This document shows, one piece after another, positions 1 through 36,105 of a stretch of 36,105 bases of DNA (positions are counted from its first letter, which is position 1; each line of letters opens with the position of its first letter). The stretch lies in IMG/VR virus record IMGVR_UViG_3300021602_000013, positions 1 to 36,105 of that record, one strand, 5' to 3'. The notes under the pieces were generated by a model that ran no database searches, was not told where the DNA came from, and worked only from the letters and a program-made list of their open reading frames with translations. The translations under genes were made by a program, and so were the position numbers. This DNA is from a virus.

Positions 1-597
1 AACGGGTACAGTGCATCCAGAGTCAGAGTATAAAGCAAACGTGTCTCCAGTTAGAACTTTAGCATAGTACACGTTTCCGTTAAGTTCTATCATGCCAAGA
101 ACGTCAGTGATGGTTACCGATGACTCATCCGGCAGATTGTGATCACCAAGCGTAGTTACAACACCTGGGTTTGCTTTAGTTACATTGATGATGTTTGAAA
201 CTAGAACACCTTTGCTAGTCCATGATAGTGTTCCGAGGCCGTCTGTTTCTAGAACGTACCCAATGGAGCCGCCTGCAATTTTCACATCATTTACGCTGCC
301 AAGATCAATTGTACCTCCGGCTATTCCGCCTTTGTTAACCCATTGAGTTCCATCAAATCCCAGGATCTGCCCATCAAGTGCGGTTGTCGCAAAGATGTTT
401 CCACCGCTACCGTCTATCTGACTGAAGCTGATATTTGAGTAGGAAGTTAGTACTTCAATGTTCTCAGCCGGTAAGCCTTTACCAATGTATAGTTGCCTAC
501 TATTAGTTGCCCAGCCAAACTCAGCGTCATCAAGTTGAGGTAGGTCTACAAGATTACCTGAACGAACCTGGAGTTTTGAAATCTGAATTATTGCCAT
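1..597 (-). CDS. Tail or baseplate-associated structural protein, 3' end beyond the window
   Basis: The minus frame is open from ATG at 597 to the window edge (199 codons, no stop), so the C-terminus is missing. The N-terminus (MAIIQISKLQVRSG, then FGWATNSRQLYIGKG) is the short module that opens many tail-fibre and baseplate proteins of T4-like phages of aquatic bacteria. It is followed by Gly-rich repeats (GQILGFDGTQWVNKGG). Residues about 160-190 (DHNLPDESSVTITDVLGM, then ELNGNVYYA) resemble the FCCH-type beta module often found in phage tail proteins. A late promoter lies just upstream, which fits a virion protein made late. The exact role (fibre, hub or adsorption protein) cannot be read from the fragment. 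Confidence 0.75.
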   Translation of the reverse strand, partial: MAIIQISKLQVRSGNLVDLPQLDDAEFGWATNSRQLYIGKGLPAENIEVLTSYSNISFSQIDGSGGNIFATTALDGQILGFDGTQWVNKGGIAGGTIDLGSVNDVKIAGGSIGYVLETDGLGTLSWTSKGVLVSNIINVTKANPGVVTTLGDHNLPDESSVTITDVLGMIELNGNVYYAKVLTGDTFALYSDSGCTVPV

Positions 598-627
598 AGT
601 ATGATCTTCTTTATCATACTATTTATC
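598..627 (-). promoter_or_regulatory. Late promoter GATAAATA overlapping a ribosome-site hairpin
   Basis: GATAAATA (620-627) matches the T4-type late promoter element. An 8-bp inverted repeat (613-620 with 598-605) flanks a 7-base loop, AAAGAAG, that holds the only purine-rich ribosome-site candidate; the start codon follows at 597. With the usual T4 late spacing the transcript starts near 613, so it lacks the 5' arm. Read-through RNA would contain the whole hairpin. Confidence 0.6.
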
Positions 628-633
628 ATCCAG

Positions 634-1317
634 TTACACTAATTGCTGGTAGTATTGCTCGACTCGGCGCCACCACATGTCGTTATATTTGTCAAATTCA
701 GCACCCTCTATGATGAATTCTTGGTATTCAAGGGCGCGGGAACACATTAGAATAACCCCGGTTTGAATATTCGTGCCATGAACCTCATTATGTGCTAAAC
801 TATATGCCACAAGTTGTAAAAAATAATCCTCGATCCACTCGCGTTTTTTCGGCCGATTTGTTTGCTTGAAGTCAAATATCGCCGGCTGACCCTTCCATAA
901 TCCGGCACCATCAGTTGTCCCGGCGTAAATTGTAGGAAAATATAAAGGTATTTCCGTCCCCCAGCATTCATCTAAATGTATCAAGCCCGAATCAATGATA
1001 GTTTTGGCCATAGGGTTCGCAGTTTTATGGACAAGGTTGCTTCCGACGGGCACCTCATTACCCAATAGATGATTTTCCAATTGCTTATGCATGGAAGTAC
1101 CTACTCCGGATGCCTCTGTGGTAATCTCTTGTGCCTTAACTGCACCTACCCTCTTTCGCCACTCATATAGAGCCTGCATCTTCTCTTTGGGAGCAGTGGC
1201 ACTTAGAATTGTAGTAACTGAGGGAAGTTTGTCGCCGTCTGGAGTAGCATACTTGCGTTCACCATTTACAGTCTCACGACTAATTGACACATATTGAAAT
1301 TTGTTTGGAATGTACAT
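634..1317 (-). CDS. PD-(D/E)XK (RecB/Cas4-like) nuclease
   Basis: A 227-residue protein with the layout of phage RecB-like exonucleases. It has an N-terminal 'LPSVTTIL' segment and a 'GTSMHKQLE' helix (about 73-81). The catalytic core is Asp in 'AGTTDGAG' (about 133-140), 'IFDFKQTN' (Asp-x-Lys, about 147-154), and the Q-x3-Y helix 'QLVAYSLAH' (about 169-177). The family cuts or resects DNA and acts in phage recombination or packaging. The start codon at 1317 lies 6 bases after a perfect TATAAT, so the mRNA is predicted to be leaderless and no Shine-Dalgarno sequence is present. Confidence 0.8.
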   Translation of the reverse strand: MYIPNKFQYVSISRETVNGERKYATPDGDKLPSVTTILSATAPKEKMQALYEWRKRVGAVKAQEITTEASGVGTSMHKQLENHLLGNEVPVGSNLVHKTANPMAKTIIDSGLIHLDECWGTEIPLYFPTIYAGTTDGAGLWKGQPAIFDFKQTNRPKKREWIEDYFLQLVAYSLAHNEVHGTNIQTGVILMCSRALEYQEFIIEGAEFDKYNDMWWRRVEQYYQQLV

Positions 1318-1323
1318 CTATGA

Positions 1324-1352
1324 ATTATAGATGATTAGAGTGGGAATGTCAA
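1324..1352 (-). promoter_or_regulatory. Consensus sigma70 promoter for the nuclease gene
   Basis: TTGACA (1347-1352), 17-bp spacer, TATAAT (1324-1329). The predicted +1 falls on the A of the start codon at 1317. Confidence 0.75.
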
Positions 1353-1361
1353 GAGAATCGG

Positions 1362-1694
1362 TTAGGGAGTGGCTCTAGCGGCCATCTGTTTTACAATCTT
1401 CTTGTTCTCGTCGGGGTCTTGTTCAATGTCATCAGAGGCAGAATCTTGACCCTTGAAGACGACCGTATCGCCTTGAATATTTGAGATTGAGTGGTTAAGC
1501 GGGGCGTTCTGAATCATATCCAACAGGTCTTCCCTGTCTAAAATGATGTCACTGTCCTTTAGATACTGAAGTAATTCATCCACTGTCCAATCAGATTTTT
1601 CCTGTCCGGCATCAATGCTACTCTTTAGTTGACCAATGGTGGCAACTAAATGGATTAGCAACGGATCCGGACCGGTAAACTCAAATAGCAACAT
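1362..1694 (-). CDS. Conserved phage protein, unknown function (110 aa)
   Basis: It starts at ATG 1694, one base after the TAA stop of the gene before it (TAATATG), so it is probably translationally coupled. The protein begins MLLFEFTGPDPLLIHLVA and has a central acidic helical part (SDWTVDELLQYLKDSD), then 'NIQGDTVVFKGQ' (about 72-83) and a charged tail. From memory this looks like a small conserved protein of cyanophage-type T4-like genomes, but I cannot name a function. The frame is open much further upstream, but that part overlaps the neighbouring gene out of frame and is not needed. Confidence 0.65.
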   Translation of the reverse strand: MLLFEFTGPDPLLIHLVATIGQLKSSIDAGQEKSDWTVDELLQYLKDSDIILDREDLLDMIQNAPLNHSISNIQGDTVVFKGQDSASDDIEQDPDENKKIVKQMAARATP

Positions 1695-1695
1695 A

Positions 1696-2406
1696 TTATC
1701 TAAGGGAGCGACCGACTGGAGCAACTGGTGCTGACTCAGGTTCTTCTGGGAAATCAGCGTCTCCACCGAAGTCTCCTTCACCACCCATGTCATCTTCTGC
1801 ACCAACATCGTCCATGCCCATGTCTTCTTCATCGCCCATTGACTCATCATCAAATGCGCCCATGTCACCTTGTCCGGTGATAACGTTGAGTGCTGATTGC
1901 AGCGAAGTTTTTGTTTGTGTAAGCGCAGCAGTAAGTGAGCCGAGTGCTTCAGTTGTCTGACTGCTGAATTGTTCAGCCTCATTGACACCGATTTCGCTTT
2001 GAACTGAGTCAATCAGGGCAGGCATTTCCTTAACAAGCATATCACTGACTTGTTCCAACATCTTCTGAACAGAATCAACCATGTCCTGAGCAGCCAGAAC
2101 GACTTGAGATTTTTCAACCTCTTCATTTTCTGTGACAATCCTTGCTCTTGGTTGTGCCATTAGTTGAGTGAAATACTTTGACAGAGCCTGTTCCATGAAT
2201 ACCAGTTTTAGGTATGATGGGTTGCTCTGGCTTCGGTAGAAAGTAGATGATTGCTTTGTCTCGGCCATCAACCCACGCACCTTTTTGAGCATGTTTTTTG
2301 TTTCCGGCAAAGTCATACGATCAACGTTGAATGGCATTTTGTAATGCTCGTTCAGTGCTTTTTTAGCAATATTGATAGATGAATGGTTTAGTTCTGTTAA
2401 TTTCAT
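1696..2406 (-). CDS. Virion-associated or prohead-core-like protein with acidic tail
   Basis: A 236-residue protein. The N-terminal 150 residues are helical (MKLTELNHSSINIAKKAL, then long amphipathic stretches rich in Gln, Glu and Lys). Residues about 175-225 are a low-complexity Asp/Glu/Gly/Met tract (DDESMGDEEDMGMDD and similar), and the end is VGRSLR. A helical body with an acidic disordered tail is typical of T4 scaffold or core proteins, which is only an analogy here. It has its own late promoter (2434-2441) and is followed by the coupled 110-aa gene. Confidence 0.6.
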   Translation of the reverse strand: MKLTELNHSSINIAKKALNEHYKMPFNVDRMTLPETKNMLKKVRGLMAETKQSSTFYRSQSNPSYLKLVFMEQALSKYFTQLMAQPRARIVTENEEVEKSQVVLAAQDMVDSVQKMLEQVSDMLVKEMPALIDSVQSEIGVNEAEQFSSQTTEALGSLTAALTQTKTSLQSALNVITGQGDMGAFDDESMGDEEDMGMDDVGAEDDMGGEGDFGGDADFPEEPESAPVAPVGRSLR

Positions 2407-2433
2407 AGTTGTGGTCCCAAGACTAGTATATCT

Positions 2434-2441
2434 TATTTATC
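2434..2441 (-). promoter_or_regulatory. Late promoter GATAAATA
   Basis: T4-type late element in the gap before the gene starting at 2406. The predicted leader is about 20 bases. Confidence 0.6.
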
Positions 2442-2453
2442 ATTTTGGTGATA

Positions 2454-2936
2454 TTATTGTGGTTTTACTTCAAAGCGGCGTTCCTGCCAATGCTTGGAAT
2501 CTGTGGTATATCCCTCTAACTCCTCAATCATAATCTTCTTTCGGAGCCTACTCTCACTCAGTTTAGCCACATTGATCAGTTGATCATCTTCGGTTTTTGC
2601 ATTTCGGTAGAGTTTCTGCTGAATCTGAATGTCAACGTCCAGACTGCCAATCTTACCGTCAAGTTCCTCTATCCTACGTGTCTCGTAGAACTTATCGCGC
2701 TTGTCAAAAATGCACCAGGCGGTGGCGTTCTTCAGGCTGTTGAAACTCAACTTTTTGTCAGAGGTAAGTATGGTCACCTCATATGCCACCGGTGTCTTCC
2801 GAATTGCATACTTGTTGAATAGTTGATATGATCCATCGGTGTCCTGATAGATTACAAGGTCTTGCAACGCTGCCATCTCCCTGGTCGGAATCATCTTTTC
2901 AAGCCGTTCAAATACTTGTTTTTTCTTTCTAGCCAT
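2454..2936 (-). CDS. Conserved phage protein with coiled coil (160 aa)
   Basis: Basic N-terminus (MARKKKQVFERLEK), a central beta-rich part (VIYQDTDGSYQLFNKYAI; AYEVTILTSDKKLSFNSLK; ATAWCIFDKR), then a helical charged stretch from about 87 to 145 predicted as a coiled coil, ending RRFEVKPQ. It overlaps the end of the preceding gene by 8 bases. I do not recognise a function. Its position among virion-type genes suggests a structural or assembly role, but that is inference. Confidence 0.65.
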   Translation of the reverse strand: MARKKKQVFERLEKMIPTREMAALQDLVIYQDTDGSYQLFNKYAIRKTPVAYEVTILTSDKKLSFNSLKNATAWCIFDKRDKFYETRRIEELDGKIGSLDVDIQIQQKLYRNAKTEDDQLINVAKLSESRLRKKIMIEELEGYTTDSKHWQERRFEVKPQ

Positions 2937-3381
2937 TGGTTACCTTAAAGTAAATATTTCTCAGTTCGTCTGATGTGTCAAGAAATGCCGGTAGTTTGTC
3001 CCACTCAGTTCCGCATTTTATCATCGGGACCATGTCACAGTCGCTATACAACGCACCTAACTCCGAGATTCCATCGTCAAATACGCTCGGGTGCTGTATG
3101 TCAAATTCAAACGACCAGCAGGGATATTCCTCATCCTCTTGTTGTTCAAACAGAAACCCAAAGTTCGCCGCATCAAATCGGATGTTCTTCTTCTCCGGGG
3201 AATTTATCATTTCTGGTTGGGATCGCAGGGAGATTGCTTGCAGGACAGTATCAAGGTTGCATTGGGTGTTTCGCCGGTGCAGCCACTCTTGTGGTACTAT
3301 ATCGACCCCTGGCTTGGATCGGTTGACAATTCCTGTTTGCGTAATATCAAACAGACACCAGCAGGTAATTCTAAAACTCAT
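2929..3381 (-). CDS. Conserved T4-like phage protein, unknown function (150 aa)
   Basis: The start 'MSFRITCWCLFDITQTG' and the middle and end ('FGFLFEQQED', 'CWSFEFDIQHPSVFDDG', 'ELGALYSDCDMVPMIKCG', 'LRNIYFKV') look like a family I remember from T4-like genomes of aquatic bacteria, with no known function. The conserved N-terminus argues for the ATG at 3381. A perfect TATAAATA ends only 4 bases before that ATG and no Shine-Dalgarno sequence is visible, so the gene is either leaderless or read from upstream. It overlaps the next gene by 8 bases. Confidence 0.65.
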   Translation of the reverse strand: MSFRITCWCLFDITQTGIVNRSKPGVDIVPQEWLHRRNTQCNLDTVLQAISLRSQPEMINSPEKKNIRFDAANFGFLFEQQEDEEYPCWSFEFDIQHPSVFDDGISELGALYSDCDMVPMIKCGTEWDKLPAFLDTSDELRNIYFKVTNG

Positions 3382-3385
3382 ATGT

Positions 3386-3393
3386 TATTTATA
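3386..3393 (-). promoter_or_regulatory. Late promoter TATAAATA, 4 bases from a start codon
   Basis: Perfect T4 late element between a terminator (3405-3423) and the ATG at 3381. The standard late start site would fall inside the start codon, which is unusual. Confidence 0.5.
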
Positions 3394-3404
3394 GGCAAAA
3401 AAAA

Positions 3405-3423
3405 GCCCGAGAAATTCTCGGGC
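3405..3423 (-). terminator. Intrinsic terminator
   Basis: Inverted repeat GCCCGAG / CTCGGGC with a short loop AAATT. On the minus strand it is followed by eight T. It lies 18 bases after the stop of the 137-aa gene and closes that late unit. The other side also has a T-rich flank, so it may work both ways. Confidence 0.85.
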
Positions 3424-3440
3424 CTTTTCTAATCGTTTGA

Positions 3441-3854
3441 TTAGTTTGTGAATGTAGCCGTTGAAGTAATTACAACTGCTTCACCGCATGCAGTGGTCAG
3501 AGCAAGGTCAAGACCAACGCCGTCGGTTGTAGGATCCTCGCCCCATGCGCCGATTGGATACCAAGCGACTGCAAGAGTGTCGTTACCGGCGCCGACTGTA
3601 GTGAACTCATAAATGTAGACAGTAGACAATTGTTGGATTGTCTGAATTGCCGCATTCATTTGAGTTGGGGTTGTACCTGTACCAGTGAAGGTAACAGTAA
3701 CATACTCTAACTTAGGGCCTTGTGGTTGAACTGTAACACCAGAAGTGTAAACATTTATACCAGTGCTTGAACCTGCGCCAGTAAGAGTAACGCCTGCGTC
3801 ATAAACGGCAACTTGCTTATAGTCACCATGGGTTTGTGTAAGATTATTTGACAT
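3441..3854 (-). CDS. Small beta-rich, probably abundant structural protein (137 aa)
   Basis: The composition is rich in Thr, Gly, Val and Ala with almost no charge (AGVTLTGAGSSTGINVYTSG; YVTVTFTGTGTTP), as in a beta-sandwich decoration or tail protein. It stands alone between its own perfect late promoter (3900-3907), a strong ribosome site (AAAAAGGAAAATATT before ATG) and an intrinsic terminator, a layout typical of highly expressed virion proteins. Head decoration is one possibility; the sequence alone does not decide. Confidence 0.65.
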   Translation of the reverse strand: MSNNLTQTHGDYKQVAVYDAGVTLTGAGSSTGINVYTSGVTVQPQGPKLEYVTVTFTGTGTTPTQMNAAIQTIQQLSTVYIYEFTTVGAGNDTLAVAWYPIGAWGEDPTTDGVGLDLALTTACGEAVVITSTATFTN

Positions 3855-3899
3855 AATATTTTCCTTTTTAGTTTGCGTTCATATAGATCCGCATATACT

Positions 3900-3907
3900 T
3901 ATTTATA
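3900..3907 (-). promoter_or_regulatory. Late promoter TATAAATA
   Basis: Perfect T4 late element about 45 bases upstream of the start at 3854. Confidence 0.75.
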
Positions 3908-3938
3908 CCAAATGCAAAAAAAGTCAATTTAGCACAGA

Positions 3939-4178
3939 TTATTTGCTTTTTTTCAGGGATTTTGCGAACCGGGATTGATCACGGCTCTTGATGGAACCAA
4001 GTAACTTACGCTCAAGCACTTCGCATTGCTCTGCGGTATAGTGCTTTCCGATCATCTCCAATAGATTGATGGCACTGGCAATGATGTTATTGGCTCTTGC
4101 CTCAATCACTGACTTCTGGTCTCTCTGCGTAGCCAGAGACTCAAGTTCTTCAAGCAGGCTTTTGGTTTTTGATTGCAT
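3939..4178 (-). CDS. Small conserved phage protein downstream of gp41 (79 aa)
   Basis: A helical protein, 'LLEELESLATQRDQKSV' then 'EARANNIIASAINLLE', with a basic tail (SLKKSK). I remember similar small proteins near replication genes of cyanophage-type T4-like genomes, with no function known. The start is the ATG at 4178; a TTG just upstream lies against the promoter and is unlikely. The late promoter at 4183-4190 ends 4 bases before the ATG. The gp41 stop is at 4192, so it can also be read on the gp61-gp41 transcript. Confidence 0.6.
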   Translation of the reverse strand: MQSKTKSLLEELESLATQRDQKSVIEARANNIIASAINLLEMIGKHYTAEQCEVLERKLLGSIKSRDQSRFAKSLKKSK

Positions 4179-4182
4179 CAAG

Positions 4183-4190
4183 TATTTATA
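4183..4190 (-). promoter_or_regulatory. Late promoter TATAAATA next to the start codon
   Basis: Perfect element placed directly after the gp41 stop codon and 4 bases before ATG 4178, so the expected start site is inside the start codon. Confidence 0.5.
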
Positions 4191-4191
4191 C

Positions 4192-5613
4192 TCACTGGCG
4201 ATTCTTTAGGGAATTCAGAATGGCATTAAGTTTGGAACCTTGAACATCCGCCGTGACATGTTTCTTTTCTTCGGCGAACTGTGACACATCAGTATAGTAA
4301 GTAGGCTTCTCCTGAGGGGCCGGAGCAGAATGTCTTATCGGTGCATTATCGTCGGCATCGTCAGGATCAGTGATCCGTAGAGTTTCCACATTGAAATCCA
4401 GTTCAATCTTCTGCCCAATACCGCTGGAACTACGAGTTTTCATCAGTTGTAGTTGATACCGGCCCTTCTCGCGCATGGATCTGCTGGTGAAGATACCGAA
4501 CACATTGTCAGCGGTGTTGATCTTTGAGATACCACCCGAGATATGACTGTGGTCAAACTCAATTTCATCTACGGCTGCACGATTCAACTGTGAGGCGGTG
4601 ACAAACAGCACATTCATTTCCTCTGCCAGATTACGCAGTTCCTCAGTGACATATTTGTCCTTGACAAACAGATTTTCCGGAGATACCTTGACCCCGATCG
4701 GCATCAACAGATCAAGATAATCTACACATAGAAAGTCAAGTTTCATTCCGGACTTGATCTGAAGTTCTTTGCAGTATGCCCGTATGTCATTCACCGTTGA
4801 TTGCGCCGGCATGTATTTGATCTGGAATGATCCTGACTTCTTCGCCTTCAACTTCACCTTCATTTCCACATTGTCAAGATCCTTAAAGATATCCTTGGAA
4901 CTTGTACCTGTAGTCATACTGTCAATACGCATAGAACATAGCCCTTCACTAAGTTCCAAAGTGATGTATACGCCATTCAGTCCGGCTTCAACCCAGTTGA
5001 TTGCTAGATTTTGCATGAACAGAGACTTGCCTGAGCCTGATCCTCCGGCAAAGATTTGTAATTCGCCTCTGTTGAAACCACCGTATAACGCACGATCCAT
5101 GCTCTTCCAACCGGTGCTATTCTGCCCGTTGTTGGACTTCAATGCCAGCAAACGTGCCCTTGGATCTGCAAAATAGTCAGTGCCAAGATCCTTTTGCAGA
5201 CTGATTTGGACTGCGGTCTTGATCAGCGTAAAGATCGGACCGAAGTCCCCGCCCTTCTCCAGCAGATCAGCCGACTTGAACACAGCACGTTCTACTTCCT
5301 GTCGGCGTGTAAATGATTCAAATTCATCAAGGAACCACTCTCCATGTCCCTCAGACAATTCAGGAATTGGCTCAATGTCAATTCCAGTTGTGGCCATGAT
5401 CTGTGTTCTATCCGGCAGCACATTGTATTTCTTGGAGTGCTCCACAAACATCTCTGCTACTGGGCGCAGAGATTTATCAAAGTTGGCTGTGTTCATGATG
5501 TTTGCCACACGCACATACAACACGGCGTTGGTCAACATCATTCTCAGAAACAACTTCTGCACATCTGGAGTGTACTCCAATAACTTCACTTCTTTTTCAT
5601 AATTTTTTGACAA
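4192..5613 (-). CDS. 41: Replicative DNA helicase (T4 gp41-like, DnaB family)
   Basis: 473 residues, the usual size of gp41. Walker A 'GGSGSGKS' (about 190-197) follows 'ALYGGFNRGELQIFAGG'. Walker B is 'FLCVDYLDLL' (about 292-301). 'VTASQLNRAA' and 'QLQLMKTRSS' are the later RecA-fold motifs of the DnaB family. gp41 is the hexameric 5'-3' helicase that works with gp61 primase. The start is probably TTG at 5613: AAGGAA lies 5 bases upstream and the frame has no nearby ATG. It overlaps the 3' end of the primase gene by 17 bases, so the two are translationally linked. Confidence 0.95.
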   Translation of the reverse strand: MSKNYEKEVKLLEYTPDVQKLFLRMMLTNAVLYVRVANIMNTANFDKSLRPVAEMFVEHSKKYNVLPDRTQIMATTGIDIEPIPELSEGHGEWFLDEFESFTRRQEVERAVFKSADLLEKGGDFGPIFTLIKTAVQISLQKDLGTDYFADPRARLLALKSNNGQNSTGWKSMDRALYGGFNRGELQIFAGGSGSGKSLFMQNLAINWVEAGLNGVYITLELSEGLCSMRIDSMTTGTSSKDIFKDLDNVEMKVKLKAKKSGSFQIKYMPAQSTVNDIRAYCKELQIKSGMKLDFLCVDYLDLLMPIGVKVSPENLFVKDKYVTEELRNLAEEMNVLFVTASQLNRAAVDEIEFDHSHISGGISKINTADNVFGIFTSRSMREKGRYQLQLMKTRSSSGIGQKIELDFNVETLRITDPDDADDNAPIRHSAPAPQEKPTYYTDVSQFAEEKKHVTADVQGSKLNAILNSLKNRQ

Positions 5614-6574
5614 GTTTATTCCTTTGTATTTCTATCTTGATCCGGCTCGTCGTCGCTGATTGTAATATACTCAACAGAGTCGGTAATCTACCATACCGTC
5701 TCACAGCATCATTTACGTCCTTGATCCCTGCTCCCCATTTGGGAAGACTTACGCTATACCCCAATTCAAGTGCCTGCTCACATATCTCCAGCCCTGTCTT
5801 GTCACGATCAGGAACCATTATTATTTGTCTGTTCAATTGTGCCAGCAGCCGCGCTTGTTCAGGGCCAATGGAATTGTGCATAGTGGCACATCCATTGATA
5901 CTCAACGCATCAAAAATCCCCTCGACCAATATACATACTGACCAATTGGGCTTTTGAAAATCATATCCAAATACATATCCTGGCTGTTGCTCGTTGATAT
6001 ACTTAGGTTGAAGCCCGTCTAAAAATCTACTGGTTTGTCCTACTATCTTGTTTTTGTAAGTGTACGGAATGATAATCCGATTACGATATCGGCCAAGTCC
6101 TTTGGGAGTTACCAACATTGGGTAATCGTCAGGAGAGATATGGCGTGTGCTAAGATAGTCCAAGTATGTTCGGTGAGATGGGTCATCAACATCCAATAAC
6201 TCTGCGTCTTTTTCCAGCGTATGTTCTTTGAATCTGATCTTAGATTTATGCTGAGGCGCATGTGTAAAATCTAACAGGTCTTTGTGTTGTTGACTTTCAA
6301 AACTCCATCGCTGAATTTGTTCCTGATCAATGCCGCACCAGGCCAGCAACTTTTGGGTTTTGTGATTTAGGGCCCGACCAAGAGTGAAACTACATGTGAA
6401 ACGGCAATTGAAACAATGCCAGGTGAAGTTATGGGGACCGTCAAATTTGACTCCAGCCCTCATTCTAGTATCGGGCTTGTGTCCGCGATGCCCACAACAT
6501 ATCCCATTACACGAAAACCATCCCGATGCGGTTTGCTTTTTCTTTCCAGGCAAAATTGCTAATATTGAAAACAT
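5597..6574 (-). CDS. 61: DNA primase (T4 gp61-like)
   Basis: 325 residues. An N-terminal zinc module has 'CNGICCGHRGHKPD' (about 23-36) and 'WHCFNCRF' (about 52-59). A Toprim-type core has 'ILVEGIFDALSING' (about 215-228) and the acidic pair in 'IMVPDRDKTG' (about 251-260). gp61 makes the pentaribonucleotide primers for lagging-strand synthesis on the gp41 helicase. The start codon sits 5 bases after a TATAAT, close enough for a leaderless mRNA, although a second in-phase ATG context nearby makes the exact start slightly uncertain. The promoter lies inside the end of the homing endonuclease gene upstream. Confidence 0.92.
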   Translation of the reverse strand: MFSILAILPGKKKQTASGWFSCNGICCGHRGHKPDTRMRAGVKFDGPHNFTWHCFNCRFTCSFTLGRALNHKTQKLLAWCGIDQEQIQRWSFESQQHKDLLDFTHAPQHKSKIRFKEHTLEKDAELLDVDDPSHRTYLDYLSTRHISPDDYPMLVTPKGLGRYRNRIIIPYTYKNKIVGQTSRFLDGLQPKYINEQQPGYVFGYDFQKPNWSVCILVEGIFDALSINGCATMHNSIGPEQARLLAQLNRQIIMVPDRDKTGLEICEQALELGYSVSLPKWGAGIKDVNDAVRRYGRLPTLLSILQSATTSRIKIEIQRNKLVKKL

Positions 6575-6579
6575 TCATT

Positions 6580-6608
6580 ATTATAACACATATCTAACGA
6601 TTTTTCAA
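6580..6608 (-). promoter_or_regulatory. Sigma70-type promoter for primase-helicase
   Basis: TTGAAA (6603-6608), 17 bp, TATAAT (6580-6585). The -35 lies within the 3' end of the endonuclease gene, so primase transcription does not depend on that gene's expression. Confidence 0.65.
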
Positions 6609-7298
6609 TATTTCAGGATAAATTCTTCTCACTACCCAATTATTGGAATCCTTTCTTTTCCTCTGGCTCTTTTTATTTTCTGTAGTTTTTCGGTATGCCG
6701 CAAATAACTGCCAATAAGTAATTCCAATCACACTACTAAAGTCTTTGGAGAACTCGGTTAGACCATTGTTGGCGATAAAGGTTTGACCAGTTGGACTTGT
6801 AATTTCATATCGCCCTCGGTGTGACTCACTCTTTCTGCGTTTGGTTACCGAGGTTTCCGGAGTTTTTGAAAAACGAGTGCGCTGCCCCATTGAACAGTTA
6901 TTACTTCGCTTACTTCTTCCCTCATCAGATAGTGAGGCATGATACTCAACCATTGCTGCCGTTCTTTTCACTTTTGATAGAGCCGAATGTTTAAAACCAT
7001 ATGCTCCTTCGCCACCGGTGGTTGAATTATATCCCTCATCCTTGGTGCTATGCTCTTTTATGAAAACTGGCTCCATCTGGTTTAGACAATGGTTACCTTC
7101 AGTAGATTGGTAAATAACTTCCCAAACAAAGGTATTCCATCCATGCTTTCTGATTGCATTGTAAAATTTATTTGAGGAGGTATCTCGTTTTGCAGCCGAT
7201 TTGTGTTCAGCTTTCCGTTTAGGCCAATGAGAGTCAAAACCTATATAGGATTTACCAGTAATGGTACAGGTTGCTTTGTAGATAGAATAAATATTCAT
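6594..7298 (-). CDS. GIY-YIG homing endonuclease beside primase
   Basis: 234 residues. The GIY-YIG domain is intact: 'YSIYK' (4-8), 'GKSYIGFD' (about 15-22), Arg and His in 'KRKAEHKS', 'FYNAIRKHGWNTFVW', the metal-binding Glu in 'QMEPVFIKEHS', and 'GYNSTTGGEG'. The rest is a basic DNA-binding region with a C-terminal recognition module ('YEITSPTGQTFIANN'). Free-standing enzymes of this kind cut related phage genomes near their own locus and spread by repair. ATG 7298 follows GGAGG with 9-base spacing. Upstream is a CTAAATA late promoter and a structured leader shared with two other endonuclease genes in the window. Confidence 0.9.
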   Translation of the reverse strand: MNIYSIYKATCTITGKSYIGFDSHWPKRKAEHKSAAKRDTSSNKFYNAIRKHGWNTFVWEVIYQSTEGNHCLNQMEPVFIKEHSTKDEGYNSTTGGEGAYGFKHSALSKVKRTAAMVEYHASLSDEGRSKRSNNCSMGQRTRFSKTPETSVTKRRKSESHRGRYEITSPTGQTFIANNGLTEFSKDFSSVIGITYWQLFAAYRKTTENKKSQRKRKDSNNWVVRRIYPEILKNR

Positions 7299-7365
7299 GC
7301 TGATGATCCTCCAGATCGTTAGAGAGGGCGGGAATCTCACCTCCGTGGCTCTCACATTTATTTAG
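7299..7365 (-). promoter_or_regulatory. Late promoter and 5' stem-loop leader of the endonuclease gene
   Basis: CTAAATA (7359-7365) preceded by GGA. The predicted +1 is 7352, exactly where AGAG begins; this pairs with CTCT about 25 bases on (near 7323-7326). GGAGG lies before ATG 7298. The leader is similar to those at 18637-18701 and 26183-26255. Confidence 0.55.
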
Positions 7366-7381
7366 TCCGTTCCCTATAGTA

Positions 7382-8074
7382 CTATCTTGCCAATAAATTA
7401 GTTACTGCACCACAATTGCTGAAGTATTCAACTCTGACATACGGGTGAAAACCCTTGATGACATATCCTTTGGTTTCGGAAATGTTTGCCAATGATTCTT
7501 CCACGATAGGATACCAATTGCCATCAACAATCGTGGAACCTTGAATGGTCACATTGCCGTAGTACTCAGTATAATGAGATTGGATACTCAGAATTGGATT
7601 GTCATTAGTGGAAATGACACTGGACCAATATGTCTGGGCGTTTGAATTGGCGTTTGCCACATTGGAGATATTTGGAAATGGTTGTCCAGTAGGTATGGTA
7701 ATCTGATATGACGGCACGAAACTTGGCAGCACAGAATTGACAATGTTCATGTCACCTCTGGCACCGGCATTCTGGTCAACGAACACAGGATAGTCAAATG
7801 ATCCAACTGGAATCTCCAGAGAGTAGAAGCATTTCTGTGCGTCAATTCCTTCAAGGTCAGCGGAAGATAATTCCAACGCTGCGATTCCAGTGGCACCTAA
7901 TTGAATGGTCAACACCTTATCAAGCAGAATCTCAGTGCCATCGGCGTTTAGAATCCGACATGTAATTGATTTACCGGTGATGTCTACCTTTTTCTGCTCC
8001 TGATTCAGGAACTGAAATTGAATTTGATTGTCAACACCACGGTGAAGGGTAAGGGGTTTGGCGTATTGTGGCAT
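7382..8074 (-). CDS. Tail or baseplate protein with BppU-like N-terminus
   Basis: The start chosen is ATG 8074 (MPQYAKPLTLHRGVDN), preceded by GAGG with 6-base spacing; the longer frame back to 8152 would begin within the leader. The N-terminal 100 residues ('LHRGVDNQIQFQFLNQEQKK', 'ITCRILNADGTEILLD') follow the pattern of BppU-like upper-baseplate N-terminal domains: tripartite beta strands with conserved alternating hydrophobics. The C-terminal part has beta strands and ends 'KGFHPYVRVEYFSNCG', then an AVTNLLAR tail. 230 residues. A late promoter upstream fits a virion component. It ends 17 bases before the endonuclease leader. Confidence 0.6.
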   Translation of the reverse strand: MPQYAKPLTLHRGVDNQIQFQFLNQEQKKVDITGKSITCRILNADGTEILLDKVLTIQLGATGIAALELSSADLEGIDAQKCFYSLEIPVGSFDYPVFVDQNAGARGDMNIVNSVLPSFVPSYQITIPTGQPFPNISNVANANSNAQTYWSSVISTNDNPILSIQSHYTEYYGNVTIQGSTIVDGNWYPIVEESLANISETKGYVIKGFHPYVRVEYFSNCGAVTNLLAR

Positions 8075-8156
8075 GTAGGACCTCGGTGAAGTTCCAGATA
8101 TCAGAACGACGATCTGCCTCTGGGTGTATAAAAAGACTTGTGTTGAATACATATGG

Positions 8157-8163
8157 TATTTAG
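8157..8163 (-). promoter_or_regulatory. Late promoter CTAAATA
   Basis: Located about 83 bases upstream of the preferred start 8074. The intervening leader can form a two-tier hairpin (CCAGA with TCTGG, inner CAGA with TCTG). It is back to back with the plus-strand promoter at 8197-8204. Confidence 0.5.
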
Positions 8164-8196
8164 TCGTTCCGGTTTATTCCAAAGATATCCATACCA

Positions 8197-8204
8197 GATA
8201 AATA
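8197..8204 (+). promoter_or_regulatory. Late promoter GATAAATA, near-leaderless
   Basis: It ends 7 bases before ATG 8212, so the standard late start site (8211) is one base before the start codon. No Shine-Dalgarno sequence lies between. Confidence 0.6.
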
Positions 8205-8211
8205 AATCTGT

Positions 8212-8595
8212 ATGACCTCTATTGAACCATTTTTTGAAAGACTGACCACCTCACATCCTTTCATCACAATCGTTTCATACGCCGGTCAGGATTATGTGGG
8301 AATTGTTCAGAATAGGGATGATGTTGTCACCACTATATACGATTACGGTGCCATTATTGATCTGACAGTAAAAGAGAGATTCCTACAGTTAGGTGATATC
8401 TGGTGGTGGGAGAGTAACCGACTGATCCCAATTAACTTATTCCTCAGAGAAGAATGGGCGCAATTCAAGCCGTATATACGAACATTCAACAATAAGAGTT
8501 TGATTATACTACATGGCCCAACTTGCAGCATGAATGAGTTGGCAAAGCGCCGTAGCAAACGAAGATCAATTACGTTGGTCAGACGGCTTCCCTAG
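8212..8595 (+). CDS. Conserved T4-like phage protein, unknown function (127 aa)
   Basis: One of few plus-strand genes. Motifs 'TTSHPFITIVSYAGQDYVG', 'IVQNRDDVVTTIYDYG', 'LGDIWWWESNRLIPIN' and the basic tail 'AKRRSKRRSITLVRRLP' are as I remember from a conserved but unnamed family in T4-like phages of aquatic bacteria. The mRNA is predicted to be nearly leaderless from a late promoter. Its TAG stop (8593-8595) overlaps the TAG stop of the convergent minus-strand gene. Function unknown; an RNA- or DNA-binding tail is possible from charge alone. Confidence 0.7.
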   Translation: MTSIEPFFERLTTSHPFITIVSYAGQDYVGIVQNRDDVVTTIYDYGAIIDLTVKERFLQLGDIWWWESNRLIPINLFLREEWAQFKPYIRTFNNKSLIILHGPTCSMNELAKRRSKRRSITLVRRLP

Positions 8596-9173
8596 AATCC
8601 CCGTTGCTCTTTTATCAGGTTCATATGAACCACAACAAGGTGTGCGTAACTTACGGCGTGACTACGCTTAAACGCATACGCACCGTCAGTATCCTTCTCC
8701 CACACATCGTTCGCCACATCTTTCCAGAACCGTCCAATGAGGTGCTTCTTTGCCGGACGAATTACGGCAAGAAACATTGCCAGACGAGGAATGCTATTGA
8801 TCGGTTCTGGCATCCTGTGGATACTGTAGAAGTGATTGCCAAGGTGAATCAATTGCTCCACTGTTTCTTTATCTTTGAGCATATCCCAATTGGGTTCTCT
8901 CATCAGATATTTCAAATGGGCCTCATCGCGCACATGAGTATACACATGAACATTCAACAGATCCAGTTTGAAGTATCCACGTTCTTCTGCCTTAGCATAA
9001 TCAATTGCTGCCATGTCATTCACTGGATCATATGGCACATCGGTAATATGCACTCCTGAGGAATGTTTTCGTATCGGAGAAACTTCACGCATAGACGCAG
9101 GCACATGCTTGATATGCTCAAGAATCAGACTCCGATCTCCGAAGTCAATGTCTACGTCACCTTGGAATTTCAT
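8592..9173 (-). CDS. Small protein related to DNA polymerase III alpha (family C) segments
   Basis: 193 residues from ATG 9173, which overlaps the stop of the gene before it (ATGA) and has GGAAG 6 bases upstream. Two stretches recall bacterial DnaE: 'GDVDIDFGDR' (about 4-13) is like the palm motif containing the catalytic Asp-x-Asp, and 'FKRSHAVSYAHLVVVHM' (about 168-184) is like the finger motif usually written N-K-S-H-A-x-x-Y. The rest of the polymerase (over 1000 residues normally) is absent, so polymerase activity is unlikely; a derived binding role is inference. Similar short proteins occur in other T4-like phages as far as I recall. Confidence 0.65.
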   Translation of the reverse strand: MKFQGDVDIDFGDRSLILEHIKHVPASMREVSPIRKHSSGVHITDVPYDPVNDMAAIDYAKAEERGYFKLDLLNVHVYTHVRDEAHLKYLMREPNWDMLKDKETVEQLIHLGNHFYSIHRMPEPINSIPRLAMFLAVIRPAKKHLIGRFWKDVANDVWEKDTDGAYAFKRSHAVSYAHLVVVHMNLIKEQRGF

Positions 9174-9412
9174 TTTATCTTCCATGGCAAACAAGGTAGG
9201 CCATTACTCCAGCGATAAGTTGGCACTATTATGGGAGGTGCTTTTATTCCTTGTCCTCGTGCTGCTCTTGGTTTAACCGCAAGCATTGCCTTCCGTTCTA
9301 TCTCTGCTTGTTTTGCCGCTGCCACTTTTGCAACGAATTCTTTTCGTTGATTATCAGTTAATGGCACGTGATCTTTTCTATGCGGCTCCTCAGGAAAAAT
9401 AATATCGTTCAT
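9170..9412 (-). CDS. Small basic protein, unknown (80 aa)
   Basis: MNDIIFPEEPHRKDHVPL, a central Ala/Lys/Glu helix (EFVAKVAAAKQAEIERKAML), then a basic Pro-rich tail. It overlaps both neighbours by ATGA (9409-9412 and 9170-9173), so it is translationally coupled in the exonuclease operon. No recognisable domain. Confidence 0.55.
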   Translation of the reverse strand: MNDIIFPEEPHRKDHVPLTDNQRKEFVAKVAAAKQAEIERKAMLAVKPRAARGQGIKAPPIIVPTYRWSNGLPCLPWKIK

Positions 9413-9951
9413 GTCGAGACCACGCCGGCCTTGATCAACTTCTGATATGCTTTTTGTACTATAAATGCCTGACGCGCGGCATCCTCCACTGCTTTGTGAG
9501 TGGTGACGTATCCGCCGTCTCTGAGTGACACACCGGTGATATCAAACAGAGTACGGGTGTCCCGTACTGTGCTGAACTTCCACGGCTCGTTCATACCAAG
9601 CGATTGCCAGCATGTTTCCATGAGCACCACATCAAATGAGGCACCATGACTCCAGACATTATTCTGGTTCCAGCAGAACTTGTATAGTTTCTCCATGGCT
9701 TCTTTGAACGGAATACGATCACGATCAGAGAAGGCTTCCTCTTGGGCTGATTCGCTCTGAGTTGACCACCATTGAAGGGTGCCCTCATCAACCGTTCGTC
9801 CAAGGGCTTCTTGATCTTCCATTGTCGGTCGCAGTTCCAGACGGTCAATGATTCCTGTCCCCTTAGGGTCAAACTTCACCGCTCCAATTGTCAGTATTAC
9901 TGCTGTTGATTTTATTCCGATTGTTTCACAATCTATCATAAGGTGGGCCAT
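9409..9951 (-). CDS. DnaQ-like 3'-5' exonuclease (RNase H fold)
   Basis: 180 residues from ATG 9951. The exonuclease motifs are present: Exo I 'MIDCETIGI' (about 5-13), Exo II 'WSHGASFDVVLMETCW' (about 101-116), and Exo III as 'THKAVEDAARQA' with the His and Asp. 'LTIGAVKFDP' is the usual strand after Exo I. This size and motif spacing fit the phage and exonuclease VIII-type group that degrades DNA ends or trims RNA/DNA. The start overlaps the TAA of the preceding gene (TAATG), which decides against the longer frame to 10020. Confidence 0.85.
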   Translation of the reverse strand: MAHLMIDCETIGIKSTAVILTIGAVKFDPKGTGIIDRLELRPTMEDQEALGRTVDEGTLQWWSTQSESAQEEAFSDRDRIPFKEAMEKLYKFCWNQNNVWSHGASFDVVLMETCWQSLGMNEPWKFSTVRDTRTLFDITGVSLRDGGYVTTHKAVEDAARQAFIVQKAYQKLIKAGVVST

Positions 9952-10175
9952 TATATTGCTTTCTTTTGTCGTGTTAGTGGGGCTTCTCGTCTGGGCATGC
10001 CGCATCGGGCACAATAGCATTGTGCGAATGATACTCTGCCGCGTTCATATTCTTCTTCAAACAATTCCCAATTTGTCCATTGATGCCAGTTCATTCTGCA
10101 TTTCCAAGATTGAACCGGCTCTAAGTCCTTAAGAGTACGCCATGCGTTAAGTTTGGTGTGCTTTTCTGTTTTCAT
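9951..10175 (-). CDS. Small Cys-rich putative zinc-binding protein (74 aa)
   Basis: MKTEKHTKLNAWRTLKDLE, then 'WKCRMNWHQWTNWE', acidic residues and 'QCYCARCGMPRRE'. The Cys/His set (C..H..C-x-C-x2-C) suggests a zinc site. The start at 10175 overlaps the stop of the previous gene (ATGA). A sigma70-like promoter inside the upstream gene (10224-10252) can transcribe it separately from the array. Confidence 0.6.
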   Translation of the reverse strand: MKTEKHTKLNAWRTLKDLEPVQSWKCRMNWHQWTNWELFEEEYERGRVSFAQCYCARCGMPRREAPLTRQKKAI

Positions 10176-10360
10176 TCTTTCCACATTTCATACATTGTTT
10201 GGAGCTTCGGTTCCCATATGTCTATTATAACATTTCCTGAGTGAAAAGTAAAGTCCCATCCTTCACCGCGGGTCCCTAAATTTCTACGAAGCCATTTCAC
10301 AAAGGTAACCGGGTCATCATGACCTTTGGCTTTGGTGTTATAGTAGTAATACTTTTTCAT
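10172..10360 (-). CDS. Array gene 23 (3' end): diverged LRW-family relative
   Basis: 62 residues starting MKKYYYYNTKAKGHDDP. The helix 'FVKWLRRNLGTRGEGW' (about 20-35) matches the Trp-containing helix and Gly turn of the other members, but the C-terminus is 'LQTMYEMWKE' instead of L-R-W. ATG 10360 overlaps the TGA of gene 22 with AGGTGG upstream. The -10 of an internal promoter (10224-10229) lies within it. Confidence 0.65.
   Translation of the reverse strand: MKKYYYYNTKAKGHDDPVTFVKWLRRNLGTRGEGWDFTFHSGNVIIDIWEPKLQTMYEMWKE
10224..10252 (-). promoter_or_regulatory. Sigma70-like promoter inside array gene 23
   Basis: TTTACT (10247-10252), 17 bp, TATAAT (10224-10229). It would serve the zinc protein, DnaQ-like exonuclease and genes beyond. 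Confidence 0.5.
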
Positions 10361-10608
10361 GCCCACCTCAATAGAAAGTGAGTGGCGTCATGTGGATTCT
10401 CAAACCACCAAGAGTCTACACCGTAGTAGTGATAAAACTTCCCGGTGCTGGCTTGTAGCTGACACCAACGCTTCAGATCCGCATAGGGAAGACGCTCATT
10501 GAAGATGGCGAAGTCGGCGTTTGGTATCCACCGCGCCTTCTGCAACGGGTGATTCACTTTTGTCCAGCATCGCTTTCGTATCTCTTTATCTTTGTTCCAG
10601 AACTTCAT
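10357..10608 (-). CDS. Array gene 22: LRW-family protein (83 aa)
   Basis: Begins MKFWNKDKEIRKRCWTKV and ends 'WWFENPHDATHFLLRWA'. It is the clear sister of array gene 15 (11997-12260): the first 18 residues align (MKFWNKxxExRxRxWTxV), 'GKFY' is shared in the middle, and the C-terminus aligns too. This shows duplication within the array with other members in between. 'DLKRWCQLQASTGK' (about 44-57) is the Trp-Cys helix. The start has AGGTGGGT before ATG. Confidence 0.75.
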   Translation of the reverse strand: MKFWNKDKEIRKRCWTKVNHPLQKARWIPNADFAIFNERLPYADLKRWCQLQASTGKFYHYYGVDSWWFENPHDATHFLLRWA

Positions 10609-10814
10609 ACCCACCTCAATGCAAACCAAGCGGCATCTTTTTCTATGGCAAAATACCATACATCATAGTTAAAGAAGTACTTCATGCACCATGGTTTACT
10701 CTCAGTAACTTGGTCTCGTTCCATGGCCGGTGTTCCAATATTGGTCCGGCACCATTTCTTGATTTCGTTTATTTTTTCAAAGGACGAACATAATGTTACT
10801 TGTTGTTGAATCAT
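10605..10814 (-). CDS. Array gene 21: LRW-family protein (69 aa)
   Basis: MIQQQVTLCSSFEK, Trp-Cys helix 'IKKWCRTNIGTP' (about 18-29), aromatic strand 'MKYFFNYDVWYFAIE', C-terminal 'KDAAWFALRWV'. A compact full-length example of the shared domain. It ends R-W-V-stop because the junction reads AGGTGGGTATGA. Confidence 0.75.
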   Translation of the reverse strand: MIQQQVTLCSSFEKINEIKKWCRTNIGTPAMERDQVTESKPWCMKYFFNYDVWYFAIEKDAAWFALRWV

Positions 10815-11035
10815 GCCCACCTCAATAGGAACCATGCTAAATGTTCCTGCTCTTTGAAATAGAAAGTGGTGTATCCAAAACTGGCATCAATAGTCCAGGC
10901 TAAATCATGCTCTTTCCAAACGTTCGGATTCCATTCTATCCATTTGCCCAGTCCGATATGTTCGCGGCACCAATCCACCATCTCTTGATGTTGATGATAT
11001 TGTCCTCGACCAATGGTTACTTGATGCACGGTCAT
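10811..11035 (-). CDS. Array gene 20: LRW-family protein (74 aa)
   Basis: MTVHQVTIGRGQYHQH, helix 'EMVDWCREHIGLGKW' (about 18-32), strand 'GYTTFYFKEQ', C-terminal 'EHLAWFLLRWA'. Start after AGGTGGTC. Complete version of the family layout. Confidence 0.75.
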   Translation of the reverse strand: MTVHQVTIGRGQYHQHQEMVDWCREHIGLGKWIEWNPNVWKEHDLAWTIDASFGYTTFYFKEQEHLAWFLLRWA

Positions 11036-11196
11036 GACCACCTCAATACAAACCAAGCATAATCTTTCCGGTCCATAAAAATAAAAACTTTATTATATTG
11101 AACCCAGTTCGAGGGGCAATGCACCTGTGCCCAACGATACATCTCACCGTTAAGATACCAATTGCTTTTGTTCAACTTAAACCGATATCGTTTCAT
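11032..11196 (-). CDS. Array gene 19: short LRW-family protein (54 aa)
   Basis: A gene of only 54 codons: MKRYRFKLNKSNWYLN, 'GEMYRWAQVHCPSNW', 'KVFIFMDRKDYAWFVLRWS'. The Trp-Cys of the helix is replaced by Trp-Ala with a Cys three residues later. AGGTGGGC precedes ATG 11196 and its own end supplies AGGTGGTC to gene 20. It is the shortest member and probably close to the minimum domain. Confidence 0.75.
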   Translation of the reverse strand: MKRYRFKLNKSNWYLNGEMYRWAQVHCPSNWVQYNKVFIFMDRKDYAWFVLRWS

Positions 11197-11603
11197 GCCC
11201 ACCTCAGAGTAAACAGCACGTAATCTCTTTCGTCACGGAAGCGGAAACGATCATTGATCATATACCAGCGACACCAGGCATCTGGATAATCAGGCTGAGG
11301 GCCGAATTGTGCCACACACCAACTGAATTGTTCTCTGTTATATCTCATGAACGGCCACGGCGAAGAATGATCTATGGCCCTGTCAGCCTCGTACCATTTC
11401 GCCCGGGAGAATTTGTATTTAGATTTCGGCCTGTACCCTGCACTTATGGTGAATATCTCGTCCACCGGTCCGGTCATTGGCTGAACGCCGATGATCTGTT
11501 GAGCGATAGTATTCGGCCATATATGGAGAATTATCGGCAGCAGTGCCTTTTGCGCTGAGGCAAATATAGATTTTACCAATGCCGGATCGTGTTTAGTAAT
11601 CAT
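11193..11603 (-). CDS. Array gene 18: extended LRW-family protein (136 aa)
   Basis: The N-terminal 75 residues are an extra segment (MITKHDPALVKSIFASAQ and following) not seen in most members. The family domain follows: 'QFSWCVAQFGPQPDYP' (about 92-107) and 'RFRFRDERDYVLFTLRWA' at the end. The start ATG 11603 overlaps the TGA of gene 17, but that junction lacks AGGTGG, so its translation must use another ribosome site or coupling alone. Confidence 0.7.
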   Translation of the reverse strand: MITKHDPALVKSIFASAQKALLPIILHIWPNTIAQQIIGVQPMTGPVDEIFTISAGYRPKSKYKFSRAKWYEADRAIDHSSPWPFMRYNREQFSWCVAQFGPQPDYPDAWCRWYMINDRFRFRDERDYVLFTLRWA

Positions 11604-11833
11604 AAGCAGTTAAGGATAAACCATGTTGCTTCTTTGCCGTTTTTGAAGAAAATCACATCACCTTTATTAAGCAGAAACACCCAATAGACATCTTCTTTTG
11701 AGATACCCGAGTCATAAAGCCATTGCTCATATGAAGCAATAGAGCGGTCCTCGGGAATCGTCACCGGTGTCCAACCTGATACCTGGTACATGGCATCATG
11801 ACAATTTTCCAGAAATCCAATAGATTCAATCAT
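11600..11833 (-). CDS. Array gene 17: member with lost LRW ending (77 aa)
   Basis: MIESIGFLENCHDAMYQV, a middle part 'SYEQWLYDSGISKEDVYW' and C-terminal 'KNGKEATWFILNCL'. The usual R-W codons AGG TGG have become AAC TGC, which removes both the protein motif and the downstream ribosome site. Start after AGGTGGTC at 11833. Confidence 0.7.
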   Translation of the reverse strand: MIESIGFLENCHDAMYQVSGWTPVTIPEDRSIASYEQWLYDSGISKEDVYWVFLLNKGDVIFFKNGKEATWFILNCL

Positions 11834-12000
11834 GACCACCTCAACATAAACCAAGCATAATCTTTTTCGTCATTGATTCTGATTCGATACGGCACTGAGA
11901 AGAAAGAGTGCGGATCTGTCACATACTCAATGATGTCATATACTATTTTATTCTCTGCAAGCCATTCTAATTCCCGGCGACGAATAGTGAGAATCTTCAT
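11830..12000 (-). CDS. Array gene 16: short LRW-family protein (56 aa)
   Basis: MKILTIRRRELEWLAENK, then 'YDIIEYVTDPHSFFSVPY' and 'RIRINDEKDYAWFMLRWS'. The Trp-Cys helix is only loosely kept ('LEWLAENK'). The last 10 residues are close to those of gene 19 (KDYAWF-LRWS). Confidence 0.7.
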   Translation of the reverse strand: MKILTIRRRELEWLAENKIVYDIIEYVTDPHSFFSVPYRIRINDEKDYAWFMLRWS

Positions 12001-12260
12001 GACCACCTCAATAAAAACCACGTGGCATCAGCCGCGTTTTCAAACCAAATCTCTTTGTTCAGTATCATCATATAGAACTTTCCTTTACCCGGAGTATGTT
12101 GTAACTCTCGTTTCATTTTCTCAAACGGCCCGCGTTGATACCATCCGGCAAACGGTGTGACCCCAGGTGGATACATCTTATCTGCGTCGGTATCCCGAGG
12201 TAGTTCCACCATAGTCCAGTGTCGCCGTCTGACTTCAGGGTGCTTGTTCCAGAACTTCAT
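11997..12260 (-). CDS. Array gene 15: LRW-family protein, sister of gene 22 (87 aa)
   Basis: MKFWNKHPEVRRRHWTMVEL at the start and 'EIWFENAADATWFLLRWS' at the end. The start pairs with gene 22. The end is also nearly identical to gene 14 ('WFFENAADAAWFILRWK'), also at DNA level, which suggests local conversion or a recent duplication of 3' ends. Its start is preceded by AGGTGGAA... in the CTTAGG context of gene 14. Confidence 0.75.
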   Translation of the reverse strand: MKFWNKHPEVRRRHWTMVELPRDTDADKMYPPGVTPFAGWYQRGPFEKMKRELQHTPGKGKFYMMILNKEIWFENAADATWFLLRWS

Positions 12261-12565
12261 TTCCACCTTAGGATAAACCATGCGGCATCAGCGGCGTTTT
12301 CAAAAAACCAGTGACCGTTATAACTACGATGACTTCCTTTGATATTTTCAGCGAACCATTTGTCAACGATACCTGGATCATTTGACCGAGTGGTTAACAC
12401 CGCATCAACCGCTGTCCAACCTGAACTGATCAGAATAGCCGATAATATTCCCCAATCAATATCTTCCTGTATCAACTTGGACATTGAATCAAGCAGTTCT
12501 TGATCGTATTCTATGTCACCACTGGATGTCTCGCAGGTCCAATTTGCGCTTAGTGTTCGCATCAT
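12257..12565 (-). CDS. Array gene 14: LRW-family protein (102 aa)
   Basis: Starts MMRTLSANWTCETSSGDI. Contains 'DIDWGILSAILISSGWTA', helix 'GIVDKWFAENIKGSHR' (about 67-82) and 'WFFENAADAAWFILRWK'. Longer N-terminal part than most. The junction reads AGGTGGAAATGATG, giving two possible adjacent start codons (12565 or 12562). Confidence 0.7.
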   Translation of the reverse strand: MMRTLSANWTCETSSGDIEYDQELLDSMSKLIQEDIDWGILSAILISSGWTAVDAVLTTRSNDPGIVDKWFAENIKGSHRSYNGHWFFENAADAAWFILRWK

Positions 12566-12771
12566 TTCCACCTCAGTATAAACATCATGGCGTCCTTCTC
12601 ATGTTTGAAATGCCAGTTGTATCCGCCGGTGATGTGGCCGGCCCAGAAACACATCCAGATTCCGTCATGATTATCTGTCACGCTCCATCTTGGTCCGAAG
12701 TTTTCAATACACCACTTCGTCGCGGCGTAATCAAGTCGGGTCGTTACTACTTTGTATGCGAAACCTTTCAT
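12562..12771 (-). CDS. Array gene 13: LRW-family protein (69 aa)
   Basis: MKGFAYKVVTTRLDYAATKW; helix 'ATKWCIENFGPRWS' (about 17-30), 'IWMCFWAGHI', 'NWHFKHEKDAMMFILRWK'. A textbook member: WC helix, F-G-P turn, aromatic strand and C-terminal motif all present. The start follows AGGTGGTC. Confidence 0.75.
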   Translation of the reverse strand: MKGFAYKVVTTRLDYAATKWCIENFGPRWSVTDNHDGIWMCFWAGHITGGYNWHFKHEKDAMMFILRWK

Positions 12772-12980
12772 GACCACCTTAGCAGACACATCATGTAATC
12801 TCTTTCTTCTTTGAAGTAGTATCCGCGAAATGATGTACACCATTGGCCTTCGTCAGAGTTTTCAATTGGGATATCGCCGTACTTTTCCACGCACCATATA
12901 TAAATCTCATCATCGTCGTTGATGAATGGAGTGCTGTGATAAAAGTACGGAAATATTTCCAGAACCCGTTTGTGATTCAT
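12768..12980 (-). CDS. Array gene 12: LRW-family protein (70 aa)
   Basis: MNHKRVLEIFPYFYHSTP, 'EIYIWCVEKYGDIPIE' (about 25-40), 'CTSFRGYYFKEERDYMMCLLRWS'. Its own start at 12980 overlaps the stop of gene 11, where AGGTGG is absent, so initiation there is weak or coupled. Confidence 0.7.
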   Translation of the reverse strand: MNHKRVLEIFPYFYHSTPFINDDDEIYIWCVEKYGDIPIENSDEGQWCTSFRGYYFKEERDYMMCLLRWS

Positions 12981-13159
12981 GTCTGCGACAGAATAAACCA
13001 TACACGATTTTTGTCGTCGTCAAATTCAAAGCGACCATTCCCAACATACCACCAGGATCCGTCTGGCAGATTCTGTTCACACCATAGATAAGCCCGATCC
13101 ATCTTGTCTATCAGATACTCAATTCGGGCGGCATACATTTTCATGTCAACAATGTTCAT
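12977..13159 (-). CDS. Array gene 11: member with altered ending (60 aa)
   Basis: MNIVDMKMYAARIEYL, 'RAYLWCEQNLPDGSWW' (about 22-37), 'GRFEFDDDKNRVWFILSQT'. The usual L-R-W-S is L-S-Q-T, so the junction to gene 12 has no AGGTGG. The rest of the domain is intact, which makes it a useful comparison with gene 17. Confidence 0.7.
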   Translation of the reverse strand: MNIVDMKMYAARIEYLIDKMDRAYLWCEQNLPDGSWWYVGNGRFEFDDDKNRVWFILSQT

Positions 13160-13554
13160 GACCACCTCAGTCCAAACCACATACAATCTTGCTCGTTCTT
13201 GAACGCCACAAACAGAATATCACTGCCGCCTAACTCATTGATGACCCAGTCTCCCCAGTGATCTTTAATCACGCGATGAAAGTCGTCACGCCATTTGTCC
13301 TGGCAATTCTCTCGGAGCCACTTCTTCATCACTTCCAGTCCGATTTCCCATCCGCCGAACTCTGCCCAGAACTCTGCTGAATACTGAAGTTCATACAGAA
13401 ACGGGTAGCCCGGATACATATCTTTCACTCTGCCGGCGCGGAAGTTTGTGCCGTCGTCAAACGCCCGATCATACTGCGCTTCGGTATAGCCCATCCGCTT
13501 CAGCCGGTTGGCATGAGCAATTGACTGTATTTTCTGTTTGATTGTGGTAATCAT
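13156..13554 (-). CDS. Array gene 10: first gene of the second block, extended LRW-family protein (132 aa)
   Basis: MITTIKQKIQSIAHANRLKR, 'GYTEAQYDRAFDDGTN', then helix 'VMKKWLRENCQDKW' (about 75-88) and 'VAFKNEQDCMWFGLRWS'. It is read from its own sigma70-like promoter with the predicted +1 on the A of ATG 13554, so the mRNA would be leaderless. It starts the 13.5-10.2 kb part of the array. Confidence 0.75.
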   Translation of the reverse strand: MITTIKQKIQSIAHANRLKRMGYTEAQYDRAFDDGTNFRAGRVKDMYPGYPFLYELQYSAEFWAEFGGWEIGLEVMKKWLRENCQDKWRDDFHRVIKDHWGDWVINELGGSDILFVAFKNEQDCMWFGLRWS

Positions 13555-13560
13555 CTTGCT

Positions 13561-13589
13561 ATTATATCACACCGTGGATTATCAGACAA
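13561..13589 (-). promoter_or_regulatory. Sigma70-like promoter of the second array block
   Basis: TTGTCT (13584-13589), 17 bp, TATAAT (13561-13566). Six bases separate the -10 from ATG 13554. Confidence 0.65.
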
Positions 13590-13591
13590 GA

Positions 13592-13978
13592 TCAACGGTT
13601 AAGTATTGCCCACATATCAAGTTTTTGGCGCATCTGTTCTTCGCTCTTATTTGCTTCCCAAACTCGTTCTCGGGCATCGCGGACCTCTGCCCGTTGTCTG
13701 GTCATCTCATCCGAAAGGCCCTTGAGCATATCATAAACGGTCCGAGCTTTTAGTTCTTCTATTTGTCGTTGAAGTTCTGCGTTGTCATCCTGAAGCACTT
13801 CAATCTCGCTGTCTTGATTCCGGAAGATGTCTTCCACATCTTCCGGACTTTTGAGTGGGAAGATGAGCTTCCACTCTACTAACTCTTTGACCATTGTCAG
13901 CAGCCGTTTAACATCTGGTCCGGGATTTGCCAGCCAGAGTTCCGTGCAAAATTCGTCGTCAGTTAGGTTGTTCATCAT
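13592..13978 (-). CDS. Array gene 9: coiled-coil protein (128 aa)
   Basis: MMNNLTDDEFCTELWL, then a long heptad-like stretch (about 55-120) rich in Glu, Arg, Gln and Leu ('EVLQDDNAELQRQIEELKAR'). It ends 'KLDMWAILNR' and has no L-R-W motif. It overlaps gene 8 by 20 bases. Not a clear relative of the array family; possibly a cargo gene between the two array blocks. No function recognised. Confidence 0.65.
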   Translation of the reverse strand: MMNNLTDDEFCTELWLANPGPDVKRLLTMVKELVEWKLIFPLKSPEDVEDIFRNQDSEIEVLQDDNAELQRQIEELKARTVYDMLKGLSDEMTRQRAEVRDARERVWEANKSEEQMRQKLDMWAILNR

Positions 13979-14237
13979 TTGTCAGCATCTCAAAAAGTCT
14001 GGCATACTCGGTATAAGGTTCTTGAGCGAACCCAGTTGATCGCCATACCCGTCGTTTGAATATCTTCTCCATGTATACCCATTTGCCGGTGATCGTTCTC
14101 ACCGGTGTAATGGCATAGAATTCCGTCCACGGTCGTTCAATTGACATAAGGTCACCTTCAGGGTATGCTCCGGCCATGATCATCCCTGATCTGACGAAGT
14201 GCTTAACTCGCCTGGTGTATTCTTCTTCAGTTTCCAT
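13959..14237 (-). CDS. Array gene 8: conserved small phage protein (92 aa)
   Basis: From ATG 14237, METEEEYTRRVKHFVRSG, then 'RPWTEFYAITPVRT', 'GKWVYMEKIFKRRVWRST' and 'EYARLFEMLTNDEQPN'. The segment 'KRRVWRSTGF..EPYTEYA' resembles one I recall in other T4-like phages. GGTGG lies 10 bases upstream, inside the end of gene 7. A longer start at 14261 is possible. It does not end in L-R-W. Confidence 0.6.
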   Translation of the reverse strand: METEEEYTRRVKHFVRSGMIMAGAYPEGDLMSIERPWTEFYAITPVRTITGKWVYMEKIFKRRVWRSTGFAQEPYTEYARLFEMLTNDEQPN

Positions 14238-14475
14238 TTTGTAATAACCACCATATTTCATCTTGTTCTGTTTCAAACACAATATTGACCAAATACTCAT
14301 TCATGGCTCGTAGCCTGCTGTATGAATAGTTCGCCGCTTTTCTGTTCCATGTCATCTTCCACGGTCCGGGGTGAAGCAATCGGAATTCTCGTTCCAGATC
14401 AAACAATGTTCGTATATCCATTGGCTCAAACTTATATGAGTTCTGGATTCTACGCAGATCATCTTGCCAGTTCAT
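14227..14475 (-). CDS. Array gene 7: diverged member (82 aa)
   Basis: MNWQDDLRRIQNSYKFE, 'GPWKMTWNRKAANYSYS', and C-terminal 'FETEQDEIWWLLQNGN', which keeps the E-x-x-E-x-W-W-L-L frame of the family but not R-W. ATG 14475 overlaps the TGA of gene 6. Confidence 0.65.
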   Translation of the reverse strand: MNWQDDLRRIQNSYKFEPMDIRTLFDLEREFRLLHPGPWKMTWNRKAANYSYSRLRAMNEYLVNIVFETEQDEIWWLLQNGN

Positions 14476-14753
14476 ACTGTTTGCGCCTTTAATTTAATCC
14501 ACATAAACTCTTTCATGTCAACGGGGGAAGTCTCATCCACGTATCTATGCTTGACGAATCTGACACCGTCATCTGATTCAAGCCAGGCGCGATTGGCAAA
14601 TTGCATTGGCTTGGTTTTAAAATTCAAATACTTAACAGGTTCAAAAGTTTTTGGATTAGTAATATAATACTCTACTACATCCGTCTGCACCAGATATTTG
14701 TCACCATTGTATCTGTCAATACAGGCATCAGCAATTTCGTAATAGACGTTCAT
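14472..14753 (-). CDS. Array gene 6: diverged member (93 aa)
   Basis: MNVYYEIADACIDRYNGD at the start and 'MKEFMWIKLKAQTV' at the end. This ending is also seen in the 11-codon remnant at 15270-15305. Start after AGGTGGTT. The middle has no clear Trp-Cys helix. Confidence 0.65.
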   Translation of the reverse strand: MNVYYEIADACIDRYNGDKYLVQTDVVEYYITNPKTFEPVKYLNFKTKPMQFANRAWLESDDGVRFVKHRYVDETSPVDMKEFMWIKLKAQTV

Positions 14754-14977
14754 AACCACCTCAGGGCAAACCATACAGCATGTTTTTCATTTCTGAAGAA
14801 GAATCTTTCCATTACCATTCTATCAATGATGATAGTACGGGACGTCCAAATAACTTTCTTCCAGTTCAAATTTTGAACGGGGCCGTATGATGCATCTGGC
14901 AGACCTAATTCACTTTTCACACACTTATATGCCTGATATTGTCTGTCACCCGGAATATCAATTGAGGTGTATTTCAT
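14750..14977 (-). CDS. Array gene 5: LRW-family protein (75 aa)
   Basis: MKYTSIDIPGDRQYQ, helix 'QAYKCVKSELGLPDAS' (about 15-30), 'MERFFFRNEKHAVWFALRWL'. The helix has Lys-Cys in place of Trp-Cys. Start after AGGTGGTC at 14977. Confidence 0.75.
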   Translation of the reverse strand: MKYTSIDIPGDRQYQAYKCVKSELGLPDASYGPVQNLNWKKVIWTSRTIIIDRMVMERFFFRNEKHAVWFALRWL

Positions 14978-15291
14978 GACCACCTCAATACTAACATGGC
15001 ATACAGGTGTTCGTGAACGTCAACATGCAGACGCCAGCTTCCACCAGGAACATAGGTCCATTGTGTGGAGTTCAGTGACTTCAACCAATACATAACCTCG
15101 GGTTCAATGAACAGGGTATACCACATGTGGCCGTCAACATCTGCCTCAGACAGTTTCATAAACTTCGGCGGATTATAGTCTCTCATGTATATCTCATTGC
15201 AGGGGTTCGGGTGTACGCCCAACGATTGTCCGTACAGGACAGAAGAGGTACCACGCGGCTTGTGCGTTGTTATGTTTTTAGTTTTATCCAC
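14974..15291 (-). CDS. Array gene 4: LRW-family protein, GTG start (105 aa)
   Basis: The likely start is GTG 15291: AAGGAG lies 5 bases upstream, inside the short remnant frame. The protein has 'VMYWLKSLNSTQWTYV' (about 67-82) and 'VDVHEHLYAMLVLRWS' at the end. The N-terminal 40 residues are low in recognisable structure, so a start further in (for example the Met in 'YMRDYNPPK') cannot be excluded. Confidence 0.6.
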   Translation of the reverse strand: MDKTKNITTHKPRGTSSVLYGQSLGVHPNPCNEIYMRDYNPPKFMKLSEADVDGHMWYTLFIEPEVMYWLKSLNSTQWTYVPGGSWRLHVDVHEHLYAMLVLRWS

Positions 15292-15305
15292 ACTAACTCC
15301 TTCAT
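15270..15305 (-). pseudogene. Eleven-codon remnant of an array gene
   Basis: ATG 15305 overlaps the stop of gene 3 after AGGTGGTT, as for every array gene, but the frame is only MKELVWIKLKT. This matches the C-terminus of gene 6 (KEFMWIKLKAQTV), also in nucleotides (ATGAARGAGTT then GTGGATWAAA). The simplest reading is an internal deletion that joined a start codon to the end of a family member. The AAGGAG inside it now serves gene 4. Confidence 0.5.
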
Positions 15306-15517
15306 AACCACCTCAACATAAAGAACGCGGCGTCTTTGTCACGCTCAAACCAGATTACCATAGCTGAACCAGACGAGTGATATGACATAGCGTAAGAGTT
15401 CTTATCCCATTGTGTTAATGTGTCTAACCAATCTCTAATCTCTTTCACTTCTGCCACTCTGGCATTGAAACTCTCGGAGCTAAATTCAAGTGGTTTAATT
15501 GGGTAATGAACAATCAT
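15302..15517 (-). CDS. Array gene 3: LRW-family protein (71 aa)
   Basis: MIVHYPIKPLEFSSES, helix 'EIRDWLDTLTQWDK' (about 26-39), 'AMVIWFERDKDAAFFMLRWL'. Trp-Leu replaces Trp-Cys. Start after AGGTGGGC at 15517. Confidence 0.75.
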   Translation of the reverse strand: MIVHYPIKPLEFSSESFNARVAEVKEIRDWLDTLTQWDKNSYAMSYHSSGSAMVIWFERDKDAAFFMLRWL

Positions 15518-15753
15518 GCCCACCTCAGTATAAAAAGTACCCGATCAGATTCTTTCACAAAGTAATACTTGTTGTCACCGGCCATCCATGTTCTCGTTGA
15601 CCAGGCACCAGGTGGTCCAAATGTTTCAGTACACCATTTCCATATTTCATCACATATCTCTGAATGGTCTTCCCAATCAGTGTTGTCCCACTGCGGAGAC
15701 ACCCAATGATACATGGTACTTATTGACTTATATTTGCCAACTTTCAATATCAC
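15514..15753 (-). CDS. Array gene 2: LRW-family protein, GTG start (79 aa)
   Basis: The junction reads AGGTGGTCGTGA, so the start is GTG 15753 in a GTGA overlap. MILKVGKYKSISTMYH, helix 'EIWKWCTETFGPPGAW' (about 36-51), 'NKYYFVKESDRVLFILRWA'. It has all family marks. Confidence 0.75.
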   Translation of the reverse strand: MILKVGKYKSISTMYHWVSPQWDNTDWEDHSEICDEIWKWCTETFGPPGAWSTRTWMAGDNKYYFVKESDRVLFILRWA

Positions 15754-15983
15754 GACCACCTCAGTATAAACGCTGTGACGTGCTTGGGATCCGCGAAGAA
15801 ATATCCGCGAGATATCCAGTCGCCACCATCACGGAACCAATTCTTTCGTCCGACATTCTTGTTACACCAAACCTGTACTTCATCATCCAGATCATCTGTG
15901 TCCAGATCAACGTATGACTGATATTTGAAGGTGACTTTCTGTTTGAACCGTCTCTCAATTTGTCTGCGTTCTCTGGAGTTCAT
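15750..15983 (-). CDS. Array gene 1 (5' end): LRW-family protein (77 aa)
   Basis: MNSRERRQIERRFKQKV (basic), helix 'EVQVWCNKNVGRKNW' (about 35-49), 'RGYFFADPKHVTAFILRWS'. Its ATG shares one base with the TGA of the 232-residue zinc-finger gene before it (TGATG), so the array is joined to the operon that comes from 17.5 kb. Confidence 0.75.
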   Translation of the reverse strand: MNSRERRQIERRFKQKVTFKYQSYVDLDTDDLDDEVQVWCNKNVGRKNWFRDGGDWISRGYFFADPKHVTAFILRWS

Positions 15984-16681
15984 CAGTATCCTGCTTGTTT
16001 TAACAACCCCTTCACCGTTAGTGCAGTTTCAGGGTCGCGTTTAAATTTAATTGCCCATTGTTCCGGGTTAATATAATCAATGACTATTCTAACATGATCC
16101 TGATTTAATGTCGAGAGAAATTGTGTCCCACTGTCGCTTTGGTACAACAACCAGGGACTTATCTTTCCAAGCGTGATTTGATAGCATATCTTGTTTGGAT
16201 TACAATACCGTAACAGATCATTTGGTTGAATTCCTTCTTCCTTGGTCATCCGAATACAGGTTTCAACGCTGCGATGAATGGCATCAAATGGATCCTCAAT
16301 TCTTATGTACTCAATGAGATACCGAGTATAGATTGAATCGTGACACCATTGGTCAATTTTGATTTGTTCTTTTAGTAGCCAGTCTGCGAACCTACTGACA
16401 TTGATGGCATTGATGTTTACACAATGAGTGCCGAACTTGGCAAACGCCGTATAATATGCGCTCTTTATGAATTCCTGATAGGTGCGATTCTTCTTACTGG
16501 TGCTATTCTTTGTGTAGAATTGCAGCCATGTTTGAAAGCCGATGCGATTGCCTTGCTTGTCTTTTTCTTGCCAGCGGTGTTTGTACTCACAGATATGTTT
16601 GAACTCTGTGGTCTCCCGAAGGAAAGTTCGTCCGCAGAACTCGCATCCGAACTTCGGTTTAGTTTCCGCTGTCTCTGTCAT
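15983..16681 (-). CDS. Zinc-finger-containing conserved T4-like protein (232 aa)
   Basis: An N-terminal C2H2-like finger 'CEFCGRTFLRETTEFKHIC' (about 13-31) is followed by a helical body: 'IGFQTWLQFYTKN', 'FIKSAYYTAFAKFGTHC', 'FADWLLKEQIKIDQWC', 'DLLRYCNPNKICYQIT', 'GKISPWLLYQSDSG', end 'VKGLLKQAGY'. I recall a family with this finger plus body in many cyanophage-type T4-like genomes, without a firm function. It overlaps the end of the preceding gene by 23 bases. Its place near replication genes would fit a DNA-binding role. Confidence 0.7.
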   Translation of the reverse strand: MTETAETKPKFGCEFCGRTFLRETTEFKHICEYKHRWQEKDKQGNRIGFQTWLQFYTKNSTSKKNRTYQEFIKSAYYTAFAKFGTHCVNINAINVSRFADWLLKEQIKIDQWCHDSIYTRYLIEYIRIEDPFDAIHRSVETCIRMTKEEGIQPNDLLRYCNPNKICYQITLGKISPWLLYQSDSGTQFLSTLNQDHVRIVIDYINPEQWAIKFKRDPETALTVKGLLKQAGY

Positions 16682-17246
16682 ATTGTGCTATGGTTTCGTC
16701 GCTGACCACATGCGAAAGGGCCTCAATGTCTGTGAGTTTCATCAGAGGGAATAGCATGGCCAGATGTCGTTTCCGGTCATGATCAGACACAAATGCCTCT
16801 GCCAATTGATTCACGGTATCCTGAGATTGCTTTGAATAGATTTTCTTGAAGTACTCGGATACTTCCTTCTTCGTTGTTGCCTTGTCCAGAGATACCACAG
16901 ATGAACTAAGGTGAGGAATCCATTGATGGAATTGCTTGCCAAGACCAGGAGAAGAGGCGCACATCATCAGCCATTGTAGTTTAGGATGCTTGGAGACATT
17001 CTCATTGAACAGATACTTGTTCACATGATAATCCACTGAGCGAAGATAGTATCCTTGAAGTTCTCCGGCACCTTTGATGGCGCTCATCCAATGTGTGTAC
17101 ATATACGGCACAAACTTCTTCTGTTGTTCCGGAGTCAACTTGTCATAATAGTCGTAGTCTTTGCGATCCAGCGCCGCCAGTGCCTCAAACAAATTGAGGT
17201 CTGCATCAATCTTCTCGTCAGTCGGTACTTTCGCTTTAGTTGCCAT
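16659..17246 (-). CDS. Possible clamp-loader small subunit (gp62-like)
   Basis: 195 residues: 'NLFEALAALDRKDYDYYDKL', 'FVPYMYTHWMSAIKG', 'YYLRSVDYHVNKYLF', 'HPKLQWLMMCASSPGLGKQF', then 'QWI' and a helical C-terminal half. The order of short motifs (F-x-x-L-x-A-[L/I] early; P/K-[F/Y]-M; a Tyr-x-L/M helix; then Y/W-L-M-x-A-x-P-x-G-x-x-[F/Y]-x-x-W) parallels T4 gp62, which holds gp44 in the clamp loader. The match is by pattern only, and gp44 and gp45 are not in the window. Alternative: an unrelated conserved phage protein. Confidence 0.45.
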   Translation of the reverse strand: MATKAKVPTDEKIDADLNLFEALAALDRKDYDYYDKLTPEQQKKFVPYMYTHWMSAIKGAGELQGYYLRSVDYHVNKYLFNENVSKHPKLQWLMMCASSPGLGKQFHQWIPHLSSSVVSLDKATTKKEVSEYFKKIYSKQSQDTVNQLAEAFVSDHDRKRHLAMLFPLMKLTDIEALSHVVSDETIAQYDRDSGN

Positions 17247-17529
17247 GTGGACCCTTCTTCCATACTTCTTTGACGATGGTCATGCTGACTGAATCGGGGT
17301 GCCACGGTGACATATCACAAAGGCATCCGCAGAACTCACCCATCTCAGGCACCCACGGAATACTCCACAGATTGTATTCGTTGCGGATGTATCGTCCGAG
17401 AGTATCGTGATACCTTGATAGCTTGTTATCGTCTTTGAGTCCGGTTAGGAAGAATTCATTGAGTGCATCTGTAGCCCACTCTTTCAGAATCATCCTGTGG
17501 ACATCATCAATTAAATCCGTATGCGTCAT
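17236..17529 (-). CDS. Small conserved protein, unknown (97 aa)
   Basis: MTHTDLIDDVHRMILKEW, 'LNEFFLTGLKDDNKLSRYHD', 'EMGEFCGCLCDMSPWHPDS'. The cluster C-G-C-L-C is notable but has no matching pair nearby. It overlaps the cyclotransferase-like gene by 23 bases and the possible gp62 gene by 11 bases, so it belongs to the same translational chain. Confidence 0.55.
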   Translation of the reverse strand: MTHTDLIDDVHRMILKEWATDALNEFFLTGLKDDNKLSRYHDTLGRYIRNEYNLWSIPWVPEMGEFCGCLCDMSPWHPDSVSMTIVKEVWKKGPHGN

Positions 17530-17923
17530 GGTGTTCTAAATTGGGGTCAGCAATTCCAGATTCTTCCAGACCTTCTAACACCGAGTAAAAATAATGTTCA
17601 CTTGGGTAACATTCACGGACTTGACGACGGTGATGCCGTGTCATGATGTAAACCCATGCGGCCCTTGTTCGACCGTGGTGCTGAACCCGAACCATTTCCC
17701 TTGTATAAGAATAAGGATATCCTTCGCGCCTGTCTAATTGCTTCAACAGATTATAATCTATTTCCCATAGAACGCCAAGGACCGAGTTACCCGGACGCCT
17801 AAACACGTTGGCATGACTGAGCATCTCCCAGGCGAACCCCGGCAGTTCGGCTGCTCCTAATCTTCGTGCTTCTGCTGACATGATATTACTGTTTGTCAAC
17901 ATTCCATATGTAAATACCAACAT
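17507..17923 (-). CDS. Gamma-glutamylcyclotransferase-like protein (GGCT/AIG2 fold)
   Basis: 138 residues from ATG 17923. 'LVFTYGMLTN' (2-11) is the Y-G-x-L substrate loop of the family, 'LPGFAWEML' follows, 'SVLGVLWEID' is the core strand, and 'QLDRREGYPYSYTRE' carries the catalytic Glu (D-x-x-E-G). Bacterial enzymes of this fold act on gamma-glutamyl amines or peptides; the phage substrate is unknown. The start overlaps the stop of the broken endonuclease frame (TAATG). The frame upstream to 17977 is not needed. Confidence 0.8.
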   Translation of the reverse strand: MLVFTYGMLTNSNIMSAEARRLGAAELPGFAWEMLSHANVFRRPGNSVLGVLWEIDYNLLKQLDRREGYPYSYTREMVRVQHHGRTRAAWVYIMTRHHRRQVRECYPSEHYFYSVLEGLEESGIADPNLEHHDAYGFN

Positions 17924-18636
17924 TAATTTACTTTTCTTCTCTTTGATTCGGCTGAACTTACTTGGACAAAATCCCAATCAACCATTGGTATATTGCGTGA
18001 CAACATATCGCTTTTCATATTTAAAAACAATTGTTGTGGTATTCGTTTACTAAATCCAAACTTGTCAGTCACCGTCACTTGCCCGGCAGACGCTTTACTC
18101 CATTTCTCACCGCCCTTTTTACCTTTGATGCTGCCATTAGCGCGGCGCTCCTCGGAAGTAAGTTTACCTAACCCATTCATATATTTCTCATGGCGTTGTT
18201 CTTTTGTTAGTAAAGCAAATGTTTTTTCATAGGACCTTTTACCGGACAATATCATTTTTTCTTTCGTGTCGTTTGTTCTTCGTAATATCGCATCTTTCAT
18301 CTTTTGTATCATCGCCGGTGTTGAAGGCTTTCCTTTATTCTACGGTTCCTCGGTAGTTTTACCACCACCGCCATTTTCTTCCATTAAATTAGCCCATGCT
18401 CCACTTTCAGTAACATTCCATAGTTCACTATAATGAAGCCCCCATTTCTTCAATTCATCTTTAGATTGACATTCACAGATAATTTCAGTGAGGATAGTCT
18501 TCCCGTGCTTATTCAAGTGAAGTAACCAATGTTTTCCGGAGCCAAGATACTTGTGAGGATCCTTCTTTTTTGTTTGGCAGAGGTATTTTAGACCGGTGAT
18601 AGTATGGGTCTTAACCATGAGGTAATAAATAGTCAT
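17923..18636 (-). pseudogene. GIY-YIG homing endonuclease split by an in-frame amber codon
   Basis: The first 98 codons (from ATG 18636) encode a GIY-YIG-type N-terminus: 'IYYLMVKTHTITGLKYLCQT', 'DPHKYLGSGKHWLLHL', 'ESGAWANLMEENGGGG'. A TAG at 18340-18342 follows 'KTTEEP'. The same frame then continues without shift as NKGKPSTPAMIQKMKD through a NUMOD-like basic region to a normal C-terminus, 237 sense codons in all. One nonsense change therefore separates the nuclease domain from the DNA-binding part. The leader and first codons (AGGAGCACCAGCATGACTAT) match the intact gene at 26256. Confidence 0.8.
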
Positions 18637-18701
18637 GCTGGTGCTCCTTGGGCATTAGAGTAGTTGGGGTTCCGACGCCCGCGAACTACACTATTATTTA
18701 G
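18637..18701 (-). promoter_or_regulatory. Late promoter and 5' stem-loop leader of the split endonuclease
   Basis: CTAAATA (18695-18701); the predicted +1 at 18688 is the first base of TAGTT, which pairs with AACTA (18661-18665), extended by an outer G-C pair. AAGGAG lies before ATG 18636. This stem has a different sequence from the one at 7323-7352 but the same position. Confidence 0.55.
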
Positions 18702-18708
18702 TCCAATT

Positions 18709-19212
18709 TCAGAAACACTGCCCATAGTCAATTACCTCGCAGTTACGCGAGACCTCTTTTACAAAATACGCACACCTGGGCTTCGGCCCGTCTTCCAGAG
18801 GAACGCAGAGAAATTGTCCATTCTTCAACCGCGGAGCATACCAAGTCACATCGTTATAAATATCAACGATTTCGATTGGCATAAAATCTGGAACGAATGA
18901 ACTGAGCGGATTAAAGATAAATGCGTTGAAACCGCGGTCATTGATGCTGGTCAGCGGCAACGTTTCCAGATCACCGTGTTCCTTTTCACCAATGACAATT
19001 TGCCAATCAACTGGCATCTTCACTGTGCTTGAACCAATTCTTAGGACCAGAGCAGGAGAATTGAATGATTCCAGAAAGATCAGCGGAATGTAATGATAGT
19101 CAACATTCTGAGGATTTGAATTATCAAGAATGGCAAACCGTAGGTCGTCAATCTCATCCGGGAGAGTTTCCAGATTGTATCTGGTATTGTTGTCAAGGGT
19201 TAATATGAACAT
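18709..19212 (-). CDS. Conserved T4-like protein next to uvsW (167 aa)
   Basis: MFILTLDNNTRYNLETLPDE, 'IPLIFLESFNSPALVLRIG', 'MPVDWQIVIGEKEHGDLETL', 'NPLSSFVPDFMPIEIVDIY', 'CAYFVKEVSRN'. I recall this as a conserved gene beside uvsW in cyanophage-type T4-like genomes; function unknown. The promoter overlaps the 3' end of uvsW, and the predicted start site is within one base of the ATG, so it is probably leaderless. Confidence 0.7.
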   Translation of the reverse strand: MFILTLDNNTRYNLETLPDEIDDLRFAILDNSNPQNVDYHYIPLIFLESFNSPALVLRIGSSTVKMPVDWQIVIGEKEHGDLETLPLTSINDRGFNAFIFNPLSSFVPDFMPIEIVDIYNDVTWYAPRLKNGQFLCVPLEDGPKPRCAYFVKEVSRNCEVIDYGQCF

Positions 19213-19217
19213 TGTGT

Positions 19218-19246
19218 ATTATAACATAAAATTGAATAAAAGTCAA
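19218..19246 (-). promoter_or_regulatory. Sigma70 promoter for the 167-aa gene
   Basis: TTGACT (19241-19246), 17 bp, TATAAT (19218-19223), 5 bases before ATG 19212. Confidence 0.7.
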
Positions 19247-20727
19247 GACTTATACTTCACCTTGGTTACGTCAAACGGATACGAAGCCTCTTTATAGAAG
19301 GCCTTTCGTTGAGTCAGATGGCGTTTGGAGAACTTGCAACTGCTGGTAATGTCAGTGATTTGGACGAAGTCTTTGTCCGAGGCCATTCGCAACCCGCGAC
19401 CAATACTCTGAATGGTTCGCACAAATGATTTGCCTGGCTCAATCAATACCACATTGAACAATCGTGGAATATTTATCCCGACTGCCGCCACACCGTATGT
19501 GGCAATGATGATCTTGTTAGTGGCAGTGGCCACATCAGCATATTGCTCAATTCGTTTAGATGACTTGGTGCCACCTGAAACAAATACCACATCATCCTTT
19601 AGAGTGTTATAGTTCGTCAGATTTGCCAGAAGTTTCTCTCCGGCTTCAATACGATCCACCAGCACCAGAGTGTTTCCGGTGCGATTCACCTGAGCAATCT
19701 CTTTGGCAATGGCAATCATCCGCTCATCATTACTTACCAGATATTTCAATTCAGTTTGGTAATCACGGAAATCAACCTCATCCTGCATCTGAATGATATT
19801 CACATGACAATTGGCCAGAACACCTTGCTCTTGTAATTCACTTGCGGCTAACTTATTGATCACCGGACCGAGACTGACCAGTAGAGCCTGCGATTCAAAC
19901 TTTGCCTTAGGGATTGTACCGGTGAGACCCCAACGAATTGGAATGGTGCTCATGACGCCGGTGAGTAGAGTTTTGAGGGCATCTGCCTTAGCCTGATGAA
20001 CCTCATCTACAATGACACATACCACACCCTCAAGGAAGTCTTGAATGGTCACCTCTGCCTCACCCGCTTTGGTATTCTTCAACAGATTATTCAGTGATTG
20101 CCAGGTGCATATGGTATGCGTCTTGCCAATCTCTTTGCGTCCACCGAAGTATACACCTACATCCAGGCCCATATTGATGTAATCTGCTTCTGTTTGAGTA
20201 ACAAGGCTGATGTTAGGCACAATGACAATGGAACGACCGTATGCCTCAATGTTCTTACTCAGTGATGCTGTGATAAGCGTCTTACCTGCACCGGTGGCAA
20301 TTTCCTGCAGACATTGTGGGTTTCCAAGGAAGCGATTGATAATCTCCACCTGATAGTCCCGCAGCACAATTGGCGTGCCCTCAACCGGGTGACCTTTAGG
20401 CCAGAGTGTATCAGAATAGGTGTCCTCCTTTACTTGGTCAAAGGTAAATGATCTGGAATACTCTCTGCGATCATCAATATCAATGTGATATCCGGCACCG
20501 TCAAGCACCGGAATGATTTCCTCAAGCAGATTGATGTAGGTGCTGCCGGCAAGCGAAAAGAACGAGACTTTGCCGTCCCATCGCCCCAGCCGGACACTCG
20601 GCAGATATCGCGCCCCTGGTACTTCAAACGAGAACATCTTCATCAGTTGTCGTCGTTCGGGCAAGTCTAACCCCTGGATCTTGCAGTTTACCTCGTCTGT
20701 TATCAGTATGATACATTTTTTTGTCAT
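19243..20727 (-). CDS. uvsW: Recombination DNA-RNA helicase UvsW
   Basis: 494 residues, matching T4 UvsW in length and layout: an N-terminal small domain ('PERRQLMKMFSFEVPG', 'RLGRWDGKVSFF'), then superfamily 2 motifs: Q-type 'LRDYQVEIINRFL', motif I 'EIATGAGKT' (about 141-149), motif II 'VIVDEVHQ' (about 238-245), motif III 'WGLTGTIPK', motif V 'IIATYGVAAVGINIP', motif VI 'QSIGRGLRM'. It unwinds branched DNA and R-loops and helps switch from origin- to recombination-dependent replication. The promoter's +1 falls on the A of ATG 20727, so the mRNA should be leaderless. Confidence 0.95.
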   Translation of the reverse strand: MTKKCIILITDEVNCKIQGLDLPERRQLMKMFSFEVPGARYLPSVRLGRWDGKVSFFSLAGSTYINLLEEIIPVLDGAGYHIDIDDRREYSRSFTFDQVKEDTYSDTLWPKGHPVEGTPIVLRDYQVEIINRFLGNPQCLQEIATGAGKTLITASLSKNIEAYGRSIVIVPNISLVTQTEADYINMGLDVGVYFGGRKEIGKTHTICTWQSLNNLLKNTKAGEAEVTIQDFLEGVVCVIVDEVHQAKADALKTLLTGVMSTIPIRWGLTGTIPKAKFESQALLVSLGPVINKLAASELQEQGVLANCHVNIIQMQDEVDFRDYQTELKYLVSNDERMIAIAKEIAQVNRTGNTLVLVDRIEAGEKLLANLTNYNTLKDDVVFVSGGTKSSKRIEQYADVATATNKIIIATYGVAAVGINIPRLFNVVLIEPGKSFVRTIQSIGRGLRMASDKDFVQITDITSSCKFSKRHLTQRKAFYKEASYPFDVTKVKYKS

Positions 20728-20733
20728 TCAGTT

Positions 20734-20762
20734 AGTATACACTATCTGCTGCCGGAAAGCAA
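20734..20762 (-). promoter_or_regulatory. Sigma70-like promoter of uvsW
   Basis: TTGCTT (20757-20762), 17 bp, TATACT (20734-20739), 6 bases before ATG 20727. Confidence 0.65.
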
Positions 20763-20805
20763 GCACAACGGCATAATAGTAGTTGTATCTGTTTTGCCCA
20801 AAACG

Positions 20806-20813
20806 AATAAATA
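20806..20813 (+). promoter_or_regulatory. Late promoter AATAAATA
   Basis: Upstream of the plus-strand membrane protein gene. The predicted start near 20820 leaves a 15-base leader holding AAGGCG. Confidence 0.55.
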
Positions 20814-20834
20814 CATGTAACAAAAAGGCGCGTA

Positions 20835-21269
20835 ATGGAATATCACCGAGCAACGGATAACATAGGTCAAAATATACTGGACCTGATACATGATGAGAAC
20901 GACCCTGGTAAACGCGCAAACCTTCTTATCCTGCAGGCCATGGCGATTAATCTTGGTGCCAACACCATGGCACTGAATGCCCTTAGCACAGAGATATATG
21001 ATCATAAGAGAGAATTTAGAGAACACCGAGAAGAATTCAAGAAGCACGTAGAGGTTGAAGCTGCGATAGTTTCACAGTTCAGAGGCGGCACCAAGGTGTT
21101 TATGTTCTTTATGACTGTTATTCAGGTAATTATAGGCGCGGCACTTACATACGGCTTGGACGACTACACAAAACTTAACGCCGAGTTTCATGCTCAACAG
21201 GTGACTGACGCAGCGCAAACGGCCAAAGTTAACAGCTTTATGAAAAACGCTGAAAAAGACAAGAAGTAG
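20835..21269 (+). CDS. Single-pass membrane protein with coiled coil (144 aa)
   Basis: The N-terminal half is helical and charged ('NILDLIHDENDPGKRANLLI', 'EIYDHKREFREHREEFKKHV'). One transmembrane segment lies at about 90-109 ('FMFFMTVIQVIIGAALTYGL'), followed by a 35-residue hydrophilic tail ending in Lys. It has its own late promoter and a terminator hairpin. A late membrane protein standing alone could be a holin or spanin-type partner, but nothing in the sequence proves it and no endolysin is adjacent. Confidence 0.65.
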   Translation: MEYHRATDNIGQNILDLIHDENDPGKRANLLILQAMAINLGANTMALNALSTEIYDHKREFREHREEFKKHVEVEAAIVSQFRGGTKVFMFFMTVIQVIIGAALTYGLDDYTKLNAEFHAQQVTDAAQTAKVNSFMKNAEKDKK

Positions 21270-21275
21270 CCGGCG

Positions 21276-21299
21276 AAAGAGGGACCGAAGTCCCTCTTT
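21276..21299. terminator. Bidirectional hairpin with CUUCGG loop on the minus strand
   Basis: A 10-bp perfect stem AAAGAGGGAC / GTCCCTCTTT with a 4-base loop lies between convergent genes. Read on the minus strand the loop is C-TTCG-G, the very stable tetraloop known from T4 transcripts. T-runs are short, so transcription stop or 3'-end protection are both possible. Confidence 0.65.
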
Positions 21300-21346
21300 A
21301 CACTAACCATTTATCTATTATATACTATATTAATTTACTAGGGTGA

Positions 21347-21406
21347 CTAGCCCGATGAAGCAGGGCTTGCACGTATATTGGGAAGGGTATTCATTCTTGT
21401 CCTCAT
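21347..21406 (-). CDS. Candidate 19-codon peptide
   Basis: MRTRMNTLPNIRASPASSG followed by TAG. AAGGAG lies 8 bases before ATG 21406, directly after the stop of the Tim44-like gene. The strong ribosome site is the only support; coding bias cannot be judged at this length. It may instead be 3' untranslated RNA: GCCC...GGGC in its second half can pair. Confidence 0.25.
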   Translation of the reverse strand: MRTRMNTLPNIRASPASSG

Positions 21407-21418
21407 TTCAGAGGCTCC

Positions 21419-22405
21419 TTATACAGTTTCAATTCCGTTCAACTTCCAGGCGCCGCCGTGTAATTCATAGTGCCAGACTTGATCCACTGTGACGCCATCA
21501 TCCTCGAAGGTGTAATGTACGCTGAACTCACGCTGATTCAACAGGGCAACTTCATGACTGACTTTGCTCAGAGTGAGCGTACTCGGTTGTAGATCACGGG
21601 TTGCTTCGTCAACCAGATCAGGTCCAAGCAGCGGCTTCAATTCAGTTGGGTCTGCTTTGGCAAAAGCATGTTGAATCAGCCAGAATTGCGCTGTCGGGTG
21701 GAAGGGTTGAGTCGGGACAACACCACGCTCTTTGTTCACATAATTCTTTACCATTTTAAATCCTTTATAAGCCAGAAAAGCAAGACCAACTAACAATGCC
21801 ACCAGAAAGGCGAACAGAATAACGTCCCAAATGAAGTCACCGATGCCGTACGACTTTGCACGATATACAGCACCACCTGCGTTGTATGGATCACCTGCGA
21901 CAGCAGCGCCACCGTTCTGATATCCTCCGCCACCGGCATTGACGACTGTGCCACCCGATCGGTTACCACTGAACATCATGTTGCCAAGAACACTGCCGGC
22001 GAACGCGCCGCCGAGTGAACTCATGAACGGGCTACCGGATGGTTGATAGACGGGCTGCGGGGCCACGCCATAAGACGGGGCCGGATTTGAATATCCGGGC
22101 GAGGTGCTTGGGCTCGGTGCCTGTACTGGACGTGCTGCTTGAACTTTCGCAGCAACGGGCGCCGTCACTTCACTTTTTCGGACACCCATTGACCCTGACG
22201 TTCCACCGATACCACCGGGGGCCACAGACGGACGACTTGGTGCCGGGGCCGAATAGCTTGGGCTTGGGCGCGAGGGTGGCGAATACGAGCGACTGGAAGA
22301 GCTACTGGAACTGCCTCCGGAACGCCCGATGCTACCTGCGTCAACAGGGAAAGCCGAGAGCATTGCTGTGGCAATGACAATGGCTGAAATAAACTTGTGC
22401 TTCAT
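21419..22405 (-). CDS. Exported or membrane-anchored Tim44-like protein
   Basis: 328 residues from ATG 22405 (AAGGAGTAAT before it). Signal peptide: MKHKFISAIVIATAMLSAFP, cleavage likely after VDA. A Ser/Pro/Gly-rich low-complexity region covers about 25-190. One transmembrane segment lies at about 195-218 ('DVILFAFLVALLVGLAFLAY'). The C-terminal 100 residues ('AQFWLIQHAFAKADPTELKP', 'SHEVALLNQREFSVHYTFED', 'DQVWHYELHGGAWKLNGIE') match the Tim44-like domain of bacterial envelope proteins. Such proteins are common in proteobacteria and unexpected in a phage; it probably came from a host. A possible role is altering the host envelope. It has a near-consensus promoter with TTGACA. Confidence 0.75.
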   Translation of the reverse strand: MKHKFISAIVIATAMLSAFPVDAGSIGRSGGSSSSSSSRSYSPPSRPSPSYSAPAPSRPSVAPGGIGGTSGSMGVRKSEVTAPVAAKVQAARPVQAPSPSTSPGYSNPAPSYGVAPQPVYQPSGSPFMSSLGGAFAGSVLGNMMFSGNRSGGTVVNAGGGGYQNGGAAVAGDPYNAGGAVYRAKSYGIGDFIWDVILFAFLVALLVGLAFLAYKGFKMVKNYVNKERGVVPTQPFHPTAQFWLIQHAFAKADPTELKPLLGPDLVDEATRDLQPSTLTLSKVSHEVALLNQREFSVHYTFEDDGVTVDQVWHYELHGGAWKLNGIETV

Positions 22406-22427
22406 ATTACTCCTTGAAGAAAGACAC

Positions 22428-22456
22428 ATTTTAACATTTAAAAAGGGAAATGTCAA
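22428..22456 (-). promoter_or_regulatory. Sigma70 promoter of the Tim44-like gene
   Basis: TTGACA (22451-22456), 17 bp, TAAAAT (22428-22433). Confidence 0.65.
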
Positions 22457-22464
22457 GCCCTATT

Positions 22465-22752
22465 TTACCAATCCAATTCTTCAATTTCGGGAAGATCAAG
22501 CAATTCATCCCACTCAGCCAATTCATTGATGATTGCGGCTACGAGTCCTGCGCCGCGTCCGCCGTGCTTTTTGCTTTTCGCCAGTGCCAGCAAAACAGTT
22601 GAGGCATCTTCTACTGACATCTTGCGGAACTTTTCCGCAAGCACCTCAACATCCATAACCTCTTCGGCACCTTTGTCGTCAAACGAGTAAGTGCCAAATC
22701 GTTTCAGAGCCAGGCCCAATTCAGTCAGGCATTCGTCAAGTAGTTGTTTCAT
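22465..22752 (-). CDS. Small acidic protein in the AAA+ operon (95 aa)
   Basis: MKQLLDECLTELGLALKRFG, 'GAEEVMDVEVLAEKFRKMS', a Gly/Lys turn 'AKSKKHGGRGAG' and acidic C-terminus. ATG 22752 overlaps the stop of the previous gene. AGGTGG, 5 bases before the ATG, is the Arg-Trp pair of that gene's C-terminus (R-W-P-K). No domain recognised. Confidence 0.6.
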   Translation of the reverse strand: MKQLLDECLTELGLALKRFGTYSFDDKGAEEVMDVEVLAEKFRKMSVEDASTVLLALAKSKKHGGRGAGLVAAIINELAEWDELLDLPEIEELDW

Positions 22753-22919
22753 TTCGGCCACCTTGCGCGGGCATAGTTGCCGACCCATGAGCCGATTTGC
22801 CATGCACCGATCAGGAACAGTACTTCCTTGTACAGATCAATGTCAATCATGGCGAGTCCAACCATGACGACAACCATTGCCGCCAAGAATCCGTATTGTT
22901 TTTGTTTGTTGCTCATCAT
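22749..22919 (-). CDS. Small two-helix membrane protein (56 aa)
   Basis: MMSNKQKQYGFLAAMVVVMV forms the first hydrophobic helix (about 10-25) and 'LYKEVLFLIGAWQIGSWVG' the second (about 29-47), ending RARWPK. The start overlaps the stop of the exported peptide gene (ATGA). Conserved small membrane proteins in this kind of operon are common in T4-like phages; function unknown. Confidence 0.6.
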   Translation of the reverse strand: MMSNKQKQYGFLAAMVVVMVGLAMIDIDLYKEVLFLIGAWQIGSWVGNYARARWPK

Positions 22920-23104
22920 TTCACCACCGAGATTTGAACACACTTGGAAGAAGGGGGTCGGGCATTGCTTTTCTCGCCGATTTCGTTTGCGGCTTTTTGC
23001 ATCCGCACACAACTATCCAAATCAGCCACCTGTGGGGAGAATGTCAATTCAGTGGCACCGACGCCGCCGATTGTTACCAAGACCCACACCAAAATCGTAT
23101 TCAT
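22916..23104 (-). CDS. Small exported peptide with two Cys (62 aa)
   Basis: Signal sequence MNTILVWVLVTIGGVGA, then a mature part of about 45 residues with Cys at 32 and 55 ('LDSCVRMQKAAN', 'SSKCVQISVV') that could form a disulfide in the periplasm. The start is one base after the TAA of the AAA+ gene (TAATATG), so it is translationally coupled. Similar short signal-bearing proteins are widespread in T4-like phages as I recall, without known function. Confidence 0.65.
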   Translation of the reverse strand: MNTILVWVLVTIGGVGATELTFSPQVADLDSCVRMQKAANEIGEKSNARPPSSKCVQISVVK

Positions 23105-23105
23105 A

Positions 23106-24137
23106 TTAGGCCCTGCAGCAAGTAACGTCAGCCAGATCACGCCAAGAGTCAGGACGAATCTTGACCAGATCAGCGATCTTCAATGCAGCCCTCATGGACA
23201 CTTCGCGCAAAGTCGCAGCCTTTTCCTTCATGTAAGAGAAAATTTGATCGGCTTCGTCGTTTTCAAAGTCGTAGTCAGCAAACAGGCCGCCGTCGGCATC
23301 ACGGTGAACCTGATGCACACGCAGCAAACGATCACGTTCCGAATCAATTGTCAGGTCCAGGAAGTGACAACGGGATTGCAGTGCTTCCAAATGCTCTTGC
23401 ATTTTCTTGGAGCGAATGTTCGCAAAAGACACGTTGGTGATGAACACCACAGAGCCGTGGAATTCAAAACTGTCAGGAATACCTTCTTCGCGCAACAGGC
23501 GAGAATCAGAGTTCCAGCAAATCTTACGATGCTTGCCGGAATCCAGCGCACCCTTCAGGATGTTGATGCACAATTCATCAGACCAAACGTCCAAGTCGTC
23601 CATGATCACCACGTTGCCCTTGTCGGAAAACTTGTAGAGCAGAGCATACAGCCCAAGAGCAGTAATGGCACCCTTGGCGATTTCGAAGCGGCAACGCTTG
23701 TTAGTGATCTTGTCAAACAGCGAAGCCTTTTCCATTTGCTGTTCAACACCGTAGGACTTGCCGACGCCAGGAGGGCCTGTGACGATGATTGAACGAATGT
23801 TGCCTTCGATACAGGCCTTGCTCATTTCATCCAGAACTGCGAAACGAGTGGCAATGCGGTTCATTGCTTGTTCGTCAGTTTCGACGGGTTTCGGAGCAAC
23901 GAAGGCGACTGCATCGGCGACAGGAGTCAGATCACCGCCATCAGTGAATACGAAAGATTTGAGGTCTTTGACGAGGACGCGCACTTTGTCGGCGTCGGTC
24001 TTGAATTTGCCGTCATTCTTGACGGTGATGTAGCCAGAGTTTGCTCCCTTTTGGAAGCCCTTGACAAGAGTGAATGTCTGATTGACGACGGGTTTACCAC
24101 GATATTCGCCCTTCAAAACACGTACGGTAGAAGTCAT
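23106..24137 (-). CDS. AAA+ ATPase
   Basis: 343 residues. An N-terminal beta-rich domain (about 1-85) is followed by the ATPase: Walker A 'VTGPPGVGKSYGVE' (about 119-132), Walker B 'VVIMDDLD' (about 176-183), sensor 1 'VVFITNVS' (about 230-237), and arginine-finger-like 'LQSRCHFLDL' (about 253-262), then a small helical lid. Proteins like this in T4-like phages have no assigned job; remodelling of a host or phage complex is the general AAA+ role. It leads an operon with an exported peptide and a small membrane protein, which hints at an envelope-linked function. AAGGAAATAA precedes ATG. Confidence 0.8.
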   Translation of the reverse strand: MTSTVRVLKGEYRGKPVVNQTFTLVKGFQKGANSGYITVKNDGKFKTDADKVRVLVKDLKSFVFTDGGDLTPVADAVAFVAPKPVETDEQAMNRIATRFAVLDEMSKACIEGNIRSIIVTGPPGVGKSYGVEQQMEKASLFDKITNKRCRFEIAKGAITALGLYALLYKFSDKGNVVIMDDLDVWSDELCINILKGALDSGKHRKICWNSDSRLLREEGIPDSFEFHGSVVFITNVSFANIRSKKMQEHLEALQSRCHFLDLTIDSERDRLLRVHQVHRDADGGLFADYDFENDEADQIFSYMKEKAATLREVSMRAALKIADLVKIRPDSWRDLADVTCCRA

Positions 24138-24167
24138 TTATTTCCTTAATTACTGACTGAAAGATGT

Positions 24168-24196
24168 ATTATAGCAGATTTGGGATTTATTGTCAA
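24168..24196 (-). promoter_or_regulatory. Consensus sigma70 promoter of the AAA+ operon
   Basis: TTGACA (24191-24196), 17 bp, TATAAT (24168-24173). The sequence from -40 to -5 is very close to the promoters at 24414 and 26148. Confidence 0.85.
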
Positions 24197-24390
24197 ATCT
24201 CAATGCGGCATGTCAACTGATCAACAATGTGATCCACATTCTCAATGGCGTCCTCAACTTCAACTTCGGTGTTGTCTTGGAAGTCACGCAGAGCCGAGAA
24301 GAATACACGGGCGGCGAAGTTGAGTTTTTCAATTTCGGTTTCCATGTTTATTGCATGGGAAACGCGGATTGCTTCGTTAGTTGCTGTCAT
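24193..24390 (-). CDS. Small acidic helical protein (65 aa)
   Basis: MTATNEAIRVSHAINMETEI, 'LNFAARVFFSALRDFQDN', then an acidic stretch 'TEVEVEDAIENVDHIVDQL' and TCRIEI. Single-gene unit between two strong promoters: the stop at 24193 overlaps the -35 of the next promoter. No Shine-Dalgarno match better than CAGAAAG. Probably an early gene; no function known. Confidence 0.6.
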   Translation of the reverse strand: MTATNEAIRVSHAINMETEIEKLNFAARVFFSALRDFQDNTEVEVEDAIENVDHIVDQLTCRIEI

Positions 24391-24413
24391 GCTTGCTTTC
24401 TGAGTAAGTATGT

Positions 24414-24442
24414 ATTATAGCAGAAACGGGATTTATTGTCAA
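24414..24442 (-). promoter_or_regulatory. Consensus sigma70 promoter
   Basis: TTGACA (24437-24442), 17 bp, TATAAT (24414-24419). It overlaps the gap and near end of the gene before it and shares over 40 of about 45 bases with the promoter at 26148. Confidence 0.85.
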
Positions 24443-24446
24443 ATGG

Positions 24447-24665
24447 TCATTTCAGATAGGTATAGACCAATCCGGCTACTCCGGCGAGAGCCATGACCAG
24501 ATTCAGCACAATCAGGCTGTTTTCTTTCCAGCGAATTGCCACTGCCAACCAGATCAGTGATCCTGCGAGACCGAGAAGCGGGCCCAGCGGATACCAGTTG
24601 AAAGAGTTGGCAATTGTACCAAGTACCAGAATTGTAGTGGCGGCCCACTTTAGATGTTCATTCAT
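24447..24665 (-). CDS. Small membrane protein (DUF6552-like, 72 aa)
   Basis: Three short hydrophobic helices: 'WAATTILVLGTIANSF' (about 7-22), 'LGPLLGLAGSLIWLAVAI' (about 27-44) and 'LIVLNLVMALAGVAGLVY' (about 51-68). The pattern 'YPLGPLLGLAGSLIWLAVAI..KENSLIVLN' resembles the small phage and bacterial family I remember as DUF6552. Start by ATGA overlap with the preceding gene. Function unknown. Confidence 0.6.
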   Translation of the reverse strand: MNEHLKWAATTILVLGTIANSFNWYPLGPLLGLAGSLIWLAVAIRWKENSLIVLNLVMALAGVAGLVYTYLK

Positions 24666-24877
24666 TTACGATCCAATACTTGTGATTTCAGCGCAGTCAA
24701 CACCTTCAGAGCGGTGTCAAAATTGTCCTTGTTGGGACGGTGCTGGCATTGGGCGATGTAGAAGTCCAGGTCTTCCCAGTCAACATCACTTGCGATGCGC
24801 CAGTTTGCGCTTGGACGACCGGCGACTTTCTTCGCCATATTGTCCACCAGCACTTGAGCATTTTGTTCAATAGTCAT
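24662..24877 (-). CDS. Small protein, unknown (71 aa)
   Basis: MTIEQNAQVLVDNMAKKVAG, 'WRIASDVDWEDLDFYIAQCQ', then a helical C-terminus with LKSQVLDRK. ATG 24877 comes one base after the TGA of the gene before it. Part of a chain of very small genes expressed together from 25912. Confidence 0.55.
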   Translation of the reverse strand: MTIEQNAQVLVDNMAKKVAGRPSANWRIASDVDWEDLDFYIAQCQHRPNKDNFDTALKVLTALKSQVLDRK

Positions 24878-24878
24878 T

Positions 24879-25124
24879 TCAGAATCCGAAAAATGCGACT
24901 TGTTCGCGGAGTTTCAATTGTTTGTCAGTGTGCTCCACAGGAACACATGATCCGTCAAAGAGGTAGCATGTCACAATGTCGTGAGAATATACCGAACCTG
25001 TCTCGGTGTACATGCCCTCAACTTCGCACATACGAGTGTTGCCTCGGCCATTGTCCATGACAGTTGCGTACCAACCATTGCGAAGTTGGACACGGGCACC
25101 TTTTTTCAGATCATTTGTCAGCAT
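24879..25124 (-). CDS. Conserved small phage protein (81 aa)
   Basis: 'MLTNDLKKGARVQLRNGWYA', 'VMDNGRGNTRMCEVEG', 'TETGSVYSHDIVTC', ending VAFFGF. The 'KKG.RVQLRNGWYATVMDN..GNTR' pattern is one I recall in many phages as a conserved unnamed protein with a small beta-barrel look. AAGGAAACAAA precedes ATG. Function unknown. Confidence 0.65.
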   Translation of the reverse strand: MLTNDLKKGARVQLRNGWYATVMDNGRGNTRMCEVEGMYTETGSVYSHDIVTCYLFDGSCVPVEHTDKQLKLREQVAFFGF

Positions 25125-25133
25125 TTTGTTTCC

Positions 25134-25385
25134 TTAGGAGAGTTTGTAAGTTTCGCCGGCGTAGCCGTTTGCCGCAGAGTTGTTCACGGCGTTGTTCAGA
25201 TTCTTGATCAGGGTATCAATGCTCTTCGGCGCACGATTGATTTTCTTGTTGCCCTTTTCGTGCTGATAGCTGGCACCGCATTCCAGAGTGTAGGAATAGC
25301 ACTGAATGAGTTCGGCAAGCGTCCCTGTTTGCACATAGGTCTGGCCAGTGCGGTGACGAGTTTTGACGATGGTGAATGTTGTCAT
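25134..25385 (-). CDS. Conserved small phage protein (83 aa)
   Basis: MTTFTIVKTRHRTGQTYVQT, 'LAELIQCYSYTLECGASYQH', 'NKKINRAPKSIDTLIKNLNN', ending GYAGETYKLS. Start one base after the TAA of the previous gene. Similar small proteins occur in other T4-like phages as far as I recall; no function known. Confidence 0.6.
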   Translation of the reverse strand: MTTFTIVKTRHRTGQTYVQTGTLAELIQCYSYTLECGASYQHEKGNKKINRAPKSIDTLIKNLNNAVNNSAANGYAGETYKLS

Positions 25386-25386
25386 G

Positions 25387-25515
25387 TTAAGAGAGAACGT
25401 AAGTGTAACTTGGAGACGGATAGTCTTCCAAGAATTTTGCTACTTGAGCCATGTAGTTGAGTGATGCCCCGGCTACCATGAATCCGAACTTGTTGTAAAC
25501 TGTAACGTGGATCAC
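25387..25515 (-). CDS. Very small protein with GTG start (42 aa)
   Basis: Starts at GTG 25515 within a GTGA overlap with the stop of the gene before it: MIHVTVYNKFGFMVAG, then 'LNYMAQVAKFLEDYPSPSYT' and YVLS. The overlap decides the start; a longer frame to 25569 would run through the neighbour out of frame. Unknown function. Confidence 0.55.
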   Translation of the reverse strand: MIHVTVYNKFGFMVAGASLNYMAQVAKFLEDYPSPSYTYVLS

Positions 25516-25748
25516 AGTACATCCAATTGAACTTGCAGACCATTCCAGGTTCCACCGAGACCGCAGCACGCTTTGTCGCCGGCGCCTTTGCCTGAGCGAA
25601 TGTTTTCCAGAGCAGCAATTGCCTGAAACGATGCACTATTTTGTGTGCAGAAGCCGAACATGCCACCGCGGAGTTGCTTCATCGTGGTGTAGATTGCGAC
25701 ACCGGAGATGATGATCCGCATCTTTTGAGTTTGTTTGAGTTGTTTCAT
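25512..25748 (-). CDS. Small Gly/Cys-containing protein (78 aa)
   Basis: MKQLKQTQKMRIIISGVAIY, 'FGFCTQNSASFQAIAALENI', 'GKGAGDKACCGLGGTWNGLQ', ending VQLDVL. The Gly-rich C-C-G-L-G-G turn is unusual. ATG 25748 overlaps the TGA of the 45-codon gene (ATGA). No family recognised. Confidence 0.55.
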   Translation of the reverse strand: MKQLKQTQKMRIIISGVAIYTTMKQLRGGMFGFCTQNSASFQAIAALENIRSGKGAGDKACCGLGGTWNGLQVQLDVL

Positions 25749-25882
25749 TTTGCTGCCTGAGAATTGCGAAGATTTGCCACCGAAGTTGCGAAACGGACAG
25801 TCGTATAGTTACCGACGACTTCACCGGTAACAGTGTTTCGGACGCGATACTGTCCTACAAGAGTCTTGAATACTTTAAACAT
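25745..25882 (-). CDS. Very small protein (45 aa), first gene of the run
   Basis: MFKVFKTLVGQYRVRNTVTG, 'EVVGNYTTVRFATSVANLRN', SQAAK. It starts 23 bases after the predicted start of a consensus promoter (25912-25940) with CGGAAC upstream, and ends in an ATGA overlap. The 'YRVRNTVTGEVVGNYTTVRFA' part looks like a two-strand plus helix mini-domain. Unknown function. Confidence 0.6.
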   Translation of the reverse strand: MFKVFKTLVGQYRVRNTVTGEVVGNYTTVRFATSVANLRNSQAAK

Positions 25883-25911
25883 TTTGTTCCGTTTTGCGAG
25901 TTGATGTTAGT

Positions 25912-25940
25912 ATTATATACCCAAACCGATTAAATGTCAA
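25912..25940 (-). promoter_or_regulatory. Consensus sigma70 promoter of the small-gene run
   Basis: TTGACA (25935-25940), 17 bp, TATAAT (25912-25917). It should transcribe six or seven small genes down to 24447. Confidence 0.85.
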
Positions 25941-25960
25941 ATTTAGGCGCGTTCAAGCGA

Positions 25961-26122
25961 CTAGATTTCTTCAATTTCCATATCCAGATTTTTGATGGTA
26001 TTGGAAATTGTGTTGAGGTACTCTTCCATACCATCAATGCCGTTCAGCAAAGAGTAGGTATCCTTGAGTTTCCAGATTGCTTGTTGAATCTTGCTGATCG
26101 TGTCTTTAGTTTCTTGATCCAT
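25961..26122 (-). CDS. Small helical protein (53 aa)
   Basis: From ATG 26122: MDQETKDTISKIQQAIWKL, 'DTYSLLNGIDGMEEYLNTIS', ending NLDMEIEEI. Almost entirely helical, coiled-coil-like. It is a single-gene unit under a consensus promoter whose leader (ACATACTTACTCAGAAAGC) is the same as that of the 65-aa gene at 24193, another small helical acidic protein. Unknown function. Confidence 0.6.
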   Translation of the reverse strand: MDQETKDTISKIQQAIWKLKDTYSLLNGIDGMEEYLNTISNTIKNLDMEIEEI

Positions 26123-26147
26123 TTGCCCGCTTTCTGAGTAAGTATGT

Positions 26148-26176
26148 ATTATAGCAGAAACGGAATTTATTGTCAA
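26148..26176 (-). promoter_or_regulatory. Consensus sigma70 promoter, copy of the one at 24414
   Basis: TTGACA (26171-26176), 17 bp, TATAAT (26148-26153). It is nearly identical to 24414-24442 from the -35 through the leader, so it is a duplicated early promoter. Confidence 0.85.
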
Positions 26177-26182
26177 ATCTGG

Positions 26183-26255
26183 AATAAATAAAGGTGAGAG
26201 CCACGAACTACGAATTCCGCCCTCTCTAATGCTATATCGTAAAAGGAGCACCAGC
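26183..26255 (+). promoter_or_regulatory. Late promoter and 5' stem-loop leader of the plus-strand endonuclease
   Basis: AATAAATA (26183-26190); the predicted +1 at 26197 begins AGAG, pairing with CTCT (26222-26225). AAAGGAG lies before ATG 26256. The leader sequence GTGAGAGCCACG...GCCCTCTCTAA is shared with the leader at 7299-7365. Confidence 0.55.
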
Positions 26256-26924
26256 ATGACTATTTATAAGCCGACGTATCTTTACATAAAAGAACATTCA
26301 GTAACAAAACTAAAATATTTCGGGAAAACAACAAAGGATCCAGAAATTTATCTTGGATCAGGTAAGTATTGGAAAAGACATATCAAAAAATATGGCAAGG
26401 AGCATGTGGTAAATATTTGGTACTGTCTATTTTTTGATAAACAAGAAATAATACATTTCGCAAATACATTCTCAATCCTAAATAACATCACTGAATCGGA
26501 CCAATGGGCAAACCTATGCGATGAGAACGGCACCGATGGTGGTGATCATTTTTCATCTTTGTCTGATGAACAGAAGAAAGAAATTTTGATCAAGATTTCG
26601 AGGAGAAGTTCACAACAAGTCCATTCATTGGAACGACGAAGGAAATCAAGTGAACGAATGAAAGGGAATGCTTTTAGATTCAAGATGGGTAACCCAAGTC
26701 GCACTGGGCAAAAACAATCTCCTGAGGAACGTAAAAAGAAAAGCGATGCTTTGCTAGGTGAAAAGAATCATAACTATGGAAAGTCATTACCTGAATGGCA
26801 ACGTCAGGCAATTAGTTTAGCGCGACGAAATCACCCCAAACTAATATGCCCTCATTGTGAACTTTTATTTGATCCATGCAATTTCAAAAGATGGCACGGT
26901 GATAATTGTAAATTACGCAAATAG
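26256..26924 (+). CDS. GIY-YIG homing endonuclease, plus strand
   Basis: 222 residues. N-terminal GIY-YIG variant: 'YLYIKEH' (7-13) and 'LKYFGKTTKDPEIYLGSG' (about 18-35). Then NUMOD-like basic repeats ('SPEERKKKSDALLGEKNHNY', 'PEWQRQAISLARRNHPK') and a C-terminal C-x2-C...H...C zinc finger ('CPHCELLFDPCNFKRWHG' then DNC). This arrangement is typical of free-standing phage endonucleases. ATG 26256 has AAAGGAG upstream; the frame back to 26229 is leader. It is the intact sister of the split gene at 17923-18636. Its end overlaps the convergent gene by 12 bases. Confidence 0.88.
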   Translation: MTIYKPTYLYIKEHSVTKLKYFGKTTKDPEIYLGSGKYWKRHIKKYGKEHVVNIWYCLFFDKQEIIHFANTFSILNNITESDQWANLCDENGTDGGDHFSSLSDEQKKEILIKISRRSSQQVHSLERRRKSSERMKGNAFRFKMGNPSRTGQKQSPEERKKKSDALLGEKNHNYGKSLPEWQRQAISLARRNHPKLICPHCELLFDPCNFKRWHGDNCKLRK

Positions 26925-27797
26925 AGTTAAGGAAGTACCACATTCAGCACAGAACTTGGCATGTGCCCTATTCTGCTTGCCGCATGTCACACATTTCGGC
27001 TTTGCTTTGACTGTGACAGGACGCTCCACGGGCCGATTGTCAGGAGTCTCACCGAGAAGTTTCAGCACGATTGTATGCTTCTCGGGTTCCATCGCGCCCA
27101 TGTAAGCAGTCTGGAACTTCTGTTCACTCTTGCTTCCCGGGACCGTGACACCCACATCATTTGCCGGCATCCAATCCATTGTGGCCATGCCATCATGTAC
27201 TTCACCAACAGATGATTGAATGTTGTTCGTGGCGCAATAGTTGTTGATTGCCGATGCCGCGGATGCCTTAACAAATTCACCTTTGCTTCGGTCAATACTA
27301 CGCATGGTGCCGCCGACATTCATGTTGTTTGTGCCGCATGTCATGCCTGCTGGAGAGGCCCAATCGCCAGACGACCCAGTGATGCCGCGATCATTGCCGT
27401 AACGTATGCCCCAAGGGTTCGGTTGATAGACAGGAGGAAGATACTGCTTCTCAAATTGAAACTCCACGCGAAGGATGCCGTCTTCCAGCTTGACACCGCG
27501 AGGGCCGTTTTCTACGGCAGCAGTACGTTCAATGAACTTGAACCGGTTGCCTTCAAGCAGGTTGTTGTTTTTGATTGAACGCTCCAGATCAATTTCCTGC
27601 CCGGCGTTCAAAATCAGTCCACCAGGACATTGGTCTTCACCGTCAATAAAGACGTTGACAACTGCGCGAACCGTGTTGAGATTTTTCAGAAGCAGGGAGT
27701 ATTCTGATCCGAACGGCACATAGACCGTGTCTTTGAATTCCCTGAGGATTTTACCATTGGCTTTTAGGCTGGCCACCAGCTTGTTTGAGTACATCAT
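26913..27797 (-). CDS. Conserved phage protein with C-terminal zinc ribbon (294 aa)
   Basis: The N-terminal domain 'ASLKANGKILREFKDTVYVP', 'FGSEYSLLLKNLNTVRAVVN', 'VFIDGEDQCPGGLILNAGQE' is a beta-rich unit I recall from phage and bacterial proteins of unknown function. A Gly/Asn-rich linker (about 120-240) follows, then a zinc ribbon 'CVTCGKQNRAHAKFCAECG' (about 270-288). The long leader starts with a hairpin at the predicted late start site. Late promoter and composition suggest a virion or late accessory protein. Two adjacent ATG codons open the gene. Confidence 0.65.
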   Translation of the reverse strand: MMYSNKLVASLKANGKILREFKDTVYVPFGSEYSLLLKNLNTVRAVVNVFIDGEDQCPGGLILNAGQEIDLERSIKNNNLLEGNRFKFIERTAAVENGPRGVKLEDGILRVEFQFEKQYLPPVYQPNPWGIRYGNDRGITGSSGDWASPAGMTCGTNNMNVGGTMRSIDRSKGEFVKASAASAINNYCATNNIQSSVGEVHDGMATMDWMPANDVGVTVPGSKSEQKFQTAYMGAMEPEKHTIVLKLLGETPDNRPVERPVTVKAKPKCVTCGKQNRAHAKFCAECGTSLTLFA

Positions 27798-27876
27798 ATT
27801 TTCCTTTTACTGCGTACAGACTAAACGCATAAATTAAAGTCTGTGGGTTGTAGGACCATCCTACAAATCTATTTAG
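27798..27876 (-). promoter_or_regulatory. Late promoter with a 5'-terminal hairpin leader
   Basis: CTAAATA (27870-27876). The predicted +1 (27863) lies inside an 8-bp perfect stem TTGTAGGA / TCCTACAA with a 3-base loop (27848-27866), so the RNA starts with at least five paired bases. A second stem ACAGACT / AGTCTGT follows. AAAAGGAAAAT precedes ATG. Confidence 0.6.
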
Positions 27877-27896
27877 TGCCGGATACCGACTCTATT

Positions 27897-28739
27897 TTAT
27901 TCTACGTCCCATTTACCTACTCTGAAGAAATTGAAACCATCACGCGGAGAAACTACTCCGGTTGTCACCATGTTCATTGATTCCTTTTTGTACTCTCGCT
28001 CAAACAGCGATTTACATGGATTTGTATTCTCCAATATAATCACAACTGCACGGTCGTTCTCGTCCTGAAACCAATACTCAGTGGAGCGTTTCACCCTGAA
28101 CATCTTCAATGGGCGAAGATTATGCGCCGCAGTTCTTTGGAACCGATCCGGATCATGCTGGGCCAAACCGCGCACCATGTCGGCAAACGCCGTGTCGTAT
28201 TCATAAAACTCAGGAAGTCTGAATACCAATGGTAGAACCTTCTCAGTGAATAACTTGCCATCACCATGAATAAACTTGCGTAGATCCTCGCGGAACGGAC
28301 TCAGTTTGATTTCTTTTAGCGCCAGGATGATGAACTTCTTTCTGTAGAAATCCCTGATGGTATCGGCATATACCCGATCTTCTTCGGTGATACACTTGAA
28401 CAGGTTCGGATCGGTAAGAGTGGTGATCATTGGTTGGGCCGCTAACTCTTTGTTTTTACGAATACGATACCATGCGGTACTAAGGGCCAATAGATCCTCA
28501 GTTGATTCGCTAATGGTATACCTCTTCACATATGGATCACTATGGGTATTTTCACCTTCCCACCATATCTTTGATTGGGCTGATTGCGCGGCAACGGAGA
28601 TGCCAGTGGTATAGGTTCCTGCAAATGGATCATACGCCGAAGGGAAGGTTGGGGTACATGATTTTATTGCCCGAAGTTTTGCTAATACAGAAGAAGAATC
28701 TACGGTAATACCCGTGCTAAATTGATCGCCAGCAGCCAT
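27897..28739 (-). CDS. Conserved T4-like protein, unknown function (280 aa)
   Basis: 'MAAGDQFSTGITVDSSSVL', 'SAQSKIWWEGENTHSDPYVK', 'YRIRKNKELAAQPMITTLTD', 'DTIRDFYRKKFIILALKEIK', 'LSPFREDLRKFIHGDG', 'LPLVFRLPEFYEYDTAFA', 'LKMFRVKRSTEYWF'. I remember a family like this in cyanophage-type T4-like genomes near uvsX/uvsY, never assigned. A sigma70-like promoter and TAGGAATTCAC before ATG indicate early or middle expression. Confidence 0.65.
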   Translation of the reverse strand: MAAGDQFSTGITVDSSSVLAKLRAIKSCTPTFPSAYDPFAGTYTTGISVAAQSAQSKIWWEGENTHSDPYVKRYTISESTEDLLALSTAWYRIRKNKELAAQPMITTLTDPNLFKCITEEDRVYADTIRDFYRKKFIILALKEIKLSPFREDLRKFIHGDGKLFTEKVLPLVFRLPEFYEYDTAFADMVRGLAQHDPDRFQRTAAHNLRPLKMFRVKRSTEYWFQDENDRAVVIILENTNPCKSLFEREYKKESMNMVTTGVVSPRDGFNFFRVGKWDVE

Positions 28740-28762
28740 GTGAATTCCTAAGAGTTTGAATG

Positions 28763-28791
28763 ATTATAACAGAGAAGCCGGTGTATTACAA
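28763..28791 (-). promoter_or_regulatory. Sigma70-like promoter of the 280-aa gene
   Basis: TTGTAA (28786-28791), 17 bp, TATAAT (28763-28768). Confidence 0.6.
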
Positions 28792-28803
28792 CGCCGGTTT
28801 AAC

Positions 28804-29637
28804 CTAAAGAGTGATGTCTTCCATGTCCGCGTAATACCACCCTGCCCATTTCATACTATCACTTAGACAGTGGGCCCTAACCGTACCTTCACAGAGACTA
28901 TTCTTATCAGCAGCTTCCCGAATAGTACCAAATAATCCGAGAGGGGTACACACTGCCCTAGCCTGTCCGTGCCTGGCGCCGCGCGCCATATTATTTTTCC
29001 GCTGCTCTGCTGCATCTTTGCCAAATATTTCTTCCCATGTCTTGCCCTTTTTAGCATTGGACATCTTACTGATCTGCTCATTTGTCATACTTCTGCCGGT
29101 TAATTTGGATCGCACTTTTTCTGTTCTTTCGAAGGAATGCTTTGCGCCAATTTGATGGTCATTTCCGGCCTTCTTTCGTGATGCAGCCATGTTGGCCAAT
29201 CGTGGGTCAGAATCCTTCGAAAGGCCCTTATTCCATGGGATCTTTCCAGTCATTGTCCTACTCCTATATTCTTTGAACGCAGCAGACCTAATCTTCCCTC
29301 GCATCTTTTTCTTAGTTTCTTCAGTATGACCGGAGTTCTTCCATCTACCCCTTTCATTGGTTTTCTGATAGTGCTTGTTTAAACACAGGGGAGATAGAAA
29401 GTTTTCCTTAATTAATTCCTGTTCAAAATCATATGCGTCATCTGCTAAATAGAACTCCGCAATTATTTCATAAATAAATTGATTGAAGATGGGTGCAATG
29501 TGCTTGGATGAGGTAAAATAATGATACCCTAGGTCTTGTCCCGCCGGAATGCCCAAACCTACATTTTTATATCGATAACCGAAATAAAACTCATCGGTAT
29601 CGGGATTTGTCAGCTTATACACATATGGTAGTATCAT
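28804..29637 (-). CDS. GIY-YIG homing endonuclease with NUMOD repeats, next to uvsY
   Basis: 277 residues. GIY-YIG variant 'PYVYKLTNPDTDEFYFGYRY' (4-23), helices with 'FIYEIIAEFYLADDAYDFEQ' carrying the metal-binding Glu, then basic NUMOD-type repeats ('GHTEETKKKMRGKIRSAAFK', 'SDPRLANMAASRKKAG', 'GRSMTNEQISKMSNAKKGKT'), and a C-terminal helix-turn-helix recognition module ('PLGLFGTIREAADKNSLCEG' then TVRAHC). The start ATG 29637 lies in the 3' arm of a hairpin that also holds the ribosome site. It stops with TAG. Confidence 0.9.
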   Translation of the reverse strand: MILPYVYKLTNPDTDEFYFGYRYKNVGLGIPAGQDLGYHYFTSSKHIAPIFNQFIYEIIAEFYLADDAYDFEQELIKENFLSPLCLNKHYQKTNERGRWKNSGHTEETKKKMRGKIRSAAFKEYRSRTMTGKIPWNKGLSKDSDPRLANMAASRKKAGNDHQIGAKHSFERTEKVRSKLTGRSMTNEQISKMSNAKKGKTWEEIFGKDAAEQRKNNMARGARHGQARAVCTPLGLFGTIREAADKNSLCEGTVRAHCLSDSMKWAGWYYADMEDITL

Positions 29638-29661
29638 ATTATCTCCTATGATACTATTTAG
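29630..29661 (-). promoter_or_regulatory. Late promoter inside a hairpin that masks the ribosome site and start codon
   Basis: CTAAATA (29655-29661). Perfect 8-bp inverted repeat AGTATCAT (29648-29655) and ATGATACT (29630-29637) with loop AGGAGATAAT: the Shine-Dalgarno is in the loop and the ATG in the 3' arm. Expected late +1 is 29648, which removes the 5' arm from late RNA. Confidence 0.7.
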
Positions 29662-29696
29662 TCCATTCGTGTCTAAACCCTTTATTACCCATCAGT

Positions 29697-30155
29697 TTAA
29701 CCAATTTCAGTTAGTTCCATGCCGGCAGTTCGTAAGCGGGTAATGTGTCCTAAGGCGAATGACTTTTGTTCAAGTCCTTTGATCAGACCCAAATATTGGT
29801 TACGCAGAAACGCCACGGAGTTGATGATTGTCTCAAAGTCAATCACCTCGTCCTCACCTTCCATATACTTCTCAGCATCACGACTGGACAGTGCCCGATT
29901 GTATGCCTCAAGATACTTTTGGAAATGCTTACGCCGAATCTTGCGTAGTTGTAGGTTAAGAAAATTGAGCACCGCTTCCACTTCTTGGAGTTGGTTAAAG
30001 CGATGCTCTGTGATGCCCGGAAGGGACGCGACATTCTTCTCTACATTACCTTTGATGCCACAGTCAAACTTTGCCACGGCAAGTTCTGCCTCAAAGTGAC
30101 TGATGAAATCCGGAATTGTAGAAAGGTCTGTGCTGACGCGAGTGTGCCAATTCAT
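29697..30155 (-). CDS. uvsY: UvsY recombination mediator
   Basis: 152 residues, slightly longer than T4 UvsY (137). Helical throughout, with 'IEGNVEK'-like N-terminal part here 'DCGIKGNVEKNVASLPGITE', 'LNFLNLQLRKIRRKHFQKYL', 'VIDFETIINSVAFLRNQYLG' and 'IKGLEQKSFALGHITRLRTA' then GMELTEIG. The last two follow the usual UvsY C-terminus that ends in a Thr-Lys/Arg-Leu-Arg-x-Ala-Gly helix. UvsY loads UvsX onto gp32-coated single-strand DNA. It starts directly after the stop of the acidic linker gene (TAAATG), in the uvsX-linker-uvsY order known from related genomes. Confidence 0.85.
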   Translation of the reverse strand: MNWHTRVSTDLSTIPDFISHFEAELAVAKFDCGIKGNVEKNVASLPGITEHRFNQLQEVEAVLNFLNLQLRKIRRKHFQKYLEAYNRALSSRDAEKYMEGEDEVIDFETIINSVAFLRNQYLGLIKGLEQKSFALGHITRLRTAGMELTEIG

Positions 30156-30395
30156 TTAGTCCCATTCGTCAAGGTCTTCATCTTCTTCTTCTTCGTCGGG
30201 TTCATGCTGTTCCACATAGAACTTCAAAGCACCAAGAATATCTTTGTCACCACGAAAGGCTTCTTTGATATCTGTCGCCTCATAATCATTGTCAATCAAC
30301 ATATTGACCAGAGTATCCGCGGCATCTTTGCGCTCGTTCATATCTACATGGGAACGCAGAGCGTCCCATACTTCTGCAACTAAATCTAGGCTCAT
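30156..30395 (-). CDS. Small acidic protein between uvsX and uvsY (79 aa)
   Basis: 'MSLDLVAEVWDALRSHVDMN' and 'LIDNDYEATDIKEAFRGDK' form helices; the end is strongly acidic (EEEEDEDLDEWD). The start overlaps the uvsX stop (ATGA). Similar small proteins sit at the same place in related T4-like phages as I recall. The acidic tail could act as a DNA mimic or contact recombination proteins; that is inference. Confidence 0.7.
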   Translation of the reverse strand: MSLDLVAEVWDALRSHVDMNERKDAADTLVNMLIDNDYEATDIKEAFRGDKDILGALKFYVEQHEPDEEEEDEDLDEWD

Positions 30396-31453
30396 ACTGT
30401 TTCCTCTTCAGGTTGTACAATACTTATCCCAGATCCTTTCTTTTGTTGCTCATCCATCACGGTATCTAAACAGTTGTCATCGTTGCGTTCCCAACCCTTG
30501 CGGAATTTCTTGATGATTTCTCCGTCAACCGTGGTGAACACCAGAGAGTTGCCTTCCTTCTTCAACAGATTTGCTTTCTCAAACATATCTACCAGACCGG
30601 AGTAAGGACTCATACCAGTGGCATACGGAATCTGAACCTGAACAGTTTCAAACGGCTTCGCATATCGTGTTTTCATAATCTTACATGCCGCACGAATACC
30701 AAGAACGTCAGTTACCTTGTTGCCATCCTCGTCAACCTTCAACTTGAGTTTCTTCATGGCCACAACGATACTGGACGCATAGACGAATCCCTGACCACCA
30801 GAGATTTTATCATCTGGATCAAACATATCCTGTGAGGCGTATGTGTGATTCGTGCAGACCAGACCGACATTGTGTGAGCCGAGCAACATCACAGAGTTGC
30901 GAACCAGTGAGGTCAGTGCCTTAGGTTTACGTCCCATGTCACCCTTCATGTCACCTGCTTCAAACTGATTCACATCAGTCGGAGTCAACAACATACCAAG
31001 TGAGTCAATGACGAATAGAACCTTAGGTTTGCTTTCTGTTGGCATCTCTTTGTATTCCTTCATGAATTCAGAAATGGTTTTTGCCACATCGTCAATCATT
31101 GCCATGTTCAGTTTTAGTAGTTTTGACTCTGATGTATCAACACCAAGATCAGTCAACCACTTTTCATCAAGGGCATTCTCCGAGTCAATAAGGACAACAT
31201 AGATGCCTTGCTTCTGTGCGTTGCGAATCAGATTACCTGAGCAAATGAAACTCTTGCCTGATCCTGATTCTCCTGCAAATACGGTTACCTTACCAAGAGG
31301 AATACCTCTGTTGAAGTCTCCGCTGATAAGGTAATTAAGGGCATGGTTGCCCGTGCTGATCCAATCAGTTGGATCGTTGTATCCGATGCTTAGTCCTTCA
31401 ATGGACTTTGTAATGCTTTTCCTGAACTTACTGATGTCAAAGGGCTTAGCCAT
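30392..31453 (-). CDS. uvsX: RecA-like recombinase UvsX
   Basis: 353 residues. 'YLISGDFNRGIPLGKVTVFA' leads to Walker A 'GESGSGKS' (about 56-63). 'VVLIDSENALDEKWL' is the RecA-type A2 segment, Walker B 'VLFVIDSLGMLLTP' (about 146-159), 'GDMGRKPKALTSLVRN' the L1 region, 'LVCTNHTYASQDMFDPDDKI' then SGG the L2 region. UvsX catalyses strand exchange for recombination-dependent replication. AAGGAAAAAACCC precedes ATG 31453. The 5' end overlaps the HNH gene by 8 bases, so the two are physically linked. Confidence 0.95.
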   Translation of the reverse strand: MAKPFDISKFRKSITKSIEGLSIGYNDPTDWISTGNHALNYLISGDFNRGIPLGKVTVFAGESGSGKSFICSGNLIRNAQKQGIYVVLIDSENALDEKWLTDLGVDTSESKLLKLNMAMIDDVAKTISEFMKEYKEMPTESKPKVLFVIDSLGMLLTPTDVNQFEAGDMKGDMGRKPKALTSLVRNSVMLLGSHNVGLVCTNHTYASQDMFDPDDKISGGQGFVYASSIVVAMKKLKLKVDEDGNKVTDVLGIRAACKIMKTRYAKPFETVQVQIPYATGMSPYSGLVDMFEKANLLKKEGNSLVFTTVDGEIIKKFRKGWERNDDNCLDTVMDEQQKKGSGISIVQPEEETV

Positions 31454-31949
31454 GGGTTTTTTCCTTAATATAATTCATAATTTTCTCCAATTCGTCATAA
31501 GTCATATCTGACTTTAGTTTATTTGCTCTCCAAGAGATAATAAAAACATTTCCTGGCACATAACCAAGTTCCGGGATAACCTTGTCAATAGTAGCTTTAC
31601 AAGGATCCCTGAGATGTCCATTTTTACCTCCCCAACCATAATTTAATTTGATACCTAATATCGGACAGAATTCAGGCTGCTCAATATCAGATAGTTGAAT
31701 TGTAAATGGAATACCCCTTTTCTGCGCCTGCTGTTTTCGTGACCTAAACTGCCAACTTAGTGTATTTTCAAGAGAGCGATAACGATCCCGATCTATAGAG
31801 TATAACTCATTCCGTGAACATTCAACACACATATGGGTAGACACAAACCGATCTGCAACATGACCTCTCCTGCAGGATTTTCCTGTATGATACGTTGACT
31901 CTCCGGCGAGAACTGCCAGGTCACGCTCGGAGCATCTTCTATTAGCCAT
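31446..31949 (-). CDS. HNH-type homing endonuclease upstream of uvsX
   Basis: 167 residues from ATG 31949. N-terminal zinc-like Cys/His set 'YHTGKSCRRGHVADRF' and 'HMCVECSRNE' (about 24-52). The nuclease part has 'PEFCPILGIKLNYGW', 'ATIDKVIPELGYVPGNVFII' then SWRANKLKSD. The 'D-K/R-x..GYVxGNVxxISWRANxLKSD' pattern is typical of phage HNH and related enzymes. The C-terminus (KTHG) overlaps the uvsX start by 8 bases, which suggests insertion exactly at the gene border. It overlaps or abuts the BPSL0761-like gene upstream; the TTG start at 31961 is less likely. Confidence 0.85.
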   Translation of the reverse strand: MANRRCSERDLAVLAGESTYHTGKSCRRGHVADRFVSTHMCVECSRNELYSIDRDRYRSLENTLSWQFRSRKQQAQKRGIPFTIQLSDIEQPEFCPILGIKLNYGWGGKNGHLRDPCKATIDKVIPELGYVPGNVFIISWRANKLKSDMTYDELEKIMNYIKEKTHG

Positions 31950-31957
31950 GTTTTCTT

Positions 31958-32185
31958 TCAATTAGTGTGTAGCCGTGAAATTGTCCACGGCACTTTGTTC
32001 AGCAGATCAGGGCATTGATCAGACATTTTTTCAAAGTCATAATCGCTTGGGTAATGCCTCAAGGCGCCTCTGGCTCTGTCTCGTACTATGCTCGGTACCC
32101 GGGGCGTTTTGCCCGGATCACATAGTTCTTCCAATAGTTTCTTACCCGCTTTCAGGGCCCGAAACCTTTCGTCCGGTAGGGTCAT
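31958..32185 (-). CDS. BPSL0761-like small protein (75 aa)
   Basis: 'MTLPDERFRALKAGKKLLEE' then 'LCDPGKTPRVPSIVRDRARG' and 'ALRHYPSDYDFEKMSDQ' resemble the BPSL0761 family of short proteobacterial proteins (T-x-P-D-E-R-x-R-A ... P-x-x-V/I-R ... L-R-H-Y-P). Related copies exist in T4-like phages as I recall. Function unknown. AGGAG precedes ATG 32185, directly after the stable hairpin behind gp32. Confidence 0.75.
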   Translation of the reverse strand: MTLPDERFRALKAGKKLLEELCDPGKTPRVPSIVRDRARGALRHYPSDYDFEKMSDQCPDLLNKVPWTISRLHTN

Positions 32186-32199
32186 AGTATTCTCCTGAG

Positions 32200-32220
32200 A
32201 TAGGGGCCGAAGCCCCCTAT
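32200..32220 (-). terminator. CUUCGG hairpin behind gene 32
   Basis: ATAGGGGGC-TTCG-GCCCCTAT on the minus strand, starting 4 bases after the gp32 stop. Stable tetraloop, one bulged G, no T-run. More likely an RNA-stability or partial terminator element; T4 gene 32 also has a 3' hairpin. Confidence 0.6.
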
Positions 32221-32224
32221 TGGA

Positions 32225-33193
32225 TTAGGCAGTTTTCTGACGCGAACGAATCAGCGCAAGAATGTCAGCGGCTTTGTCGCCGCCTGTTGCCTTAGTCACC
32301 ACGACTGGTGCCTCTGCTGCCTTCACATCATCTTCCCATGCTTCAGGCGCTTTAGATGCCGGAGCCGTTTCTGCTGCCGGAGCCGATGTACCAGCAGGAG
32401 CGTCAAGCCCCCATGGACGATAGTATTGACCCCAACGTTCCAGATCATACGGCTTGCCGTCAACGGATGCATCAAACATTTCCTTGATGATACGCAGTTC
32501 TGCTTCACCTGGCTTCTTCGGCAGAAAGGAAGCAAGATTGAACAGTTTGTGTGTTTCAATCGCGGCTTGTTCAGCATCGGTCAGTGCCGATTCTTTACGT
32601 GCCCATGTGCTTGTGGAGTAATCCGCATAACCACCCTTGGATGTTTTCTTGATGTTCAGATCAAGACCACGAAGGTAGTCAGTTGGCAGTTCTTCCATTT
32701 CCGGATCCATCAGCGAAGCCTTCACAATGGTGAAGATTTGCGGAGAGATGATGAAGCGACGAATCGGATTTGCCGGTGTTTCGTCATCACCAATTGGATT
32801 TGCCCGAACAAAACCTTGGAACAGATAAGCACGTTTCTTCCAGTACTTGTTTGCCAGTTCCTTGAGAGTTTCATCCTTGTACCACGGGCGCACTTCTGCC
32901 AGAATCGGGCAGTGATACTCCGGTCCGAACATTTCCACACATGGTACCTGAACTTCCACGCGCTTCGCCGAAGGGTCACCCTTGACGCCCATAAATGGGA
33001 GTTTGATGACTTGACGTTCAACCCAAAAGTATGGGTTGCTGGTGTCGCCATCGGGTAGGAGACGGAGAGTGGTAGTGGTGCCTTCGTCGGCGTTCCAGTG
33101 TGCGTAGATTGATTTGTCACCTGTACCAGATGACTTGTTAGACTTGTTTTCTTGTGCCGCAATACGGGCACGGATTTCTGCGAGAGTTGCCAT
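32225..33193 (-). CDS. 32: Single-stranded DNA-binding protein (T4 gp32-like)
   Basis: 322 residues. N-terminal basic segment 'ATLAEIRARIAAQENKSNK', OB-fold core ('TTTLRLLPDGDTSNPYFWVE', 'CVEMFGPEYHCPI' with the zinc-type Cys/His set at about 85-97, 'YWKKRAYLFQGFVRANP', 'RRFIISPQIFTIVKASLMD'), and an Ala/Pro/Glu-rich C-terminal region ending IRSRQKTA. gp32 coats single-strand DNA and coordinates replication and recombination proteins. AAGGAAATTTATT precedes ATG. It has both an early-type and a late promoter, as expected for a protein needed throughout infection. Confidence 0.93.
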   Translation of the reverse strand: MATLAEIRARIAAQENKSNKSSGTGDKSIYAHWNADEGTTTTLRLLPDGDTSNPYFWVERQVIKLPFMGVKGDPSAKRVEVQVPCVEMFGPEYHCPILAEVRPWYKDETLKELANKYWKKRAYLFQGFVRANPIGDDETPANPIRRFIISPQIFTIVKASLMDPEMEELPTDYLRGLDLNIKKTSKGGYADYSTSTWARKESALTDAEQAAIETHKLFNLASFLPKKPGEAELRIIKEMFDASVDGKPYDLERWGQYYRPWGLDAPAGTSAPAAETAPASKAPEAWEDDVKAAEAPVVVTKATGGDKAADILALIRSRQKTA

Positions 33194-33264
33194 AATAAAT
33201 TTCCTTATATTAAGTTGGTCTTTGGTTTATATTCGCCACTCACCATGAGCGACTAACAGATGCT

Positions 33265-33293
33265 AGTATACACTTATACTTCACGCCTGTCAA
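33265..33293 (-). promoter_or_regulatory. Sigma70 promoter of gene 32
   Basis: TTGACA (33288-33293), 17 bp, TATACT (33265-33270). Leader about 65 bases. Confidence 0.75.
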
Positions 33294-33296
33294 TAT

Positions 33297-33304
33297 TATT
33301 TATC
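33297..33304 (-). promoter_or_regulatory. Late promoter GATAAATA of gene 32
   Basis: Placed 4 bases upstream of the -35 of the sigma70 promoter, so the two start sites are about 30 bases apart. Confidence 0.6.
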
Positions 33305-33309
33305 CCATC

Positions 33310-33546
33310 TCACCAGGAAATTACTTTTTCATTTACCCTAATGCATTTTGCCTCTGTGGTGTTAAGGGCAAACATGGAATCACCAATCTGCACAGCAATA
33401 CCACCGGCATTGCGGGCAACTACCATAACTGGTTCTCCGGGAATAAATCCTAGCTCACCTAGCCGATGTATAATTTGGTGCTCGTCATGTTCCACAAGAT
33501 CATGGATGACGCCACTGGTTCGCAGTGGCATCGTTGCTAGTGTCAT
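33310..33546 (-). CDS. FeoA-domain protein (78 aa)
   Basis: 'HQIIHRLGELGFIPGEPVMV' and 'VARNAGGIAVQIGDSMFALN' followed by TTEAKCIRV match the FeoA/SH3-like fold: the 'R-L-x-E-L-G-F-x-P-G-x-x-V' turn and 'G-x-x-x-x-[I/V]-x-x-x-x-[F/I]-A-L' strand are family marks. Bacterial FeoA is a small cytosolic partner of the ferrous-iron transporter FeoB; the same fold occurs in iron regulators. The start overlaps the stop of the large gene (ATGA). A phage copy could interfere with or replace the host protein; that is inference. Confidence 0.8.
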   Translation of the reverse strand: MTLATMPLRTSGVIHDLVEHDEHQIIHRLGELGFIPGEPVMVVARNAGGIAVQIGDSMFALNTTEAKCIRVNEKVISW

Positions 33547-36105
33547 CCTTTTGCAAGTTTCAGAATGTGTGCCAAATGATCAACCCCTTCGGTCTTAACT
33601 TCTTTCTTCTCGGTGTGCTGCTTGACCTTTTCTTTGGTGTCGTCAGCCTTCTTATTCGTCTTGTCAATGTTCTTTTTGAACTTTGCCGCGAAGTCTGGCT
33701 TCTTTTTATCGGCACTCTCACATGCTCCGACTAACTTGCCACGCAACGGTGCCTTGTCAGTTGGTCCTGCTTGCCCTGCTGCCTTTTGTTCTGGTCCGAG
33801 GTCTTCCATCATATCATCTTCAACATCGTTCATCGCCTGATCATTACGACGATGACGCTTCATTTCGCGTTCTGGAATTTCACCTTCTTCGAAGTCGTCA
33901 TATGGTCCGCGGATGTTGCCCATTGGATCTTTGTATCCTGCCAGATAAACGATTACACGGACGCCTGTCTTGTAATTGTCAATGGCCCATACACCTTCGA
34001 CTTGCGGGTCAGCGAAGACCTTGCAGTTTGGCAAATCCATTTCTTTGACAAATCTTGCGTCAGCCTCTCTAGTAAACGCTGCCACAGCACCTTGCTTAGT
34101 GTCCGGAAAAACCTGAGTTGGAGTTCGACTAGTTGCTTCAGGAATACCCTCTGGATTGTTTGACTCAAGACCATCAGCCTCATACATTCCGTCGTACCGA
34201 GCAGACGGATCTAATCCATTGTCATAGTCTCGTCTGGCGACTCCGCCATGCTTCTTTCGTTTGTATACTGCCAAGAACAGACCACCACCGTTGCCGGAGC
34301 CTTGAACTTCAGCCCGCATGAGTTGTCCGGCACCCTCAGTAGAATTAGTCATTCGTTCTGGAGCATCGCCACCGTATCGGTAGTTTGGCTTTGGTTTGAA
34401 TGATGGGTCAACTGCGGCCAGTGCTTTAGCAAGGTCCGCCATGCTTAGATGACCAGTTGCTGGTTTGTCCCACCAGGTTTTCAATTCCCCAGGCATTGAT
34501 TCTTTTGAGTTTAGTTTGTATCCTAAACTCTTGAGAACTCTAGCCACTTGCGGAGCAACTGGTTGATTCACCGCCTCTTCTACTTGCTTGGGTTTGTTGG
34601 TAGGGGAAACTTCATATCCAACTGGGTTATATTTACTTAAATGCTTTGCGTGTGCTTCTGCTTGTCCGACTTTCTTTTGTTCTGGACCGAGTTCCTCAGC
34701 TATTGGAGGTAGCTGTGCCGGAACAAAACCCTTATTAGTTTCAACATAAACATCTTTGATATTCAACTTCATGCTGTTCTTTCTTCCGGGGATAACAACC
34801 TGCACGATGTTGCCCGTGATCTTATACACTCTAGCATACTGTCGGTAGTCACCGGAGCCAATCACCACTTCTTGATCAGGGCGAATAACCGCGGAATTTT
34901 TAGCCTCAGTCACGCCGACTTTTGTAAGGTCGCCAGGGTGTGACCAACCTACCCATTGAAGGCCCATTCCCTTATCCTCTTCTACTTGCTTCCTGTCATT
35001 CGCAAATTCTTTGTTAGTGGCTTTGACGATTCCAGAGAAGCGTTTGTTGGCGCGCTTTGTTGCCCAATCTGCTGCCCTCTTGTAGGCAGGATCTTCACCT
35101 TTTTTGGCTACAGCATTGGCAAATGTATCTAGTCCTGAGGCTTCTTTACCGGCTTTTTTTTTATATCGACCAAGCAATTCATTAGATATTTCATCCACTT
35201 GTAATCGTTGTAATCGGTCATCTGCCTTACTGATACCTTTGTTTCGGTGATCCCATTTCCTCAGCGATTTGCGAACAGGGTCATCCTGATGAGAGAACAT
35301 CGGTTTACTACCAATGATGTTTGATGCCGCTGTCTTACCTTTCTCGGCCCCTACCTTATAGTTTTGGAGAGTATCAGGAGAGAGTTCGTCTAACTTTTCC
35401 AGACCAAGTGCCTCGTCAATGATATCATCGGCCCATTCGGATAACTCGCTGGAGTGATCAACTTCAGTGATGTTCTTATTCAGCTTACGCAGAATTGGCA
35501 TCACTGATTCAATACGCGGATCAAGTTCGTTCGAGGCGAACATCTCGCTTAGGTCAGTTGAATCCTCATCTTCCGTCAGTGTAGGGGTCCATGATTCAAA
35601 GTAAGCATTGTATCCACGACGACCTGCCATCTTGTGTAGAGTCTCGCGCAAATTATTGTAGTGATTGACACCTTCATTCACCAATGATTGAGTTGATTCG
35701 TTGAACTGCCCATTTCTTGTGGCACGAACGAATCCGGCCATCTTTGTGTATTCTTCACAGAGCGAATGAATGTGCTTGCCTTGTTCGTCGTATGGTGTTC
35801 CACCTTCTGCGATATGTCTGGCATATACGCGGGCCAGACCTGGCTTCGTTGTGTCTAACAGAAAGCGTTCACCAGCGGCATTTTCCACGAAGATGCGTTC
35901 AATCGCACGATAGCGGCGTTCGCCTTCTTCCAGTTGTCTGGAGTGTTGTAGAATGATCTTGACCTGAGGAACAGCGTCAGAGTAACTTGACTTTCGGCCT
36001 GTGGCGTAGTAACCTTCTTCTACTTTCTTCTTGAAAAAGGTATCAAACTCTCCATCCTGGGCCCTCTTCATGAGTTTTTGTTTGTCATGCTTACCCTTTT
36101 CAATC
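33543..36105 (-). CDS. Large conserved phage protein, 5' end beyond the window
   Basis: At least 853 codons. The frame is open through the right edge (codons before the first Met read IEKGKHDKQKL), so the start lies outside. It has a charged helical N-part ('RFLLDTTKPGLARVYARHIA', then 'HIHSLCEEYTKMAGFVRATR'), Lys- and Glu-rich middle regions, 'GSGDYRQYARVYKITGNIVQ' (a small beta domain), and two copies of an L-G-P-E-Q-K-x-x-G-Q-A motif (ELGPEQKKVGQAEAH and DLGPEQKAAGQAGPT). The end is GVDHLAHILKLAKG. This motif recurs in virion proteins of cyanophage-type T4-like genomes. Function unknown; structural or internal head protein is likely. Confidence 0.7.
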   Translation of the reverse strand, partial: IEKGKHDKQKLMKRAQDGEFDTFFKKKVEEGYYATGRKSSYSDAVPQVKIILQHSRQLEEGERRYRAIERIFVENAAGERFLLDTTKPGLARVYARHIAEGGTPYDEQGKHIHSLCEEYTKMAGFVRATRNGQFNESTQSLVNEGVNHYNNLRETLHKMAGRRGYNAYFESWTPTLTEDEDSTDLSEMFASNELDPRIESVMPILRKLNKNITEVDHSSELSEWADDIIDEALGLEKLDELSPDTLQNYKVGAEKGKTAASNIIGSKPMFSHQDDPVRKSLRKWDHRNKGISKADDRLQRLQVDEISNELLGRYKKKAGKEASGLDTFANAVAKKGEDPAYKRAADWATKRANKRFSGIVKATNKEFANDRKQVEEDKGMGLQWVGWSHPGDLTKVGVTEAKNSAVIRPDQEVVIGSGDYRQYARVYKITGNIVQVVIPGRKNSMKLNIKDVYVETNKGFVPAQLPPIAEELGPEQKKVGQAEAHAKHLSKYNPVGYEVSPTNKPKQVEEAVNQPVAPQVARVLKSLGYKLNSKESMPGELKTWWDKPATGHLSMADLAKALAAVDPSFKPKPNYRYGGDAPERMTNSTEGAGQLMRAEVQGSGNGGGLFLAVYKRKKHGGVARRDYDNGLDPSARYDGMYEADGLESNNPEGIPEATSRTPTQVFPDTKQGAVAAFTREADARFVKEMDLPNCKVFADPQVEGVWAIDNYKTGVRVIVYLAGYKDPMGNIRGPYDDFEEGEIPEREMKRHRRNDQAMNDVEDDMMEDLGPEQKAAGQAGPTDKAPLRGKLVGACESADKKKPDFAAKFKKNIDKTNKKADDTKEKVKQHTEKKEVKTEGVDHLAHILKLAKG

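Follow-up and report, generated by a model that had tools for sequence, protein, structure and literature searches.

An island of overlapping, diverged paralogues in a T4-superfamily phage, some of them fused to fragments of the major capsid protein

Results

The array and its members

The window, by which we mean the whole stretch of 36,105 nucleotides that was analysed, is from a T4-superfamily phage. It contains a run of 23 minus-strand open reading frames (ORFs) that lie back to back and are transcribed from right to left (Table 1), as a first-pass annotation of the DNA had described for 23 genes over 5.8 kb. Adjoining ORFs mostly share a 4-nt start-stop overlap, ATGA or GTGA. With the first start codon taken, the ORFs encode 56-136 residues, which agrees with the upper limit of 136 given previously and replaces the lower limit of 54.

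Table 1. Coordinates of the array genes, their flanking anchors and the capsid-like segments
Feature	Position	Strand	Remarks
Conserved 232-aa gene	15983..16681	-	Upstream anchor of island
Whole paralogue array, 23 ORFs	10172..15983	-	ORF and junction listing; 18 clear, 1 probable, 1 borderline, 3 non-members
w15750, 77 aa	15750..15983	-	Array gene; cluster present in 24 loci
w15514, 81 aa	15514..15759	-	Array gene
w15302, 73 aa	15302..15523	-	Array gene; family profile E 2.6e-12, body alone weak
w14974, 105 aa	14974..15291	-	Array gene; weakest of 18
w14750, 77 aa	14750..14983	-	Array gene
w14472, 100 aa	14472..14774	-	In array, not a clear member; family profile E 0.29
w14227, 82 aa	14227..14475	-	Borderline member; E 0.003
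w13959, 113 aa	13959..14300	-	Non-member; E 0.28
w13592, 128 aa	13592..13978	-	Non-member; E 2.9
w13156, 132 aa	13156..13554	-	Array gene; cluster in 16 loci, dN/dS 0.16-0.21
w12977, 69 aa	12977..13186	-	Array gene; C-terminal LSQT, without LRW
w12768, 77 aa	12768..13001	-	Array gene
w12562, 93 aa	12562..12843	-	Array gene; real start likely near 12768
w12257, 104 aa	12257..12571	-	Array gene; cluster with 43 members across 42 loci; modelled
Gp23 EIDxEI-helix-like part of w12257	12425..12505 (limits approximate)	-	hhalign probability 64, E 6e-5
w11997, 94 aa	11997..12281	-	Array gene
w11830, 63 aa	11830..12021	-	Array gene
w11600, 84 aa	11600..11854	-	Array gene; C-terminal LNCL, without LRW
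w11193, 136 aa	11193..11603	-	Array gene; Gp23 fragment fused to shared domain; modelled
Gp23 fragment, w11193 residues 15-62	11418..11561	-	Aligned with T4 Gol region
w11032, 56 aa	11032..11202	-	Array gene
w10811, 81 aa	10811..11056	-	Array gene
w10605, 76 aa	10605..10835	-	Array gene
w10357, 100 aa	10357..10659	-	Array gene
w10172, 64 aa	10172..10366	-	Probable last member; E 4e-5; resembles cluster last in 18/20 arrays
Exonuclease gene	9409..10020	-	Downstream anchor of island; PHROG 255 E 4e-46

A family profile matched 18 of the 23 ORFs at E ≤ 2e-6, these 18 having seeded the profile. When each was scored with a leave-one-out profile and its full tail, 17 of the 18 exceeded all 300 of their own shuffles, the exception being w14974 (equalled by 10 of 300). 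After removal of the last 8 residues, at most 1 of 300 shuffles equalled the score of 13 members (w10357, w10605, w10811, w11032, w11193, w11997, w12257, w12562, w12768, w12977, w13156, w14750 and w15514); for w15750 the count was 3 of 300, and within the window the membership of w11600, w11830, w14974 and w15302 leans mainly on the tail. A body-only profile, lacking the last 9 columns, matched 83 ORFs (E < 1e-3) across 81 related loci, and the iterated full profile collected 565 members in 76 loci; neither matched a single reversed ORF. A C-terminal domain is clearly common to the 18 ORFs, and w10172 is probably a 19th member; w14227 is borderline, and w13592, w13959 and w14472 are non-members by the family profile. 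The array described at first pass is confirmed.

The shared domain

Structure prediction for two divergent members, w12257 and w11193, returned a common C-terminal beta-alpha-beta-beta-alpha fold at a pairwise identity in the twenties (%). In the w12257 model a long N-terminal helix precedes this domain; N-terminal segments are predicted with low confidence. Since two divergent members have the same predicted fold, a repeated junction is not all that the array genes share. The models fit the Trp-Cys helix, aromatic strands and C-terminal helix that the first-pass annotation had read from the sequence, and its description of highly variable bodies outside the shared positions was supported. It had also called the family undescribed and expanded; both points are supported, the domain having no known family and the expansion reaching across many related phages. 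The junction DNA constraint, the exchange near junctions and the Gp23 fragments described below lie beyond that annotation. Its interpretation is supported in part: the proteins may bind variable host targets, and a part in counter-defence is likewise conjectural.

No Pfam, PHROG or NCBIfam family matched the shared domain. Of the 146 diverse members searched, two or more were matched only by Gp23 and by PHROG families of head proteins, so that the one well-characterised family encountered concerns the N-terminal additions of a few members and not the domain itself. PADLOC defence profiles gave just three scattered single-member matches and no family, and profile searches of the domain revealed neither nuclease nor intein motifs. 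The best matches of a PDB fold search (Z 4.5 and 4.0) were weak, generic beta-alpha-beta-beta-alpha similarities, none above background. Foldseek searches of BFVD returned uncharacterised proteins of a length akin to that of the array members, from 'uncultured Caudovirales phage' and Agrobacterium phage Atu_ph07; these are probably family members, and their records give neither a function nor a family name. The open-access literature, to which our search was confined, yielded no description of such a paralogue array. The multigene family defined by the shared domain is large and has no counterpart in any library that was searched.

A junction encoded by the protein terminus

The sequence L-R-W forms the C-terminal end of 16 of the 18 members, the exceptions being w11600 (LNC) and w12977 (LSQ), and the W-F-x-L-R-W ending noted earlier is accurate to that extent. 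These last codons (TTG AGG TGG) double as the Shine-Dalgarno sequence of the next gene (TGAGGTGGnnATGA). Among 269 junctions with an overlapping next gene, TTG encodes Leu in 204 and AGG encodes Arg in 165, compared with 2 of 21 and 3 of 21 without an overlapping gene; where no gene follows, L-R-W is retained in other codons. Because TTG AGG TGG is the Shine-Dalgarno sequence of the next gene, the conservation of L-R-W is partly a constraint on DNA. Promoter- and terminator-like sites did not recur at each array junction, and the TATAAATA late-type motifs of the window all lie outside the array.

A strong codon bias at the junction, and the five members that become weak once the tail is removed, are what would be expected if junction DNA alone were shared by otherwise unrelated proteins. 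That explanation is contradicted by the body-only matches (0 reversed), by the leave-one-out signal kept in 13 of 18 members without the last 8 residues, by the fold common to the two models and by the survival of L-R-W in other codons where no gene follows, and we regard it as very improbable.

Exchange, distribution and selection

The island is located in a replication gene cluster. The distance between its two anchors is 17 bp in PA5oct and 343 bp in 121Q, both without members at the site, and in 42 environmental loci the same site holds 1.1-9.2 kb with 3-23 members. Comparison of 56 arrays gave 44 different compositions, with one cluster first in 43 of 43 and another last in 18 of 20; some clusters are retained in 40-58 loci at fixed positions, and many members are orphans upon clustering. 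Between the window and contig L002, 7 of the 10 edges of conserved blocks are no more than 20 bp away from a junction (16% expected; p about 2e-4, on the assumption of independent edges), and dS ranges from 0.07 to 1.05 across neighbouring genes. The 5' part of w14974 is unlike that of its L002 orthologue, which indicates exchange inside the gene. Array genes are thus exchanged gene by gene, with breaks near the junctions.

Beyond this site the family occurs in jumbo phages, with 33 members in one contig of 364 kb, about 47 in the Sinorhizobium phage Phosso and few in Atu_ph07 and PA5oct; T4 and 121Q have none. Alignment-based scans of collections yielded nothing because members lack conserved stretches; tblastn gave no named phages with one member, and a whole-record profile search was required to detect them. 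A host search among GTDB genomes found none. The family, which reaches about 47 copies per phage, is present in the cultured phages Phosso, Atu_ph07 and PA5oct and is therefore testable at the bench.

For array genes compared between the window and L002, pairwise dN/dS is 0.1-0.37, and deeper comparisons give 0.10-0.21; the domain half of w11193 stands at 0.6, from few changes. The pairwise values argue against the gene-wide positive selection between members that had been considered at first pass, and are compatible with positive selection at single sites. Ratios below 0.4 show constraint rather than an arms race for the genes as wholes. They also bear on the possibility that the array is a by-product of recombination, in which a junction hot spot lets cassettes pile up by duplication and illegitimate fusion, most of the proteins do little and Gp23 pieces are relics. 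The mosaic composition, the breaks near junctions, the many orphans and the exchange inside genes all agree with this; nevertheless, the low dN/dS at both depths, the clusters kept in 40-58 loci at fixed positions and the open frames retained in hundreds of copies make it unlikely.

Fragments of the major capsid protein

At the N terminus, several members unexpectedly have segments of Gp23, the major capsid protein of the phage. One of them is w11193, which matches Pfam PF07068 (Gp23) at 35 bits (cut-off 24.4, E 1.4e-8), PHROG 138 (E 1.1e-7) and our own Gp23 profile (E 9e-9). The match covers just positions 2-51 of 376 in a 136-aa ORF, and a full-length capsid protein has about 400-520 aa; w11193 thus holds a fragment and is not a Gp23 family member, and full-length gp23 is sited elsewhere in relatives. 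The fragment aligns with T4 gp23 at the Gol region (T4 residues around 93-122) and has tblastn matches in 1501 phage records. In w12257, the Gp23-like part was matched by hhalign to a Gp23 profile (Table 1; next best cluster 3.5), with a Pfam Gp23 E value of 0.027.

PF07068 matches 8 of the 146 diverse members, and all remaining Pfam families match a single member each; a set of 11,058 small ORFs gave 15 Gp23 matches, some being repeats of the same ORF, against 1 reversed. Three Gp23 regions recur (about 53-100, 206-231 and 321-352 in the phage's own protein numbering), Gp23 far outnumbers any other donor, and at a given operon position the Gp23 piece varies from phage to phage. In the isolate Phosso, two members have capsid pieces, and a 'FYTPYVPL' piece is fused to the shared domain. 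An assembly artefact is unlikely because the independent contigs L002, G001 and G015 keep the frame and Phosso has two such pieces. In most members no capsid piece is recognisable. Those that are present are ancient and have diverged, and detection is limited to their most conserved segments.

Candidate pieces of the NrdA active site (NLCKEI) and of a P-loop (GRxxGKS), e.g. L034:8976-9461 and L026:10033-10440, are absent from reversed ORFs and are not claimed here because their scores are weak (E 0.03-0.34); a Pfam RNR search found no fragments. They would suit an origin of the N-terminal pieces as exon-like flanks that homing endonucleases or inteins carry along, since such elements target the best-conserved positions in essential genes, and homing-type endonucleases are present in the window. 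Considering the weakness of these matches and the fact that the shared domain shows neither a nuclease nor an intein motif, such an origin appears quite improbable.

Discussion

We tentatively favour an island of translationally coupled cassettes that is shuffled at the junctions and encodes host-directed adaptors, some of them capsid mimics. Its architecture is well supported, and the host-directed function is what we infer. In each small cassette gene, the closing Leu-Arg-Trp codons (TTG AGG TGG) would supply the ribosome-binding site of the next, and the ATGA stop-start overlap could make the row translatable by coupled reinitiation. With a shared Shine-Dalgarno sequence and ATGA at the junction, cassettes could therefore be swapped without breaking their neighbours; a protein whose last residues encode the next ribosome-binding site would be a simple gene-swapping device. 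The C-terminal domain may serve as a common scaffold or adaptor, and the N-terminal part and the surface as the variable business end. Several cassettes have acquired Gp23 segments and with them a resemblance to Gp23. Expressed early or in the middle period, the proteins might act in the cell on host factors, be it EF-Tu in translation or sensors of defence systems, and those with capsid pieces might do so as imitations of Gp23.

The Gol region of T4 Gp23 binds EF-Tu and activates Lit (PMC3014915), and a capsid protein activates CapRel (PMC9712102); the capsid protein is thus a known trigger of bacterial immunity. Proteins with capsid pieces may mislead or hijack host factors that recognise it, and with small natural proteins that contain just such segments one could ask directly if capsid sensing is dampened by phages. 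A broader version, in which the arrays are a shuffling library of decoys, small proteins that share an adaptor domain, present pieces of the best-conserved proteins of the phage itself (Gp23, and perhaps also the replicative helicase and ribonucleotide reductase) and so occupy the immune sensors or EF-Tu recognising them, strikes us as doubtful.

Alternatively, the Gp23 pieces could insert into or cap the capsid lattice, the proteins being assembly regulators, internal or decoration proteins, or dominant-negative inhibitors of the capsids of co-infecting phages. The recurrence of three different Gp23 regions and the predominance of Gp23 as donor are in keeping with a capsid-directed role, but most members lack a capsid piece, and the array is without a TATAAATA late-type motif in an island within the replication gene cluster; we find this role improbable.

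Relative to T4 Gp23/Gol, the host-directed cassettes that we favour are alike in that w11193 and others contain a conserved N-terminal segment, and differ in having just about 25-50 residues of it, fused to an unrelated small domain. The likeness of w11193 to Lit/Gol activators is one of sequence, in the Gol region only. The closest known arrangement is that of the PeSL mobile regulatory cassettes, reportedly described by Arbiol et al. (2010, Genome Biol Evol) in hypervariable regions of T4-type phages, whose RB49-type junction is said to be an intergenic promoter plus a stem-loop. In both cases, small accessory genes of T4-superfamily phages are exchanged singly at short repeated junctions, as the closeness of 7 in 10 block edges to a junction indicates for the array. 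In contrast, promoter- and terminator-like sites do not recur from junction to junction in the array; its genes overlap by about 4 nt in a coding overlap (Shine-Dalgarno plus stop-start), and they encode one protein family. The array is therefore not a member of the PeSL cassettes, but works like them.

Family, junctions and expression

The array at window positions 10172-15983 comprises 23 minus-strand open reading frames (ORFs; named w plus lower coordinate), most with an ATGA or GTGA start-stop overlap. About twenty had been credited with one small domain in the first-pass annotation; 18 clearly share a C-terminal domain (W-C helix, one or two aromatic strands, last helix ending WFxLRWx), w10172 is by sequence a probable nineteenth member and w14227 is borderline, whereas w13592, w13959 and w14472 fell outside the family in the profile test. 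Leave-one-out tests with shuffles put 17 of 18 members above chance when the tail was complete; once the last eight residues were removed, 13 of 18 still exceeded it. The profile of the 18, iterated over ORFs of 81 related viral loci, gathered 565 members from 76 loci, and reversed ORFs gave no hits; without its last nine columns it found 83 ORFs, again none reversed. Two divergent members were modelled with AlphaFold2, w11193 from a 73-row alignment and w12257 from 29 rows, and both show the same C-terminal beta-alpha-beta-beta-alpha arrangement (pLDDT mostly ~90). The N-terminal parts of the models are less certain, and pTM over each whole model is modest (0.49 and 0.59). Comparison with the PDB gave weak matches only (best Z 4.5 and 4.0). 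Matching predicted viral proteins are uncharacterised and, apart from one in Atu_ph07, nearly all come from uncultured phages; profile searches of Pfam, PHROG, NCBIfam and PADLOC returned no family describing the domain. The family is real and widespread, and apparently undescribed.

The L-R-W codons TTG AGG TGG place TGAGGTGGnnATGA in the DNA, a Shine-Dalgarno directly ahead of the next gene's overlapping start. The 290 distinct LRW members collected across all loci use TTG for Leu in 204/269 and AGG for Arg in 165/269 where that start is present; where it is absent the figures are 2/21 and 3/21, with unchanged amino acids. The codon bias goes with the overlapping start and the residues are kept anyway, so L-R-W is a motif of the protein, with the next gene's needs deciding which codons encode it. 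The junction may serve coupled reinitiation.

Array genes have dN/dS of 0.10-0.37 against the near relative L002 and 0.10-0.21 in deeper comparisons, and flanking genes 0.04-0.10; array genes are constrained, more loosely than core genes. These comparisons revealed no gene-wide positive selection. T4-type late promoter motifs occur five times in the window (1.0 expected) and never inside the array. Ahead of the upstream gene block there is a good sigma-70-like site; this arrangement would fit early or middle expression.

Island composition and spread

The window, a 36-kb IMG/VR virus record, carries T4-superfamily replication genes. The array is bounded by an exonuclease gene on one side and a conserved gene of 232 aa on the other. 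These anchors lie 17 bp (PA5oct) and 343 bp (121Q) apart without members, and 1.1-9.2 kb apart with 3-23 members in 42 environmental loci having both, where all members except one fall inside the interval. The 56 arrays fall into 44 different compositions, with one cluster first in 43/43 and another last in 18/20. Between the window and L002, 7/10 conserved-block edges lie within 20 bp of a junction (16% expected), and dS varies by gene from 0.07 to 1.05. The pattern is one of gene-by-gene exchange at junctions, plus some inside genes (w14974). In a rival reading the array is a recombination by-product; this exchange speaks for it and the constraint on the array genes against it. The architecture and exchange of the cassette island are well supported.

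Two homing-endonuclease-like genes and one endonuclease gene sit among the T4-like replication genes; the short polymerase-like gene and the nearby exonuclease gene are possibly a polymerase split into pieces.

Members also occur outside the island site in large phage contigs; one of 364 kb has 33 and holds a second array at 200-205 kb. Ten large contigs were picked by gp23 or nrdA, independently of the array locus; seven have members, one of them 30. In cultured phages the counts vary: Sinorhizobium phage Phosso has ~47 at E<0.1 (~40 at E<0.001), those in the regions examined being annotated as hypothetical proteins; Atu_ph07 has six, PA5oct three and SCTP-2 a single weak match inside an unrelated-looking 286-aa ORF, and the profile search found none in T4 or 121Q. 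In PA5oct and Phosso, two different jumbo phages, members sit next to genes for a Clp protease or Clp ATPase; this may be coincidence.

Capsid protein pieces

The w11193 N terminus is a segment of Gp23, the major capsid protein (Pfam E 1.4e-8, PHROG 1e-7, own profile 9e-9); with it, tblastn matched 1501 phage records, the best being annotated major capsid proteins. Gp23 was matched by 8/146 diverse members and each other Pfam family by one. Profile detection is biased to conserved segments and may miss other donors. Against 11,058 small ORFs the Gp23 profile gave 15 entries, some being the same ORF in two loci, and one when reversed. The pieces derive from up to three source regions, and one operon position, flanked by epimerase and aminotransferase genes, holds different pieces in different phages. 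No additional fragments of Gp23 turned up in PA5oct, Atu_ph07, SCTP-2, 121Q or T4, where gp24 is a relative over its full length. One 226-aa Phosso ORF has a Gol-like piece and no array-domain match; its deposited annotation begins downstream and omits the piece. NrdA active-site and P-loop matches are suggestive but weak; the NLCxEI motif of four members resembles the ribonucleotide reductase active site. As a rival, the N-terminal pieces could be traces of mobile elements.

Features of the array, the window and related loci
Feature	Position	Remarks
TATAAATA motifs	window 3386, 3900, 4183, 26261	minus
TATAAATA motif	window 18855	plus
Sigma-70-like site	window 19246-19218
Two homing-endonuclease-like genes and one endonuclease	window 6594-7355, 28804-29637, 31446-31961	HNH or endonuclease VII type
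Short DNA-polymerase-like gene	window 8592-9194	PHROG 11778
Exonuclease gene	window 9409-10020
Gamma-glutamyl cyclotransferase-like protein	window 17507-17977	PHROG 2520; operon upstream of array
Piece (a)	Gp23 ~53-100	w11193, L002, G001 second array, L091, L094, L044, L020, G015 in L313, Phosso ORF at 182 kb
Piece (b), FYxPYIPL	Gp23 ~321-352	L092, L093:1952-2293 (by eye), Phosso XYS97328.1
Piece (c), EIDxEI helix	Gp23 ~206-231	w12257 cluster; hhalign probability 64, next best cluster 3.5; less certain
Epimerase-aminotransferase position	L094:1498-1845, L091:1498-1854	small ORF, N-terminal piece (a)
Same position, third phage	L092:1492-1791	array-domain gene, C-terminal piece (b)
P-loop-like and NLCxEI motifs strung together	L034:8976-9461, L026:10033-10440, L035:3217-3621, L093:1952-2293	N termini; weak scores, 0 reversed hits
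Phosso ORF with Gol-like piece	L220:1396-2076	182.3 kb
Members beside Clp genes	L207:18549-19188, L206:19160-21698	PA5oct, Phosso

Putative role

Piece (a) aligns with T4 gp23 residues ~93-122, which we take to be the place of the Gol peptide. A review places the 29-residue Gol within the first quarter of gp23, describes it as the most conserved region and reports that it binds EF-Tu, enabling Lit to cut EF-Tu (PMC3014915); capsid proteins are listed as triggers of several defences (PMC9712102). Given the alignment and the EF-Tu binding, piece (a) is the capsid part known to be met by a host factor. We propose that the coupled small genes of the island would yield adaptor-like proteins whose business ends vary and, in some, imitate capsid protein; the proteins might act on host translation or defence. 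The same pieces would also be open to a rival reading, in which the proteins act on the capsid itself. The adaptor or capsid-mimic role toward the host is put forward as a putative function. Islands of this general kind are already known; the capsid-mimic component is unexpected here.
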